From assembly GCF_000425045.1 (NCBI RefSeq), contig NZ_AULA01000018.1:1-48309 (forward strand): 48,309 nucleotides of DNA, in the 5' to 3' direction. A program made the translations under genes and the position numbers. Source of the DNA: Acidaminococcus intestini DSM 21505 (GTDB lineage: Bacteria > Bacillota > Negativicutes > Acidaminococcales > Acidaminococcaceae). Position 1 is the stretch's first letter, and each line of letters starts with the position of its first letter. The notes beneath the pieces were generated by a model. The model ran no database searches. It had not been told where the DNA came from and saw only the letters and a list, made by a program, of their open reading frames with translations. Of the stretch, positions 1-48,309 are shown piece after piece.

Positions 1-75
1 ATATGCAAACTACAAGAAAAAGGCAGCTTTGATTGCTGGATAACTGATTGATAGAAACCTCAATTTAACTTGTAC

Positions 76-294
76 TCAAACTTGACATAGGACCACAGCC
101 CCATTATCTAGCATAGAGCCTGTCACTGAACCGGTTCCCAAGAATGCAGTTTTCCCATTCAGGATATCCACAGATACTGCAGTCGCCCCCGTTGTATCAT
201 AAAAAGTGGCGGCTCCCTCTCCTTCTGCTAGTGGAATCGAAACTTGAGGGACTTCTGCATACACTACGGAATTGATTTTTACATTTTTCGCCAT
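76..294 (-). CDS. Small hypothetical phage protein (72 aa)
   Basis: I do not recognise a family. The product is small, soluble-looking and rich in Val, Thr, Gly and Ala, with no membrane segment. An AAAGGAG ribosome site lies 9 bases before the ATG. It is the last complete gene on the left and follows the tail-fibre region in the same direction, so it is probably a late gene: a fibre-associated, decoration or lysis-neighbour protein. The function is unknown. Confidence 0.65.
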   Translation of the reverse strand: MAKNVKINSVVYAEVPQVSIPLAEGEGAATFYDTTGATAVSVDILNGKTAFLGTGSVTGSMLDNGAVVLCQV

Positions 295-308
295 GATGTT
301 ATTCTCCT

Positions 309-539
309 TTACTCAACCTTTAACTCATATCCATTGAAGCTAATTCTGCCATAGTTCGACGGAATGGCAGCTACCGTAACCCGCTGCAAGGCATCGTAGC
401 CCGCATCTGGTCGGATGATTTGTTTCTCTTTATTAGGAATGACCACTTTTTTTTGATAATTTCTGGAAGGTACCACTGGCACGGATAGAATCCCTTGCAG
501 AGTATTTATTCCCTTTACAGTGCCTTTATACTTATCCAT
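309..539 (-). CDS. Small hypothetical phage protein (76 aa)
   Basis: No family is recognised. The sequence is basic at the N-terminus and ends with a segment (ISFNGYELKVE) that looks like a small beta fold, typical of proteins encoded beside phage tail fibres. It overlaps the preceding gene by 8 bases, and its GGGAG-type ribosome site lies within that gene's end, which suggests coupled translation. Late structural or accessory role is inferred from position only. Confidence 0.6.
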   Translation of the reverse strand: MDKYKGTVKGINTLQGILSVPVVPSRNYQKKVVIPNKEKQIIRPDAGYDALQRVTVAAIPSNYGRISFNGYELKVE

Positions 540-894
540 GGGTTGTTACCTCTCCCGTTATAATAAACGGACTGGGTGGAATGATTGTGTCTGTATACCC
601 AGAGTCCAGCACCAATTCCACATCATACCAATAGGTTCCAAATGGTAGCTGTGCTGTATCTTCTGGTATCAGGATCAGAACACAGTCATTTTCTCGGCGC
701 AGAATACCACTATCCAGATGCTTTTCTATCACTGTCTTTTCATCTGAAAGCTCCCGCTTAACGGTAAAAGTAAGCTGATCATCCGGACCTGGGATAAAGA
801 TGGCACCTGTCACCCGGTCCCGAATAATCAGCGTGATTTCAGCAGAATCCCCTCTTGTCAAAAAGAGCCGGTTTCGAATGACCGAAAAACCCAT
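532..894 (-). CDS. Hypothetical tail-region protein (120 aa), possibly BppU-N-like
   Basis: The protein begins with a pattern (FLTRGDSAEITLIIRD) seen in small beta-sandwich proteins that hold or cap phage fibres. It continues with alternating strands and a terminal segment ending in a short Gly/Thr tail. AGGAGG lies 8 bases before the ATG. It sits between a membrane/coiled-coil protein and two small late genes. A BppU-N-like baseplate or fibre-adaptor role is a guess from fold-like features and position; no catalytic residues are seen. Confidence 0.6.
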   Translation of the reverse strand: MGFSVIRNRLFLTRGDSAEITLIIRDRVTGAIFIPGPDDQLTFTVKRELSDEKTVIEKHLDSGILRRENDCVLILIPEDTAQLPFGTYWYDVELVLDSGYTDTIIPPSPFIITGEVTTHG

Positions 895-905
895 TCTATC
901 ACCTC

Positions 906-1163
906 CTACTCATTCTGCCGTTGCTCAATCACATCCAGGCGACGCTGCACGTGCCCCGTAGCTTCTTCCACCCGGGACAGCCGCTCTGCCATCTGCTGTC
1001 GTTTGGATTCCGTATCGGATAGTTGCCTGCGCAGATGATCAATGCACTCCTGCAGGCTCCGTACTGATTGATTTAAGGGTTTGATGACGCTGAAATTGAA
1101 GATAACGCCGCAGAGCATCAGGACCGATACCAGAGATGCGGCCATCTGTAACCATTCAGCCAT
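906..1163 (-). CDS. Small membrane-anchored coiled-coil protein (85 aa)
   Basis: An N-terminal hydrophobic segment (about residues 8-28, including SLVSVLMLCGVIFNF) is followed by a long charged heptad-like helix to the C-terminus. The topology suggests an inner-membrane anchor with a cytoplasmic or periplasmic coiled coil. XhlA-type proteins of PBSX-like phages pair a coiled coil with one membrane segment near the lysis genes, but there the order is reversed, so the match is only structural. I chose the ATG at 1163, 8 bases after AGGAGGT, over an upstream GTG. It may belong to the lysis module that presumably continues outside the window. Confidence 0.6.
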   Translation of the reverse strand: MAEWLQMAASLVSVLMLCGVIFNFSVIKPLNQSVRSLQECIDHLRRQLSDTESKRQQMAERLSRVEEATGHVQRRLDVIEQRQNE

Positions 1164-1175
1164 ATTTCTCACCTC

Positions 1176-2234
1176 CTATCCCGTCCGTTGGAACATGTAC
1201 ACGACGATGGATGGCTGCATGTTGTTGTGCGGCTGGCCACCACCGGCATTCTCTGTCGTAAAACTGTGGGCATGACTGCCATTCGTCGAAGTCCTGCCGG
1301 ACCAGGACCGGGCCGCTTCAAAGGACATGACGGACGGGTAATTGTCATGATAGCTGCCGCCTTCATCATTCCAGTTCCCGCGGCCGCTGATGAAGAAGGC
1401 CCCGTTGCCGTTGTACCCGCTCTGCACATCACGGCCCCAGAAAGCACCAGTGATATTCATATTTCCCCGGTCATGGTTGTGGTTCCCGGCATCGCCGGTT
1501 TTCCCTGTATGGCCATGAATAGGGATTTCCGCCAGGGTATTGGTGTGCTTCTCTTCGCCCAGCTTGTCCCCAGCCTTGTACATGGTCCCGCTGTCTGCTG
1601 CCCCGGCCCCGATCAGGCACCGCCCCATGGCAAAGGCCACCCAGGTCGTACCCGGCCAGTACGTTGCGGGATTCTTCCCGTCCGTAGAAATGTAGATGGC
1701 ATTGACAGGGAACGGACAAGCCTGGATCTTTGCCACAGCATCTTCGTCCATATCCGCATAAGTGACCTTGCCCCAGCTGCCGTTGCTGTGCAGGACCGTA
1801 TTCAGCTTCCCCACAGACGGTGACGGGACCATGCCGCTCTGGCCTGCTGTCTTCTCACTGCAGCCGCTGAAATCCGGCAGGGTGATATCCCTCGTGCCAT
1901 CAAACAGCACCCGGTGAATCTTCCGTCCCATCTGCAGTTTCGACGCACTGGCCGCATTGCCGCTGATGCCGCTGGCATGGGCCTTGGCATCGGTCAGATG
2001 AGCATTGATGTCGGCTGCCGTAGCAGAAATCCGCTCATAGAGCCGGGCATCATTACTGACCAGCTGAGACACGGTCCTGTTCTGCTGATTGAAGACGACC
2101 GGGTCTTCCGAAAGATACTGAGGGAAAAGCACATCATAATCCAGCGTATTTTCTACAGCTTCTGTCGGCCGGACTTCCTGCCCGGCCCGGTCCGGAAAAT
2201 CCGCTGACCACTTCTCCTTGATATACTCAGCCAC
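1176..2234 (-). CDS. Tail fibre / collar-domain receptor-binding protein
   Basis: This 352-residue protein has an N-terminal baseplate-attachment region, a helical middle (about 85-130) and a C-terminal collar-type domain. The latter holds the typical segments YWPGTTW, GRCLIGAGAAD, the His-rich IPIHGHTGKTGDAGNHNHD stretch, a late SHAHSF, and ends NMQPSIVVYMFQRTG, as in T4 gp12 and Mu-like fibres. It should contact the host surface. The start is a GTG, 9 bases after AAAGGAG, overlapping the preceding baseplate gene. No separate fibre-assembly chaperone is recognised; the small genes to the left may include one. Confidence 0.85.
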   Translation of the reverse strand: MAEYIKEKWSADFPDRAGQEVRPTEAVENTLDYDVLFPQYLSEDPVVFNQQNRTVSQLVSNDARLYERISATAADINAHLTDAKAHASGISGNAASASKLQMGRKIHRVLFDGTRDITLPDFSGCSEKTAGQSGMVPSPSVGKLNTVLHSNGSWGKVTYADMDEDAVAKIQACPFPVNAIYISTDGKNPATYWPGTTWVAFAMGRCLIGAGAADSGTMYKAGDKLGEEKHTNTLAEIPIHGHTGKTGDAGNHNHDRGNMNITGAFWGRDVQSGYNGNGAFFISGRGNWNDEGGSYHDNYPSVMSFEAARSWSGRTSTNGSHAHSFTTENAGGGQPHNNMQPSIVVYMFQRTG

Positions 2235-2793
2235 TTGCCGTCACTCCTTTCCCGGATACGATGGTCGCTGTCGAGAACGTTGCCTCGCCATCCCAGTGAA
2301 TCTTCCCGTTCCAGGAATAGCCCAGATAGATGGCATAGCCCAGATGGGCCGGCTTGTAGATGTCGAGCTGGGCAATCAGCTTCGAGAGCGTTTCCGTATC
2401 CTTGTCATTCATAATGCAGTACACCTTGAAATAATATTCTTCGTTCACTTCCTCGATGTGGCCGACACTGTACAGGTTCACGATGGAATTCATGAAATCC
2501 ACCGTGGATACATCCACATGCTGCAGCTTGAAGAGAATCCGCTGCCTGCGGAATTCGTCGGTATCCCCGTCACCTGGTTTGATGCCCAAGAACGATTCAT
2601 AGAGTGGCAGTGCCCAGGTGGCTGTGTTCACGAAGAAGTTGTCCGCCAAATCCTGCAAGGCCAGACGCAGACGGTTATGCTCCGTGCTGCAGGTATCCGC
2701 CGTCTTCTTGAACATCGGATCTTTCCCCAGGAATTTCGGCAGATAGTCCAGGACATCAATGGGGTGCTGCCTCATCCATTCATTCGCTGACAA
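2227..2793 (-). CDS. Baseplate/tail protein XkdU-like (DUF2313, YmfQ family)
   Basis: The 188-residue protein shows the family features: an N-terminal helical part with 'DVLDYLPKFLGKDP', a middle with 'EFRRQRILFKLQHVD', and a C-terminal part about placing subunits ('PAHLGYAIYLGYSWNGKI'). In PBSX and Mu this gene follows the gpJ-like protein and helps connect the baseplate wedge to fibres. Order here is the same: gp47/J-like gene upstream with a 14-base overlap, fibre gene downstream with overlap. Length is normal for the family. Confidence 0.85.
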   Translation of the reverse strand: MSANEWMRQHPIDVLDYLPKFLGKDPMFKKTADTCSTEHNRLRLALQDLADNFFVNTATWALPLYESFLGIKPGDGDTDEFRRQRILFKLQHVDVSTVDFMNSIVNLYSVGHIEEVNEEYYFKVYCIMNDKDTETLSKLIAQLDIYKPAHLGYAIYLGYSWNGKIHWDGEATFSTATIVSGKGVTASG

Positions 2794-3847
2794 GGTTCAG
2801 CACCACCTTTCCGACTACCGGGATCTGCTCATTGGTCAGGCGGATGTTCTCCGCCTTGCCGCCGAGTTTCAGGTTCCGATAGTCTGTAATCCCATCCACA
2901 CTCAGGATGAGCCGGCCAATCTGGGCCAGGCTGACATAGGACAGGCTGAAACCTGTATTCTTGAAATAGGCAGACACAGCGGCCGTCACCGCATCCGCAT
3001 TGACGGTGCCGTACACTTCTGCCGTAATATCCACGGATACGGGTGCCGGAGATACCACAGTCACGGTAGCCCCGATGGGCCGCTGGGATTCGATGTACCG
3101 GGACACTTTCTGAATCAGCTCCTTGGAAGCCGATTCATTCTCTGCCGTCACAATAATGACTTTCACTGTACCGTTCCCGTTCCAGAGCGGGATGACCTTG
3201 CAGTTGCCCACCCCATCCACGAACATGGCCCAGGAACGGTAATGGTTGGCGTTGCCGGACGTGATGGGCTGGCGAACCCGGAACAGGAGCCGTGCCAGAA
3301 GAGCCGCATCCGTTTCCTCATCGGCCCCGTCCGTGCATTTCTCCGGGTTTATTACGCTGTACACGTTGGGGATGGAATAAGGGATTTCCGTAATCGTCCC
3401 CGGTGCCACATTCCCTTTCACCCCTGTATCTGCGGCCTGGACAGCAATGTCTGCTTCCGTTCCGTCAGAGGGAATCGTAGCAGATTCTGTCGTGTAGAAC
3501 CGCAGCCCGTCTTTCGTCTGGAACAGGCTGCCACGTATGATGTAAGCCCCGGACTGCCCGGTAACCGTCACTTGTCCATTGGCTTTCACGGCCTGTTTCC
3601 GCTGGATGCCGAATTCCTCGGCCCGGAGCGTCAGATAGTCACCCCAGGCAGTTTCAGCAAACGCCGCGTCCCGGAGCATGGCCATCTCGGCATAGCTGTT
3701 CTCGAATTCCACGGCATTGGTATCAATCATATCCCGGGTAAAAGAACCCTCGATAGCCGTCTTGTCCGTTTCGGTCAGCGTGTGCAGGGTCTGCACCATG
3801 CGGCTCTCAATCTGGTCTTTTGTCTGGGCATCGAACAAATTGCTCAT
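2780..3847 (-). CDS. Baseplate J / gp47-like wedge protein (XkdT-like)
   Basis: The 355-residue protein matches the baseplate J family. It has a helical N-terminus, a central strand-rich part with 'TDGADEETDAALLARLLFRVRQP' (family hallmark 'GxDxEsdeelRxRi'), and a C-terminal 'PIGATVTVVSPAPVSVDITAEV' segment. It forms the wedge periphery of the contractile baseplate. It overlaps the DUF2634 gene upstream by 4 bases and the XkdU-like gene downstream by 14, a tightly coupled baseplate operon. Confidence 0.9.
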   Translation of the reverse strand: MSNLFDAQTKDQIESRMVQTLHTLTETDKTAIEGSFTRDMIDTNAVEFENSYAEMAMLRDAAFAETAWGDYLTLRAEEFGIQRKQAVKANGQVTVTGQSGAYIIRGSLFQTKDGLRFYTTESATIPSDGTEADIAVQAADTGVKGNVAPGTITEIPYSIPNVYSVINPEKCTDGADEETDAALLARLLFRVRQPITSGNANHYRSWAMFVDGVGNCKVIPLWNGNGTVKVIIVTAENESASKELIQKVSRYIESQRPIGATVTVVSPAPVSVDITAEVYGTVNADAVTAAVSAYFKNTGFSLSYVSLAQIGRLILSVDGITDYRNLKLGGKAENIRLTNEQIPVVGKVVLNLVSE

Positions 3848-4293
3848 GCAAGACTCCTTTCTGCAGCAACCGTGATGCTTTCATCGCTGTAAATGGATGT
3901 CACATCCACCAGAATGAACAAATCATCTTTCTCCCGCTTTTCCACATCCACCCGGTTGATCCGGGCAATATAGGGATTGACGATCAGCCCCTCCCGGATG
4001 TTCTGGCAGATCTGGTCTGCCGTATAGACGTTGTTGGGCATCGTTCCCTGATAGGGTTCAATGGTAATGCCGTATTCATCATGGTAGGCCAGATACCGGT
4101 ACCGTTCCGTCATCAGGGCTTTATAAATCCACACCTTGAGAGCTTCAACTTCTGTCACGGTGATATTGTTCCCGTTCTCGTCATAGCGGAACTGGTGCTT
4201 CTCGAAGTCATAGCCGTATTCCGAGAGGAGCGGCAGTGTTTCTCTGGCCTTGGCATCCGCGCCGGATGCCAAGGCCACAAAAGGATCAGCCAT
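3844..4293 (-). CDS. Baseplate protein of gp25-like DUF2634 family (XkdS-like)
   Basis: The 149-residue protein has the gp25-like arrangement: N-terminal 'YGYDFEKHQFRYDENGNNI', then a helix 'VEALKVWIYKALMTERYRY', and a C-terminal beta part ending 'DSESITV'-like. gp25-type proteins link the baseplate wedge to the first sheath ring. It starts inside the end of the DUF2577 gene and overlaps the gp47-like gene by the ATGA arrangement, as in PBSX order R-S-T. Confidence 0.85.
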   Translation of the reverse strand: MADPFVALASGADAKARETLPLLSEYGYDFEKHQFRYDENGNNITVTEVEALKVWIYKALMTERYRYLAYHDEYGITIEPYQGTMPNNVYTADQICQNIREGLIVNPYIARINRVDVEKREKDDLFILVDVTSIYSDESITVAAERSLA

Positions 4294-4705
4294 ATCCGTC
4301 CAACCTCACAATCTCATCTAAAATCACATACTGCTGGATCTTCCCATTCACCAGCATGGGCATGATGGCGACTTTCATGCCCGGCTTCAAGGTATCCGTA
4401 GTAATCACCGAATCGGTATAGTCGTTGTCAATCTCATGGTTATGCGACTGATAGGCCGCATCCCCACTGCCACCTGCCCGGTTCTGGGTAGCCGATACCA
4501 GATGTCCTTCAGCTGTTCTTCCATAGCCTGCCAGAAGATAATGGGAAATCCACAGTTCCTCTTTCGTCAGGATGATGCCGTTGTATTTCACCTTGATGTC
4601 CGGTGGGGATTGGAGTATCTCGCCAATCTGGATGGATGGGCTGTTGCTGCTCCTCGATACCTGCTCCATAAGGTTCAGCAGGCTGATATATGGATTTTTC
4701 TGCAT
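4286..4705 (-). CDS. DUF2577 family baseplate protein (XkdR-like)
   Basis: The 139-residue protein carries the DUF2577 pattern: a helical start, 'IQIGEILQSPPDIKVKYNGI', and a C-terminal beta part with 'LKPGMKVAIMPMLVNGKIQQYVILDEIVRL'. In PBSX-type phages this protein lies between the hub and gp25-like protein. A histidine-bearing loop (SHNHEID) replaces the middle. It is set 6 bases after the hub gene, with a GTGACGG-type ribosome site in the gap, and overlaps the next gene by 8 bases. Confidence 0.85.
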   Translation of the reverse strand: MQKNPYISLLNLMEQVSRSSNSPSIQIGEILQSPPDIKVKYNGIILTKEELWISHYLLAGYGRTAEGHLVSATQNRAGGSGDAAYQSHNHEIDNDYTDSVITTDTLKPGMKVAIMPMLVNGKIQQYVILDEIVRLDGYG

Positions 4706-4711
4706 TTCCCG

Positions 4712-6226
4712 TCACCCCCTTGACGTCTTGATGATGGTCGCCGGATAATAGTCGCTCCCCATGTCGATGCTCCCTTCGTAATGATGGAAACAGCCGTACA
4801 CATTAGAGCTGTTGCCCCAGCATCCGCCGTTGCCGTCATAGACCACGACATGCCAGTTCGGATCCGGCTTGCTGTAGCGGTTGTACATGATGATGTCGCC
4901 TTTCTCCAGCTGTGCCGGGTCGTAGGGAATCGCCAATCCCTGGGCTTCGGCATCGGCCCGGAGCTGGTCGCATCCTTTGACGTTGCTGTTATATTCCTGC
5001 GCGGCAAAGGGCGAATACCCGGCAGCGGCAACTGTTGCCCGGTCCACGCAGCCATTGGAGCCATAAGGTGAAACGGTGCCATCGAAATTCTCCATGCACG
5101 AATCCACCACATCGCCTCCGGCGGCATTCCCGCTCATGGACGCCCCGCTCCGGCTGCCCGAAGCGGCCGCTGCAGGCGGCACGTAATCGGGGTTCGCATT
5201 ATAGGACGCACTGTCGAGTTCCTGCTTCTGCTCATCCAGCAGTTTATGGAAGACCAGATGCAGCTCCATGGTATGCCTGTTGCCCTCAATCCGATGGCTG
5301 TCCGATTTGATGAAGAACCGCCCTTTGAGCTGTTCTTCCTGGATATCCACGGAAAAGCCGGCAATGCACTGGATATGGCCGAGCGCCTTGACGGACATAT
5401 CATGGGCAACGGTCTTCAGCATGGCCCGGGCCTGCGAGGCATCGTCCTGCTTGGGGTCGGCCTTGCAGATGGCCTGGATGGTGCCGAATCGTGCGATGTC
5501 GGTGCCATTCGGCATCTCGCCTTTCGTCTGGCCCGCACTGTCTACGACCACCACTTTCGACACCATGTCTTCGATGGACTCGGACACAGATGCCCCGGTG
5601 AGATTCGTTTCATCGCTGATGAGGAAGTTCTCCACCACCTGGTCATTGGTACAGACCACATTCAGCTTCCCGTCCGTCATGTAGATATGATACCCCTTGC
5701 CATCCTGTGCCGACTGGTAAAACAGCGCCTGCTTGATGGCATCGGTCACTGAGATGTCATCGGCGATGAAACTGCATACCACGGAAAGATCCGGCATCAT
5801 CCCGGCTTCGATGGAAAAGTCATGGATGGTCTGCCGGATGGCATCAGCCACGGTCACATTGGCGTATTTCCGGGTAATGCGGGATTTTGCCAGATAGATG
5901 ATATTGTCGAAGGCCACAAAGCGCATGGCATAGGACTCGCTGTCCCGGCTCCGGGAAAAGATGCGCCCCTGGAAAACGGGGTACGTCTCCTGCGTGACCT
6001 CATCGGTATAGGAAAGACACACTTCATCTCCCAGCTCCAGAACGGCATTCGTCCAGTCCTTGTCTTTCGTGGTATAGGCGATATCAAATTCCAGCTTTCT
6101 TCCGGCCTGCTCCACATCGCCCGACCAGGTATAAGAAAGGGCATAGGCAGACAAGTCCGTGTTCTGCGGTTTGTCTGCCTGCTGGTTTCCCGTATCTGCC
6201 TTATTTATCTTTGCCAACTGGAACAT
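4712..6226 (-). CDS. Tail hub protein (XkdQ/gpD-like) fused to a cysteine-peptidase-like domain
   Basis: The N-terminal ~330 residues resemble XkdQ/gp27-type hub proteins: a beta-rich 'LSYTWSGDVEQAGRKLEFDIAY' start, an 'AMRFVAFDNIIYLAKSRI' helix and 'TVADAIRQTIHDF'. After an Ala/Ser/Gly-rich linker comes a CHAP or NlpC/P60-like part: 'GSNGCVDRAT' with the candidate nucleophile Cys, and 'KGDIIMYNR...NWHVVVYDGNGG' with the candidate His. The tail tip may therefore cut peptidoglycan during DNA entry. I prefer the ATG at 6226, 9 bases after AAAGGA, over two upstream ATGs. The peptidase assignment rests on the Cys/His spacing and context. Confidence 0.82.
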   Translation of the reverse strand: MFQLAKINKADTGNQQADKPQNTDLSAYALSYTWSGDVEQAGRKLEFDIAYTTKDKDWTNAVLELGDEVCLSYTDEVTQETYPVFQGRIFSRSRDSESYAMRFVAFDNIIYLAKSRITRKYANVTVADAIRQTIHDFSIEAGMMPDLSVVCSFIADDISVTDAIKQALFYQSAQDGKGYHIYMTDGKLNVVCTNDQVVENFLISDETNLTGASVSESIEDMVSKVVVVDSAGQTKGEMPNGTDIARFGTIQAICKADPKQDDASQARAMLKTVAHDMSVKALGHIQCIAGFSVDIQEEQLKGRFFIKSDSHRIEGNRHTMELHLVFHKLLDEQKQELDSASYNANPDYVPPAAAASGSRSGASMSGNAAGGDVVDSCMENFDGTVSPYGSNGCVDRATVAAAGYSPFAAQEYNSNVKGCDQLRADAEAQGLAIPYDPAQLEKGDIIMYNRYSKPDPNWHVVVYDGNGGCWGNSSNVYGCFHHYEGSIDMGSDYYPATIIKTSRG

Positions 6227-6935
6227 TTTCATCATTCCTTTTCAGGTTCATGGTCGTCAGCCGAATGATGTCCCCCGCCGATAGGCCGCCGCTGCGGATG
6301 ATGCTGCGGTAGACCTGGAACTTGGAGAACTGCTCCTTATTGAGCGTGACCGATTTTCCGACGGCCCGGCCCACGACATTGCCGATGCTGTCGCCCGGAT
6401 AATAGGTGATATTCTTCTTCATCTTCTGCCAGAATGACTCAGGGCGTTTCTTCAGCCCCGTTGCCGGGTCCGTTTTCCCAGTTTCCGCCGCTGTGACATA
6501 GCGGTATTCCGTCAGCGCCAGTTCATAATACACATCACCGCTGCCGTCCTTTTCCCCGAACTTGAAGGAGCTGATCAGGCAGGGCATGGAGATGGGTGTA
6601 TCCGATACCGTGAGCTGGCAGACCTCGCCGCCTGTACGCATGGATTCCAGTTCGGCGATATAGGTATAAGGCGACATCGTCATCATGGCAAAGGGATAAT
6701 CCTGGGCGGGGAAAAATCCCGCCAGCGTCAGGGACTTCAGCCCGGTCCTGCCTTTCATGAGATACTCCCCGTAATTGTTGATATTCACCGTGCCATGATT
6801 CGTATTGACGGAAACCATCAGTTCCGAAGGCAGCACGGGAAAGGTCACGACAGAGCTGCCCGCAGCCAGGGAAATCGTCAGATCCTGTGACGCCTGCCCG
6901 ATGGCATTCAGGATGGATTCTAAGAATGAAGCCAT
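6201..6935 (-). CDS. Tail protein XkdP-like with degenerate LysM-type C-terminus
   Basis: The 244-residue protein begins with a segment for tail-tube/hub proteins ('VTFPVLPSELMVSVNTNHGTV', 'GRTGLKSLTLAGFFP'), typical of XkdP. Residues about 185-235 (YYPGDSIGNVVGRAVGKS...YRSIIRSGGLSAGDIIRL) follow the LysM outline, a GDS start and a G-x-x-I/L end, with an insertion. XkdP proteins usually end in LysM. It starts on the stop codon of the tape measure gene and overlaps the hub gene. A tail-tip/hub-plug role is expected. Confidence 0.82.
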   Translation of the reverse strand: MASFLESILNAIGQASQDLTISLAAGSSVVTFPVLPSELMVSVNTNHGTVNINNYGEYLMKGRTGLKSLTLAGFFPAQDYPFAMMTMSPYTYIAELESMRTGGEVCQLTVSDTPISMPCLISSFKFGEKDGSGDVYYELALTEYRYVTAAETGKTDPATGLKKRPESFWQKMKKNITYYPGDSIGNVVGRAVGKSVTLNKEQFSKFQVYRSIIRSGGLSAGDIIRLTTMNLKRNDENVPVGKDK

Positions 6936-9055
6936 CAGATGGTCGCTCCTTTCATGCGATTCATACCGTACAACCGGATCTTTTCCACCAGCTTATCAGC
7001 TATGGCGTCGATGTCCTGCTCGCTGCGGACGTTCATCGTGTCGATGCAAATAGTGATGGAGTGGCTGCCTGCGTGCATGGCCTGCCGGATGCTTTCATCA
7101 TGAGGAATCACGGTACTACCGTTTGGCAGGTGGACCAGCTCGCCCCGGCGGTCTTCGTTGATGACCGCAAAGCCGCCGCCAAAGTTTTCGACGCCTCCGG
7201 CAAAATGGCTGATGGGTTCAATATTGAATCCCACATGAGTCGGCGCCCCGCCTGTCAGAGACGGGATGTCAATGGACAGGCCGTTGACGCTGGCAATAAG
7301 TCCGTTCACCTGGTCGATGACCCAGTTCACGCCGCTCCGGAAAGTATCCTTGATGCTCTCCCAGATGCTGGAAGCCGTCTCGCTGATGCCGTTCATGGCC
7401 CCGTCCCAGACCGAAGCAATCCATTGCATCCCGGCATCCACAGCATCCGACACCGCCTGGATGGCCTGTTCGATATACTGAGAAACTGTATCCCAGTTGC
7501 TCCAGAGGAGATACAGCCCTGCGATGACGGCAGCGATGACAATCAGGATTGGATTGGCCATCGCTGCTGCGCCGACTGCCCGGATAACGGTAATCATCAT
7601 CCTGCCCACGGTCAGGAACGTACTGCCCATGCCTTTGGCAACGATGGCGATGCCTCTTGCCACCGTGACGAGGCCCTTGAACTGGGCAGCCAGATACTTC
7701 GATACGCTCCCGGCCCTGCTGATGCCCGCGGCGATGGAGCTGAACGTCCCAAAGGCCCGTCCGCCTATCGTCAGCACCCGTCCCAGGGTGGAACCGAAGA
7801 GCTGGAAGGTCACGATGCCGAAAGCCACCTGGCCGATCAGCGTCTTCTGCTCCGGCGTCAGCGACCGGAACCAGGCCGCCAGTTCCTTCACCCGCAGGGA
7901 CATGGTCTTGAAATAAGGGGTAAAGGAAACAGCCAGGTCCATCCCGGCATTCTTCAGCTGGTTCATAGCAATCTGCATCTGCTCCGACGGGGTCAGCATC
8001 TTCTCATAGGCTTCCCGGGTCATGCCGGCAGACTGGGCCATCTGGTCCATGACCTTATCGAAATCCCCGGCTCCCTTACCCGTCAGGACCAGGATGCTGT
8101 TCAGACCCTCGACAGAACCAAAGAGCTGGGCCATCTGTTCGGCATCACCGCCCGTGGCCCGCTTCACTTCGCCCAGGAACTTCAGCCATCCTACGCTCTG
8201 CAAATGAGCCGCGTTGAACTCAAGACCCAGGGACTGAGCCAGTTTCGATGCTTCAGAAGACGGCTTCAGAATGTTGCTGTAGGCCGCCTTGAGTCCTGTA
8301 ATGGCCTCGCTGGTCCGGATACCGTTCTTGGTCAGGACGGCGATGGAACCGAACAGTTCCTGGGTGCTGACATTGAGCTGTGCCGCAATGGGGATGACGT
8401 TGCCCATGGACTGGGCCATCTCGCCAAAGGATGTCTTGCCGAAGTTCTGTGCCAGGAGCATCTGGTCCGTCACCGCCGTGGCTTCTTCTGCCGATTTACC
8501 ATAGGCATTGAGGACGGTCGTGACGCCGTTTACGGCAGTTGTCGTATCTGTGAACCCGGCCTTGGCGGCGATGGTCATATCCTTGACAAAGCCTACAGCA
8601 TGGCCGGCATCGACACCCGCCGAGATGGCCTGGTAGACCGATTCGGAAAGGTCGGCAACGCCTGCCCCGGTCTCATCGCTGACAGCACGGATTTCATCAC
8701 TGACCTTCTGCATGGAAACGACCGTCGTATCCACCAGGGTAGAAATCTTGGCGATGCCGTTAGCAAAGTCACTGTGCAGCTTGAAGCCTGCCGTTGCCGT
8801 CGCCAGGATGGGGGCTGACAGCAGGGCCATCTTGTCCGACAGGCTGGAGATCTTGCTTCCCGTCTGCTCGATGCTCTTTACCGTCCGCTTCTGGATGCGC
8901 TCATGCTCCGTCAGCTTGTCCGACAGGCCGCTGACCGATTGTTTCGCCGCCGCCATCTGGGTCTTCATGGCCCCCAGGCTGGCGTTGACACTCCGCACCG
9001 TCGGCGTGAACAAATCCCGCAGCCGGATGGCGGCATCAATGACGTTATTGGCCAT
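6935..9055 (-). CDS. Tail tape measure protein (TP901-type)
   Basis: The 706-residue protein has the expected layout: helical N-terminus, the TP901 core around residues 100-330 ('ANGIAKISTLVDTTVVS', 'GVADLSESVYQAISAGVD', 'GFTDTTTAVNGVTTVLNAYG'), two or three hydrophobic stretches near residues 480-540, and a C-terminal glycine-rich end. It sets tail length and is ejected with DNA. The ribosome site GTGAGGTG precedes ATG. Uniquely here, the gene directly upstream in the usual order (tail chaperone) is separated from it by a plus-strand Fic gene, so its transcription must pass through antisense to that gene. Confidence 0.92.
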   Translation of the reverse strand: MANNVIDAAIRLRDLFTPTVRSVNASLGAMKTQMAAAKQSVSGLSDKLTEHERIQKRTVKSIEQTGSKISSLSDKMALLSAPILATATAGFKLHSDFANGIAKISTLVDTTVVSMQKVSDEIRAVSDETGAGVADLSESVYQAISAGVDAGHAVGFVKDMTIAAKAGFTDTTTAVNGVTTVLNAYGKSAEEATAVTDQMLLAQNFGKTSFGEMAQSMGNVIPIAAQLNVSTQELFGSIAVLTKNGIRTSEAITGLKAAYSNILKPSSEASKLAQSLGLEFNAAHLQSVGWLKFLGEVKRATGGDAEQMAQLFGSVEGLNSILVLTGKGAGDFDKVMDQMAQSAGMTREAYEKMLTPSEQMQIAMNQLKNAGMDLAVSFTPYFKTMSLRVKELAAWFRSLTPEQKTLIGQVAFGIVTFQLFGSTLGRVLTIGGRAFGTFSSIAAGISRAGSVSKYLAAQFKGLVTVARGIAIVAKGMGSTFLTVGRMMITVIRAVGAAAMANPILIVIAAVIAGLYLLWSNWDTVSQYIEQAIQAVSDAVDAGMQWIASVWDGAMNGISETASSIWESIKDTFRSGVNWVIDQVNGLIASVNGLSIDIPSLTGGAPTHVGFNIEPISHFAGGVENFGGGFAVINEDRRGELVHLPNGSTVIPHDESIRQAMHAGSHSITICIDTMNVRSEQDIDAIADKLVEKIRLYGMNRMKGATI

Positions 9056-9078
9056 GCTGTTTCACCTCACTTTCCATC

Positions 9079-9164
9079 ATCTGCCTTATTTATCTGCCTC
9101 ATTCTCTTGCTATCTGCCTCATTTCATGCTAAAATGTGGCAGATGATAGAAAAATGAGGGAGAT
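9079..9164. promoter_or_regulatory. Five operator-like repeats around the Fic promoter
   Basis: The 12-base motif ATCTGCCTCATT (or TT variant) occurs as direct copies at 9079-9090, 9092-9103 and 9112-9123. Inverted copies follow at 9133-9144 (AATGTGGCAGAT) and 9153-9164 (AATGAGGGAGAT), each with one mismatch. They bracket the -35/-10 hexamers and the start of the transcript. A binding array for a regulator, probably the Fic protein's own C-terminal winged helix, is inferred. Confidence 0.7.
9107..9135 (+). promoter_or_regulatory. Sigma-70-type promoter of the fic gene
   Basis: TTGCTA at 9107-9112 and TAAAAT at 9130-9135 are separated by 17 bases, and a TG lies one base before the -10 (extended -10). 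The start point would be near 9142, leaving a short leader to the ATG at 9169. Two operator-like repeats overlap or touch it. Confidence 0.7.
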
Positions 9165-9168
9165 TTTT

Positions 9169-10218
9169 ATGCGGACATTTAACTACTCGCAGGAAATACA
9201 AAATTTACTGACACCTGAGATCGTCCAGCTTCTCACCTGTATCCATGAACACAAGGGACGGCAGGATTTATTTCTGGAAGCGAATACAGACGAACTAAAA
9301 ACGCTGGTAGACGTTGCCATGATCCAGAGTACAGGGGCTTCCAACCGTATTGAGGGAATACGCACCAGTGACAAGCGATTAGAAGCACTGGTCAGCCAAA
9401 AAGCTAAACCGCATAATCGGTCTGAACAGGAAATTGCTGGATATCGTGAAGTACTCGCCTTGATTCATGAAAATCATGACTATATTTCTCCTGTTCCTAA
9501 TGTCATCAGACAGCTCCATCGGGACCTGTACGCTTATTCGACAGGAGCTATAGGAGGAGACTATAAAAATGCAGATAACGTAATTGCAGAAACAGACGCA
9601 CAAGGGCATCAAAAGGTAAGGTTTATCCCCGTTCCTGCCTTTCAGACAGCTGACGCTATGGATTCTTTATGTCAATCGTTCCAGAATGCCTGGCAGGAAA
9701 ACATAATGGATAAATTGTTGCTGACTCCCATGTTCATTCTGGATTTTCTCTGCATTCATCCATTCAATGACGGAAACGGACGGATGAGCCGACTTCTGAC
9801 ACTCCTTCTTTTATATCGTGCCGGCTACATCGTCGGGAAATACATCAGCCTGGAAATGCTGATTGAAAAAACGAAAACCACTTACTACGAAGCTCTTCAG
9901 GCAAGTTCTTCCGGCTGGCACGAAAACCAAAACACCTATGCGCCTTTTGTGAAATATTATTTGGGCATCATCATAAAAGCATATGATGAATTCGAAGATC
10001 GGATCCAATATCTGGTAACCAGAAAGATTTCCAAGCCAGACCGGATCAAAGCCATCATTTCCCAGACACTAGGAAAAATCAGCAAAAAAGATCTGATGGA
10101 ACGCTGCCCAGATATCAGCCAGGGAACCATAGAACGCACTTTGTCCAGTCTAGTAAAAGAGGGCTATATCATCAAAGTCGGCTCTGGTCCGGCCACAGCA
10201 TACATCCGCAAGCGCTAA
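9169..10218 (+). CDS. Fic family protein with C-terminal winged helix
   Basis: The 349-residue protein carries the Fic active site HPFNDGNGRMSR at about residues 197-208 (matching HPFx[D/E]GNGRxxR), so it should transfer AMP or a related group from a nucleotide to a protein hydroxyl. An inhibitory-helix motif, S58-NRI-E62-G63, fits [S/T]xxxE[G/N], here N-terminal (class II). The last ~65 residues look like a winged helix-turn-helix (LGKISKKDLMERC...TIERTLSSLVKEGYI). ATG at 9169 follows GGGAG; an upstream in-frame ATG at 9136 lies inside the predicted promoter. It lies against the phage direction as a cargo gene and ends 18 bases from the convergent chaperone frame. Host target is unknown. Confidence 0.92.
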   Translation: MRTFNYSQEIQNLLTPEIVQLLTCIHEHKGRQDLFLEANTDELKTLVDVAMIQSTGASNRIEGIRTSDKRLEALVSQKAKPHNRSEQEIAGYREVLALIHENHDYISPVPNVIRQLHRDLYAYSTGAIGGDYKNADNVIAETDAQGHQKVRFIPVPAFQTADAMDSLCQSFQNAWQENIMDKLLLTPMFILDFLCIHPFNDGNGRMSRLLTLLLLYRAGYIVGKYISLEMLIEKTKTTYYEALQASSSGWHENQNTYAPFVKYYLGIIIKAYDEFEDRIQYLVTRKISKPDRIKAIISQTLGKISKKDLMERCPDISQGTIERTLSSLVKEGYIIKVGSGPATAYIRKR

Positions 10219-10236
10219 AAAGAACAGCAGACTACA

Positions 10237-10410
10237 CTATTTTTGGGCCTGCTTTTTCTTTTCCCTTTCTTCCATCTCATACCGGATAAAAGCGTACAGC
10301 ACCTGCCGTTCACCGTATCCCAGTTTCATGACCGCTGACGGCAGCAGGTGATGCTCCCGGAACAGGAGATACATCGCCTGCACTTCGCCATCGGTCTGAA
10401 TCAGTTTTTT
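10237..10410 (-). CDS. Tail assembly chaperone, frameshifted extension (XkdO/gpT-like)
   Basis: This frame is open directly from the slippery heptamer and encodes about 55 residues (LIQTDGEVQAMYLLFREHH...), ending in a Lys-rich tail. It has no convincing ribosome site of its own, and it begins exactly where the -1 shift would enter it. Expected product is a fusion of about 193 residues made together with the shorter chaperone; both forms bind the tape measure protein during tail assembly in lambda-like and PBSX-like phages. It stops at a TAG just short of the convergent fic gene. Confidence 0.8.
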   Translation of the reverse strand, partial: KKLIQTDGEVQAMYLLFREHHLLPSAVMKLGYGERQVLYAFIRYEMEEREKKKQAQK

Positions 10411-10817
10411 ACGGCTTTGTCTGCCTTTTCCTGGGTCGTATAGCCGTTGAGTTCTGTAATCTGTGCCGTAAGGTCGGCAATCTCTCCGGCCAGGAAGAGC
10501 TTGCGAATGATGTCACCAGGGAGTACAACTCCGAATTTTTCCAGCAGGTCCTTGTTCTTGAGATCCGGGTCTGCAATCCCCGCCAGGAGCGTCTGCGTCT
10601 GCATCTGATAAATGTCGATGTTATCGGCGCTGCCGTTGGTGAAATCCACGGCCATCTTCTGGATATCCGCATAGCGTTCCGGGTCGATGGCCCGGAGCGT
10701 GATGACAAAATCGAACCCGAACAGCTTCGAGAGCCGTTCCATCTTCACTTTCTTTTCAGGCCGTTCGGCCAGCTTGTTCACTACATCTGCTTTCAGCAGT
10801 CGGTCTACCATATTCAT
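10401..10817 (-). CDS. Tail assembly chaperone (XkdN-like)
   Basis: The 138-residue protein resembles phage tail chaperones of the XkdN type (helical, 'MVDRLLKADVVNKLAERPEKK', 'FVITLRAIDPERYADIQKM', a C-terminal 'ADLTAQITELNGYT'). It lies between the tail tube gene and the tape measure gene, the standard place. Its last codons are GTA AAA AAC TGA, so the stop codon follows the heptamer A AAA AAC directly. This is the short form; the long form reads into the next frame. Confidence 0.87.
   Translation of the reverse strand: MNMVDRLLKADVVNKLAERPEKKVKMERLSKLFGFDFVITLRAIDPERYADIQKMAVDFTNGSADNIDIYQMQTQTLLAGIADPDLKNKDLLEKFGVVLPGDIIRKLFLAGEIADLTAQITELNGYTTQEKADKAVKN
10404..10410 (-). other. -1 ribosomal frameshift site A AAA AAC
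   Basis: On the minus strand the bases 10410-10404 read A AAA AAC in the zero frame, followed immediately by a TGA stop. This is a canonical X XXY YYZ slippery heptamer. After a -1 slip translation continues in the open frame to 10237. No strong downstream pseudoknot was folded by eye. Confidence 0.8.
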
Positions 10818-10830
10818 CTGCTTGTTCTCC

Positions 10831-11259
10831 TTATGCTAAATCCAAGAGGTCCCAGTCCGAGAAGGTGAAGCTGTAGCTTTCTTCGCCCATCTTGTCCACT
10901 TCCCAGTCAGCCAGGATCAGGCTGTCAAAGGTCGCGTCCTTGATGACGATGCGCTCGCTGCCGATGGCATCCTTGTCATCCAGAACAGAGACGATGGTCA
11001 CGACAGTCTGCCTGCCCGCCTTGATGTTGTCGTTCATCTTCCGAACCATGTAGCTCGACACCTTATGCAGCTTCAGCTGGCCTTTGCAGTCGTAGCCTGT
11101 GACCTTGTAGCCCTTGCCTACATGGCGGAGCATCTTCACTTCTTCCTTGGTCAGTGTGACCTCGGCCTTAAACGCCGTTGCTTCGGCCATGAGGTCGCCG
11201 TCGATATACAGGTCAGCATACTTGCCGTTCATGACCCGTTTGGCTTCCATACTGTTCAT
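10831..11259 (-). CDS. Tail tube (core) protein, XkdM-like
   Basis: The 142-residue protein has the tube-protein outline: 'GKYADLYIDGDLMAEATAFKAEVTL' at the start, a central 'GYKVTGYDCKGQLKLHKVSS', and a C-terminal 'EESYSFTFSDWDLLDLA'. It polymerises inside the contractile sheath. Position between the sheath gene and the tail chaperone is standard. Ribosome site GAGGAGGTGAAG is strong, as for an abundant structural protein. Confidence 0.9.
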   Translation of the reverse strand: MNSMEAKRVMNGKYADLYIDGDLMAEATAFKAEVTLTKEEVKMLRHVGKGYKVTGYDCKGQLKLHKVSSYMVRKMNDNIKAGRQTVVTIVSVLDDKDAIGSERIVIKDATFDSLILADWEVDKMGEESYSFTFSDWDLLDLA

Positions 11260-11273
11260 CCGGCTTCACCTCC

Positions 11274-12356
11274 TCAGATATTGATGGTAATCGTCACGTC
11301 TTCCATGGCATCCAGCAGCGATGCCTTGACGGCGATGAACACATTGCTGCCGATATTGGCCAGCTTTATGTCCATATCGGACATGTCTGCCAGTTCCGCC
11401 TTGGTGTATTTGCCGTTGGATTCCAGCCATATCTTCGTGGATTCCACATCGATATAGGCTGTGTTCTGGTCCTGTTCCAGCAGCCCTTCCTGGGCCAGCT
11501 GGTCAAGATATCCCTGGATGGCCGTCACCAGGAGGCAGCGGTTCGCATAGCTGTTGGCGTACTTCCCGAGGTAATGGTCCTGGGCCGTCGTGCGGATGTC
11601 ATCGTGCATCATGTCCATCAGGTCCACGAGCTTGATTTTCTGGAAGCTCGTCCCCTTGTCCTGGACGGTGGTCACCAGGGAGTTGATGCCCCGGGCCAGT
11701 TTCACCTTTTCACCGTCAAAGAAGAAGAACAGCTTCCCTGCTCCGGCCATGGTGTCCATTTCCTCTTTCGTCCACACATCGCAGCCGATGACTTCCGACA
11801 GCGGCGCGTAGGTGCAGGAAATCGTCATGGGCGTCCCGGCGATGATGCCGGCAATGCGGCTGCAGTACTGGGCCGTCGTATAGGTCTTGCTCTTCGTGCG
11901 GATGGTCTTGTTGACGAAGTTGATGACCCCTTCCGTATCCGCCGTACAGTCTGGCAGGACGGCCTTGATCATCTTGTCTTTATTGGTACGCATCCCTTTG
12001 ACCCAGGTGGCGATGGTATCGATGTGCGACGTTCCGATGTCCGGGATGACCAGGTAGTCGAAGCGCTTGTTCTCGATGACCTTCAGGATATCCGTATAGT
12101 CCTCGGCTTCACTGCTGATGATTTCGGCGATGACCTTCTTCGGGCTGTTCACATAGCCCCGGAGCGCCAGTTCCAGCTGCTCCCGGTTGCTGTCGGACAG
12201 TTCCTTGGGGATGTCATCTGCCGTATACAGATTCACTTCCGTCACCGAAGGCAGGGTCTCTTCCTTCAGGATCATGAGGACAATGCCGCGCTCACTGCGC
12301 TCGATGGCACTGATACCTTTTTCCTTGAACACGACATTAATGGATGGCATTTTCAT
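11274..12356 (-). CDS. Contractile tail sheath protein (XkdK-like)
   Basis: The 360-residue protein matches myophage sheath proteins: an N-terminal segment typical of the PBSX sheath ('GISAIERSERGIVLMIL'), a central domain with 'RFDYLVIPDIG...IATWVKGMR' and the C-terminal conserved part ('NRCLLVTAIQGYLDQL', 'DIKLANIGSNVFIAVKASLLDAMEDVTITI'). It proves that the tail is contractile although the head genes are HK97-like. Ribosome site AAAGGAG; overlap of 20 bases with the previous gene. Confidence 0.93.
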   Translation of the reverse strand: MKMPSINVVFKEKGISAIERSERGIVLMILKEETLPSVTEVNLYTADDIPKELSDSNREQLELALRGYVNSPKKVIAEIISSEAEDYTDILKVIENKRFDYLVIPDIGTSHIDTIATWVKGMRTNKDKMIKAVLPDCTADTEGVINFVNKTIRTKSKTYTTAQYCSRIAGIIAGTPMTISCTYAPLSEVIGCDVWTKEEMDTMAGAGKLFFFFDGEKVKLARGINSLVTTVQDKGTSFQKIKLVDLMDMMHDDIRTTAQDHYLGKYANSYANRCLLVTAIQGYLDQLAQEGLLEQDQNTAYIDVESTKIWLESNGKYTKAELADMSDMDIKLANIGSNVFIAVKASLLDAMEDVTITINI

Positions 12357-12801
12357 ATTTCGTTGTCTCCTTTCCCCGATACCGCTGATGCAGCACTTTC
12401 ATCCGTTCGGCTGCTTCCGTTTCATCGGCAGAATCATAGTACTGGACGGTCAGCGTCAGCCGGCCGCCGTCGTTGTCGGCACCGATGAGTTCCTCGTTCA
12501 TCGAGCGGACAGCAAAAAACCTGTCCTGGACGGCAATCCCGTCACGGAACAGGTCTTCTGCAGCAGCCAGCACTTCATAGATGGATGCGCTGGCCGTCTG
12601 CTTCTGCGGTATATAGGTGATGTACATATCCGTATCCCGGTACACCTCCTTGCAGCTCTGGGGCGAAGCCACCGTCATCGTCTTCAGGAAAAACGCTGGC
12701 GGACGGAACCCTTCCTTCACTTCCTGCAGATACACGGGATACGGGAACCGTTCCTTCAGCTTCTGCTGTATGGCCTGCAGGATGTCGATGTCATGGATCA
12801 T
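12337..12801 (-). CDS. Tail terminator / minor tail protein (DUF6838-like)
   Basis: A 154-residue protein with a helical start ('DIDILQAIQQKLKERFPYPVYLQEVKEGFRPPAFFLKTM') and strands, matching small proteins placed between gp10-type joining proteins and the sheath in PBSX-like clusters. That position is taken by the tail terminator, which caps tube growth. The last codons overlap the sheath gene. Family name is from memory of the pattern, so moderate certainty. Confidence 0.78.
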   Translation of the reverse strand: MIHDIDILQAIQQKLKERFPYPVYLQEVKEGFRPPAFFLKTMTVASPQSCKEVYRDTDMYITYIPQKQTASASIYEVLAAAEDLFRDGIAVQDRFFAVRSMNEELIGADNDGGRLTLTVQYYDSADETEAAERMKVLHQRYRGKETTKYENAIH

Positions 12802-13217
12802 GTGCCGCCTGCTTTCTTCAGGAGCTTCTTCGCCAGTTTCTCCAGGCCCGGCTGCAATTCCCGGGCTTCAAAGGCCTTGACGGATTTCTCCGTATAATGC
12901 TGGCCTTCATAATAGCCAACGGTCCTGCTGCCCGGCGTTTTCTTGACATGGCCGTTATTGAGCAGGTGATGGACCGGGTGCCGGTTGACCAGTTCATAGG
13001 TCAGCTCCGAGCCGTTATAGCCTTCCACCTTGTGCTTCCAGCCTTTCTTCAGCTTGCCCGTGCTGCCTTCCGGCGTGTTCTTCACGCACTCCTTCCTGAG
13101 CTTGTTGCCAATCGTCACCAGGCCCTTTTCAGCAGTGCCGGGAAACTCTTCAATGACAGAAAGCAGTTTTTCCGAAAGGTCATCCAATCCTTTGACCTCA
13201 AAGTCACTTCCGCTCAT
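12798..13217 (-). CDS. HK97 gp10-like head-tail joining protein
   Basis: The 139-residue protein shows the gp10 family pattern: 'VKGLDDLSEKL', a helix, 'KNTPEGSTGKLKKGWK' (the T-P-x-x-T-G-x-L motif), and 'RHPVHHLLNNGH...YTEKSVKA'. These proteins join head connector and tail. Four-base overlap with the next gene and 14-base overlap with the head closure gene mark a tight late operon. Confidence 0.88.
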   Translation of the reverse strand: MSGSDFEVKGLDDLSEKLLSVIEEFPGTAEKGLVTIGNKLRKECVKNTPEGSTGKLKKGWKHKVEGYNGSELTYELVNRHPVHHLLNNGHVKKTPGSRTVGYYEGQHYTEKSVKAFEARELQPGLEKLAKKLLKKAGGT

Positions 13218-13545
13218 TGTCCGTCCCCCTCACTTCTTCCGTGCAGTACAGTTCCAGGGCTTCGTGGCGCATGTACGGGTCCACGATGGTGTCGATGTCG
13301 TACAGGTGATTCTGGTACTTCACCTTCATGTCGTGAGTAACGCCCGGTCGCCAGCGGATGGTAATCTTGCTGTACTCCGTGTCCGCCTTGCGTTCTATCT
13401 CATAGAACACTTTGCCCCGGGCAGGCTCGATGGATGCCCAGCAGCGGTACACCACGACGTCGGTCTGGGTGTCGAAGCCGTATGCATCCGTTGCCGCCTG
13501 CTTCCCCAGGATTTCAATCCGTTTGTTCAAAAGCCCGGTCTTCAT
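13204..13545 (-). CDS. Phage head closure protein (gp16/gp5-like)
   Basis: A short (~113 aa) beta-barrel-like protein: 'LLNKRIEILGKQ', 'WASIEPARGKVFYEIERKADTEYSKITIRWRPGVT', and 'DIDTIVDPYMRHEALELYCTE'. The pattern is standard for the head closure family (SPP1 gp16). I chose the ATG at 13545, 7 bases after AAAGGGGG; an in-frame ATG two codons upstream lies too near the ribosome site. Confidence 0.88.
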   Translation of the reverse strand: MKTGLLNKRIEILGKQAATDAYGFDTQTDVVVYRCWASIEPARGKVFYEIERKADTEYSKITIRWRPGVTHDMKVKYQNHLYDIDTIVDPYMRHEALELYCTEEVRGTDNERK

Positions 13546-13558
13546 GGGCATCCCCCTT

Positions 13559-13840
13559 TCAAAAACAGCTCCGCCGCACCCCGAACAGCAGCCACCGCAG
13601 CCGCTTCAGCAGACCGGAATAATCGGCTTCTTCCCGATGCTCGTACAAAAAGGCGGCGGCATATAGGATGGCTTCATGGAACACGACGGGATTCTCTTCG
13701 GCATCCGCTTCCTCGCAGCGGGCCAGGTCCAGGCACAAGGCCTGGGCCGTTTCCAGGGAAGACAGGATGACGTCATCATTGGACGTATCACCCTCATCAA
13801 TCCGCAGATATTCCCTGGCTTCTTCCAGGCTGACCAGCAT
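13559..13840 (-). CDS. Head-tail connector protein (gp6-like, DNA-packaging adaptor)
   Basis: The 93-residue protein starts 'MLVSLEEAREYLRIDEGDTSNDDVILSSLETAQ', the hallmark of gp6/gp15-type adaptors that bind the portal ring from below. It is set directly after the capsid gene (3-base gap) and before the closure protein. Length is normal. Confidence 0.9.
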   Translation of the reverse strand: MLVSLEEAREYLRIDEGDTSNDDVILSSLETAQALCLDLARCEEADAEENPVVFHEAILYAAAFLYEHREEADYSGLLKRLRWLLFGVRRSCF

Positions 13841-13843
13841 GGC

Positions 13844-15034
13844 TTATCCCTTCGCCTTCATCTCCAGGGCCTTGACCGATTCCTTCAGCATCAGCATGCC
13901 ATCGACGCGCTGGCTTGCGAGGAAGCCAATCTGGCCGTTGGCGGCATACAGTTCGTTGAGACGCTTGAAGGAGCGGTATTCCCGGTCGGCAATCCAGTAG
14001 TAGCTGAAATCGCCGAAGAGCATGGGACGGTTGCCGGCCGCCAGTTCCGGGGCAAAGGATGTGCTGTAGCAGGGACGGTTCAGGATGGTATCCGGTGTCC
14101 CGGCCGTGACGGACGGCTGCCAGATGTAGTTGCCGTTGTTGTCTTTGATTTTGCGCAGGGCCTTGATTGTAGCGTCGTTCAGAAGCCATACGGCCTTGCG
14201 GCGGTACGGGATACGAAGGGAGTGATACAGGTCGATGACATCATCAAAGGTAATAGATGCGCCATTGGCCGTCACGCCCAATTCCGCAGACGGAAATACA
14301 CCGGTCGGCTTGTTCCTCCCATCGCCGATGAGGAAGGCTTCTTCTTCCTTCGTGCCGATACGGCGGGCGAATTCGCCGGCGATATAGCTTTCCAGGTCGA
14401 AGACGCTGTCATTCAGGAGTTCTTCCGACACACGGATAGCCGTCCCCAGCTTGTACGCCCCGATGGACTGCTGGCCGAAGGTATCCTGGCTATCCGGGTA
14501 GAGGCCATTCTCTTCCATCCAGGATGCTTCGCCATGTCCCGTCACGACGGGAATCTTGCGGTCGCCGCTGGTATGGATGACCGTCGCCAGGCTGCGGAAG
14601 AAGTTCTCTTCCTGAAGCTTGTCGATGAGCTGATGTTCGAATTCATCCGGCACCAGGTAGCCGCCATCGGCATCCGTGCCCACGCTCAGGGCGTTCTGTA
14701 CATCGATGAAGTTCTTATGGCGGATGCTGTCCCAGAAGGCTTTCTGGTAAGCCATGGATGCACGGCCTTTCTTTTCCGGCACCTGGTTCCTGGCACCGGG
14801 CTGTTCCGTGATGGGAGAAGATGTCGGCTGGGCCAGCTGGGCATCGAGCTGCTGCTGGCGTTCCAGGCGGTCGATTTCCTTGCCCAGGTTCACTACATCC
14901 GCTTCAATCTTGTCGTACCGGGCCGCGTCCTCTGCCGATACCATGCCGTTCTCATCGCGGGCCGTATCCAGGAAGGCTTTCGCCGCATCCCAGAGGTTCT
15001 TGCGCTTCTCGCGCAGTGCTAAAATCGTATCCAT
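13844..15034 (-). CDS. HK97-fold major capsid protein
   Basis: The 396-residue protein has an N-terminal helical scaffolding (delta) region of ~100 residues with coiled coil ('KIEADVVNLGKEIDRLERQQQLDAQL'). The HK97 core begins near 'AYQKAFWDSIRHK...ALSVGTDADGGYLVPDEF' and continues with 'EEEAFLIGDGRNKPTGVF', a family signature. The delta region is expected to be removed by the protease encoded just upstream. Ribosome site AGGAGGACAAGC. Confidence 0.95.
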   Translation of the reverse strand: MDTILALREKRKNLWDAAKAFLDTARDENGMVSAEDAARYDKIEADVVNLGKEIDRLERQQQLDAQLAQPTSSPITEQPGARNQVPEKKGRASMAYQKAFWDSIRHKNFIDVQNALSVGTDADGGYLVPDEFEHQLIDKLQEENFFRSLATVIHTSGDRKIPVVTGHGEASWMEENGLYPDSQDTFGQQSIGAYKLGTAIRVSEELLNDSVFDLESYIAGEFARRIGTKEEEAFLIGDGRNKPTGVFPSAELGVTANGASITFDDVIDLYHSLRIPYRRKAVWLLNDATIKALRKIKDNNGNYIWQPSVTAGTPDTILNRPCYSTSFAPELAAGNRPMLFGDFSYYWIADREYRSFKRLNELYAANGQIGFLASQRVDGMLMLKESVKALEMKAKG

Positions 15035-15050
15035 TATGCTTGTCCTCCTG

Positions 15051-15755
15051 TCAATGAATGAGCAATGCCAGCCGCTTTTCGAGATTTGCGGCTGGCACTT
15101 TCTGCAAGGGTTTCTTGGGGTTCAGTTTCTGTACAAAGGAATTCGTCACCGTGACCGGACTGTACAGCATGGCTTCCGGCTGCTGTTCCCCGTCTTCCTG
15201 GTCAAACAGGATTTCATCGGCAAAGCCCAGTTCCACGGCTTTGCGGGCATTGAGCCAGGTCTCGTCATCCATCATATGAGCAATCTTCGTGCGGGCCAGG
15301 CCGCTCTTGATTTCATAGGCATTGATGATGCTTTCCTTGACCTCGCTCAGCATGCCGATGGTCTTTTCCATCTCAGCCTTGTCCCCGTAAGCCATGGTCG
15401 CCGGATTGTGGATCATCAGGATGGCCACCGGCGACATGCAGACCTTCGTTCCGGCCATGGCAATGACGGAAGCCGCTGAAGCCGCCAGGCCGTCAATCTT
15501 GACGGTGACGTTCCCAGGATAATCCATGAGCATGTTATAAATCTGGGCAGCAGCAAAACAGTCACCGCCCGGGCTGTTGATCCAGAGGGTGATATCGCCG
15601 CTACCCGCGTTCAGTTCATCCTTGAACGCCTTCGGGGTCACTTCATCGCCCCACCAGGTCTCGTCCGAAATCTGTCCGTCCAGGTACAGCGTCCGTTCGC
15701 TGTCAAAGGCATCGTGGGCAACATTTGTCACCCATCTCCAAAATTTATGTTTCAT
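15051..15755 (-). CDS. ClpP-like head maturation protease
   Basis: The 234-residue protein is a ClpP-fold serine protease: 'DITLWINSPGGDCFAAAQIYNML', the nucleophile Ser in 'GLAASAASVIAMAG', the His in 'MIHNPA', and a late Asp-bearing stretch. It processes capsid and scaffold in HK97-like assembly. ATG at 15755 follows AAGGGAG and overlaps the portal stop codon by 11 bases. Order portal-protease-capsid is standard. Confidence 0.93.
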   Translation of the reverse strand: MKHKFWRWVTNVAHDAFDSERTLYLDGQISDETWWGDEVTPKAFKDELNAGSGDITLWINSPGGDCFAAAQIYNMLMDYPGNVTVKIDGLAASAASVIAMAGTKVCMSPVAILMIHNPATMAYGDKAEMEKTIGMLSEVKESIINAYEIKSGLARTKIAHMMDDETWLNARKAVELGFADEILFDQEDGEQQPEAMLYSPVTVTNSFVQKLNPKKPLQKVPAANLEKRLALLIH

Positions 15756-16230
15756 TCGTTTCTCCCTTCTGGGCAAAGGCCCCGGCGTCCTTGAGCTTGG
15801 TCATGCTGCCGTTCACCAGGTACAGGTTGCCGCCTTCCTCATCTGGCACAGGGTTCATGTCTTCCATCTCCCGGATATCGTTGGCGGACAGCCAGCCGTT
15901 CTGCCGACCGATGCTGTACCCGGTCATGCGGCTCTCGTAGTCGCCGCGCAAGAGGCCGTTCACGTTGAACTTCAGGAAATACTGCTTTTTCTCTTCCGGC
16001 AGGAACAGGGCTTTCTGCATGGCCTGCTCCCAGCGGATAACCCATGGGTCCAGAGTGTATTTCACAAATTCCATGGACTGTTGCTCGATGTTATTGAAGG
16101 AACTTTTCTCCAGGTCGCCAATCATGTGTGGCGGGATGCGGTAGAGCCGGGCAATCTCATCGAGCTGGAACTTCCGCGTTTCCAGGAACTGTGCTTCTTC
16201 CGGCGGGATGCCGATCTGCTGGTACTTCAT
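15745..16230 (-). CDS. Portal protein, exon 2 (C-terminal 161 residues)
   Basis: The exon starts MKYQQIGIPPEEAQFLETRKF, a conserved inner stretch of HK97-type portals, and ends GETNET. On its own it has no usable start or ribosome site at 16230, because it is the downstream exon of a split gene. Joining 18691-19461 to 15745-16230 gives an unbroken 418-residue portal, with the join reading VLEEG|MKYQQ. The portal forms the dodecameric DNA gate at one head vertex. Confidence 0.9.
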   Translation of the reverse strand: MKYQQIGIPPEEAQFLETRKFQLDEIARLYRIPPHMIGDLEKSSFNNIEQQSMEFVKYTLDPWVIRWEQAMQKALFLPEEKKQYFLKFNVNGLLRGDYESRMTGYSIGRQNGWLSANDIREMEDMNPVPDEEGGNLYLVNGSMTKLKDAGAFAQKGETNET

Positions 16231-16290
16231 GTAGAGTAGGCAAGTGCCGCCGTGCATTGTTTCCAATGTCGGTTTGCACAAGCCTCTCCC

Positions 16291-16325
16291 CAAACCGTGC
16301 TTACACCTCTCGATGTACACGGCTT
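16291..16325 (-). ncRNA. Group II intron domain V
   Basis: The minus-strand run AGCCGTGTACA ... TGTAAGCACGGTT folds into the domain V hairpin: AGCCGTG pairs with CACGGTT, TACA with TGTA, with a two-base AG bulge and a GAGA loop. It carries the catalytic AGC triad. Confidence 0.85.
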
Positions 16326-16335
16326 TCCATTTACA

Positions 16336-18135
16336 CTATGACGAATGATGGATTTTCTTATGGCATTCTTTACAAACAACAAGTGTTTTCCGCTTTCTTG
16401 CAATCATCGCCATTTCCCATTGCTCCTTACCTTTGAGGTTTTTCATCTTGTTGATGTGATGAATTTCAAAAGCAATGCCATCACCTTCCGCACCGCATAA
16501 TTCACATTTACAAGCCTTCAACCTGGCTTCAAGAGAATTTCTTGTGTTGAAATGGATATGGTTCTTCACCGTATCAATGCTTGGTTCGTCAAAGACAGTT
16601 CCTCGTTTGAAGTCCGAGAATTTCACAATCATCATGCGCTTTTTCTCTTTCTTCGTTTTATAAGGAATGCCCCACGACTTTCCGCACTTGAATATCCTCT
16701 TTATGCCTGATATTCTGGTTTTATGCTTCTTAGCAAGTGTTTTCAGACAGCTGTATTCCATCAGATAAACGAAATACGTCAGCTTTGAGAAATTACTGGC
16801 TATGCAGTAATAATTACAGATTCCACGAGTCTGCGAGTTATAGGTATCTACAATTTCAAGGTCAGTAAGACCCGCCATTGAGTTTCTTTGCCATGGGATG
16901 AGTTTGCCGTCCTTACCTTGAATGACAATCTCACGGTCGTACATGAACTTCTCAATCCGCTCCATGGGAATAAGCAATTCCACAGAGTTATTAAGCGTCC
17001 GCTGTAAAACCCCATTGGTTTTCCTTTTGGATTCCTGACATCTGCGCACGTTGATGTCATATCCGAGAAAATGAGCATTGCCGGAACTGTGCGTGATTTT
17101 TGTTTTCTCGTCAGACAATTCCAGTTTTAATCTTGTTGCCACAAACAACGTAAGCTCCTGCTTTATACGCTCCGCATCCTCACGGCTTCCGCTGACACCG
17201 ATAATAAAATCATCAGCATAGCGTACATAGGCGATTTTCTTGTCGGAAGCGTCCTTGTATGGCAATCTGCGCTTTTCCACTTCAAGCTTATGAATCTGTT
17301 TTAACAGTTCTTTCTTTTCCGCTTCATCAACGCATTCGCCGTAACGCTTTTGCAATTTGACAATTCCTCTCACCTTTTTGCCGTATGCAGGTGTATAGGC
17401 ATAATCAGCAGGCGCATTAAATTCTTTCTGCATGGCTTCTACTTTCTTGTCCAACTCATGCAGATATATATTTGCAAGAATCGGGGAAAGAATGCCGCCC
17501 TGCGGAGTTCCGCTGTATGTCTTGTGGTACTCCCAATTTTCCATGTAGCCCGCTTTCAGAAACTTTCCTATCAGATTTATGAACTTGCTGTCCTTAATCT
17601 TCTCAGAAAGCAGATTCAGCAGAACCGTGTGGTCAATGTTGTCAAAGCATCCCTTAATGTCTCCCTCGACAAACCATTTCGTACTGCGGAAAGAACGGCT
17701 GATTTCTTTCAGCGCTGAGTGACAGCTTCTATTCGGTCTGAATCCGTGCGAATGAGTACTGAAAACAGGCTCATAGATTACTTCAAGTATCTGCCGTATC
17801 GCATCCGGTATCAGTTTGTCTCTGAATGACGGAATACCTAATGGACGCATTTTTCCGTTGCGCTTAGGAATGTAGACACGTTTTACCGCTTTTGGCTCAT
17901 AGGTTTGGTTTTTCAGTTCATCAATAATCTGATTCACATATTCCTTTCCAAAACCGTCAGCCGTATCATTGTCCACACCCTCAGTTCCTGCGCCCTTGTT
18001 TGCGTAAAGGTTCTTGTATGCGGTCATGTAAATATCCTCTCGCAAAAGATACCTATAGAGCCGCGTGTAGATACCGTCTGAATGCTCTTCAGAATTTCTG
18101 TACATTCGTTCTAAAATTTCAGATGTTGGTTTCAT
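16336..18135 (-). CDS. ltrA: Group II intron-encoded reverse transcriptase/maturase/HNH endonuclease
   Basis: The 599-residue protein has an RT domain with the catalytic YADD near residues 306-309 and the motifs RPLGIPSFRDKLI and GTPQGGILSP. A maturase (X) domain spans about 400-510, and a C-terminal HNH/zinc part includes CELCG, EIHHINK and CKECHKKIH. It aids intron splicing and carries out retrohoming by nicking the target and copying the RNA. ATG follows GGGAGGAG. All active-site residues are present, so it should be mobile. AT content is higher than in the flanking portal gene, as expected for an acquired element. Confidence 0.95.
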   Translation of the reverse strand: MKPTSEILERMYRNSEEHSDGIYTRLYRYLLREDIYMTAYKNLYANKGAGTEGVDNDTADGFGKEYVNQIIDELKNQTYEPKAVKRVYIPKRNGKMRPLGIPSFRDKLIPDAIRQILEVIYEPVFSTHSHGFRPNRSCHSALKEISRSFRSTKWFVEGDIKGCFDNIDHTVLLNLLSEKIKDSKFINLIGKFLKAGYMENWEYHKTYSGTPQGGILSPILANIYLHELDKKVEAMQKEFNAPADYAYTPAYGKKVRGIVKLQKRYGECVDEAEKKELLKQIHKLEVEKRRLPYKDASDKKIAYVRYADDFIIGVSGSREDAERIKQELTLFVATRLKLELSDEKTKITHSSGNAHFLGYDINVRRCQESKRKTNGVLQRTLNNSVELLIPMERIEKFMYDREIVIQGKDGKLIPWQRNSMAGLTDLEIVDTYNSQTRGICNYYCIASNFSKLTYFVYLMEYSCLKTLAKKHKTRISGIKRIFKCGKSWGIPYKTKKEKKRMMIVKFSDFKRGTVFDEPSIDTVKNHIHFNTRNSLEARLKACKCELCGAEGDGIAFEIHHINKMKNLKGKEQWEMAMIARKRKTLVVCKECHKKIHHSS

Positions 18136-18690
18136 TGAGGTTTCTCCTCCCTTTCACCTTTCCTTTTAGAGTTGCATAAGCTGCGTTCCTTCGCCATGTA
18201 AGAGCTATTAACTCTCTCGGACTACTACGAACGCTCCGTACCCATGGGCGGTATTCAAGTCCTATAGACTATAGCCTTTCGGCATCCGCCTTTAGGGTAT
18301 CCCCAGTTAGCGTCATTGCTTGGTATGCTCGAATTATCGGTTCCGCTTTAGACTCTTTAACACAGGTTCTCCTGCTCGTGCCGTGACATTCGCAATCATG
18401 CCGCCTTTGAAGGATGTAAAGACAGTCAGTCACGGAATGGGTAACAGGCTAATTTCCCAATTCCCCTCGGAAATGGACACTCAAGTCTCACGTTCAGTAG
18501 ATACCTTAAACCTCATATCCGATTGTTGTGGCGGTTCAGTCGTACCCTTTAGCCTTTGAGTAACTTACCGCTTTCCTGTCGTGCTATGTTCCCGTATCAG
18601 CTTTCACTTTGCGGTAAGACAGGTCAACTCACCCATGATTGTGGGTGGTAGTACCAAACACTACTATCAATGACGCCCATCTGGGCGCAC

Positions 18691-19461
18691 GCCTTCTTCC
18701 AGCACGGCTACCTTGTGCGCGTTGCCTGTCCCCCGATAGACAGCATTCCAGGAATCCCGGACTCTGCCCGGGTCCTTCAGAACGCCTGGATGCTCCAGTA
18801 CCCCGCTGGGACTGGCCCCGTTGGCAAAGAAAGACGCACCGTATTCCTCGCAGGCCATGGTCATGCCCACGGCATTGCGGGCCATGGCAATAGGCGAATA
18901 GCCGACCAGGCCGTCAAAACCAAGGCCGGGGATATGCAGCACTTCTTCCTTCTGCAGGACCACCTGCCCGTATGGTTTGACATTCGGATTCTCATCACCC
19001 GTCTTGGTATACAGATAGAAAATCTGTCCCCGGTCATCCCGGCAGACGGTCATCTTGTCTGGACGCAGCGGATAAAGTCCCTGCACCCGTCCCAAGCGGT
19101 CCCGGATGATCTGGGCGTAGGCATTGCCCCAGATGAGTAGATGGCTCATAAGCGTTTCCCGGAAGATGAACGAGGTCATCTCCGGGTTCGGCTCATCATG
19201 AAGCAGATGATACAGCGGATGGTCATAGACCCGCTCCTTGCCGCCCGGCGTGTAACGGTACAGCTGTAGCGGCAGAGCTGCCAAGGTTTCCGCCAGGATG
19301 CGGACACAGGCATACACCGCCGTTGTCTGCATGGCCGTGAACTCGTTCACCATCTTGCCGCTGGTGGAAGGCCCGAACAGATAACGGAAATCCGTGCTGA
19401 TGTAATAGTTCTGAGGCTTGTCCCGAGTACGGAACAGGCTGGATAAAAATGGGATATGCAT
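18691..19461 (-). CDS. Portal protein, exon 1 (N-terminal 257 residues)
   Basis: The exon begins MHIPFLSSLFRTRDKPQ and includes typical HK97 portal segments: 'VYACVRILAETLAALPLQLYRY', 'HPLYHLLHDEPNPEMTSFIFRE', 'LLIWGNAYAQIIRDRLGRVQGLYPL' and 'ANGASPSGVLEHPGVL'. It ends VLEEG exactly at the intron boundary. Reading past 18690 gives only RPDGRH before a stop, so unspliced RNA yields a truncated portal. ATG at 19461 follows CAGGAGG. Confidence 0.92.
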
Positions 19462-19496
19462 GAAAACCTCCTGAAAAGGGATACTTAACCTAGTAA

Positions 19497-19547
19497 TTGA
19501 TAGTTTACAAACACGTTTTATTATTGGTAAACTATTTTCATAATAGT
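19497..19547 (+). promoter_or_regulatory. Promoter with nested palindromes upstream of the methyltransferase
   Basis: TTGATA (19497-19502) and TATTAT (19519-19524) form a possible promoter with a 16-base spacer. A perfect 7-base inverted repeat, AGTTTAC (19502-19508) and GTAAACT (19527-19533), brackets the -10. A second one, ACTATT/AATAGT (19531-19536 and 19542-19547), sits over the likely start point. They look like operators. Confidence 0.5.
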
Positions 19548-19573
19548 AAATCTCAGAAAGGAAATGAGCACTC

Positions 19574-20404
19574 ATGGGCAGAATAACTATTGAAAAAAAT
19601 ACGGTGCAAGAAACATTAATCATTCCCCTCTATGCCAGGAAACTTGGCAATGAACTCTTCCCTCACATTCTCCTAGACCCTTATGCGGATGACGTAATCA
19701 GACATCTGAATTACGATTTTTCTACGCTTGATAAAAAGAAAGGTTCTTTTGTTTGGAAGTTTGGTGCCTTAGAAGGTATTCTTCGAAGCAAAGCTATTCT
19801 TTATGAGATGCAAGACTATCTATCTTCCCATCCAGATGCGGCTGTTGTGAATATGGGATGCGGATTAGATCAGACCCCTCGCTTAGGAGATAACGGAAGA
19901 ATGAATCTATACAATATCGACAGGAAAGACATTATTTCCATACGAAATTCGCTTCTTCCCCCTATTGGCCGAGAAATCAATATCGCGGCTGATTTAAATG
20001 ATGATACTTGGACTCAATACATTGATGTAGTTCAAGGAGTTTTCCTGTTTGCAGCCGGAGTGTTTATGTATCTCAGAGAAAAAGAGGTACATCAACTTAT
20101 TCTGAGGCTAAAGGGTGCCTTTCCCCACGGTTGCCTCGTATTTGATACTATCGGCAGCTTCGGTATAAAGGTACTGATGAAGAGAACATTGAAAACAATG
20201 GGAATACATGGCATAAAGGGAATGTTCTACTGCAATAACCCACTTCATGACCTAAGATTGGACGACGACATTAAGGTATCTGTACGAAAATACCTGACAG
20301 GCTATGTAGACCTGAAAAAGGAAGGCATCTCTCCACTTTTAAGGGAAATGGCGTATCTTTTCGATTGGGTGTTCAGAATGAACATCTGCCAAATCACCTG
20401 GTAA
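19574..20404 (+). CDS. SAM-dependent methyltransferase, leucine-carboxyl-methyltransferase (LCMT/Tcmp) family
   Basis: The 276-residue protein carries the SAM-binding motif VVNMGCGLDQTPRL near residue 95, the acidic loop 'YNIDRKD', then 'IAADLNDDTW' and 'GVFMYLREKEVHQLI'. All are typical of the LCMT/Tcmp group of O-methyltransferases used in secondary metabolism and protein carboxyl methylation. It is AT-rich, faces against the phage late genes, and lies between TerL and portal with its own promoter and operators: a cargo (moron) gene. The substrate cannot be read from the sequence. It ends 6 bases from the convergent TerL stop. Confidence 0.82.
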   Translation: MGRITIEKNTVQETLIIPLYARKLGNELFPHILLDPYADDVIRHLNYDFSTLDKKKGSFVWKFGALEGILRSKAILYEMQDYLSSHPDAAVVNMGCGLDQTPRLGDNGRMNLYNIDRKDIISIRNSLLPPIGREINIAADLNDDTWTQYIDVVQGVFLFAAGVFMYLREKEVHQLILRLKGAFPHGCLVFDTIGSFGIKVLMKRTLKTMGIHGIKGMFYCNNPLHDLRLDDDIKVSVRKYLTGYVDLKKEGISPLLREMAYLFDWVFRMNICQITW

Positions 20405-20410
20405 TAAAAA

Positions 20411-23023
20411 TCAAAAAGCAATAACACCCCGTTCGTCATAGACACTGCCGCTGCCTATTCCGTTGCGGATGCAGCGGTCCAGTGCCATGATAGACGCCAC
20501 AATTCCGTCGATTTTTTCGACGGATTTTTCTTTGTCCGGCTTGATGTTCCCCGCCGGATCCTGCCGCATGACGACGTTGCCGGCCATCCATTTGAGGACG
20601 GGATTGCCGCCATGGAGGATGTTCCCTTCCATCAAGAGCTTGAACAGCTCCTTCGACGGTGGCGACATATCCTTGAATCCCTGGCCGAAAGGCACCATGG
20701 TAAAGCCCATGTCTTCCAGGTTCTGCACCATCTGGGTGGCGTTCCACCTGTCGTAAGCGATTTCCCGGATGTTATAGGTTTCTCCTAAACGTTCGATGAA
20801 CTTCTCGATGAAACCATAATGGATGACGTTCCCTTTCGTTGTCTGGATGAAGCCCTGCTTCTGCCAGACGTCGTATAGGACATGGTCCCGGTGGCACCGC
20901 AGTTCCAGCGTGTCTTCCGGCAGCCAGAAGAAAGGAAGCAGGATGTATTTCTCGTCATCGCTCCGTGGCGGGAAAGCCAGAACCAGGGCCGTGATATCCG
21001 ACGTACTGGACAAGTCCAGCCCGCCGTAGCACATCCGCCCCCGCAGGGAATCCCGGTCAATGGGAAGGCTCCCCTTGTCATAGACCTGTTCCGGTATCCA
21101 GCGGATGCTGGCCGAAGTCCAGATATTGAGCCGGAGCTGCTTGAAGACATTCTCTTCCGCCGGATTTTCGACGGCATTCCGATACGCTTCCCGGACGCGG
21201 TCGATTTGTATGGTATGGCCCAGGGACGGGTTCGCCTTGTACCAGTTCGCTTCATCCGTCCAGTCTTCCTCATGTTCCAGCCCATAGACCACCGGGTAAA
21301 AGGTGGCATCCTTCTTCCGACCCGCCATCAGGTCCAGGGCCTTGGTATGCAGTTCGTAACAGATGCTGTTCTTGTCATTGCCCGCTGTGGTGATGATGAA
21401 AAAGAGCGGCTGCTCCCTTGCATCACCAGAGCCTTTGGTCAGGACATCGTAGAGTTTCCGGTTCGGCTGGGCATGGATTTCATCAAAGACCAGGCCGGAT
21501 ACATTGAGTCCGTGCTTGGTTCCTGTTTCCGCTGACAATACCTGATAGAACCCGGCATTGCGGTAGTTGATGATCCGCTTCCCGGCCGACCGTATCTTGG
21601 AACGGCGCATCAGGGCTGGACTCATCTCGACCATCTGCCGTGCCACATCAAAGACGATGGATGCCTGGTTGCGGTCACAGGCCGCACCATACACTTCGGC
21701 ACTCGGTTCGTTATCGGCGTACAAAAGATAAAGAGCTATAGCCGCCGCCAGCTCGCTGTTATGCGTCTTCACCATCGTCCGCCCCGCCAGATAGCAATGG
21801 CTCGGGCTGTCCACCTGGATGCACTGCATGGGAACCTTATCATCCAGCGGCTTGATTTCTTTCAGATAATGAAAACAGGAACGCGTCTTTTTTTCGCGTT
21901 CCCGTCTGCGGATGCTTTTTCTATGAAGTTTGCTGACCGGCTGATCCGTAAAGGCGGTGAACCGTATCTGATACAAAGTCTCGCCTGTCGGTTTCCCATA
22001 GCGGGTCGAAGGGCATGACGTCATGGCGTTCTTGATGCCAAGGCTCCACAACAGTTCCTGCACTGATTCTACTAATTCTTGAATGGTGCTGACGTATACG
22101 CCCTGCCCTTTCCGTGTTCCGATGCAGCCATCGGAATCCATCAGTCCCTGCAGCAAGGCCCATCGCTGCGTTTCGGAAGCCCTGAGGTATTCCGGCCGGA
22201 TGACCTTATCCCGGAAGTTTTTCACCAGGATAGATTTCAATGCCTTATACACCAGGATTTCGCTGCCGCCGCAGGTCTGTGGATAGCGGTTATGCAGCGG
22301 GTACGGAATCAGCGGAATCAGGTCTTCCACATCACTGTCACGCACCGTGATTTCCGGTTTTGTTGCAGAACCGTTTCCCAACCAGTAGCCATATAAATAA
22401 GGATCTAACGGAAGGTTCCTTTCCGGAAGGTGTAATAGCTGGTTGACGGGAATCCGGATAAGCGAGCGGTTATCTTTGGATTTTTCCCTGTACTGTTTCG
22501 TGCGGCGGTAAATCTCGCCGGTTGTCCATTGCTTTTCCCGCGTCTTTCCATAAGTATATTCCACATCCCACAGATGACGTTCACCGGCCACAATCCGTCC
22601 TCCATCCCGGAAAACCAGTTCATAGGCTTGTTCGGTATCATCTACCGGGCTTTTGGCGACAACATGGCAGGGCTTTCCCTGCTCGTCAAAGACCCTGTCG
22701 CCGACTTTTAAATCGGCCATGGTTTTCCATCCTTCCGGCGTGGGAATGGGTGTATCCAGTGCGAGCTGTTTCCCGTTCTTCTTTGGAATCTCTATATAAG
22801 CCGTCAGGAACTGCCGTTTCCCGTTTTCCTTGACGATGCCGAAGAGATCACGCACAATCTGTTCCTGCCACGGCAGGAGCAGGAACGGCTGCCCGGCCCA
22901 TTTGCCTTTGGTATGACAGAGATGCTCGATGAAGGCAACCGCCCTGTCGGCCTTGTCCTTGTCGTAATGGGAATCTGGCAGCATGAACGCTGACGGCTTA
23001 TATACAAATGCCAAACTTGTCAC
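20411..23023 (-). CDS. Terminase large subunit (TerL) containing an intein
   Basis: The 870-residue precursor is a HK97-type terminase of ~533 residues split by a 337-residue intein. N-extein: 'LMLPDSHYDK' region and 'LLLPWQEQIVRDLFGIV'. The ATP-binding loop is PKKNGK|SELAAAIALYLL, with the intein between K and S. C-extein: 'LVFDEIHAQPNRKLYDVLTKG' (Walker B) and the nuclease part 'YGGLDLSSTSDITALV' and 'AYDRWNATQMVQNLE'. Terminase cuts and pumps DNA into heads. Without splicing the P-loop is broken, so activity depends on the intein. Start overlaps TerS by 4 bases. Confidence 0.93.
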   Translation of the reverse strand: MTSLAFVYKPSAFMLPDSHYDKDKADRAVAFIEHLCHTKGKWAGQPFLLLPWQEQIVRDLFGIVKENGKRQFLTAYIEIPKKNGKQLALDTPIPTPEGWKTMADLKVGDRVFDEQGKPCHVVAKSPVDDTEQAYELVFRDGGRIVAGERHLWDVEYTYGKTREKQWTTGEIYRRTKQYREKSKDNRSLIRIPVNQLLHLPERNLPLDPYLYGYWLGNGSATKPEITVRDSDVEDLIPLIPYPLHNRYPQTCGGSEILVYKALKSILVKNFRDKVIRPEYLRASETQRWALLQGLMDSDGCIGTRKGQGVYVSTIQELVESVQELLWSLGIKNAMTSCPSTRYGKPTGETLYQIRFTAFTDQPVSKLHRKSIRRREREKKTRSCFHYLKEIKPLDDKVPMQCIQVDSPSHCYLAGRTMVKTHNSELAAAIALYLLYADNEPSAEVYGAACDRNQASIVFDVARQMVEMSPALMRRSKIRSAGKRIINYRNAGFYQVLSAETGTKHGLNVSGLVFDEIHAQPNRKLYDVLTKGSGDAREQPLFFIITTAGNDKNSICYELHTKALDLMAGRKKDATFYPVVYGLEHEEDWTDEANWYKANPSLGHTIQIDRVREAYRNAVENPAEENVFKQLRLNIWTSASIRWIPEQVYDKGSLPIDRDSLRGRMCYGGLDLSSTSDITALVLAFPPRSDDEKYILLPFFWLPEDTLELRCHRDHVLYDVWQKQGFIQTTKGNVIHYGFIEKFIERLGETYNIREIAYDRWNATQMVQNLEDMGFTMVPFGQGFKDMSPPSKELFKLLMEGNILHGGNPVLKWMAGNVVMRQDPAGNIKPDKEKSVEKIDGIVASIMALDRCIRNGIGSGSVYDERGVIAF
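21758..22768 (-). mobile_element. Intein with LAGLIDADG domain in TerL, Gln as first residue
   Basis: The element starts QLALDTPIPTPEGWKTM and ends VKTHN, followed by Ser of the C-extein. Splicing block A is present except that position 1 is Gln (codon CAG). Block B is near GERHLWDVE, F and G are near MQCIQVDSPSHCYLAGR and VKTHN|S. Two LAGLIDADG-like helices are seen, LYGYWLGNG and ALLQGLMDSDG. The first has Asn where the catalytic Asp is usual. Boundaries are set by the restored PKKNGKSELA motif. Confidence 0.92.
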
Positions 23024-23490
23024 CCCCTTAACAGCAGTTCCATTTCATCCGTTTCTTTTTCTGCCCCGTTCTCTTCCCCAATCATGCGGCTCCGGGCTGA
23101 CGGGGTCAGGCCAAACTGCTCACAGAATTTCAGCATGATCTTGAGGTTCGTCTGGGCAATGGATACCTGCGGTACCTGCTGCAGGTATCCGTTCGGCGTC
23201 CGCACCATATCCCCATGCTGGGTGATGAACTCTTCCGCTCCTTTCCATCGGGCATATGCCTGGCAGTACCCGGCAAAGGCCATCATATCCAGATTGGTCA
23301 GCATCCCCATCTCAGCGAGGACTTTCCCCAGCCGCTTCCATTCTTTCTTGGCATCGTATTCCAGCCAGTCCGGGCAGCGAGGGAGCCGTCCCTTTGGCAT
23401 GGGTTCCTTCTTATTGAGGGGACGATGGCCGGGATTGCCTTCCAGCACCTTGAGCGCCGTCGGCTTCGGTTTTCTTCCTCGTACAGCCAA
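23020..23490 (-). CDS. Terminase small subunit, P27 family
   Basis: The 156-residue protein starts MAVRGRKPKPTALKVLEGNPGHRPLNKKEP, the P27 family signature, and continues with 'MLTNLDMMAFAGYCQAYARW' and 'LKIMLKFCEQFGLTPSARSRM'. It recognises the packaging site and loads TerL. The start is a TTG, 9 bases after GGGAGG. A rho-independent terminator lies immediately upstream, and TerL overlaps at the 3' end. Confidence 0.92.
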   Translation of the reverse strand: MAVRGRKPKPTALKVLEGNPGHRPLNKKEPMPKGRLPRCPDWLEYDAKKEWKRLGKVLAEMGMLTNLDMMAFAGYCQAYARWKGAEEFITQHGDMVRTPNGYLQQVPQVSIAQTNLKIMLKFCEQFGLTPSARSRMIGEENGAEKETDEMELLLRG

Positions 23491-23504
23491 TGGCGCTCAC
23501 CTCC

Positions 23505-23528
23505 CAATAAAAAAGCCCTCGCGGGCTG
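23505..23528 (-). terminator. Terminator just upstream of terS
   Basis: On the minus strand AGCCCGCGAGGGCT forms a short GC-rich hairpin followed by TTTTTTATT. It lies only ~15 bases before the TTG start of terS, so late transcription must override it or start after it. Confidence 0.75.
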
Positions 23529-23533
23529 TACGA

Positions 23534-23563
23534 CAGAGGGGACCGCATCTGCGTTCCCCTCTG
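23534..23563. other. Stem-loop CAGAGGGG/CCCCTCTG
   Basis: An 8-base perfect stem with a short inner GCATCTGC-type loop stands beside the terS terminator. On the plus strand it is followed by CTCTTTTTT and could stop antisense transcription; on the minus strand it precedes the first terminator. Confidence 0.5.
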
Positions 23564-23573
23564 GTTCTCTTTT

Positions 23574-23655
23574 TTAATTCTTCATGACCCATTCGATGGC
23601 GTGGCCATTGTCTTCGAATAGTTCGACGCTGACTGCCTATCCGATATTTATGCAT
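23574..23655 (-). pseudogene. Possible frameshifted small gene after the cyclotransferase
   Basis: An ATG one base after the cyclotransferase stop opens MHKYRIG. About 10 bases later the next frame reads SVELFEDNGHAIEWVMKN and stops, which looks like the sensible end of the same small protein. A single-base shift would join them into about 27 residues. No family is known and the reading is tentative. Confidence 0.25.
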
Positions 23656-23656
23656 C

Positions 23657-24268
23657 TTATTCGATGACTTCCCATTCATCAGCTCCGGGGATCAGCCCGA
23701 GACTGCTGCCTGTATCCCACTGTACATGGATGGTCCCGGCATCATCGACGAACTGGACGGTGCCTTCTGTTCCCCTGGGCGGGGCCTGCCTGTCATCCAT
23801 GGAGATAAGCCGCACCCGCGTTCCTTCCATCCGTTCCCGGCTGTGCCGCAGCCCGGCCCGCAGGACGGACAGGTCGAAACCGAATTTGCGGTAATCCCGC
23901 TCCATGTTCTGGTAGTACCAGTCTTCCGGGATGCCGAACCGCCGGTCTTCGTGCATGATGTACACAAGACCGCTGAGGATGCCATCATCTGTTTCCACAT
24001 CCACTTCTTTTTTGTAGTAGAACCGCGGGAAACCTTCATAGGCATCGAGCCGCCGTTCATCCGCCGGAGAAATGCACCAGAAAACAACCGGCACGAAGGC
24101 ATCCGCCTTCTTCTCGATCGTGGCGTAACATCCTGTCAGGGAACCTTTGAAGAGGAGTTCATAGCCCCGGATTCGGCCCGTCCCTGAAAGAACGGCGTCA
24201 GGACACCGTCTTGCCATCTGTACTTCACTCATGTTGCTGCCGTAGGCAATGTAGATACTTTGTTTCAT
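23657..24268 (-). CDS. Gamma-glutamylcyclotransferase-like (AIG2) protein with C-terminal DUF4314
   Basis: The 203-residue protein begins with the cyclotransferase signature YIAYGSNM (residues 6-13), has the basic/aromatic core, and the candidate catalytic Glu in LDAYEGFPRFYYKK (about residue 78). The fold cleaves or cyclises gamma-glutamyl-amine bonds to 5-oxoproline. Residues ~148-203 (GTRVRLISMDD...GTIHVQWDTGSSLGLIPG) match the small SH3-like DUF4314 domain. It follows an amidoligase gene, and such pairs are described as making and removing peptide-like amide bonds. ATG at 24268 follows GAAAGGATG. Substrate unknown. Confidence 0.85.
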   Translation of the reverse strand: MKQSIYIAYGSNMSEVQMARRCPDAVLSGTGRIRGYELLFKGSLTGCYATIEKKADAFVPVVFWCISPADERRLDAYEGFPRFYYKKEVDVETDDGILSGLVYIMHEDRRFGIPEDWYYQNMERDYRKFGFDLSVLRAGLRHSRERMEGTRVRLISMDDRQAPPRGTEGTVQFVDDAGTIHVQWDTGSSLGLIPGADEWEVIE

Positions 24269-24311
24269 CGCTCTCATCCTTTCTGAAGGGATTGCCCTTC
24301 TACTACCCCAA

Positions 24312-24329
24312 GGGCAGCCGAAGCTGCCC
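24312..24329 (-). other. Stable C(UUCG)G-loop hairpin between amidoligase and cyclotransferase
   Basis: The minus strand reads GGGCAGC TTCG GCTGCCC, a 7-base perfect stem closed by a C(UUCG)G-type tetraloop. It is not followed by a T run, so it is more likely an mRNA processing or stabilising element than a terminator. Confidence 0.6.
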
Positions 24330-24344
24330 GTAAGGCTATCCCCT

Positions 24345-25241
24345 TCAAGCGGCGGCATTGCGCCATGCGGAATTGCCCGTGAGGTGTTTCAGGAAGTGGA
24401 ACCGGCAGGTCTTGAACTCGTCACCGATGAGTCCGAGCCGGAGCATCCAGCACCGGAAAGCGTATTTCTCATTGTCCGTCTCGGACTTCCGGGCCGAGGC
24501 TTTCTTCTGGGCCAGGGCCTGATGAGCGACGGCCAGGCAGAACTGAATGTATGCCTTGATTTCTCCGGCGTGGAGCGTCCCGTTGAAAAGCCGGAACTCG
24601 ACGGTCCCTTTGGTGAAGGTGGCATGCAGGTTCAGCCCGTGGTAGCGGGTGCTGTTGTAATGATGGTTCCGTCCGTAGGGTGCTTCCTGATACCAGAGGT
24701 CGGCGATGCCGTCCAGCGTGTCCGGCTTTTTCCGATTGAGGTCCTTCAGGAAGGTGGTGTTCGTTTTCCGGCAGTACCGGCTTTCCCGCGAGGGGTTGAT
24801 CTGAAGGGCGCGGTAAATCATGTTTTCCTTGCTCGCCATAATGTTCACCAGGTTCCGCAGTGTCTTTGCCGTGAAGCGTTCGGCCCCGACGTGGATGTGG
24901 ATGCCGCAGGATTTATTGGCAAAGGCCCCGGCCTTGCGTAGCATCCGCACCAATTCCTGCAGCTTCGGGATGTCTTCGTAGGAAAGAATGGGGCTGACCA
25001 CTTCCGTGCGGTAGAAGCTGGAAGCATCTGTAATGTTTCCGTTCACCTTCTTCTGTGGAACCAGGCTGGAGTCGTTCATGGCTTTCCATTTCCGTCCTTG
25101 TTCATCCCTTGCGGTGTAGGTATCGTAGGCTCCGCCTTCATGCCGACTTTCCGTCCCGAAGAAGCGGGCCATGAGGCTGGCGGCCCGGCTTCTCGTAATC
25201 CCTGTCATTTCCATTTCGATGCCAAAGTGCAGTGTTTTCAT
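24345..25241 (-). CDS. Amidoligase of the GCS/glutamine-synthetase-like fold (Amidoligase_2)
   Basis: The 298-residue protein has the family's metal/ATP-site motifs in order: GIEMEMTG (E9, E11), YRTEVVSPIL (E79), CGIHIHVGAERF (H114, H116), RYHGLNLHA (~199) and VEFRLFNGTLHAGE (E214, R216). Such enzymes join a carboxyl and an amino group with ATP. The last ~75 residues (EKYAFRCWMLRLGL...FLKHLTGNSAWR) form a module shared with the neighbour gene at 25355-26212. A promoter-like block lies upstream. Context with the cyclotransferase suggests small peptide or protein tagging; substrate unknown. Confidence 0.87.
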   Translation of the reverse strand: MKTLHFGIEMEMTGITRSRAASLMARFFGTESRHEGGAYDTYTARDEQGRKWKAMNDSSLVPQKKVNGNITDASSFYRTEVVSPILSYEDIPKLQELVRMLRKAGAFANKSCGIHIHVGAERFTAKTLRNLVNIMASKENMIYRALQINPSRESRYCRKTNTTFLKDLNRKKPDTLDGIADLWYQEAPYGRNHHYNSTRYHGLNLHATFTKGTVEFRLFNGTLHAGEIKAYIQFCLAVAHQALAQKKASARKSETDNEKYAFRCWMLRLGLIGDEFKTCRFHFLKHLTGNSAWRNAAA

Positions 25242-25289
25242 AATCCTCTCTGTCCTTTCTATGTGTGCGTGTGTTCTTTTGGTACACTA

Positions 25290-25318
25290 TATATCACTCT
25301 AAAGGCACACAATAGCAA
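25290..25318 (-). promoter_or_regulatory. Promoter-like block upstream of the amidoligase (copy 1)
   Basis: TTGCTA (25318-25313) and GATATA (25295-25290) are 17 bases apart, inside the longer block AATGACTTGCTATTGTG...AGAGTGATATATAGTGTAC. A near copy precedes the neighbour gene at 26244-26272. Confidence 0.55.
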
Positions 25319-25354
25319 GTCATTTTGAGAATTATTATGAATTAAATCGAAAAT

Positions 25355-26212
25355 TTATGGGTTCTGATGCCGGCGTTCCTTCTGCTTTCTGGCATGAGCC
25401 TTGGTTTCTTCTTCCGTGCGGAAGGCACTCCATCCCTTCAGGCCTTTCAGCAGGGCCATGCGCGATTCGTGGCTGGCCTTGCTCCCCATGCCGATGCGCA
25501 GGAGCCACATCCGCAGGTAGTATTTCTCGTTTTCCGGCTTCCGTGTGGCGGGCTGGACCCGTTTCGCCTTTTTCGCCGCGCTGACCATGAAAGCCGCCAG
25601 TTCAATTAGGGCGCGGTTCTTCACAGCATTGCCGGTCGCGGCGAAACAGAATGTCACCGTATCTGCGGCAATCAGGAAACCCCGTCCTTCCTTGCTGTAG
25701 TTCTGATAGATGGCAAAGAAGGACGTCCTGTCTGTACCGGGTTCTTCTTTCAGGTCTTCCACCAACCTGTCCGGCACATGGATGTTTTCGTGCCCCGCGG
25801 CCCGGTTCAGCAGGTACTGCTGGGCATGAAGCATGAAGACCAGGTTGCGTAGCTGCGCACCGTCCATGCCATTAATGGGGACCTTGATTTCCATCCTGTC
25901 CGGCTCCGTCTGCGGCAGTGCTTCCGATTCTGGCGTTTCATCCTGCTGTGTCGGTTCTTGCGTTACTTCGGTTTTTGTTCCTTCTTCCGGTTCCGGCTGC
26001 GGAAGTATTCCGGCTTCCTGCAGGAAAGCCGTGATGGCAGCTTCTGTCTTTTCATCATCGCATTCGATATCGCCGCTGCGAAGGATGCGGAAGCCCTGCC
26101 CTTCGTAGGCAAAGGCCGGCGTCCCGGTGTAATGAAGCTTTTCGTTATGGTTGAAAGGAATCAGCCGTCTGGCCAGTTCCTTGCGGTCGTTCAGGTTCGT
26201 CTGGATTGTCAT
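25355..26212 (-). CDS. Amidoligase-like paralogue lacking the catalytic motifs (285 aa)
   Basis: Residues ~115-265 align with the amidoligase next door: LRNLVFMLHAQQYLLNRAAG against LRNLVNIMASKENMIYRAL, and ENEKYYLRMWLLRIGM...LLKGLKGWSAFR against DNEKYAFRCWMLRLGL...FLKHLTGNSAWR. The GxExE, HxH and EFR motifs are missing, and the N-terminal part (1-70) is a small unrelated domain, joined by an acidic, Gln/Pro-rich linker (71-105). It may be a regulatory or scaffold partner of the active enzyme. AAGGAGG precedes ATG at 26212. Confidence 0.75.
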   Translation of the reverse strand: MTIQTNLNDRKELARRLIPFNHNEKLHYTGTPAFAYEGQGFRILRSGDIECDDEKTEAAITAFLQEAGILPQPEPEEGTKTEVTQEPTQQDETPESEALPQTEPDRMEIKVPINGMDGAQLRNLVFMLHAQQYLLNRAAGHENIHVPDRLVEDLKEEPGTDRTSFFAIYQNYSKEGRGFLIAADTVTFCFAATGNAVKNRALIELAAFMVSAAKKAKRVQPATRKPENEKYYLRMWLLRIGMGSKASHESRMALLKGLKGWSAFRTEEETKAHARKQKERRHQNP

Positions 26213-26243
26213 GGTCTATGTACCTCCTTGTTTTGCTAGTACA

Positions 26244-26272
26244 TATATCACTCTGAACGCCGATAATAGCAA
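26244..26272 (-). promoter_or_regulatory. Promoter-like block upstream of the amidoligase paralogue (copy 2)
   Basis: TTGCTA (26272-26267) and GATATA (26249-26244) have the same 17-base spacing and the same flanks (AATGACTTGCTATT and AGAGTGATATAT) as the block at 25290-25318. The -35 lies just after the methylase stop codon. Confidence 0.55.
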
Positions 26273-26273
26273 G

Positions 26274-27512
26274 TCATTCTTGCACTTTATCATAAGTAAT
26301 TTTCTCATTCCCACGCAGTATAAACACGCCTTCACTCCCGCACTCGCTGATATACCGCTTCACGATGACATCGACGAACTTCTCGTCCAGCTCGATGCCA
26401 TAACAGATGCGGTCTGTCTGTTGGCAGGCCATGAGCGTGGAGCCGGAGCCGAGGAACGGGTCCAGGACAATGCAGTGGCTCATGGACGAGTTCTGTATAG
26501 GATAGGCCATGAGCGCCACGGGCTTCATGGTCGGATGTTCCTTACTGGCTTTCGGACGGTCATATTCCCAGATGGTTGTCTGCTTGCGGTCGGAATACCA
26601 CTGGTGTTTCCCGTTCAGCTTCCAGCCGAACAGGCACGGCTCGTGCTGCCACTGGTACGGACTGCGGCCCAGGACCAGGGCGTTCTTTTTCCAGATGCAG
26701 CAGCCGGACAGGTAGAAGCCTGCGTCCTTGAAGGCCTTGCGGAAGTTCAGCCCCTGCGTATCGGCGTGGAACACATAGATGGATGCATCCCGTTCCATGT
26801 TCTGCTCCATGTTGACGAAAGCGCTGAACAGGAACTGATAAAATTTATCGTCCGGCATATTGTCGTTCTTGATTTTCCCGGCCGTTTCTTCCACATCCAC
26901 ATTGTACGGAGGATCCGTCAGCACCAGATTTGCTTTCTTGCCGTCCATCAGCCGTGTGTAGGTTTCCGGCAGCGTGGCATCGCCGCAGATGACACGGTGT
27001 TCCCCCAGGAGCCAGATATCCCCTGCCTTGGCCATAGCCGGCTGTTCCAGTTCTCCGTCCACATCGAAATCATCTTCTTTCACCTTCTTATTGTGGACTT
27101 TGGAAAAGAGCTGCTCCACTTCCGGTGCTTCGAAACCCGTCAGGTCTACATTGAAATCAACGCTCTGCAAATCCACGATGAGGTCGGCCAGGAGCTGTTC
27201 GTTCCAGGCGCCGGTGATTTTATTGAGCGCGATATTGAGGGCCTTGACCTTGTGTTCGTCTTCGATATGGACAACCACGCACTGGACTTCTTCATAGCCC
27301 AGTTCTTTCAGCACTGTCAGGCGCTGATGCCCGCCGATGACGGTCATGTCGTAGTTGGCAATGACGGGTTCTACATAACCGAACTCCTGGATGGAATGCT
27401 TAATTTTTTCATATTCCTTGTCGCCGGGCTTCAGCTGCTTCCTGGGGTTATATGACGCAGGCTTCAGCTGGCCGATGGGCAGGACTTTCCATTCCATATC
27501 CGATGTCTTCAT
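26274..27512 (-). CDS. ParB-domain DNA methyltransferase (N4/N6, beta class)
   Basis: The 412-residue protein has an N-terminal ParB/Srx-like domain (QLKPASYNPRK and VIGGHQRLTVLKEL) and a C-terminal methylase. DPPY sits in LVLTDPPYNVD (about 200) and the SAM motif DPFLGSGSTLMA near the end, with a WEYDRP segment between. The order DPPY then FxGxG is the beta class, which methylates adenine N6 or cytosine N4. Phages use such enzymes against host restriction. No restriction enzyme partner is seen; its recognition site cannot be read. Overlaps the HTH gene by 65 bases. Confidence 0.92.
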   Translation of the reverse strand: MKTSDMEWKVLPIGQLKPASYNPRKQLKPGDKEYEKIKHSIQEFGYVEPVIANYDMTVIGGHQRLTVLKELGYEEVQCVVVHIEDEHKVKALNIALNKITGAWNEQLLADLIVDLQSVDFNVDLTGFEAPEVEQLFSKVHNKKVKEDDFDVDGELEQPAMAKAGDIWLLGEHRVICGDATLPETYTRLMDGKKANLVLTDPPYNVDVEETAGKIKNDNMPDDKFYQFLFSAFVNMEQNMERDASIYVFHADTQGLNFRKAFKDAGFYLSGCCIWKKNALVLGRSPYQWQHEPCLFGWKLNGKHQWYSDRKQTTIWEYDRPKASKEHPTMKPVALMAYPIQNSSMSHCIVLDPFLGSGSTLMACQQTDRICYGIELDEKFVDVIVKRYISECGSEGVFILRGNEKITYDKVQE

Positions 27513-27687
27513 ACACTGTTTCCTTTCTGGATGCCGCGGCGATGGCGGCTCCGTATCCGTTTAGATGATGCCAGCGGCAATAATTCCGTACGCTGTCCCG
27601 TGACAGCTTCGTTTCCCGGGCGATGGCCTTGTATCCCATCCCCTGTTTCCGCATGGTTTCAATCTGCCTGCGCTGGCAGTCATTCAT
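27448..27687 (-). CDS. Small helix-turn-helix protein (79 aa)
   Basis: The start MNDCQRRQIETMRKQGMGYKAIARETKLSRDSVRNYCRWH is a homeodomain-like HTH as in resolvases and small terminase-type proteins; the rest is a short tail. ATG at 27687 follows AAGGGAG, downstream of a terminator. It overlaps the methylase start by 65 bases. Likely DNA binding in packaging or regulation; the partner is unknown. Confidence 0.75.
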   Translation of the reverse strand: MNDCQRRQIETMRKQGMGYKAIARETKLSRDSVRNYCRWHHLNGYGAAIAAASRKETVYEDIGYGMESPAHRPAEACVI

Positions 27688-27711
27688 GAAGGCTCCCTTC
27701 TTCCTGGCAAT

Positions 27712-27742
27712 AAAAAAGCCCCGGGCCAGAAGCCTGGAGCTG
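27712..27742 (-). terminator. Terminator upstream of the small HTH gene
   Basis: The minus strand AGCTCCAGGC TTCT GGCCCGGGGCT folds with a T6 tail. It sits 25 bases before the HTH start codon. Confidence 0.75.
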
Positions 27743-27850
27743 TCTGATATTCGGTTAAAGACCGTCCTTATATCCCCCCTTATGAATTTCGCGGTTTTTC
27801 CCATTTGAGGGGGCGGCGGTCATGGACGGAAGGGCTGCAGAGATTTGCAT

Positions 27851-27860
27851 CCCCCCCCCC
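27851..27860. other. Run of ten C (G on the minus strand)
   Basis: A homopolymer C10 followed by GCCCCGC lies just after the HNH gene and before the HTH and packaging genes. It is far above background. In HK97-like phages the cos site is often in this region, near the HNH gene, but no cohesive end can be read here. Confidence 0.4.
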
Positions 27861-27874
27861 GCCCCGCTTGTCTT

Positions 27875-28234
27875 TCAGTACCTGTACTCGATGTCCCGGT
27901 CTTCGGTCATCGTCTTATGGTCATGGCAGCTCTTGCAAAGGGGCTGCCAGTTCTTCTCATCCCAGAACAAATCCGGGTCGCCGCGGTGCGGCTTGATATG
28001 ATCCACAACGGTTGCCGGGACAAGCCGTCCTTTTTCCTTGCAGCGAACACACCAGGGATGACGTTTCAGGAAAAACATCCTGGCTTTCTGCCATTCTCTC
28101 CCGTAGCCACGCAGCACTGCACTCTTCCGTTCGCTCCGGCACTGCCGTTCATGTTCATCACAATACTTTCTTCCATACGGCACCAGCTTTGGGCATCCCG
28201 GATATCTGCACGGTGTCTGCGGTCTTCTTGGCAT
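27875..28234 (-). CDS. HNH endonuclease (packaging-associated)
   Basis: The 119-residue protein has two zinc-ribbon pairs (CRYPGCPKL...YCDEHERQ; WCVRCKEKG...LCKSCHDHKT) around the HNH core VVDHIKPHRGDPDLFWDEKNWQPLC. HK97-like phages encode such an HNH protein next to terminase; it stimulates DNA cleavage at cos. ATG at 28234 follows CCGGAG, directly after a terminator. Length is typical. Confidence 0.9.
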   Translation of the reverse strand: MPRRPQTPCRYPGCPKLVPYGRKYCDEHERQCRSERKSAVLRGYGREWQKARMFFLKRHPWCVRCKEKGRLVPATVVDHIKPHRGDPDLFWDEKNWQPLCKSCHDHKTMTEDRDIEYRY

Positions 28235-28253
28235 TCGTATCATCTCCGGCATC

Positions 28254-28288
28254 AAAAAAGGACCGATGGCGTTCAAGCCTCGGTCCTT
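28254..28288 (-). terminator. Terminator at the end of the early operon
   Basis: The minus strand reads AAGGACCG...CGGTCCTTTTTT, an 8-base perfect stem with a T run. It separates the early DUF1492 gene from the HNH/packaging genes and lies 20 bases before the HNH start. Confidence 0.85.
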
Positions 28289-28357
28289 CATTCTTTTTTT
28301 GCTGATTATAGTATATCTTACAGAAGCCAGTGACATCAAGTGCTGCTTTAGTGACAT

Positions 28358-28807
28358 TCAGTGACATTCCCCAGGAATCTCGATGTGTTTCAGGGCTTCG
28401 TCATGCAGGCGGTACACCTGGCGGATATGAAGTCCGAGGGCATCGGCAATGGATGCCCAGTCTTTGAAGGCCAGGTAGCGGAGTTCCAGGACAACCCGTT
28501 CCCGGGCATCCGGCACCCGGCTGATGGCCTTCGTGATGTCTGCCTTGAGTTCGACCAAGCCATCGATGGCTTCATCCACTTCCTGTTCCATATCCATCAT
28601 GCGAGCGATGGTTTCTTCCAGACGGTGCGGGTTGGGGGTCCCGCTCGGTGGCACCGGGCTGAGTGTCGATGACGCCTTGATGGCCAGCTGCCGCAAGGCG
28701 GATACCTGCTCCAGCTTGCTGTCTATCTGTATGTTGATGTTCCGTGCCTGTTCCAGGTACGCTTTGGCTTTCATACGCTTTTCTTCTCCTTCCAAGTCCT
28801 GCTTCAT
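28358..28807 (-). CDS. DUF1492 family sigma-like protein
   Basis: The 149-residue protein has an N-terminal coiled coil (KAKAYLEQARNINIQIDSKLEQVSAL) and a C-terminal region-4-like helix-turn-helix (VVLELRYLAFKDWASIADALGLHIRQVYRLHDEAL). DUF1492 proteins are found at the end of phage early operons before the packaging genes and probably turn on late transcription. Start overlaps the SNF2 helicase stop by 4 bases (ATGA). A terminator follows it. Confidence 0.88.
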   Translation of the reverse strand: MKQDLEGEEKRMKAKAYLEQARNINIQIDSKLEQVSALRQLAIKASSTLSPVPPSGTPNPHRLEETIARMMDMEQEVDEAIDGLVELKADITKAISRVPDARERVVLELRYLAFKDWASIADALGLHIRQVYRLHDEALKHIEIPGECH

Positions 28808-30174
28808 AGTATACCCCCATTTTCCGTTTCCGTCATGCCCAGGTCAGCTTTCACCGCCTCGATCAGTGCGGCCTGAGTTCCGTCTTTGTGTTCCAAGACT
28901 TTCAGGATGCGTTCATCAATCGTGTCCTTGGCTACGATGTGCTGTATGATGACCGTCTTGTCCGCCTGCCCCTGCCGCCAGAGCCGGGCGTTGGTCTGCT
29001 GGTACAGCTCCAGGCTCCAGGTCAGGCCGAACCAGACCAGGATGGAACCGCCCTGCTGCAGGTTCAGGCCGTGTCCGGCAGAGGCTGGATGGATAAGCGC
29101 CACGGGAATCTTTCCTGCGTTCCAGTCGGCGAAGTCCTGCGGCTCCTTCAGTTCCCGGGCTTCCATCCGCTGCTGGATGCGGTCTTTATCGTGCTTGAAC
29201 CAATAGGCCACCAGGACCGGTTTCCCGTTGGCGCTTTCCACCAGGTCTTCCAGGGCATCCAGCTTCCGGTCATGGGTGGTCACCACATCCTTGTCATCTG
29301 TATAAATGGCGCCGTTCGCCATCTGTGAAAGCTTCAAGGTAAGCGACGCAGCATTGGCGGCTGTGATTTCGCCGCCTGGAAGCTCCAGCACCAGGGACTT
29401 CTTCAGTTCGTCATACCGTTTCTTTTCCTTACCGCTCAACCGGACTTCCTTCGCTACGCTCACCAGCTCCGGCATTTTCAAGTAATCGGTCGCCTTCATG
29501 GACACGGTGATGTCGGCAATCTGGTGATAGATGGCTTCTTCCGCTCCCGGCAGGGGTTTGTAGGAATACACCACCATGCCGTTGCGCTTATCCGGCTGGA
29601 AGTACAGGTTGCGGTACTGGCTGATATATCTCCCCAGCCGCTTTCCCATATCCAGGATACGGAACTCGGCCCAAAGGTCCATCAGTCCGTTGCCGCTGGG
29701 CGTTCCCGTAAGGCCGACGATGCGTTTCACTCTAAGGCGCAAGGCCTTCATGGCCCGGAACCGCTTCGACTGGTAGTTCTTGAAACTCGACAGTTCGTCC
29801 AGGACGACCATATCGAAATCAAGGCGGCTGTTCTGATAGAGCCAGGCCAGGTTCTCGCGGTTCACGATATAGATATCCGCATCCTGCTGCAAGGCCCGCC
29901 GCCGTTCTGCCACGCTGCCGACCACGACGGAACAGGTAAGGCATTTCAAATGGTCCCACTTCTTGATTTCATCCGGCCAGGTGTCTCTCGCCACCCGCAG
30001 CGGAGCGACCACCAGCACCCGCTGTACTTCAAAGGTGTCATACATCAAGTCCCGGATGGCCGTCAGCGTCGTCACCGTCTTGCCAAGGCCCATGTCCAGG
30101 AACAGGGCCGTAACGGGATGGGACTTGATATATTCGATGGCGTATTTCTGATATTCATGCGGCATGAACTTCAT
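28804..30174 (-). CDS. SNF2/DEAD-like helicase
   Basis: The 456-residue protein has motif I LDMGLGKTVTTLTAI, motif II VVLDELSSFKN (DEL-type), motif III VGLTGTPSGNG, and motif VI ARLWRQGQADKTVI. It is the usual phage SNF2-type ATPase acting on double-stranded DNA, encoded with a VRR-NUC nuclease. Both overlap by ATGA, so one unit. The pair may act in phage replication or recombination. Confidence 0.93.
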   Translation of the reverse strand: MKFMPHEYQKYAIEYIKSHPVTALFLDMGLGKTVTTLTAIRDLMYDTFEVQRVLVVAPLRVARDTWPDEIKKWDHLKCLTCSVVVGSVAERRRALQQDADIYIVNRENLAWLYQNSRLDFDMVVLDELSSFKNYQSKRFRAMKALRLRVKRIVGLTGTPSGNGLMDLWAEFRILDMGKRLGRYISQYRNLYFQPDKRNGMVVYSYKPLPGAEEAIYHQIADITVSMKATDYLKMPELVSVAKEVRLSGKEKKRYDELKKSLVLELPGGEITAANAASLTLKLSQMANGAIYTDDKDVVTTHDRKLDALEDLVESANGKPVLVAYWFKHDKDRIQQRMEARELKEPQDFADWNAGKIPVALIHPASAGHGLNLQQGGSILVWFGLTWSLELYQQTNARLWRQGQADKTVIIQHIVAKDTIDERILKVLEHKDGTQAALIEAVKADLGMTETENGGIL

Positions 30175-30479
30175 GCACCTCCGCCCCCTTTCCCATCGGG
30201 CGTGTGGGCGATGGCATTCAGGACAGCGGGGATGTCCTCCATGGCATCCAGAACGAAAACCTGGCAGCCCAGTCTCCGCAGCATAGCATGCCGCTTCAGC
30301 TGCAGCGGCCTCGGCTTCTGCCCCGGCGCCTTCACTTCCACGAAGCCCATCTTCCCGTCACCCAATAGGACCAAGCGGTCCGGCATGCCTGAAAACGATG
30401 GCGAAACAAACTTCACTGCCATACCGCCTGCCTTCCTGGTTTCCATCACCAGATGATGTTCTATCTCTTTTTCCCGCAT
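30171..30479 (-). CDS. VRR-NUC domain nuclease
   Basis: The 102-residue protein has the single VRR-NUC domain: 'EIEHHLVMETRKAGGMAVKFVSPSFSGMPDRLVLLGDGKMGFVEVKAPG' with the catalytic PD and E-x-K residues. Stand-alone versions are common in phage replication modules next to SNF2 helicases and act on branched DNA ends. ATG at 30479 follows AGAGGTG; translation overlaps the helicase gene. Confidence 0.9.
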   Translation of the reverse strand: MREKEIEHHLVMETRKAGGMAVKFVSPSFSGMPDRLVLLGDGKMGFVEVKAPGQKPRPLQLKRHAMLRRLGCQVFVLDAMEDIPAVLNAIAHTPDGKGGGGA

Positions 30480-30501
30480 CGGTATCACCTCTTTTTTACA
30501 G

Positions 30502-30607
30502 GGGTGCAGGTCGTTGAAGGTCGTTCCGCAAACTTTCCTTAAAGGCATTTTTTCTATTTTTCAGCCCTAAAGGGAGTTTATGGATAGACCTGCACCGACC
30601 TGCACCC
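30502..30607. repeat. Iteron-like direct and inverted repeats (GACCTGCACC)
   Basis: GACCTGCACC occurs twice in tandem at about 30587-30606, and the inverse GGTGCAGGTCG lies at 30503-30513. The outer arms GGGTGCAGGTCG (30502-30513) and CGACCTGCACCC (30596-30607) are a perfect 12-base inverted repeat. The stretch lies in the short gap between primase and VRR-NUC genes, with an A/T-rich middle (30540-30575). A replication origin or regulator array is inferred. Confidence 0.55.
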
Positions 30608-30617
30608 TTCCCTTTTC

Positions 30618-32861
30618 TCACAAGAAATCTGTGACTTTCAGTTTCAATCCGTAAATGAAATACCCTGCTTTCCGCTTGCGCCTGTCGAACCCGGCTTTCT
30701 CCAGGGCTCCATAGAAATCCGTCGTGCTGCGGGTATACTCATTCATCTGCTGGCAGTACAAGCGGTAGGCCGTATAAAGAGCCCCGGACTTTTCCTGGCA
30801 TGATGGATTCACATCGCAGCATTCTTCCAGGAAATGGCGGAGCCAGTCATTCTGCCCGCGGTATTCCTGGATAGCATCCCGCACACATTTCGGCATGGTC
30901 AGATGGTACTCGCTGGCAATGACCTTCTCCGCCCCTTCGATGATCCAGCGCAGGATAGCAGGTCCCGCTGTCTCCACCAGATAATCCGCATAATTCTTGA
31001 TTTCGCCATGGCCTTCAAACTGCGCCTTGAAGGGGATGACGATAAGCCGGCGCCATGTCCCTTCATCACTGGCCCCGACGCGTGGCAGATGGTTGGTGTA
31101 CAGGACCAGCGTATGGGTCGGTACAAAGTTAAACGGCGTCTTGTATTTCTTTTCGGCGCCGACTTCATCCGTAGAGCAGAGCTGCTTCAGGACGGAAGTG
31201 GAAAGCCGGACACCTTCTTCCATCTCGGCCGCGATGACCATGCGCTTGCCCTTGAGTTCCGCCATTTCCGGCTTGATGTTCCGCTTGCAGTTCGCCGTCA
31301 GGGCATCGGCAGAAATGCCGCCGCAATAACTCCCCAGCACCCGGGCGATGGAGTTCCAGTACGTAGATTTCCCATTCCGTCCATCACCATAGGCAATGAC
31401 CAGGGCTTCCACATACACCTTGCCAATGGCCATGAGTCCGCAGATTTCCTGGGCGTAATCAATCAGCTCCTGGTCGCCTGTGAAAAACTCGCCCAGGGCC
31501 TGCTGCCAGACCGCTTCCCCTTTCTCTCCTGGATCGACAGCGGTACATTTGGTAATATAATCTTCCGGACGGTGATTCCGCCTGCCCGCCATCCCCTGCC
31601 GCAGGTCATACGTAAACGAAGGCGTGTTGAGCAGGAATTCATCCGCATCCAGGGCCTGGATGGGAATGAGCAGCATCGGCTTCAGGGCCTGCAGGGCCGA
31701 AATGATATAGCGCATGTCCCGCCGCTTCATGACAAAGGCATGATATGCCAAAGTCGCCTGGTAGGACTGGAAGGCTTTCTGCTGACTGCCTTCGATGACT
31801 TTCTCCAGCATCCGGCCGCCCTTATCGATGAGTTCTGCCGCAACACCCATTTCCTGCAGCGCTTTTCTGCCAGCTTCCATCTGGTCCCTGGCATCTGCCA
31901 GCTGCAGTTCCAGGAATTCTTCTACCGCGCCGATAGCTTCCTGATGGGATTCAGCCCAATAGATGCCGTTGTACCGGAGGAAATCGGTACTTTCCGTATA
32001 CCGCAGCTCATCGCCATATTCCCGTTTCAGCACTTTGGCCTGGCCGATATCCGAGTAGTCTTCCGGCTTGAGGCTGCCCCGGCTGGCAAAATCGTTATTG
32101 TACTGTTCCGGACTGACGTACCCTTCCTGTCTGGCAATGCGTTCACCAAAACGCACAGCGCTCTGCCAGATTTTATTGAGTTCTGCATCAGAAAGCGGCG
32201 GGTCGCATTTTTCGGCTTCCTCAAGGAAAATAGAGTATGCCCGCTCGGTCGCTCCGTAGCGTTTGATGACCCGGCCGGCAAAGCGGCTCATGGTATTATT
32301 GCGCTGTCCCTGGGGAATGCTGTGTGATGCGGCTTCCCGTGCCTTCAGCACCTGGTCGATTGTCATTTTCCCATCCTGCCACAGCACCTTCTCAGCCGGG
32401 CAGCCGTAGATGAAACGGGCTGCATCCAGGGCCGCTTCATCGAAAAAAGGATATGCGTGATAAACAGCCCGCTTCAGCTCTGTATAGCACGGTTCATCGG
32501 TAATCCTGGGAATCTCGAAATAGACATGGAAGCGCGGCCTGGCACACTTCCCGTCTTTGGGCTTCATGTGATTCCGTGACGGGACGATGGCCACCGGGAC
32601 ATCCGGCATCATGGCCAGGAATTTCTCCATGGTCATCCATTCAGCAGGATTTTCCGTATGCGAATTATCGCAGTCCATGACCAGGACATCCGATGAGAGA
32701 AAGTTCTCCCGTTTCCGGTAATCATTTTTGAATGCCACACAGACATGGTCAAACGCAGCCGCTGCTTCAAGGTCTTTGGCACAGCTGATTTTCCGCTGTT
32801 CCGGATAACGGCAATTGGCTTCTGCCCCCGTAAGAGCAGCCGTATAAAGGGTAAATTCCAT
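30618..32861 (-). CDS. Phage primase-helicase (P4/D5 type, SF3 helicase)
   Basis: The 747-residue protein has an N-terminal primase-like part with catalytic acidic residues in 'VLVMDCDNSH' and the basic 'SRNHMKPKDGK'. A D5-type linker follows, then a C-terminal SF3 ATPase: Walker A YGDGRNGKSTYWNSIAR, and B/B' near 'KRMVIAAEMEEGVRL' and 'LVLYTNHLPRV'. It starts replication by unwinding and priming. ATG at 32861 follows AAGGAGG; an upstream start is possible but has no ribosome site. Iteron-like repeats lie just past its 3' end. Confidence 0.93.
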   Translation of the reverse strand: MEFTLYTAALTGAEANCRYPEQRKISCAKDLEAAAAFDHVCVAFKNDYRKRENFLSSDVLVMDCDNSHTENPAEWMTMEKFLAMMPDVPVAIVPSRNHMKPKDGKCARPRFHVYFEIPRITDEPCYTELKRAVYHAYPFFDEAALDAARFIYGCPAEKVLWQDGKMTIDQVLKAREAASHSIPQGQRNNTMSRFAGRVIKRYGATERAYSIFLEEAEKCDPPLSDAELNKIWQSAVRFGERIARQEGYVSPEQYNNDFASRGSLKPEDYSDIGQAKVLKREYGDELRYTESTDFLRYNGIYWAESHQEAIGAVEEFLELQLADARDQMEAGRKALQEMGVAAELIDKGGRMLEKVIEGSQQKAFQSYQATLAYHAFVMKRRDMRYIISALQALKPMLLIPIQALDADEFLLNTPSFTYDLRQGMAGRRNHRPEDYITKCTAVDPGEKGEAVWQQALGEFFTGDQELIDYAQEICGLMAIGKVYVEALVIAYGDGRNGKSTYWNSIARVLGSYCGGISADALTANCKRNIKPEMAELKGKRMVIAAEMEEGVRLSTSVLKQLCSTDEVGAEKKYKTPFNFVPTHTLVLYTNHLPRVGASDEGTWRRLIVIPFKAQFEGHGEIKNYADYLVETAGPAILRWIIEGAEKVIASEYHLTMPKCVRDAIQEYRGQNDWLRHFLEECCDVNPSCQEKSGALYTAYRLYCQQMNEYTRSTTDFYGALEKAGFDRRKRKAGYFIYGLKLKVTDFL

Positions 32862-32866
32862 AATCC

Positions 32867-33262
32867 TTAAACCTCCTTGATATACCGGACAGGCTTCCTT
32901 TTGTGTCTGGCATACTCGATTTCTTTCTGCATCCCGTCCGAGGTGACATCGCCGAACACCCAGAGTTCCGCACACTTGGACAGAAGGGCGATATCCATGA
33001 AAAGGGCTAGGTCCCGCTCCGTCTTTTCATCCAGGAACTGGGGCAGGTACAGATGCGGGGCCAGCGGAATGCCTCCCTGGTCTGTCACATAGCGGCAGTA
33101 TTTCCTCGCCCTGGCTGTATTGGCATCCACATTCCCGGCATAGGGCGAGCAGACATACACCACGGGCCGGAACGGGAACCTTGGAGGTTCCGCATTCCGG
33201 ATGGCCTGATAGGCTGTGGGGTCGGGATAATGTTCGGCGTTACGCTTCGGGTTCATCTCCAT
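32867..33262 (-). CDS. DUF4406/nucleoside deoxyribosyltransferase-like protein
   Basis: The 131-residue protein has the pattern VYVCSPYAGNVDANTARARKYCRYV...GGIPLAPHLYLPQFLDE and 'CAELWVFGDVTSDGMQKEIEYARHKRKPVRYI'. This is typical of DUF4406/DUF7768 proteins related to nucleoside 2-deoxyribosyltransferases. It may handle nucleotides or act on modified bases; the reaction is not known. It starts 22 bases inside the upstream zinc-ribbon gene. Confidence 0.8.
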   Translation of the reverse strand: MEMNPKRNAEHYPDPTAYQAIRNAEPPRFPFRPVVYVCSPYAGNVDANTARARKYCRYVTDQGGIPLAPHLYLPQFLDEKTERDLALFMDIALLSKCAELWVFGDVTSDGMQKEIEYARHKRKPVRYIKEV

Positions 33263-33464
33263 CGCGCACCTCCATCAGTTCCCGGGAACAGTCTTCACAC
33301 AGGACCGCTGTCCCGAACAGGTCGCCCTTCCCATCGCCCAGGACTTCCTCCAGATCCACCAGGATTTCTCTGCCACAAACCGGGCAGCGGCAGAATACAT
33401 TCTCATCGTTGATTTCAACCGTGACTTCCATGGCATCATGAATCGGTTCCTTGACGTAAAACAT
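33240..33464 (-). CDS. Small zinc-ribbon protein (74 aa)
   Basis: The protein has two Cys pairs, CRCPVCGR and LCEDCSR, which likely bind one zinc, within an acidic protein. No family is recognised. It lies between the Rha-type and DUF4406 genes with overlaps, so it is part of the early operon. GGAGGG precedes ATG. Confidence 0.7.
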   Translation of the reverse strand: MFYVKEPIHDAMEVTVEINDENVFCRCPVCGREILVDLEEVLGDGKGDLFGTAVLCEDCSRELMEVRDGDEPEA

Positions 33465-33467
33465 GCT

Positions 33468-34130
33468 TCATCCCTCCAGTTCCGTCTTGTAATAGGTCAT
33501 GAGCATCTGTTTGCGCTGCTGGAAATTCGGGCAGGAATACAGCAGGCCGTAATCCAGGTGCTGCAGCCGGTCCAGAGCATGGATCTGCCGCGCGGTCAGA
33601 TAAGGGCGGATGCTCTGCCCTTTTTCGATGCCGTTGGCCAGCCGGAACTGCTTGGCAGACATGCCGAGAACGATGCGGTTCAACATGTCGCATTCGTTGC
33701 TGAAGTGGTACGGCTTCGGGTTTTCATGCAGGCGGCAGATCATATCCGTCAGCATCGGGAATTCCTGCCGGGCAGATAGGAGCGACCGGACACATTGTTC
33801 CATCTCGTTGAAACGCCGGATGTAGAGTTCCTTGAAGTGCATCGCCTTCGGGCCTGTGTAGCCCATGACCAGCATCGTGAAGCCATCACGAGTCAGCAGG
33901 TAACGCGGCAGTTTTCTGCCTGTGGCATCACAATATGTACTGGACTCAAAGTTGGATGCAATGAATGTTTCACTCAATCCAGATTTGGATTGAGTGATTT
34001 TTGCGATATCACGCAGAACATGGAAATGCTGTTTATCAAAAACATCAGCGACAAACAGGCTGTCAACCCTTGGCACACCTCCCTGATCAGCAAACACGCC
34101 AAGCTCATCTTCCGGAATTAAAAATTTCAT
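33468..34130 (-). CDS. Rha family phage regulatory protein
   Basis: The 220-residue protein has the Rha N-terminal domain: 'VDSLFVADVFDKQHFHVLRDIAKI' and 'SKSGLSETFIASNFESSTYCDATGRKLPRYLLTRDGFTMLVMGYTG', followed by 'KAMHFKELYIRRFNEME'. The C-terminal part is a helical extension. Rha proteins interfere with phage growth in certain hosts and may act as DNA-binding regulators. ATG at 34130 follows GAAAGGTGG. Confidence 0.88.
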   Translation of the reverse strand: MKFLIPEDELGVFADQGGVPRVDSLFVADVFDKQHFHVLRDIAKITQSKSGLSETFIASNFESSTYCDATGRKLPRYLLTRDGFTMLVMGYTGPKAMHFKELYIRRFNEMEQCVRSLLSARQEFPMLTDMICRLHENPKPYHFSNECDMLNRIVLGMSAKQFRLANGIEKGQSIRPYLTARQIHALDRLQHLDYGLLYSCPNFQQRKQMLMTYYKTELEG

Positions 34131-34217
34131 AGCGGATTCCACCTTTCGTTAAAATTTCCGAGGAACTCGTCCTCTATCAGTAACAGGACAGAATCCGCTG
34201 CTTTAAGTACCTCCGTT

Positions 34218-36206
34218 TCAATCTTTCTGATAAAAATCACATTCGTATCCGTCTGCCCGGAGCAACAATCCTTCAGCCCACGGCGGTGTCCGGCCCATCT
34301 GCTCGCAGATGGCATCGACGCTGGCATCACGGCTGCATTCGATGATCAGTTCATCATGGACATGGCCGACGATGGCACAGCACCGCAACGTCTGCATGGC
34401 ATAACAGAGGATGTCCCGGCTGATACCCTGGACGATATTTTCCACGAACTTCGGGCCGTAGCTCTCTAGCCGTTCCCACTTCTTCGTTGCGCCGATGCCT
34501 TCATAGGTGACGGATTCCCCGCCGAAGCGGTTCTCGCCAATCCGGGGTTTTACGTAGGAAAGCCGCCGTCCGCCAGGGAGCTGGATGAACAGCATACCGC
34601 TCTGATGCAGGAAGCGGATGCAGCCGACCCGCATGGGGATATGTTCCTTGATGGCTGTCTTCACGGCGGCGTCCACCCGCCACCAGAAATCGACAATGTG
34701 CGGATTGGCCGACCGCCAGGACTGAACCAAAGGATACAGCTCGTTTTCCGTCAGTCCCATGTCCAGGGCACCCATGGCCTTCAGTGCGCCAACGGAGCCG
34801 CCATAGCCAAGGGCCAGTTCTGCGATTTTCCCTTTCTGCCGGAGATGGCCATTGACGCCATGTTTTTCCACGGGAACGCCGAACATGGAGCTGGCCGAAG
34901 CACAATAGATATCGCCATTTCGGGCAAAGACGTCCGAGCGCCAGGTTTCTCCTGCTAGCCATGAAAGCACCCTGGCTTCAATGGCCGAAAAATCCGACAC
35001 GACAAACTTCAGCCCCTGCCGGGGTACAAAGGCCGTACGGATCAGCTGGGAAAGGACATCGGGGATGGAATCGTACAAGAGTTCCAGTGCTTCGTAATTT
35101 CCCTGGCGTACCAGTTCCCGGGCTTCCGATAGGTCCGGCAGATGATTTTGGGGCAGATTCTGCAACTGGATATGCCGGCCGGCAAACCGTCCGGTCCGGT
35201 TGGCTCCATAAAACTGGAACATGCCCCTAGCCCGACCATCCTCACAAGCCGTCATCTCCATGGCCTGGTATTTCCGGACCGAAGATTTGGCCAGTTTCTG
35301 TCGAAGCAACAGTACACTGCGAAGCGGTCCTTCTGCCGTCTTCAGCAGTTCCTGTACCTGCTTTTTGCCCAAGGACTCCGTCTTCATCCCATGCTGTTCT
35401 AGCCAGCCGATCATCTGGATGACAGAGTTTGGATTCTCCAGGCCCGTCTTTTCCTTCAGTACAGCCATCAGGCTGTCCCGGCTGCGGGCATCGATGGCGA
35501 TGGCATTTTCAGCCAGTGTCCGGTCAATGGCGATGCCCCGGTCATTGATTTCCTGGTCGAGATGATATTCATCCCATACCGGTTCCGGGACAGGATACTT
35601 CTTCAGCCGCTCCTGAATGGCCATTTCCACTTCCACATCCCGTTTGTTGTAGGACATGAACAGAATCCATTTATCCGGAGCATGCTGAGGAAGGTTCCTT
35701 GTCCTGCCGCCATTCACTTTGGTTTCCTTGCAGGGAACGCAGAAATACCGAATCAGGTCTTTGCCTTCCTTCATCTTCTGGCTGTCCAGCTTCAGTACGG
35801 CCCCTGCGCCTTCCAGAGAAAGAGGCAGGCCCATATAGGCCGACCAGATCATGGAGCATTTCCATCCCGCCGGATTGAGGAACCTGGCACAGTCCCGGGA
35901 AAGCGGATGATGGTCATGGAACGGGTCCAGGCTCATCCCAAAATCACGCAGGTATCGCGACAGGCATACCCGTTCGAAGCTGGCATTGAACGCCCACTTG
36001 ATGACGGTTTCATCGGTTAGGGCATCCAGGATAGCGTTCGGGATGCTCTCTCCCTGCGCCAGGTCAACGACCTGTACCTCACCACCGTCCACGGCATACC
36101 CAAAGAGAAGGATTTCAAAGGCTGGCGATTCTGCGTATTTGTACACGCCGCATTTAGCCAGGTTGACATCGCTGAAGGTTTCAATATCGATACTGATGGT
36201 TTTCAT
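34218..36206 (-). CDS. Phage DNA polymerase, family A (with 3'-5' exonuclease domain)
   Basis: The 662-residue protein starts with the exonuclease motif SIDIETFSDVNL (D-x-E), and has polymerase motif A (DFSAIEARVLSWLAGE), motif B region (RQKGKIAELALGYGGSVGA) and motif C (GHVHDELIIE). It lacks a 5'-3' exonuclease, as usual in phages. It copies phage DNA together with the primase. ATG at 36206 follows GAGGTGAAG. Just beyond its end lies a short conserved segment repeated at 38676-38709. Confidence 0.95.
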   Translation of the reverse strand: MKTISIDIETFSDVNLAKCGVYKYAESPAFEILLFGYAVDGGEVQVVDLAQGESIPNAILDALTDETVIKWAFNASFERVCLSRYLRDFGMSLDPFHDHHPLSRDCARFLNPAGWKCSMIWSAYMGLPLSLEGAGAVLKLDSQKMKEGKDLIRYFCVPCKETKVNGGRTRNLPQHAPDKWILFMSYNKRDVEVEMAIQERLKKYPVPEPVWDEYHLDQEINDRGIAIDRTLAENAIAIDARSRDSLMAVLKEKTGLENPNSVIQMIGWLEQHGMKTESLGKKQVQELLKTAEGPLRSVLLLRQKLAKSSVRKYQAMEMTACEDGRARGMFQFYGANRTGRFAGRHIQLQNLPQNHLPDLSEARELVRQGNYEALELLYDSIPDVLSQLIRTAFVPRQGLKFVVSDFSAIEARVLSWLAGETWRSDVFARNGDIYCASASSMFGVPVEKHGVNGHLRQKGKIAELALGYGGSVGALKAMGALDMGLTENELYPLVQSWRSANPHIVDFWWRVDAAVKTAIKEHIPMRVGCIRFLHQSGMLFIQLPGGRRLSYVKPRIGENRFGGESVTYEGIGATKKWERLESYGPKFVENIVQGISRDILCYAMQTLRCCAIVGHVHDELIIECSRDASVDAICEQMGRTPPWAEGLLLRADGYECDFYQKD

Positions 36207-36265
36207 ACTCTTCACCTCAAAAAAACGGCGAGACACAAGGCCCCGCCGCCGCAATTTACCACTAC

Positions 36266-36454
36266 TTATTTCCGGAAGGATTCCATCTGCTTGCGGTGAT
36301 ATTCTTCTTCCCGTTCTTCCCGGTGCCGGGCCATTTCTTCATCCCGCTGGTCTTTTTTGATATCCGTATAAATCATGGCCACGAAGAATCCGCCGGCGCA
36401 CAGTGCGACCAGGCAGTACAGGCCGTCCATAATCAGTCTCATCATAGTTTCCAT
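36266..36454 (-). CDS. Small membrane protein with charged tail (62 aa)
   Basis: A hydrophobic segment at about residues 6-29 (LIMDGLYCLVALCAGGFFVAMIY) is followed by a strongly charged Lys/Glu/Arg tail (DIKKDQRDEEMARHREEREEEYHRKQ). AAGGAGG precedes the ATG. No family is recognised. It is placed between polymerase and DUF2815 genes. Confidence 0.7.
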   Translation of the reverse strand: METMMRLIMDGLYCLVALCAGGFFVAMIYTDIKKDQRDEEMARHREEREEEYHRKQMESFRK

Positions 36455-36466
36455 AATCGAACCTCC

Positions 36467-37033
36467 TTATGCCAGGAAATCATCATCGTCAGCTGTAGCA
36501 AAATCATCTTCTGCACGGGGTTTGCCACCGAGGGGTTCGCCATCACGGATTTTCTGCAGATTGTTCAGTCCGCAGGCAATGCCTTTATTGCCGTTGCTGT
36601 TGAAGGCATAGAAGTTGATGGACGCACGGCCATAGACGCCGGAGTAGACTTCAGAGCGTTCTAGGATATGCTGGCAGTCGGCATCGACGATGCCCGGCTT
36701 GGTAGCCGAGTTGGCATTGACGAAGAAGTTGTCTTTATAAGCGTCATCGCCCGGGCGTTCCAGGTCGCCGTCACGGAGCGGTGTCTTGATGGCTTCGAGA
36801 GCCGGTACGACGCGGCCATTGCCCTTGAGCTTGCTTTCGCCTTCTTCATAGGCAGCCTTGATGGCAGCGCGGATTTTTTCTACGGTCTTCGTATCCGACT
36901 TAGGGATGATCAGGCTGACGCTGTACTTCGGCGTACCGCCATTGATGGACTTCGGTTCCCAGACGTTGGCATAAGACCATCTGGTATTGACTCCGGTAAT
37001 CACTTTGCACGGATTGACATAATTCTTGGACAT
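36467..37033 (-). CDS. DUF2815 family protein (ssDNA-binding-like)
   Basis: The 188-residue protein matches DUF2815: 'RWSYANVWEPKSINGGTPKYSVSLIIPKSD', 'YKDNFFVNANSATKPGIVDADCQHILERSEVYSGVYGRASINFYAFNSNGNKGIACGLNNLQKIRDGE'. The family has an OB-fold and lies next to phage polymerase, so single-strand DNA binding is likely. ATG at 37033 follows AAGGAGG. Confidence 0.9.
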   Translation of the reverse strand: MSKNYVNPCKVITGVNTRWSYANVWEPKSINGGTPKYSVSLIIPKSDTKTVEKIRAAIKAAYEEGESKLKGNGRVVPALEAIKTPLRDGDLERPGDDAYKDNFFVNANSATKPGIVDADCQHILERSEVYSGVYGRASINFYAFNSNGNKGIACGLNNLQKIRDGEPLGGKPRAEDDFATADDDDFLA

Positions 37034-37046
37034 AACAAGTTCCTCC

Positions 37047-38174
37047 TTATTTTTCATCATTGAAATCATCTGCCGCGGTGTGCATGGCCGGACGCTTATC
37101 CGATTCCGGCACCAGGACCGGCTTGCCCTGCGGCTTTTCCACTAAATCTGACAGCAGTTCTTCGAACCGCTTCTTGCCGAGCTGTTTCGTCATCGCCGTG
37201 ATGCCGAGCAGCTTCTTTTCATAGGGATTGAAGCCCGCGTCTTCCACTTTGGCGGCGACTGCTTCTTCACTTACGTAGCGGCGGTTCGACCGTCCTTCGA
37301 CCAGTTTCCATCCGTCCCACTGCTTGCCGGACAAGGCCTGCTGCAAAGCGTATTCTTTGACATCTCCGGCCCAGTTCACCAGTTCATCGGCCTTAGAAAG
37401 GACGGCTTCGATTTCTTCATCCTGAAGCGTGGACGGGACGGCAAAATCATACTGAGCCAGTTCCAGGTTATATTCAGCCCTCTTGCGACATGTCGCCTTG
37501 ATCTTGCAGAAACGGCAATGGTCGCCAGCCTTGTACTCCCCTTCGCCTTTGTCCGCCAGTTCTGCCGCGGGCTTCAGCACCGTTTCGGCCCAGTGGAGCA
37601 GTGCTTCCTTGCTCATGGTGCAGGTACTGACGTTGTCCCGGCGGGGCTGGAAGATGGTCATGGACACCTGGCGGATATCATAGATGCCATCGAACAAGTT
37701 CAGTGCGCCGAGGGCATAGCACATCATTTGCGGATTCTTCTCGGCATCCACCAGGACTCCCAGGCCGTTCTTGTAATCGATGACCGTCAGGGTATCGTCG
37801 GCCACGATGAGGCAGTCGCCTGTTCCGAACCCGCCAGGAACCCACTCGGAAAAGTCCAGCTGCTGTTCAATCATAATCAGCGGGTCCTTGCAGGATGCTT
37901 TGGCCGCTGCCAGACATTCCATAACGAACTGCGCATATTCATCAGTGCATTCCGCCATCTCCTCATCAAAGTACGTCAGGGATTTCGTCGGGTCTTCCAT
38001 CTTCTGCCCCAGAGCTGTCTTCACCTTGAATTCGCAGAGCGTATGGGCATCTGTTCCCTGGCGGGCGAATTCACTGGAGGTATCCGGCAAATTGGCACAT
38101 TCCTGGGCGGACGGCGGGCAGGCCAACCATCGGTAGCAGGAAGATGCGGACAGCACCGCGTGTTTACCCGGCAT
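37047..38174 (-). CDS. DUF2800 family nuclease-like protein (PD-(D/E)XK fold)
   Basis: The 375-residue protein has the start 'SASSCYRWLACPPSAQ', then 'GTGDCLIVADDTLTVIDYKNGLG' (nuclease Asp and D-x-K), and a cysteine cluster 'CRFCKIKATCRKRAE' that resembles the iron-sulphur clasp of AddB/Cas4-type nucleases. In phages it accompanies DUF2815 and probably works in recombination-replication. It overlaps the upstream small gene by 11 bases. Confidence 0.88.
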   Translation of the reverse strand: MPGKHAVLSASSCYRWLACPPSAQECANLPDTSSEFARQGTDAHTLCEFKVKTALGQKMEDPTKSLTYFDEEMAECTDEYAQFVMECLAAAKASCKDPLIMIEQQLDFSEWVPGGFGTGDCLIVADDTLTVIDYKNGLGVLVDAEKNPQMMCYALGALNLFDGIYDIRQVSMTIFQPRRDNVSTCTMSKEALLHWAETVLKPAAELADKGEGEYKAGDHCRFCKIKATCRKRAEYNLELAQYDFAVPSTLQDEEIEAVLSKADELVNWAGDVKEYALQQALSGKQWDGWKLVEGRSNRRYVSEEAVAAKVEDAGFNPYEKKLLGITAMTKQLGKKRFEELLSDLVEKPQGKPVLVPESDKRPAMHTAADDFNDEK

Positions 38175-38475
38175 GACCGATCACCTCTAGCTCCTTCAGG
38201 AACGCTTCATACTGTGCCGCATCAATGCCGGACAGCTTGTCCGCCCCATACTTCTGGATGAGGCTGCGGACTTCTGCTGTGAATCCCTTGCGAGCCTTGT
38301 CGGCAGCAACTATACGGACATCTTCCAGGGTCAGCGGCTCTTCAGCCTTCTCAGATTTTGCTTCTGAAGCTGGCGGATTATCTTCTTTCACCGCCATGGC
38401 TTCGGAAATCTTCAGCAGCGCCTTTCCGCAATCGGTCAGGGCTGCTGCCAGTTTCTGCAATTCATCGTTTGTCAT
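38164..38475 (-). CDS. Conserved small early phage protein (103 aa)
   Basis: A helical start (DELQKLAAALTDCGKALLKISEAM), an acidic linker and a C-terminal helical region (TLEDVRIVAADKARKGFTAEVRSLIQKYGADKLSGIDAAQYEAFLKELEVIG). The C-terminal part is a recurrent early phage domain, sometimes labelled 'rRNA biogenesis protein rrp5'-like, probably without that function. It sits directly before the DUF2800 gene. Role unknown. Confidence 0.72.
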   Translation of the reverse strand: MTNDELQKLAAALTDCGKALLKISEAMAVKEDNPPASEAKSEKAEEPLTLEDVRIVAADKARKGFTAEVRSLIQKYGADKLSGIDAAQYEAFLKELEVIGHAG

Positions 38476-38632
38476 ACGGATTGACTCCTTTCACATGTCT
38501 TTGCATCGATAAGAGATGGATGTTCCTGGCGATACTGCGGGTCGTGGTGCTGATGGCCATCAGCACTGCCGCCAGTTCCCGGTTCATCTTTTGCTGCTGA
38601 GCCAGTTTCTCAGGTGTCTGTGTGTGAATCAT
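38462..38632 (-). CDS. Small helical phage protein (56 aa)
   Basis: The peptide MIHTQTPEKLAQQQKMNREL and its continuation form a single helical, Gln-rich chain ending in a basic tail. AGGAGG lies 9 bases before the ATG, and it overlaps the next gene by 14 bases. This makes it a likely true gene, though short. Function unknown. Confidence 0.6.
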   Translation of the reverse strand: MIHTQTPEKLAQQQKMNRELAAVLMAISTTTRSIARNIHLLSMQRHVKGVNPYDKR

Positions 38633-38714
38633 CTGTCTGCCTCCTTCCTGAAGAGCTTCTTCATTCGCCCTTCACCAGTAATAGGACAACCGCGTTATCG
38701 TTAAGTACCGATTT

Positions 38715-38751
38715 CAAAAAAAATCCGGCCACTTTTTTTTGCAGCCGGATT
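38715..38751 (-). terminator. Terminator between the sigma-like gene and the early operon
   Basis: The minus strand reads ATCCGGC...GCCGGATTTTTTTT, a 7-base stem with an A-rich loop and a T run. It closes the 38761-39261 gene, so downstream early genes need readthrough or a separate promoter, which I do not see clearly. Confidence 0.75.
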
Positions 38752-38760
38752 TTTCCCCAT

Positions 38761-39261
38761 TTAACGGAAGTCTTCGAGGTGTTCCTTTAGGAGTGCATAG
38801 AGCTTATGTTTGCGCTTGTTCACCGCTTTCTGGCTCAAGCCGACGGCCTTCCCGGTCGCCGCTTCGCTGGAACCATCGGCAATCATCAGCAGAATGGTCC
38901 GGTCGATATCCTGCAGAGCTGCCAGTTCATGGCGCAGTGCTGCCAGCAACTCTTCCTTCACGACTTCTTCCTCTAAGTTGAAGTCGTCAGGCACCTCCAG
39001 CTCGTAGTCATTCTGCGCCTTGTCTGCCGATATCTCATCGGCACCATGCCGCTGCTGGCGTTTATCTTCCCGCCAGAGCGGACGCATGAATTCATAGTAC
39101 TGTTCTTTGGTTGCTGGAATCAGGATAGTACGTACCTTCCGGCAACCGATTTTTGACCAGCGGACTTCACAATCCTTGTACTCCTCGGTGATGACGGTTT
39201 CTGGAGTGAGCTCCAGAGGAATGTAATACTGCTTCTGTTTGTTTGTCTGTAGATTGGCCAT
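38761..39261 (-). CDS. Sigma-70 region-4-like regulator (ArpU/late regulator type)
   Basis: The 166-residue protein begins with 'YYIPLELTPETVITEEYKDCEVRWSKIGCRKV' and ends with 'QDIDRTILLMIADGSSEAATGKAVGLSQKAVNKRKHKLYALLKEHLEDF', a helix-turn-helix like sigma region 4. It is the first gene of the phage side. Probably an early or middle transcription regulator. ATG at 39261 follows AAGGAG. A terminator follows the gene. Confidence 0.82.
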   Translation of the reverse strand: MANLQTNKQKQYYIPLELTPETVITEEYKDCEVRWSKIGCRKVRTILIPATKEQYYEFMRPLWREDKRQQRHGADEISADKAQNDYELEVPDDFNLEEEVVKEELLAALRHELAALQDIDRTILLMIADGSSEAATGKAVGLSQKAVNKRKHKLYALLKEHLEDFR

Positions 39262-39438
39262 GCGCGATCTCCTTCGCATAATGCGAAGCGAGAATCCACG
39301 CAGGCAGCCTGTCGAAATCGACCATAAGATGCATCCTCGCTTCTATGGCCAACCATCCCAGTAGGCTGACGTGATTAACTTTCCAGACCGTCTCTCGGCT
39401 CTGGGCACACCCGCGTCCGGGAGTGAACGTCGAGACAG

Positions 39439-39507
39439 TTTCTCTTTTGTTTCCCTAATATTAGCAATCTTCAATATATTTTCAGGGAGCAAAAGAAATG
39501 GTAAAAT
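39439..39507. promoter_or_regulatory. Divergent promoter region with imperfect inverted repeat
   Basis: On the minus strand TGCTAATAT (extended -10, TAATAT at 39463-39458) could start the phage sigma-like transcript. On the plus strand TTTTCA (39479-39484), 17 bases and TAAAAT (39502-39507) with TG before it could drive the ABC-3C operon. Arms TTTCTCTTTTGTTTCCCT (39439-39456) and AGGGAGCAAAAGAAA (39484-39498) form an imperfect palindrome across both. From 39262 to 39438 there is only a GC-rich, hairpin-prone leader. Confidence 0.45.
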
Positions 39508-39603
39508 GAAGTTAACTTACATCCCTACTATACAAAATGCCCCTCCCTCAAATTAGATATTTTAGGAAACCGTAGGAAAAATAGGAAAACAAGGAGCCCT
39601 ACC

Positions 39604-40752
39604 ATGTTGTTCAAAGAGGTCATACACGCTATTCGTCCTCATCTCATGAAAGATGCAGAAGTTCCTAGTTTCATGCGTAATCTTATCCAGATGCTCTGCG
39701 ACATCCCTGAAGATGAATGGTATACAAAAAGAGACCCTTCCTCAGAAGAAAGCTATAAGGATGGATCTCTCAGAAAATTCTATACAAGTAAGCCAACCAA
39801 AAAATTGGCAGGAAAAATGTTATCTCGTCTAACACGAGATAATTTCATCGAATCAATACATGATCCAAATCGATCAGATATTGTGCTGGATGGTTTAGCA
39901 AAGGACATAACACCATTTGCTGAAGACGTAACCAAAGATAATGTTGGTGAAAAGTTATTCGATCTGTTAAAGCGTGGGCTCGAAGAACTTATTGATCCGG
40001 CGTTGGAAAATACGCGACGTGAGCAAGAAGCACACTATAAGTCAAATCAGCTGAAAGGACAATATGGCAGTGGTCTGTTAGATGATTGCAACAGCACCTG
40101 CTCTATGCCAGGCTGTTCGCACCATCTCCAAAAATTTGCTGATGACGGAAGAAGCACCCCCGATTATGAGGTTCTTATCATCAATGAAAAGAAAGTACCT
40201 TCTTTCTCAAATATCTGTGCCGTTTGTCATGATTGCTTTGAACAGTATATTTTGAAGCATACAGCACACGAACGCAAGGAACTCGAAACAGCAAAAGAAC
40301 TGCAGATTGAGTCCAGAAAAGCAAGAAGTACAATATCTGATGTAAACATTGATAAAGGCATAAGACGAGTTGTTGAAAGTCTGGTTTATTTAAAGCCAAG
40401 TACTTTAACTTCGTTAAATTACGAGCCGACGTTTATTGCAAATAAGATTGATGAAGATGAAAATCTTCTTCTAGCAGAAACCGTAAAAAATTATGTCACA
40501 AAATACTTTTTCTATATTAATCAAATCATGCAGAACCTATCACGCCAGAAACAATATTCAGACGAGTTGGTTCGTATCGAAATAAAAACAATTTGTCAGC
40601 GCTTGGAAGATAAAGGGCTTTCACAAATTGCAATATATGAAAGTATATCTAAGCAAATTCACCGCATAACAAAACAAAATCTGATTTATTGTAATATTGT
40701 TGTCTGTTATTTCATTCAATCCTGCGAGGTATTTCATGATATTACCAAATAA
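39604..40752 (+). CDS. ABC-3C C-terminal-domain-type protein with HNH-like zinc site
   Basis: The 382-residue protein opens a three-gene operon. Its N-terminal ~130 residues are helical. A zinc-type centre has C166, C171, H173-H174 and C205, C208, C211, H219 (CSMPGCSHHL, ICAVCHDCFEQYIL). The rest (240-382) is helical. In ABC-three-component systems such a protein carries the effector or C-terminal domain. The HNH-like spacing suggests nucleic-acid cutting, but no full HNH signature is proved. AAGGAG precedes ATG. Strongly AT-rich relative to phage. Confidence 0.65.
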   Translation: MLFKEVIHAIRPHLMKDAEVPSFMRNLIQMLCDIPEDEWYTKRDPSSEESYKDGSLRKFYTSKPTKKLAGKMLSRLTRDNFIESIHDPNRSDIVLDGLAKDITPFAEDVTKDNVGEKLFDLLKRGLEELIDPALENTRREQEAHYKSNQLKGQYGSGLLDDCNSTCSMPGCSHHLQKFADDGRSTPDYEVLIINEKKVPSFSNICAVCHDCFEQYILKHTAHERKELETAKELQIESRKARSTISDVNIDKGIRRVVESLVYLKPSTLTSLNYEPTFIANKIDEDENLLLAETVKNYVTKYFFYINQIMQNLSRQKQYSDELVRIEIKTICQRLEDKGLSQIAIYESISKQIHRITKQNLIYCNIVVCYFIQSCEVFHDITK

Positions 40753-40951
40753 ACTTTTTTCATATAATGACAGCATCTTATCCAAGATGCCTTGCATCCT
40801 ATATAACCTGAATACTCCTAAGACTCCAGTCGAACTTCTGCATCTATGCAGAGCCATCAAGGGGCCTGTAGAACTCGTTGATGTTCTGGATTGTCTATAC
40901 GCCCTCAAAAAAATTACATTAAATGAAAAGGGAGAAATAGAAAAATGTTGA
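40736..40951 (+). CDS. ABC-3C middle component (MC6-like, 71 aa)
   Basis: The start MILPNKLFSYNDSILSKMPCILYNLNTP and the end VELVDVLDCLYALKKITLNEKGEIEKC fit the small winged-helix middle components of ABC-3C systems, which join ATPase and effector. I chose the ATG at 40736 (GCGAGG upstream) that overlaps the preceding stop codon; an upstream in-frame ATG at 40697 lies inside that gene. It overlaps the ATPase start by 7 bases. Confidence 0.72.
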   Translation: MILPNKLFSYNDSILSKMPCILYNLNTPKTPVELLHLCRAIKGPVELVDVLDCLYALKKITLNEKGEIEKC

Positions 40952-42579
40952 TAGAAATATCTTGCTCCAAATTTAAAACTCCAAAGCACCCAGAGGAAAC
41001 AATAAACTTTCACCCAGGGTTAAATGTCATACTAGGAAGTAAAAATGGAGCGAATTCTATTGGAAAATCCACCATGCTTATGATAATTGATTTCGCATTT
41101 GGTGGTTCGTCTTATGTAAAAAGCGATGCTGTGATTGAATTGGGAAACCATGAAATATTTTTCACCTTTCGTTTTTCAAATCAAGATTACAGATTTTCGC
41201 GAGATACAACAAATCCTGACGTGATTCGTGAACATCCGTCAAAAGATATCTTCAAAGAGATACACCTGACTGAATACACTCAATGGCTTTGTCATCAATA
41301 CAAAATGGATTTTCCCGGAGTTTCATTTAGGAATACAATCAGCCGCTTTTTCCGTATCTATAAGAAAAGCAAAATCGATGAAATGCAGCCATTGAAAATC
41401 AGAGAGTCAGAGAACAGTACGGCTGCAATCAATGTCTTGCTCTGTCTTTTCAACCACCATAATGAGATTTCATATTTCCAGAACCAGTTAAAATCCGCTA
41501 AAGACAAGCACTCCGCCTTTCGTACAGCACAGAAATACAACTTTATCGCCTCTGCTATTACACGACAAAAAGAGTATGAGAAGGCACAATCAAAGTTAGC
41601 CGAATTACGTCAAGAAAAAGAAGACCTAGCCTTCTCCAATAATTCCTCTGTTGATAGAGAAGAAGTGAAAAAGGCCAATCAAATAAACGAATTAAAACGA
41701 TATCTTCGTGATGCCAGAAAAAAGCTTGAGCAGAAGAAAAATGATATTCATCTCGTCGATTTAAATCTTCAACTTGGGGTTCAACCAACGGAAGCAGATT
41801 TGAATAATCTCTTGACCTTCTTCCCCAATGCCAATATTGAAAAACTAGCTAAAATTGAAAAATTCCACCACAAGATACAATCTATACTCAAAGATGAATT
41901 GCTTGAAACAAAGAGAAGAATGGAACAAGAGCTACTACCTCTCCAAAACCAAGTGGATAAAATCCAAAATTATATCGAACGACTAAAACCATCGATGGCA
42001 TTTAGTGACGAATTTCTTACCGCTTATACTAAGCTCGATCATGAGATAACTACTTTAGAAAATGAATGCGATAATTTTATCAATCTGCAAAATTTAACTG
42101 AAATTGAAAAGCAAGCAAAGAAAGCACTTGAAGAGCGAACCACATTGCTTCTGCATCAGATGGAAAAAAGTATTAATGATGAAATGGAGAAAATCAGCGA
42201 CTTCATATCTCATGGTGAAGACAATGCGCCCATTCTCAGGTTGCTAAAAAGCAACAGCTATACCTTTGAGACACCGAGAGATTCAGGAACTGGCACCAAT
42301 TATAAAGGAATGCTGATTTACGATTTAAGTATTTTAAAATTGACACCACTGCCAGCTCTTGCCCACGATTCATTATTATTTCCGAATATTTCCGATGAAA
42401 ACTTACGGCAACTATTACAACTGTATTCAACCATCAGAGGAAAACAAATCTTCATAGCATTTGACCGACAAGACAATTTAGGGCCAGATATTTCTTCTCT
42501 GCTCAATAACCATGCAGTTATAAAATTGGGGCCAAACGATGAAACCCTGTTTGGTATTCAATGGGGAAAGATAATCTAA
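40945..42579 (+). CDS. ABC-3C ABC ATPase, DUF2326 family
   Basis: The 544-residue protein starts with an SMC/Rad50-like half: 'FHPGLNVILGSKNGANSIGKSTMLMIIDFAFGG', Walker A NSIGKST. A long coiled coil spans about 180-420, and a C-terminal half (YKGMLIYDLSILKL...GKQIFIAFDRQDNLGPD...) includes the second nucleotide-site part. DUF2326 proteins are the sensor ATPases of ABC-3C conflict systems. ATG follows GGGAG. A terminator closes the operon. Confidence 0.82.
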   Translation: MLIEISCSKFKTPKHPEETINFHPGLNVILGSKNGANSIGKSTMLMIIDFAFGGSSYVKSDAVIELGNHEIFFTFRFSNQDYRFSRDTTNPDVIREHPSKDIFKEIHLTEYTQWLCHQYKMDFPGVSFRNTISRFFRIYKKSKIDEMQPLKIRESENSTAAINVLLCLFNHHNEISYFQNQLKSAKDKHSAFRTAQKYNFIASAITRQKEYEKAQSKLAELRQEKEDLAFSNNSSVDREEVKKANQINELKRYLRDARKKLEQKKNDIHLVDLNLQLGVQPTEADLNNLLTFFPNANIEKLAKIEKFHHKIQSILKDELLETKRRMEQELLPLQNQVDKIQNYIERLKPSMAFSDEFLTAYTKLDHEITTLENECDNFINLQNLTEIEKQAKKALEERTTLLLHQMEKSINDEMEKISDFISHGEDNAPILRLLKSNSYTFETPRDSGTGTNYKGMLIYDLSILKLTPLPALAHDSLLFPNISDENLRQLLQLYSTIRGKQIFIAFDRQDNLGPDISSLLNNHAVIKLGPNDETLFGIQWGKII

Positions 42580-42581
42580 AA

Positions 42582-42623
42582 AATACGGCAGTAACGATAA
42601 AAAGCTATCGTTACTGCCGTATT
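42582..42623. terminator. Strong bidirectional terminator after the ABC-3C operon
   Basis: AATACGGCAGTAACGATA and TATCGTTACTGCCGTATT make an 18-base perfect stem with a 6-base loop. It starts 2 bases after the ATPase stop codon. On the minus strand it is followed by a T run; on the plus strand by TTATTG and further T's. It insulates the cassette from both sides. Confidence 0.9.
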
Positions 42624-42680
42624 CTTATTGCCGTTTTTTCTTCTCCTTTGCTATAAGTCCGCTCTCCTGATTTTAGGCAC

Positions 42681-42704
42681 AAAAAAAGCCGGCCATCTGC
42701 CGAC
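42681..42704 (-). terminator. Terminator of comF
   Basis: On the minus strand GTCGGC-AGATG-GCCGGC with a T7 tail lies ~35 bases past the comF stop. Confidence 0.7.
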
Positions 42705-42739
42705 GTTTGCCTAGGCCTCGCTATATATGGACTTTTTCG

Positions 42740-43339
42740 CTATGCACACCATTTCCAATGTTGTATCAATCCCAAGCATCTTTGCTCGATGACGATAACC
42801 GTCCCATCAAGCTTCACCGGATGGAAGGCAAAGGAACCCAATAGATTTTCCCGCCGTTCCGCACGGCTGAGCCCATACTGCGGTTTTGTGGCCTTCTGCC
42901 GCCAAAGGGCCTGCGTCAGGATCATCGCATGTTTTTTCAGGTAAGGTCCAAAAATAGCGGGCGGGATTTCATAACCCCGCGTCTTTCGGCGTTTGGGGTC
43001 TGTCGGAAGGGCTACGACAAAAGGATTTCCTGTAAATAAAGGCTCAAGATCCGCCTCGTGGTGCAGGACTTCCTCCCCCATGCGGTCCAGATAGTCCCGG
43101 CGCTTTTCATATTTGAGACCATGAAGGGCCCGTTTGACGCCCCCTTCATAGCGATAGAGACGGTAAACAGCGTCAAGGTGAGGCACCGTTTCTTTTTTAA
43201 GTTCCAAATAGCCTGGTGCATAGGTGCTGCGGCGGCAGGCCTCACATAAAAGGCCCGGGCCTTCTACTTCTTCATGGCAGGCAGGACAGTAATGGGGATA
43301 AAAAATAGCGAGAATGAGTTCTTTCAGTACTTGCCACAT
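42740..43339 (-). pseudogene. comF: ComF-type phosphoribosyltransferase with a damaged C-terminus
   Basis: The N-terminus has the ComF double-zinc part (YCPACHEE...LLCEACRR) and the body is typical (KRALHGLKYEKRRDYLDRMGEE, VALPTDPKRRKTRGYE...LWRQKATKPQYGLSRAERRENL). The PRPP-loop region, normally a DD...TTG stretch, is replaced by IVIEQRCLGLIQHWKW, ending soon after. In the next frame the DNA reads MLGIDTTLEMVCIAKKS, as if a deletion/insertion had shifted the end. ComF helps DNA uptake. I start at the ATG 43339, 6 bases after GAAAGG. Confidence 0.75.
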
Positions 43340-43353
43340 AGTCATCCTTTCAA

Positions 43354-43384
43354 AAAAGAGCGGGGGCAAAACATGCCCCCGCCC
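43354..43384 (-). terminator. Second terminator downstream of the flavin reductase
   Basis: On the minus strand GCGGGGGCA-TGTT-TTGCCCCCGC with T6 follows; it lies between the first terminator and comF, forming a tandem pair. Confidence 0.85.
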
Positions 43385-43387
43385 ATG

Positions 43388-43412
43388 AAAAAGTGCCGCC
43401 CGAAGGCAGCAC
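43388..43412 (-). terminator. Terminator of the flavin reductase gene
   Basis: The minus strand GTGCTGCC-TTCG-GGCGGCAC-TTTTT lies 10 bases past the reductase stop. The plus strand also has a T-rich end, so it may act both ways. Confidence 0.85.
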
Positions 43413-43422
43413 GCTTTTCTTT

Positions 43423-44115
43423 TTAGTAACCAATAAAGACGTCGGTCTTGATATTTTCCTTCTTGATGCCAAGGCCTTCGAGACGTTCCGTAAAGGCATT
43501 GTTCATCCCCGGGGACCCAGCGATGAGGTATTCGGCATCATTTTGTACGTCTTTGGCATAAGTGTCCGTATCCTTCATAAAGATTTCCCGGTCCGAAATG
43601 AGCCGCACTTCCACACCCGGAACCGTTTCAAGGTCTTTCCAGAAGTCCTTATAGCAAAATTCGCCGCGATCATCGGAATAAAGAACTGTAATGGCATGGC
43701 CTTCTACAGGGTGATCCTTGTAGGCCCGCAAGAGAGCACGGATGGGCGTAATGCCAATACCGCCGGCAACGATGAGGGTCTTCTTGAAGCCTTCCGCATC
43801 CAGGGCGAAGGTCCCCAAGGGGCGCGCGACACCAATCTTATCACCAGGTTTGATTTTACGGAGCAGGGCTTCCTTGAAACTTGTGTGCTTGTCGGCAATA
43901 CGGGTCGTAAACATGAGATATCCGTCAGCCATGGTTGAGGCAATGGTAAAAACGCGTGTGTTGCGGTCCTCAGCATCAAGTTCAAAGCCGTTTATCTGCC
44001 AGGCAACATGCTGGCCAGCTTTCCACGTAAAGCCTTCGGGGATGGTCATAATAAAGCTGTAGGAATCACTGGTTTCTTGTACGATCTTGGTCAGGGTTGC
44101 TTCTAAAAATTCCAT
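43423..44115 (-). CDS. FAD-dependent ferredoxin/flavin reductase-type oxidoreductase
   Basis: The 230-residue protein has an N-terminal flavin domain with RVFTIAST (a variant of RxYS/T) and a C-terminal NAD(P) domain with GGIGITPIRALL and 'LIAGSPGMNNAF'. It is a ferredoxin-NADP reductase family enzyme that moves electrons between NAD(P)H and an acceptor. It belongs to the host chromosome. The acceptor is not readable from sequence; no fused iron-sulphur domain. Confidence 0.85.
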   Translation of the reverse strand: MEFLEATLTKIVQETSDSYSFIMTIPEGFTWKAGQHVAWQINGFELDAEDRNTRVFTIASTMADGYLMFTTRIADKHTSFKEALLRKIKPGDKIGVARPLGTFALDAEGFKKTLIVAGGIGITPIRALLRAYKDHPVEGHAITVLYSDDRGEFCYKDFWKDLETVPGVEVRLISDREIFMKDTDTYAKDVQNDAEYLIAGSPGMNNAFTERLEGLGIKKENIKTDVFIGY

Positions 44116-44251
44116 AGTACACCTCCACGTATTGAAAAACTGATATGATTTATTACAGGTTACTTACTTTATTTTATTCGCTGTAAAAGGCGGGATTCCT
44201 CTTTTTAATAATCATTTTCCATTATGAAATTTTTAAATTGATTTTTCCATG

Positions 44252-46420
44252 TCAATCAATACCAAGTTCCCCATGCAGCCGTTCGGCAAGAAGGGAATAG
44301 CGCTTGCGCGTCCGGTCGTTCGTGACGGCCATCTGCATCGCTTTCTTGCTGCCGGCAAGATAAACCTGTTTTTTGGCCCTTGTAATGGCCGTATAAAAAA
44401 GGTTCCGCTGAAGCATGATATAGTGTCCAGGCACTAGGGGCATGATGACAACAGCGTATTCACTGCCTTGGGCCTTATGGACACTCATCGCATAAGCAAG
44501 GCGCAAGTCGTCCACTTCGCCGCCTTCATAGGTCACATTGCCCCCTTCGGGACGGTCCGGAAAGGATACAAAGACCGTCTTGCCGCGAATGAGGTCAATT
44601 TGTCCGATGTCCCCATTAAAAACGTTCTTTTCATAGTTGTTGCGGATCTGCATGACCTTGTCCCCTTCACGATAGACCGTGTTCCCCGCCTTATGTTCTG
44701 CTTTATCGGGACTTGGCGGATTGACGCGGGCCTGGAGCAGGCGATTCAGGTTTTCTACACCGCAGGGATTGCGGTGCATGGGAGAAAGGACCTGTACATT
44801 CTGCCAGGAAAGGGTTCTAACCATACGGGCATACGTATCAACGACGTAACGCACGGTCTCTTCTTCGTTCATGAACTGGCGGAACGTAAAATCCGTTTCT
44901 CCATCAACAAGTGGCATAAGGCCTTGGTTGATGCGGTGGGCATTTCGCACAATGGGGCTTAGTTGGGCCTGCCGAAAAACATTTTCGAGCCGTACGACAG
45001 GCATGGCGCCGCTGCGGATAATATCCTTGAGGACACTGCCCGGACCTACGGACGGCAGCTGGTCAACGTCGCCAACAAGGACCAGGCGGCAGCCAATGGG
45101 CAGGGCCCGTAGGAGATGGTACATGAGGACAATATCCATCATGGACGCTTCATCGACGATAACGGCATCCGCTTCAAGGGGCGTATCCTCGTTGCGCCCC
45201 CACAAGGCCTCGTCGCCATTTGGCGTATATTCGAGCATGCGGTGAACCGTCAGGGCCGGCTCGCCGGCTGATTCAGCAAGGCGTTTGGCTGCCCGTCCTG
45301 TCGGTGCCGAAAGAAGGATCTTGCAGCCTGCTTCCTTAAGAACGGACAGGATGCCCTTGATGACGGTCGTTTTCCCTGTGCCCGGTCCGCCCGTAAGCAC
45401 AAAGACGCCGTGATCAACGCTCGTCTTAATGGCTTCTATCTGTTCCGGTGCCAGCGTCAGGTTCTCATCTTTTTCCCACGCTTCGATGATCTTTTGGTAG
45501 TCCACCTGCCACAGTTGGTTCACACGGTCACGCAGGACCATGAGGCGTTTAGCAACGCCCACTTCGGCCTGGTAGAGATATTCTGCGTACACGCAGGTTT
45601 CCCCGCCCACTTCTTCCGTGCGCAGCCTATTTTCATCAATCAGATGCTGGAAAATCGTCCGCACGTCGACAGGGTCCACAGAAAGAAGGGACGCCGCGCT
45701 TTTTACAAGCCATTCATCAGGGACACAGGTATGCCCCTGAGTCCCGCTCTGCATGAGGGCAAACCGGATGCCTGCCTGGATGCGCTCCTCGCCGTCAAGG
45801 TCCACGCCTAGGCTGACGGCAAGCCGGTCCGCCGTTTTGAAACCGATTCCCTCTACATCTTCGGCAAGACAATAAGGATTATTGGCAATCCGCGTAAGCG
45901 CCGTTGACCCATACAGGGATTGGATACGGGGCGCATAGTTGCCGCTGATACCGTGACTTTCAAGGAAAAAGACCAGTTCCCGCGTATCCGTCATCTCACT
46001 GTAGGAACTGATGATATCCTCAGCCTTTTTCTTGCCAATACCGGGCACTTCCCGCAGTCGTTCAGGATGCTCATCAATGATGCGGAACGTATCCTCCCCA
46101 AAACAATCGACAATGCGCTGCGCCATGGCAGGCCCTACGCCCTTGATGGCGCCGCTGCCGAGCATTTTGACGATGGCGGCTTCTCCGGTAGGCTTGAGGG
46201 CTTCCCATGTGCGGCAGTCAAATTGGCGGCCAAAACGAGGATGTTCAGTCCACGACCCAGTAAGGCGCACTTTTTCGCCGGCAAAAGGAGCTATGCCCTT
46301 ATAGACAACAGACACTGCACCGAGATCCCGATTTTCTCCTCGAAAAACGCAAAATGTCCCCTGATCGGATTGAAAGACAATATTTTGGATGGTGACTTCA
46401 AGGGTCTGTTCTTCTGCCAT
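44252..46420 (-). CDS. recD2: RecD2-type ATP-dependent DNA helicase
   Basis: The 722-residue protein has the N-terminal helix-hairpin-helix (LREVPGIGKKKAEDIISSY), Walker A GGPGTGKTTVIKGIL, DEASMMDIVLM, and late motifs (VFRQAQLSPIVRNAH, AYAMSVHKAQGSEY, YTAITRAKKQVYLAG). RecD2 unwinds 5'-3' and works in repair without RecBC. ATG at 46420 follows AAAGGAGC; an in-frame TTG upstream is less likely. Chromosomal gene. Confidence 0.95.
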   Translation of the reverse strand: MAEEQTLEVTIQNIVFQSDQGTFCVFRGENRDLGAVSVVYKGIAPFAGEKVRLTGSWTEHPRFGRQFDCRTWEALKPTGEAAIVKMLGSGAIKGVGPAMAQRIVDCFGEDTFRIIDEHPERLREVPGIGKKKAEDIISSYSEMTDTRELVFFLESHGISGNYAPRIQSLYGSTALTRIANNPYCLAEDVEGIGFKTADRLAVSLGVDLDGEERIQAGIRFALMQSGTQGHTCVPDEWLVKSAASLLSVDPVDVRTIFQHLIDENRLRTEEVGGETCVYAEYLYQAEVGVAKRLMVLRDRVNQLWQVDYQKIIEAWEKDENLTLAPEQIEAIKTSVDHGVFVLTGGPGTGKTTVIKGILSVLKEAGCKILLSAPTGRAAKRLAESAGEPALTVHRMLEYTPNGDEALWGRNEDTPLEADAVIVDEASMMDIVLMYHLLRALPIGCRLVLVGDVDQLPSVGPGSVLKDIIRSGAMPVVRLENVFRQAQLSPIVRNAHRINQGLMPLVDGETDFTFRQFMNEEETVRYVVDTYARMVRTLSWQNVQVLSPMHRNPCGVENLNRLLQARVNPPSPDKAEHKAGNTVYREGDKVMQIRNNYEKNVFNGDIGQIDLIRGKTVFVSFPDRPEGGNVTYEGGEVDDLRLAYAMSVHKAQGSEYAVVIMPLVPGHYIMLQRNLFYTAITRAKKQVYLAGSKKAMQMAVTNDRTRKRYSLLAERLHGELGID

Positions 46421-46507
46421 GGTCGCTGCTCCTTTTTCGCATCGCTTCAACAATGATTCGCTCTATTATAGCATAGAATAGAGGATGATTGGGGAGTTAG
46501 CATAAGG

Positions 46508-46852
46508 TCAGAGACTTTCCATTACTTTATGGGCCGCTTTTTGATACCCTCGGCCCCAATGATCAAGGGCGTCAAGGATGGGCTTTAGGCTCATGCCAAG
46601 GTCTGTCAGAGCATATTCAACGCGAGGCGGTACTTCAGCATAGACGGTACGGGTCAATAGTCCGCAGGCTTCCATGTCCCGAAGGTTTGAGGTCAGAACC
46701 TTTTGGGATATATGGCCAACAGAATGACGCAATTCACCAAAACGCTTTTTGCCAGGCAGGAGATCACGCAAAATGAGGACTTTCCATTTATCTCCAATCA
46801 GCATAAGGGTGGTTTCCACTGGACAGGCAGGCAGTGATTCAATGAATTTCAT
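46508..46852 (-). CDS. HxlR family transcriptional regulator
   Basis: The 114-residue winged-helix protein has the HxlR outline: 'CPVETTLMLIGDKWKVLILRDLLPGKKRFGELRHSVGHISQKVLTSNLRDMEACGLLTRTVYAEVPPRVEYALTDLG'. It lies divergent to the NAD(P)-binding gene and most likely controls it. Cys in the N-terminal segment (PACPVE) may sense electrophiles or oxidants, as in related regulators. ATG follows GGAGGA. Confidence 0.9.
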   Translation of the reverse strand: MKFIESLPACPVETTLMLIGDKWKVLILRDLLPGKKRFGELRHSVGHISQKVLTSNLRDMEACGLLTRTVYAEVPPRVEYALTDLGMSLKPILDALDHWGRGYQKAAHKVMESL

Positions 46853-46998
46853 AGCATTCCTCCGCAATAGTTTCTTTTAGGTACTTATAGCACTTTATTG
46901 TGCCTACTTCACAAAAGTTACTTCTATGAAGTATGATAAATCCATCGAAAGAAAAACACAAGCCCCTAAAGGGCTCCATCTTAAAGGAGGATCTCATC
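46853..46998. promoter_or_regulatory. Divergent control region of hxlR and the NAD(P)-binding gene
   Basis: The gap holds loosely repeated halves GGTACTTATAGCAC, GTGCCTACTTCAC and AGTTACTTCTATG, with GCAC/GTGC as inverted arms. These fit HxlR-type binding sites. A TATGAT-like -10 lies near 46932 on the plus strand. Confidence 0.45.
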
Positions 46999-47628
46999 AT
47001 GAAAATTGCCGTTGTTGCCGCTAATGGAAAAGCCGGTCAGCTGATTGTAAAGGAAGCCCTTGCCCAGGGCCTTGACGTAACGGCCATCGTTCGTCACACC
47101 AATCATTCCCTTGCCCAAAGGGTCATTGAAAAGGACCTCTTCGACCTCACACGGGACGATCTTGCCGGGTTCGATGCTGTCGTCGACGCCTTTGGTGCCT
47201 GGACGCCGGAAACACTGCCGCTTCATAGCTCATCCTTGAAGCATCTCTGCGATACCTTGAGTGGTACGAAGGTCCGTCTCCTTGTTGTAGGCGGTGCTGG
47301 AAGCCTTTACACGGATAAGACCCATACCCTGCAGCTTGTTGATACGCCGGACTTTCCAAGCGCCTTTAAGCCCCTTGCAACGGCCATGGGAAAAGCCCTC
47401 ACCGAGCTGCGCAGCCGCTCCGACGTCAATTGGACCTACATCAGCCCGGCCGCGGATTTTCAGGCAGATGGAGGGCGCACAGGAAGCTACATACTTATTG
47501 GCGAAGAACTGACGCTAAATAGCCGCGGCGAAAGTGTCATCAGCTACGCTGACTTTGCCCTTGCCATGATTGATGAAATCGTCAAAGGCAGTCACATCAA
47601 GGAACGGATTTCTGTGGTTCGTAAGTAA
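46999..47628 (+). CDS. NAD(P)-binding Rossmann-fold (SDR/epimerase-like) protein
   Basis: The 209-residue protein starts MKIAVVAANGKAGQLIVKEALAQGLDVTAIVR, a Rossmann nucleotide loop of the atypical SDR/NmrA-YwnB type, with 'FDAVVDAFGAWTPE' and 'VNWTYISPAADFQADG'. Such proteins often sit divergent to HxlR regulators and respond to thiol or electrophile stress, perhaps as quinone or redox sensors. The ATG at 46999 follows AAAGGAGG. Confidence 0.85.
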   Translation: MKIAVVAANGKAGQLIVKEALAQGLDVTAIVRHTNHSLAQRVIEKDLFDLTRDDLAGFDAVVDAFGAWTPETLPLHSSSLKHLCDTLSGTKVRLLVVGGAGSLYTDKTHTLQLVDTPDFPSAFKPLATAMGKALTELRSRSDVNWTYISPAADFQADGGRTGSYILIGEELTLNSRGESVISYADFALAMIDEIVKGSHIKERISVVRK

Positions 47629-47677
47629 TGCTGCTGTCCTAGGTCAGGCATAAAAGTAAACTCATTTGAGGAAGAAC

Positions 47678-47714
47678 GTGAACCCCTTGCTTTAATCTAA
47701 AGCAAGGGGTTCAC
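47678..47714 (+). terminator. 17-base perfect stem-loop after the NAD(P)-binding gene
   Basis: GTGAACCCCTTGCTTTA and TAAAGCAAGGGGTTCAC pair perfectly around ATC. There is no T run, so it may work as a terminator in both directions or as a processing stem. From 47715 to 47992 I see no gene, only GT-rich text and a ribosome site (AAAAAGGAG) with an ATG near 47976 that is cut off by the IS. Confidence 0.6.
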
Positions 47715-47992
47715 GGCTTATTGTATGATACCTGTATCACGGTTGGGAATAGGGACTGTTGTGAATTGTGAGTTGTGGGTCTTGAGTTGTGTAACCGCTA
47801 CCCAAGGTCGTTGACACTCTGATTTTTTAAAACCCTTCATTTTTGACAACCCTTTTTGACTATACCCAGCGTTGTTGACACCTTAACTGATTGAAATCGC
47901 TGGGAGAAAACTTTATAAAGAGGTTTGCTCTAACGCAGGGAAAGCTAGAAAACATAAAAAGGAGACTGCGAAGAAATGAATGACTCATGATG

Positions 47993-48309
47993 TGTACCCC
48001 AAAAACTGGACGCATATAAATTAGTTAAATGGCATTAGTGGATGTTTCCCGATATATTTCGGGAGGCATCCATTTTGTTTTTTTCTGAATCCTTTCCTTG
48101 TTGAAATAATGAATGTATTCTTTCACTGCTTTAGCAAATACCTTGAACGAGGTGTATTCTTTTTCGCTTCCGTAATACATTTCATTTTTCATCCGACCAA
48201 AAAAGGTCTCCATAATACTGTTGTCATAGCAGTTGCCCTTACGCGACATTGACTGTATAATTCCATGCTTTTTCAATTCACTTCTGTAATATTCATGCTG
48301 ATACTGCCA
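47993..48309 (-). mobile_element. End of an IS3-family insertion sequence (partial)
   Basis: TGTACCCCAAAAACTGGAC at 47993-48011 is an IS3-like terminal repeat (cf. TGTACCCC.AAAAGT.GGAC types), followed by the transposase 3' end. The rest lies beyond the window. Confidence 0.75.
48025..48309 (-). CDS. IS3-family transposase (orfB type), C-terminal part
   Basis: The frame continues to the window edge and reads WQYQHEYYRSELKKHGIIQSM into SRKGNCYDNSIMETFFGRMKNEM, the last part of the DDE integrase core with its catalytic Glu, and 'YIHYFNKERIQKKTKWMPPEIY'. It matches IS150/IS3-type OrfB. Incomplete at the 5' end because the window stops. Confidence 0.9.
   Translation of the reverse strand, partial: WQYQHEYYRSELKKHGIIQSMSRKGNCYDNSIMETFFGRMKNEMYYGSEKEYTSFKVFAKAVKEYIHYFNKERIQKKTKWMPPEIYRETSTNAI

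What the first reader, a model, noticed from the sequence alone, without database searches (positions are those of the whole stretch)
9079..9171. Fic cargo gene with five operator-like repeats and a C-terminal winged helix
The 12-base motif occurs three times direct and twice inverted, around a good extended -10 promoter. The encoded Fic protein ends in a winged helix and carries an inhibitory motif, so it may bind these repeats and repress itself. Inserted between tail chaperone and tape measure genes on the opposite strand, it looks like a self-controlled toxin-like cargo.
Basis: partly seen in the sequence, partly recalled or inferred. Interest (0 to 1): 0.6.

Follow-up and report, generated by a model that had tools for sequence, protein, structure and literature searches.

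The report
Self-repressing Fic gene with coevolving operator
A prophage carries a one-gene, toxin-like enzyme whose own tail end most likely binds a set of short DNA repeats around its promoter to keep itself switched off, and across about a hundred related genes the repeats and the DNA-reading helix of the enzyme change together.

Summary
The repeats are real. Five 12-mers within one mismatch lie in 9079-9164; 0 of 3000 shuffles gave even three. Four form the conserved unit: two direct, then two inverted copies, 20 bp apart on each side, centred 4.5 bp from the middle of an extended -10 box. The fifth (9079-9090) is out of phase and decayed in the nearest relatives.

The gene is a class II Fic AMPylase by its motifs, with a C-terminal winged helix. 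Among 66 non-redundant family members (window included), 61 show this spacing signal, against 14 of 123 upstreams of neighbouring genes, although the repeat sequence differs by clade. Recognition-helix residue R323 tracks a TCAT core in the repeat (25/4 against 1/30, p 1.3e-11) and is the strongest of 349 protein columns. Held-out phage-borne relatives agree: 21 of 25 for layout, 4/1 against 1/15 for R323.

Autorepression by the Fic protein itself is therefore very likely, though binding is not shown and independent changes are few. CccR of Yersinia is a published precedent with different spacing. Gene and operator travel as one cassette, also outside recognisable phage genes. Verdict: a new variant of a known kind.

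The parts
9169..10218 (+). fic gene, 349 aa: class II Fic AMPylase by motifs (inhibitory motif S58-N-R-I-E62-G63, catalytic motif H197-PFNDGNGRMS-R208) with C-terminal winged helix (about residues 289-347)
   Evidence: motifs read from the sequence; S58, E62, G63, H197, R205 and R208 are invariant in the 27 aligned sequences, window included
10021..10215 (+). C-terminal winged helix; recognition helix residues 318-330 containing E322 and R323
   Evidence: AlphaFold2 pLDDT 88 whole, 91.6 alone; fold neighbours PerR/Fur and other winged helices
9092..9103 (+). operator half-site 1 (outer left), ATCTGCCTCATT exact
   Evidence: geometry conserved in relatives
9112..9123 (+). operator half-site 2 (inner left), exact; overlaps the last base of the -35 box
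9133..9144 (-). operator half-site 3 (inner right), 1 mismatch; overlaps the end of the -10 box
9153..9164 (-). operator half-site 4 (outer right), 1 mismatch; overlaps the Shine-Dalgarno stretch GAGGGAGA
   Evidence: sequence
9079..9090 (+). fifth copy, out of phase (13 bp) and not conserved in the nearest relatives; probably accessory or decayed
9107..9135 (+). promoter: TTGCTA, 17-nt spacer, TGC-TAAAAT (extended -10); operator dyad centre at 9128
   Evidence: the -10 centre is 3.5-5.0 nt downstream of the dyad centre in 25 of 50 family members tested
9156..9163 (+). ribosome-binding site GAGGGAGA, 5 nt before ATG
   Evidence: sequence
9090..10213 (.). extent of the cassette (operator + promoter + gene) as aligned to relative L163 at 93%; to L164 it is 9039-10219 at 90.5%
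6935..9055 (-). left neighbour: tail tape measure protein
   Evidence: PHROG 991, 1.2e-87
10237..10817 (-). right neighbour: tail assembly chaperone (10401-10817) with a likely -1 frameshift extension ending at 10237
   Evidence: PHROG 389/4976; slippery A-AAA-AAC and 55-aa extension

Best explanation
The gene is a self-contained toxin-like cassette. The Fic protein is kept inactive by its own inhibitory helix and kept scarce by its own C-terminal winged helix. That winged helix binds four half-sites (two direct, two inverted, 20 bp apart) that wrap the promoter, with the -10 box in the middle of the inner inverted pair, and so blocks RNA polymerase. Shown by sequence: the repeats, their geometry, their position on the promoter, their conservation, and their covariation with the recognition helix. 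Inferred: physical binding by Fic (very likely), repression rather than activation (likely, because sites overlap -35, -10 and the ribosome site), binding as dimers (from the dyad), AMPylation activity (from intact motifs), and a role in competition or phage defence (weak).
For: (1) Clustering in the window far beyond chance: 5 copies, at most 2 in 3000 shuffles. (2) In 66 non-redundant family members (window included), inverted 10-mer pairs peak at 23 bp (31 of 66, expected 0.7) and 43 bp (20, expected 1.1), direct pairs at 20 bp (22, expected 0.5) and 21 bp (10, expected 0.6). (3) Any such signal: 61 of 66 fic upstreams against 14 of 123 upstreams of other genes in the same loci. Four-site score of 20 or more: 60 of 66 against 1 of 121. 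By per-sequence shuffles (40 each, p up to 0.05): 61 of 66 (113 of 125) against 9 of 121. (4) The half-site sequence differs by clade while the layout stays, as expected of a site read by the linked protein. (5) R323 against TCAT core: 41/5 against 1/65 in 112, and 25/4 against 1/30 in 60 non-redundant, Fisher 1.3e-11; best of 349 columns, next 1.3e-6. (6) Partial Mantel correlation of operator with recognition helix, given Fic-domain distance, 0.368, 0 of 2000 permutations as high. (7) Held-out phage-borne relatives: layout in 21 of 25, R323 rule 4/1 against 1/15, p 0.004. (8) The -10 box sits 3.5-5.0 nt from the dyad centre in 25 of 50. (9) In the host genome the inner inverted pair and the 20-bp direct pair occur only here at up to 3 mismatches. 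(10) Precedent: CccR, a class II Fic with C-terminal HTH, represses its own gene through inverted repeats near -35 and -10 (PMC9755527, section 9 and part 1 of 2 of section 10 read).
Against: No binding or expression data. The R323 contrast rests on few independent changes: 6 on the tree, 4 supported independent pairs, of which the operator goes the same way in 3.7 on average and never the other way, sign test p 0.125 (3.5 of 4 with 133 rows). Exceptions: 5 of 60 non-redundant members break the R323 rule and 2 of 21 held-out ones. Other protein parts also correlate with the operator after the same correction, more weakly (wing 0.199, rest of the winged helix 0.185; Fic domain given helix 0.203), so shared ancestry is not fully removed. 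For 26 of 29 operator base/position tests the best-correlated protein column lies outside the recognition helix. 5 of 66 members show no spacing signal; 12 of 125 were not called. In 25 of 50 the best -10-like site is not at the dyad centre or is absent. Single near-copies of the motif occur 21 further times in the host genome, more than the 3 of the reversed-pattern control; not explained.
Confidence: 0.87

Rival explanations
1. Another regulator (phage repressor or host factor) binds the repeats; the Fic winged helix does something else, such as holding substrate or regulating catalysis.
For: Binding by Fic is untested; the Sofic paper describes a C-terminal domain whose contact with the catalytic domain matters for toxicity (PMC12249575, part 1 of 4 read). 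Small HTH or other regulator ORFs lie near the gene in some flanks (by eye).
Against: The layout travels with the gene through phages and unrelated places and covaries with this protein's own recognition helix. The regulator-like ORFs in the six flanks listed differ from one another (by eye).
Confidence: 0.06
2. Fic binds the repeats but activates, or both activates and represses, its own promoter.
For: Half-site 9092-9103 lies upstream of -35, where an activator could sit; in some relatives the called repeats lie further upstream (centre -85 to -110 from ATG).
Against: Inner sites overlap -35 and -10 and site 4 overlaps the ribosome site; the -10 is close to consensus with an extended TG, so it should need no activator; CccR represses.
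Confidence: 0.05
3. The repeats are ends or recombination sites of the mobile cassette rather than an operator.
For: They lie at the left edge of the block shared with relatives.
Against: The clustered copies are at the left end only; in relatives they tend to be centred on the promoter; the sequence tracks the DNA-reading helix.
Confidence: 0.01
4. Chance repeats or leftover duplication.
For: The motif is not enriched in the window as a whole.
Confidence: 0.01

Closest known systems
CccR of Yersinia pseudotuberculosis (PDB 7XUX; PMC9755527)
   Same: Class II Fic with C-terminal helix-turn-helix; represses its own gene; inverted repeats near -35 and -10 (AGATAATCAT-N26-ATGATAATCT); its half-site also ends in TCAT.
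   Different: Two half-sites with a 26-bp gap, against four half-sites with inner gap 9 and 20-bp repeats here; distant in sequence (7XUX matches residues 51-321 at 1.3e-6; identity of 7XUX with CccR confirmed in the paper); CccR is a type VI secreted effector in a proteobacterium.
SoFic / Sofic (PDB 3EQX, 3ZCN; PADLOC SoFic; PMC12249575)
   Same: Fic domain plus a C-terminal domain, class II; PADLOC SoFic profile matches at 2.9e-36.
   Different: Fails the NCBIfam SoFic equivalog cut-off (37.8 against 550 bits) and the Fic_N gathering score (14.8 against 26.7). Of 23 Fic_N-type genes sampled in the same class, 16 have an inverted pair at 19-27 bp, 4 at 41-47 bp, and 1 has the 20-21-bp direct repeat (start codons there are uncertain and two are fragments).
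Fic family protein of Bordetella bronchiseptica (PDB 8UQU)
   Same: Nearest solved relative: sequence match over residues 22-348 at 5e-83, N-terminal domain fold Z 34.8, rmsd 1.5 over 251 residues.
   Different: The entry's title speaks of the N-terminal domain only; its promoter was not looked at.
CbFic2 of Coxiella burnetii (PDB 8CIL; PMC10628234)
   Same: A Fic enzyme whose activity is induced by DNA binding (title).
   Different: The authors say its high affinity for random DNA could mean non-specific binding (passages only).
AbiEi antitoxins (PMC3985639, PMC7319586; starts of abstracts seen in search listings only)
   Same: Toxin-antitoxin expression held down by an autoregulator on inverted repeats.
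   Different: Two-gene system; here the putative repressor and the toxin-like enzyme are one polypeptide.

Membership tests
Class II Fic AMPylase | HxFx(D/E)GNGRxxR catalytic motif | tested here: met
   H197-PFNDGNGRMS-R208; H197, G202-R205 and R208 invariant in 27 aligned sequences, window included
Class II Fic AMPylase | (S/T)xxxE(G/N) inhibitory helix N-terminal to the Fic motif | tested here: met
   S58-N-R-I-E62-G63 at the end of helix 40-61; motif definition from PMC9755527 section 9
Class II Fic AMPylase | AMP transfer to a protein | not testable with these tools
   needs assay
CccR-like Fic autorepressor | C-terminal DNA-binding domain of winged-helix/HTH type | tested here: met
   (fold; DNA binding itself not tested)
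CccR-like Fic autorepressor | Inverted repeats over -35/-10 of its own promoter | tested here: met
CccR-like Fic autorepressor | Two half-sites with a 26-bp gap | tested here: not met
   four half-sites, inner 12-mer gap 9, next gap 29
CccR-like Fic autorepressor | Shown binding and repression | not testable with these tools
   needs gel shift and reporter
SoFic defence protein | Profile membership | tested here: inconclusive
   PADLOC SoFic 2.9e-36 but NCBIfam equivalog cut-off not reached, 37.8 of 550 bits
SoFic defence protein | Protects against phage | not testable with these tools
   needs plaque assay
Class I Fic toxin-antitoxin pair (FicTA, Phd-Doc) | Separate antitoxin gene next to the toxin | tested here: not met
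   113 nt to the tape measure start and 18 nt to the end of the chaperone frameshift extension leave no room for a second gene of ordinary size beside fic
Phage moron (cargo gene) | Own promoter, inserted in a structural operon, absent from relatives' same site | tested here: inconclusive
   own promoter-like site and tail-operon position met; an empty site in a related phage was not sought; the scan lists no + strand terminator

The most novel reading that the evidence does not exclude
Beyond plain autorepression, the operator array could act as a sensor. Bound Fic is held on its own promoter, and when extra copies of the operator appear (prophage induction, entry of the cassette into a naive cell) or when DNA binding changes, both expression and AMPylation switch on together, so one gene would be repressor, sensor and effector. 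The family would then supply many orthogonal repressor-operator pairs read by a short code in the recognition helix (R323 for TCAT, E322 for C at position 7).
Probability: 0.13. Interest if true: 0.8.

Novelty: new variant of a known kind. Interest (0 to 1): 0.56.

Why it matters
One Fic protein (CccR) was found in print that represses its own gene. This indicates that the arrangement is the rule in a Fic subfamily found in many Bacillota, in two Bifidobacterium and in phages, with a fixed four-site geometry and a readable recognition-helix position. It would explain how a solitary toxin-like Fic gene without antitoxin can be carried safely and moved between genomes. It also makes direct predictions testable with a gel shift and one residue change, and it offers many natural, differing operator/repressor pairs.

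Tried and rejected
Fifth repeat as part of the operator: rejected as essential, because it is out of phase and not kept in L033 or L002/L062. Motif as a wider regulon in the host: the inner inverted pair and the 20-bp direct pair occur only here. Single near-matches are more frequent than the reversed-pattern control (26 in all including the 5 here, against 3). One exact copy on another contig was read and showed no repeat partner by eye; the rest were not read. A single-protein scan of viral contigs confirmed no relative, but the alignment query found 48 loci. Position-by-position covariation beyond R323 and E322: the top column lies in the recognition helix for 3 of 29 tests; 13 of 60 members were dropped there because their dyad lay outside -62..-25.

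Rows dropped before the counts: of 138 loci with a tblastn hit at 1e-20, 9 were dropped (no start near query residue 1, cut by a contig end, or under 300 aa) and 4 more had an upstream already present (among them two further copies of the window itself); 125 were left, the window included, 66 under 75% protein identity. L026 (gene truncated before the winged helix) stayed in the layout counts and was left out of the R323 counts. 113 of 125 were called; the 12 not called are out of the R323 counts. Of 50 phage-borne loci 44 were usable and 25 were under 85% identical to the first set and to each other; 4 of these 25 were not called and are out of its R323 table. The first operator callers were replaced by that, which adds a -10 term; the -10 position count used the caller, which has no -10 term but mildly prefers centres near -42 from ATG. 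R323 was first noticed by eye; the scan over all columns and the held-out set were run to check it. In the R323 test TCAT counts anywhere in the half-site and in either direction.

PADLOC PDC-S04/S24 matches lie in the Fic part and were not pursued. Whole-model fold comparison mainly tests residues 5-287, so the C-terminal domain was modelled alone. Literature: nine searches listed no report of this subfamily's operators; only listed titles and starts of abstracts were seen, some lists were capped, and the library holds open-licence papers only, so absence there is weak. My notebook calls the host Megasphaera-like; that was a guess and the calls do not bear it out (see full report).

Full report
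What is there. The window is a prophage with a contractile tail (tail sheath PHROG 1480) in a 2.28-Mb genome in 55 contigs. On the strand opposite to the tail genes lies one gene, 9169-10218, between the tail assembly chaperone and the tape measure gene. The chaperone has a slippery A-AAA-AAC and a -1 extension ending at 10237, leaving 18 nt to the end of fic. The protein has 349 residues: a Fic domain (Pfam 7.8e-15) with an intact catalytic motif and an N-terminal inhibitory motif (conserved in 27 aligned sequences, window included), and a C-terminal winged helix.

The repeats. The five 12-mers of the finding are all present. In 3000 shuffles of the region no 12-mer had more than two copies within one mismatch. 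Four of them make a regular array: 9092 and 9112 on the + strand, 9133 and 9153 on the - strand, 20 bp apart on each side, with a dyad centre at 9128. The promoter (TTGCTA, 17 nt, TGC-TAAAAT) lies inside this array, and the last half-site overlaps the ribosome-binding site. The copy at 9079 is out of phase and decayed in the two nearest relatives.

Relatives. After filtering, 125 distinct upstream regions remained, the window's included, 66 of them from proteins under 75% identical. In these 66, inverted 10-mers peak at a distance of 23 bp (31 against 0.7 expected) and 43 bp (20 against 1.1), and direct 10-mers at 20 bp (22 against 0.5). Some signal of this kind is in 61 of 66, against 14 of 123 upstreams of other genes in the same loci. 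With the four-site score the split is 60 of 66 against 1 of 121; by per-sequence shuffles 61 of 66 against 9 of 121. The half-site itself differs: ATCTGCCTCATT here and in the two nearest relatives, ATCTCCATCATT in two relatives of 71-73%, TTTTCTGCATCA in two Bifidobacterium, AATTTTATCATT in several Clostridia (Kineothrix and others), and TTTCTGCATATA, TTTTCTCCTAA, TTTTCCCTTAA, TTTCGTCC and TTACTACCTAAA in others. In 25 of 50 members tested the -10 box is centred 3.5-5.0 nt from the dyad centre; in the other 25 the best -10-like site is elsewhere or absent.

Covariation. Residue R323, in the recognition helix of the model (318-330), goes with a TCAT core in the half-site. The counts are 41/5 against 1/65 in 112 members and 25/4 against 1/30 in 60 non-redundant ones. 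Scanning all 349 columns, R323 is the best at 1.3e-11 and the next is 1.3e-6. Operator distance correlates with recognition-helix distance after allowing for Fic-domain distance (partial r 0.368, 0 of 2000 permutations); the wing (0.199) and the rest of the winged helix (0.185) correlate less. E322 goes with C at half-site position 7 (6e-8). Arg reading the G opposite C, and Glu reading C, would be usual contacts (general knowledge, not tested). Limits: R323 changed only 6 times on the tree, and the four supported independent pairs agree in direction but cannot reach significance (p 0.125); and for 26 of 29 operator base/position tests the top column lies outside the recognition helix, as mere clade markers would.

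Held-out test. 48 viral contigs and two phage records gave 25 relatives under 85% identical to the first set and to each other. 21 of 25 have the layout, and the R323 rule holds in 19 of those 21 (4/1 against 1/15, p 0.004). In the complete phage PV036453 the gene sits between terminase and portal, with TTCTGC-type half-sites seen by eye around its promoter.

Mobility. The block shared with the nearest relatives is the operator plus the gene: 9090-10213 at 93% (L163) and 9039-10219 at 90.5% (L164), with flanks that do not align apart from one short match. In the six relatives whose flanks I listed, no phage structural genes were recognised; two (L163, L165) have transposase-like ORFs nearby and the others look like ordinary chromosomal genes, by reading translated ORFs only, without a family search. 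So gene and operator appear to travel as one cassette, and the tail operon is one landing place.

How it most likely works. The Fic protein binds its own operator through the winged helix and blocks the promoter, while its inhibitory helix keeps the enzyme off. CccR is reported to do this by experiment, with inverted repeats near -35 and -10 and a 26-bp gap (PMC9755527, section 9 and part 1 of 2 of section 10). Its half-site AGATAATCAT also ends in TCAT. What it works like is therefore clear; as a family this subfamily is distinct in sequence (7XUX matches at 1.3e-6) and in operator geometry. SoFic-type (Fic_N) genes in the same bacterial class also have promoter inverted repeats (16 of 23 at 19-27 bp), but the 20-21-bp direct repeat in only 1 of 23 (starts uncertain, two fragments). 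This suggests that self-operators may be common to Fic proteins with winged helices and that the geometry is subfamily-specific.

Role. A toxin-like or defence role is inferred only from kinship: PADLOC SoFic 2.9e-36, against failure of the NCBIfam SoFic cut-off. Sofic is reported as toxic and anti-phage (PMC12249575, part 1 of 4 read). The target of this enzyme is unknown.

Judgement. The mechanism has one experimental precedent among the papers seen; the family-wide, co-evolving operator was not in the listings of my nine searches.

Noticed in passing
window 20411-23023 (-): Terminase large subunit carries an inserted intein-like segment with a LAGLIDADG_3 match ahead of the ATPase-domain match.
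   Followed up: partly
window 15745-19623 (-): Portal gene is split into two parts (profile columns 2-203 and 202-321) by a group II intron with a reverse transcriptase/maturase ORF 16336-18135 and an Rfam group II intron match 16231-16327.
   Followed up: partly
window 10237-10817 (-): Tail assembly chaperone with slippery A-AAA-AAC just before its stop and a 55-residue -1 extension, like the known phage frameshift arrangement (the arrangement recalled).
   Followed up: yes
window 39604-42579 (+): Two genes on the + strand resembling an ABC-three-component type system: a CTD11 protein followed by an AAA_23/DUF2326 protein; possible second defence cargo.
   Followed up: no
window 19574-20404 (+): Another opposite-strand single gene in the structural region, an LCM-type methyltransferase next to the portal gene.
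   Followed up: no
window 23657-25241 (-): Amidoligase_2 gene overlapping a gamma-glutamyl cyclotransferase-like gene near the packaging genes.
   Followed up: no
L164 around the fic cassette: The cassette in this relative is flanked by imperfect direct repeats of about 67 nt and keeps a short stretch similar to the start of the window's tape measure gene, hinting at how the cassette moved.
   Followed up: partly
L222-L249 (SoFic-type Fic genes): Promoters of Fic_N-type relatives also carry inverted repeats (16 of 23 at 19-27 bp), for example TTACCCACGTT/AACGTGGGTAA in L229, with other spacing; self-operators may be general in Fic winged-helix proteins.
   Followed up: partly
window 6194-6205 (+) and 20 further places in the host genome: Single near-copies of the half-site (up to 1 mismatch) are more frequent than the reversed-pattern control.
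   Followed up: no
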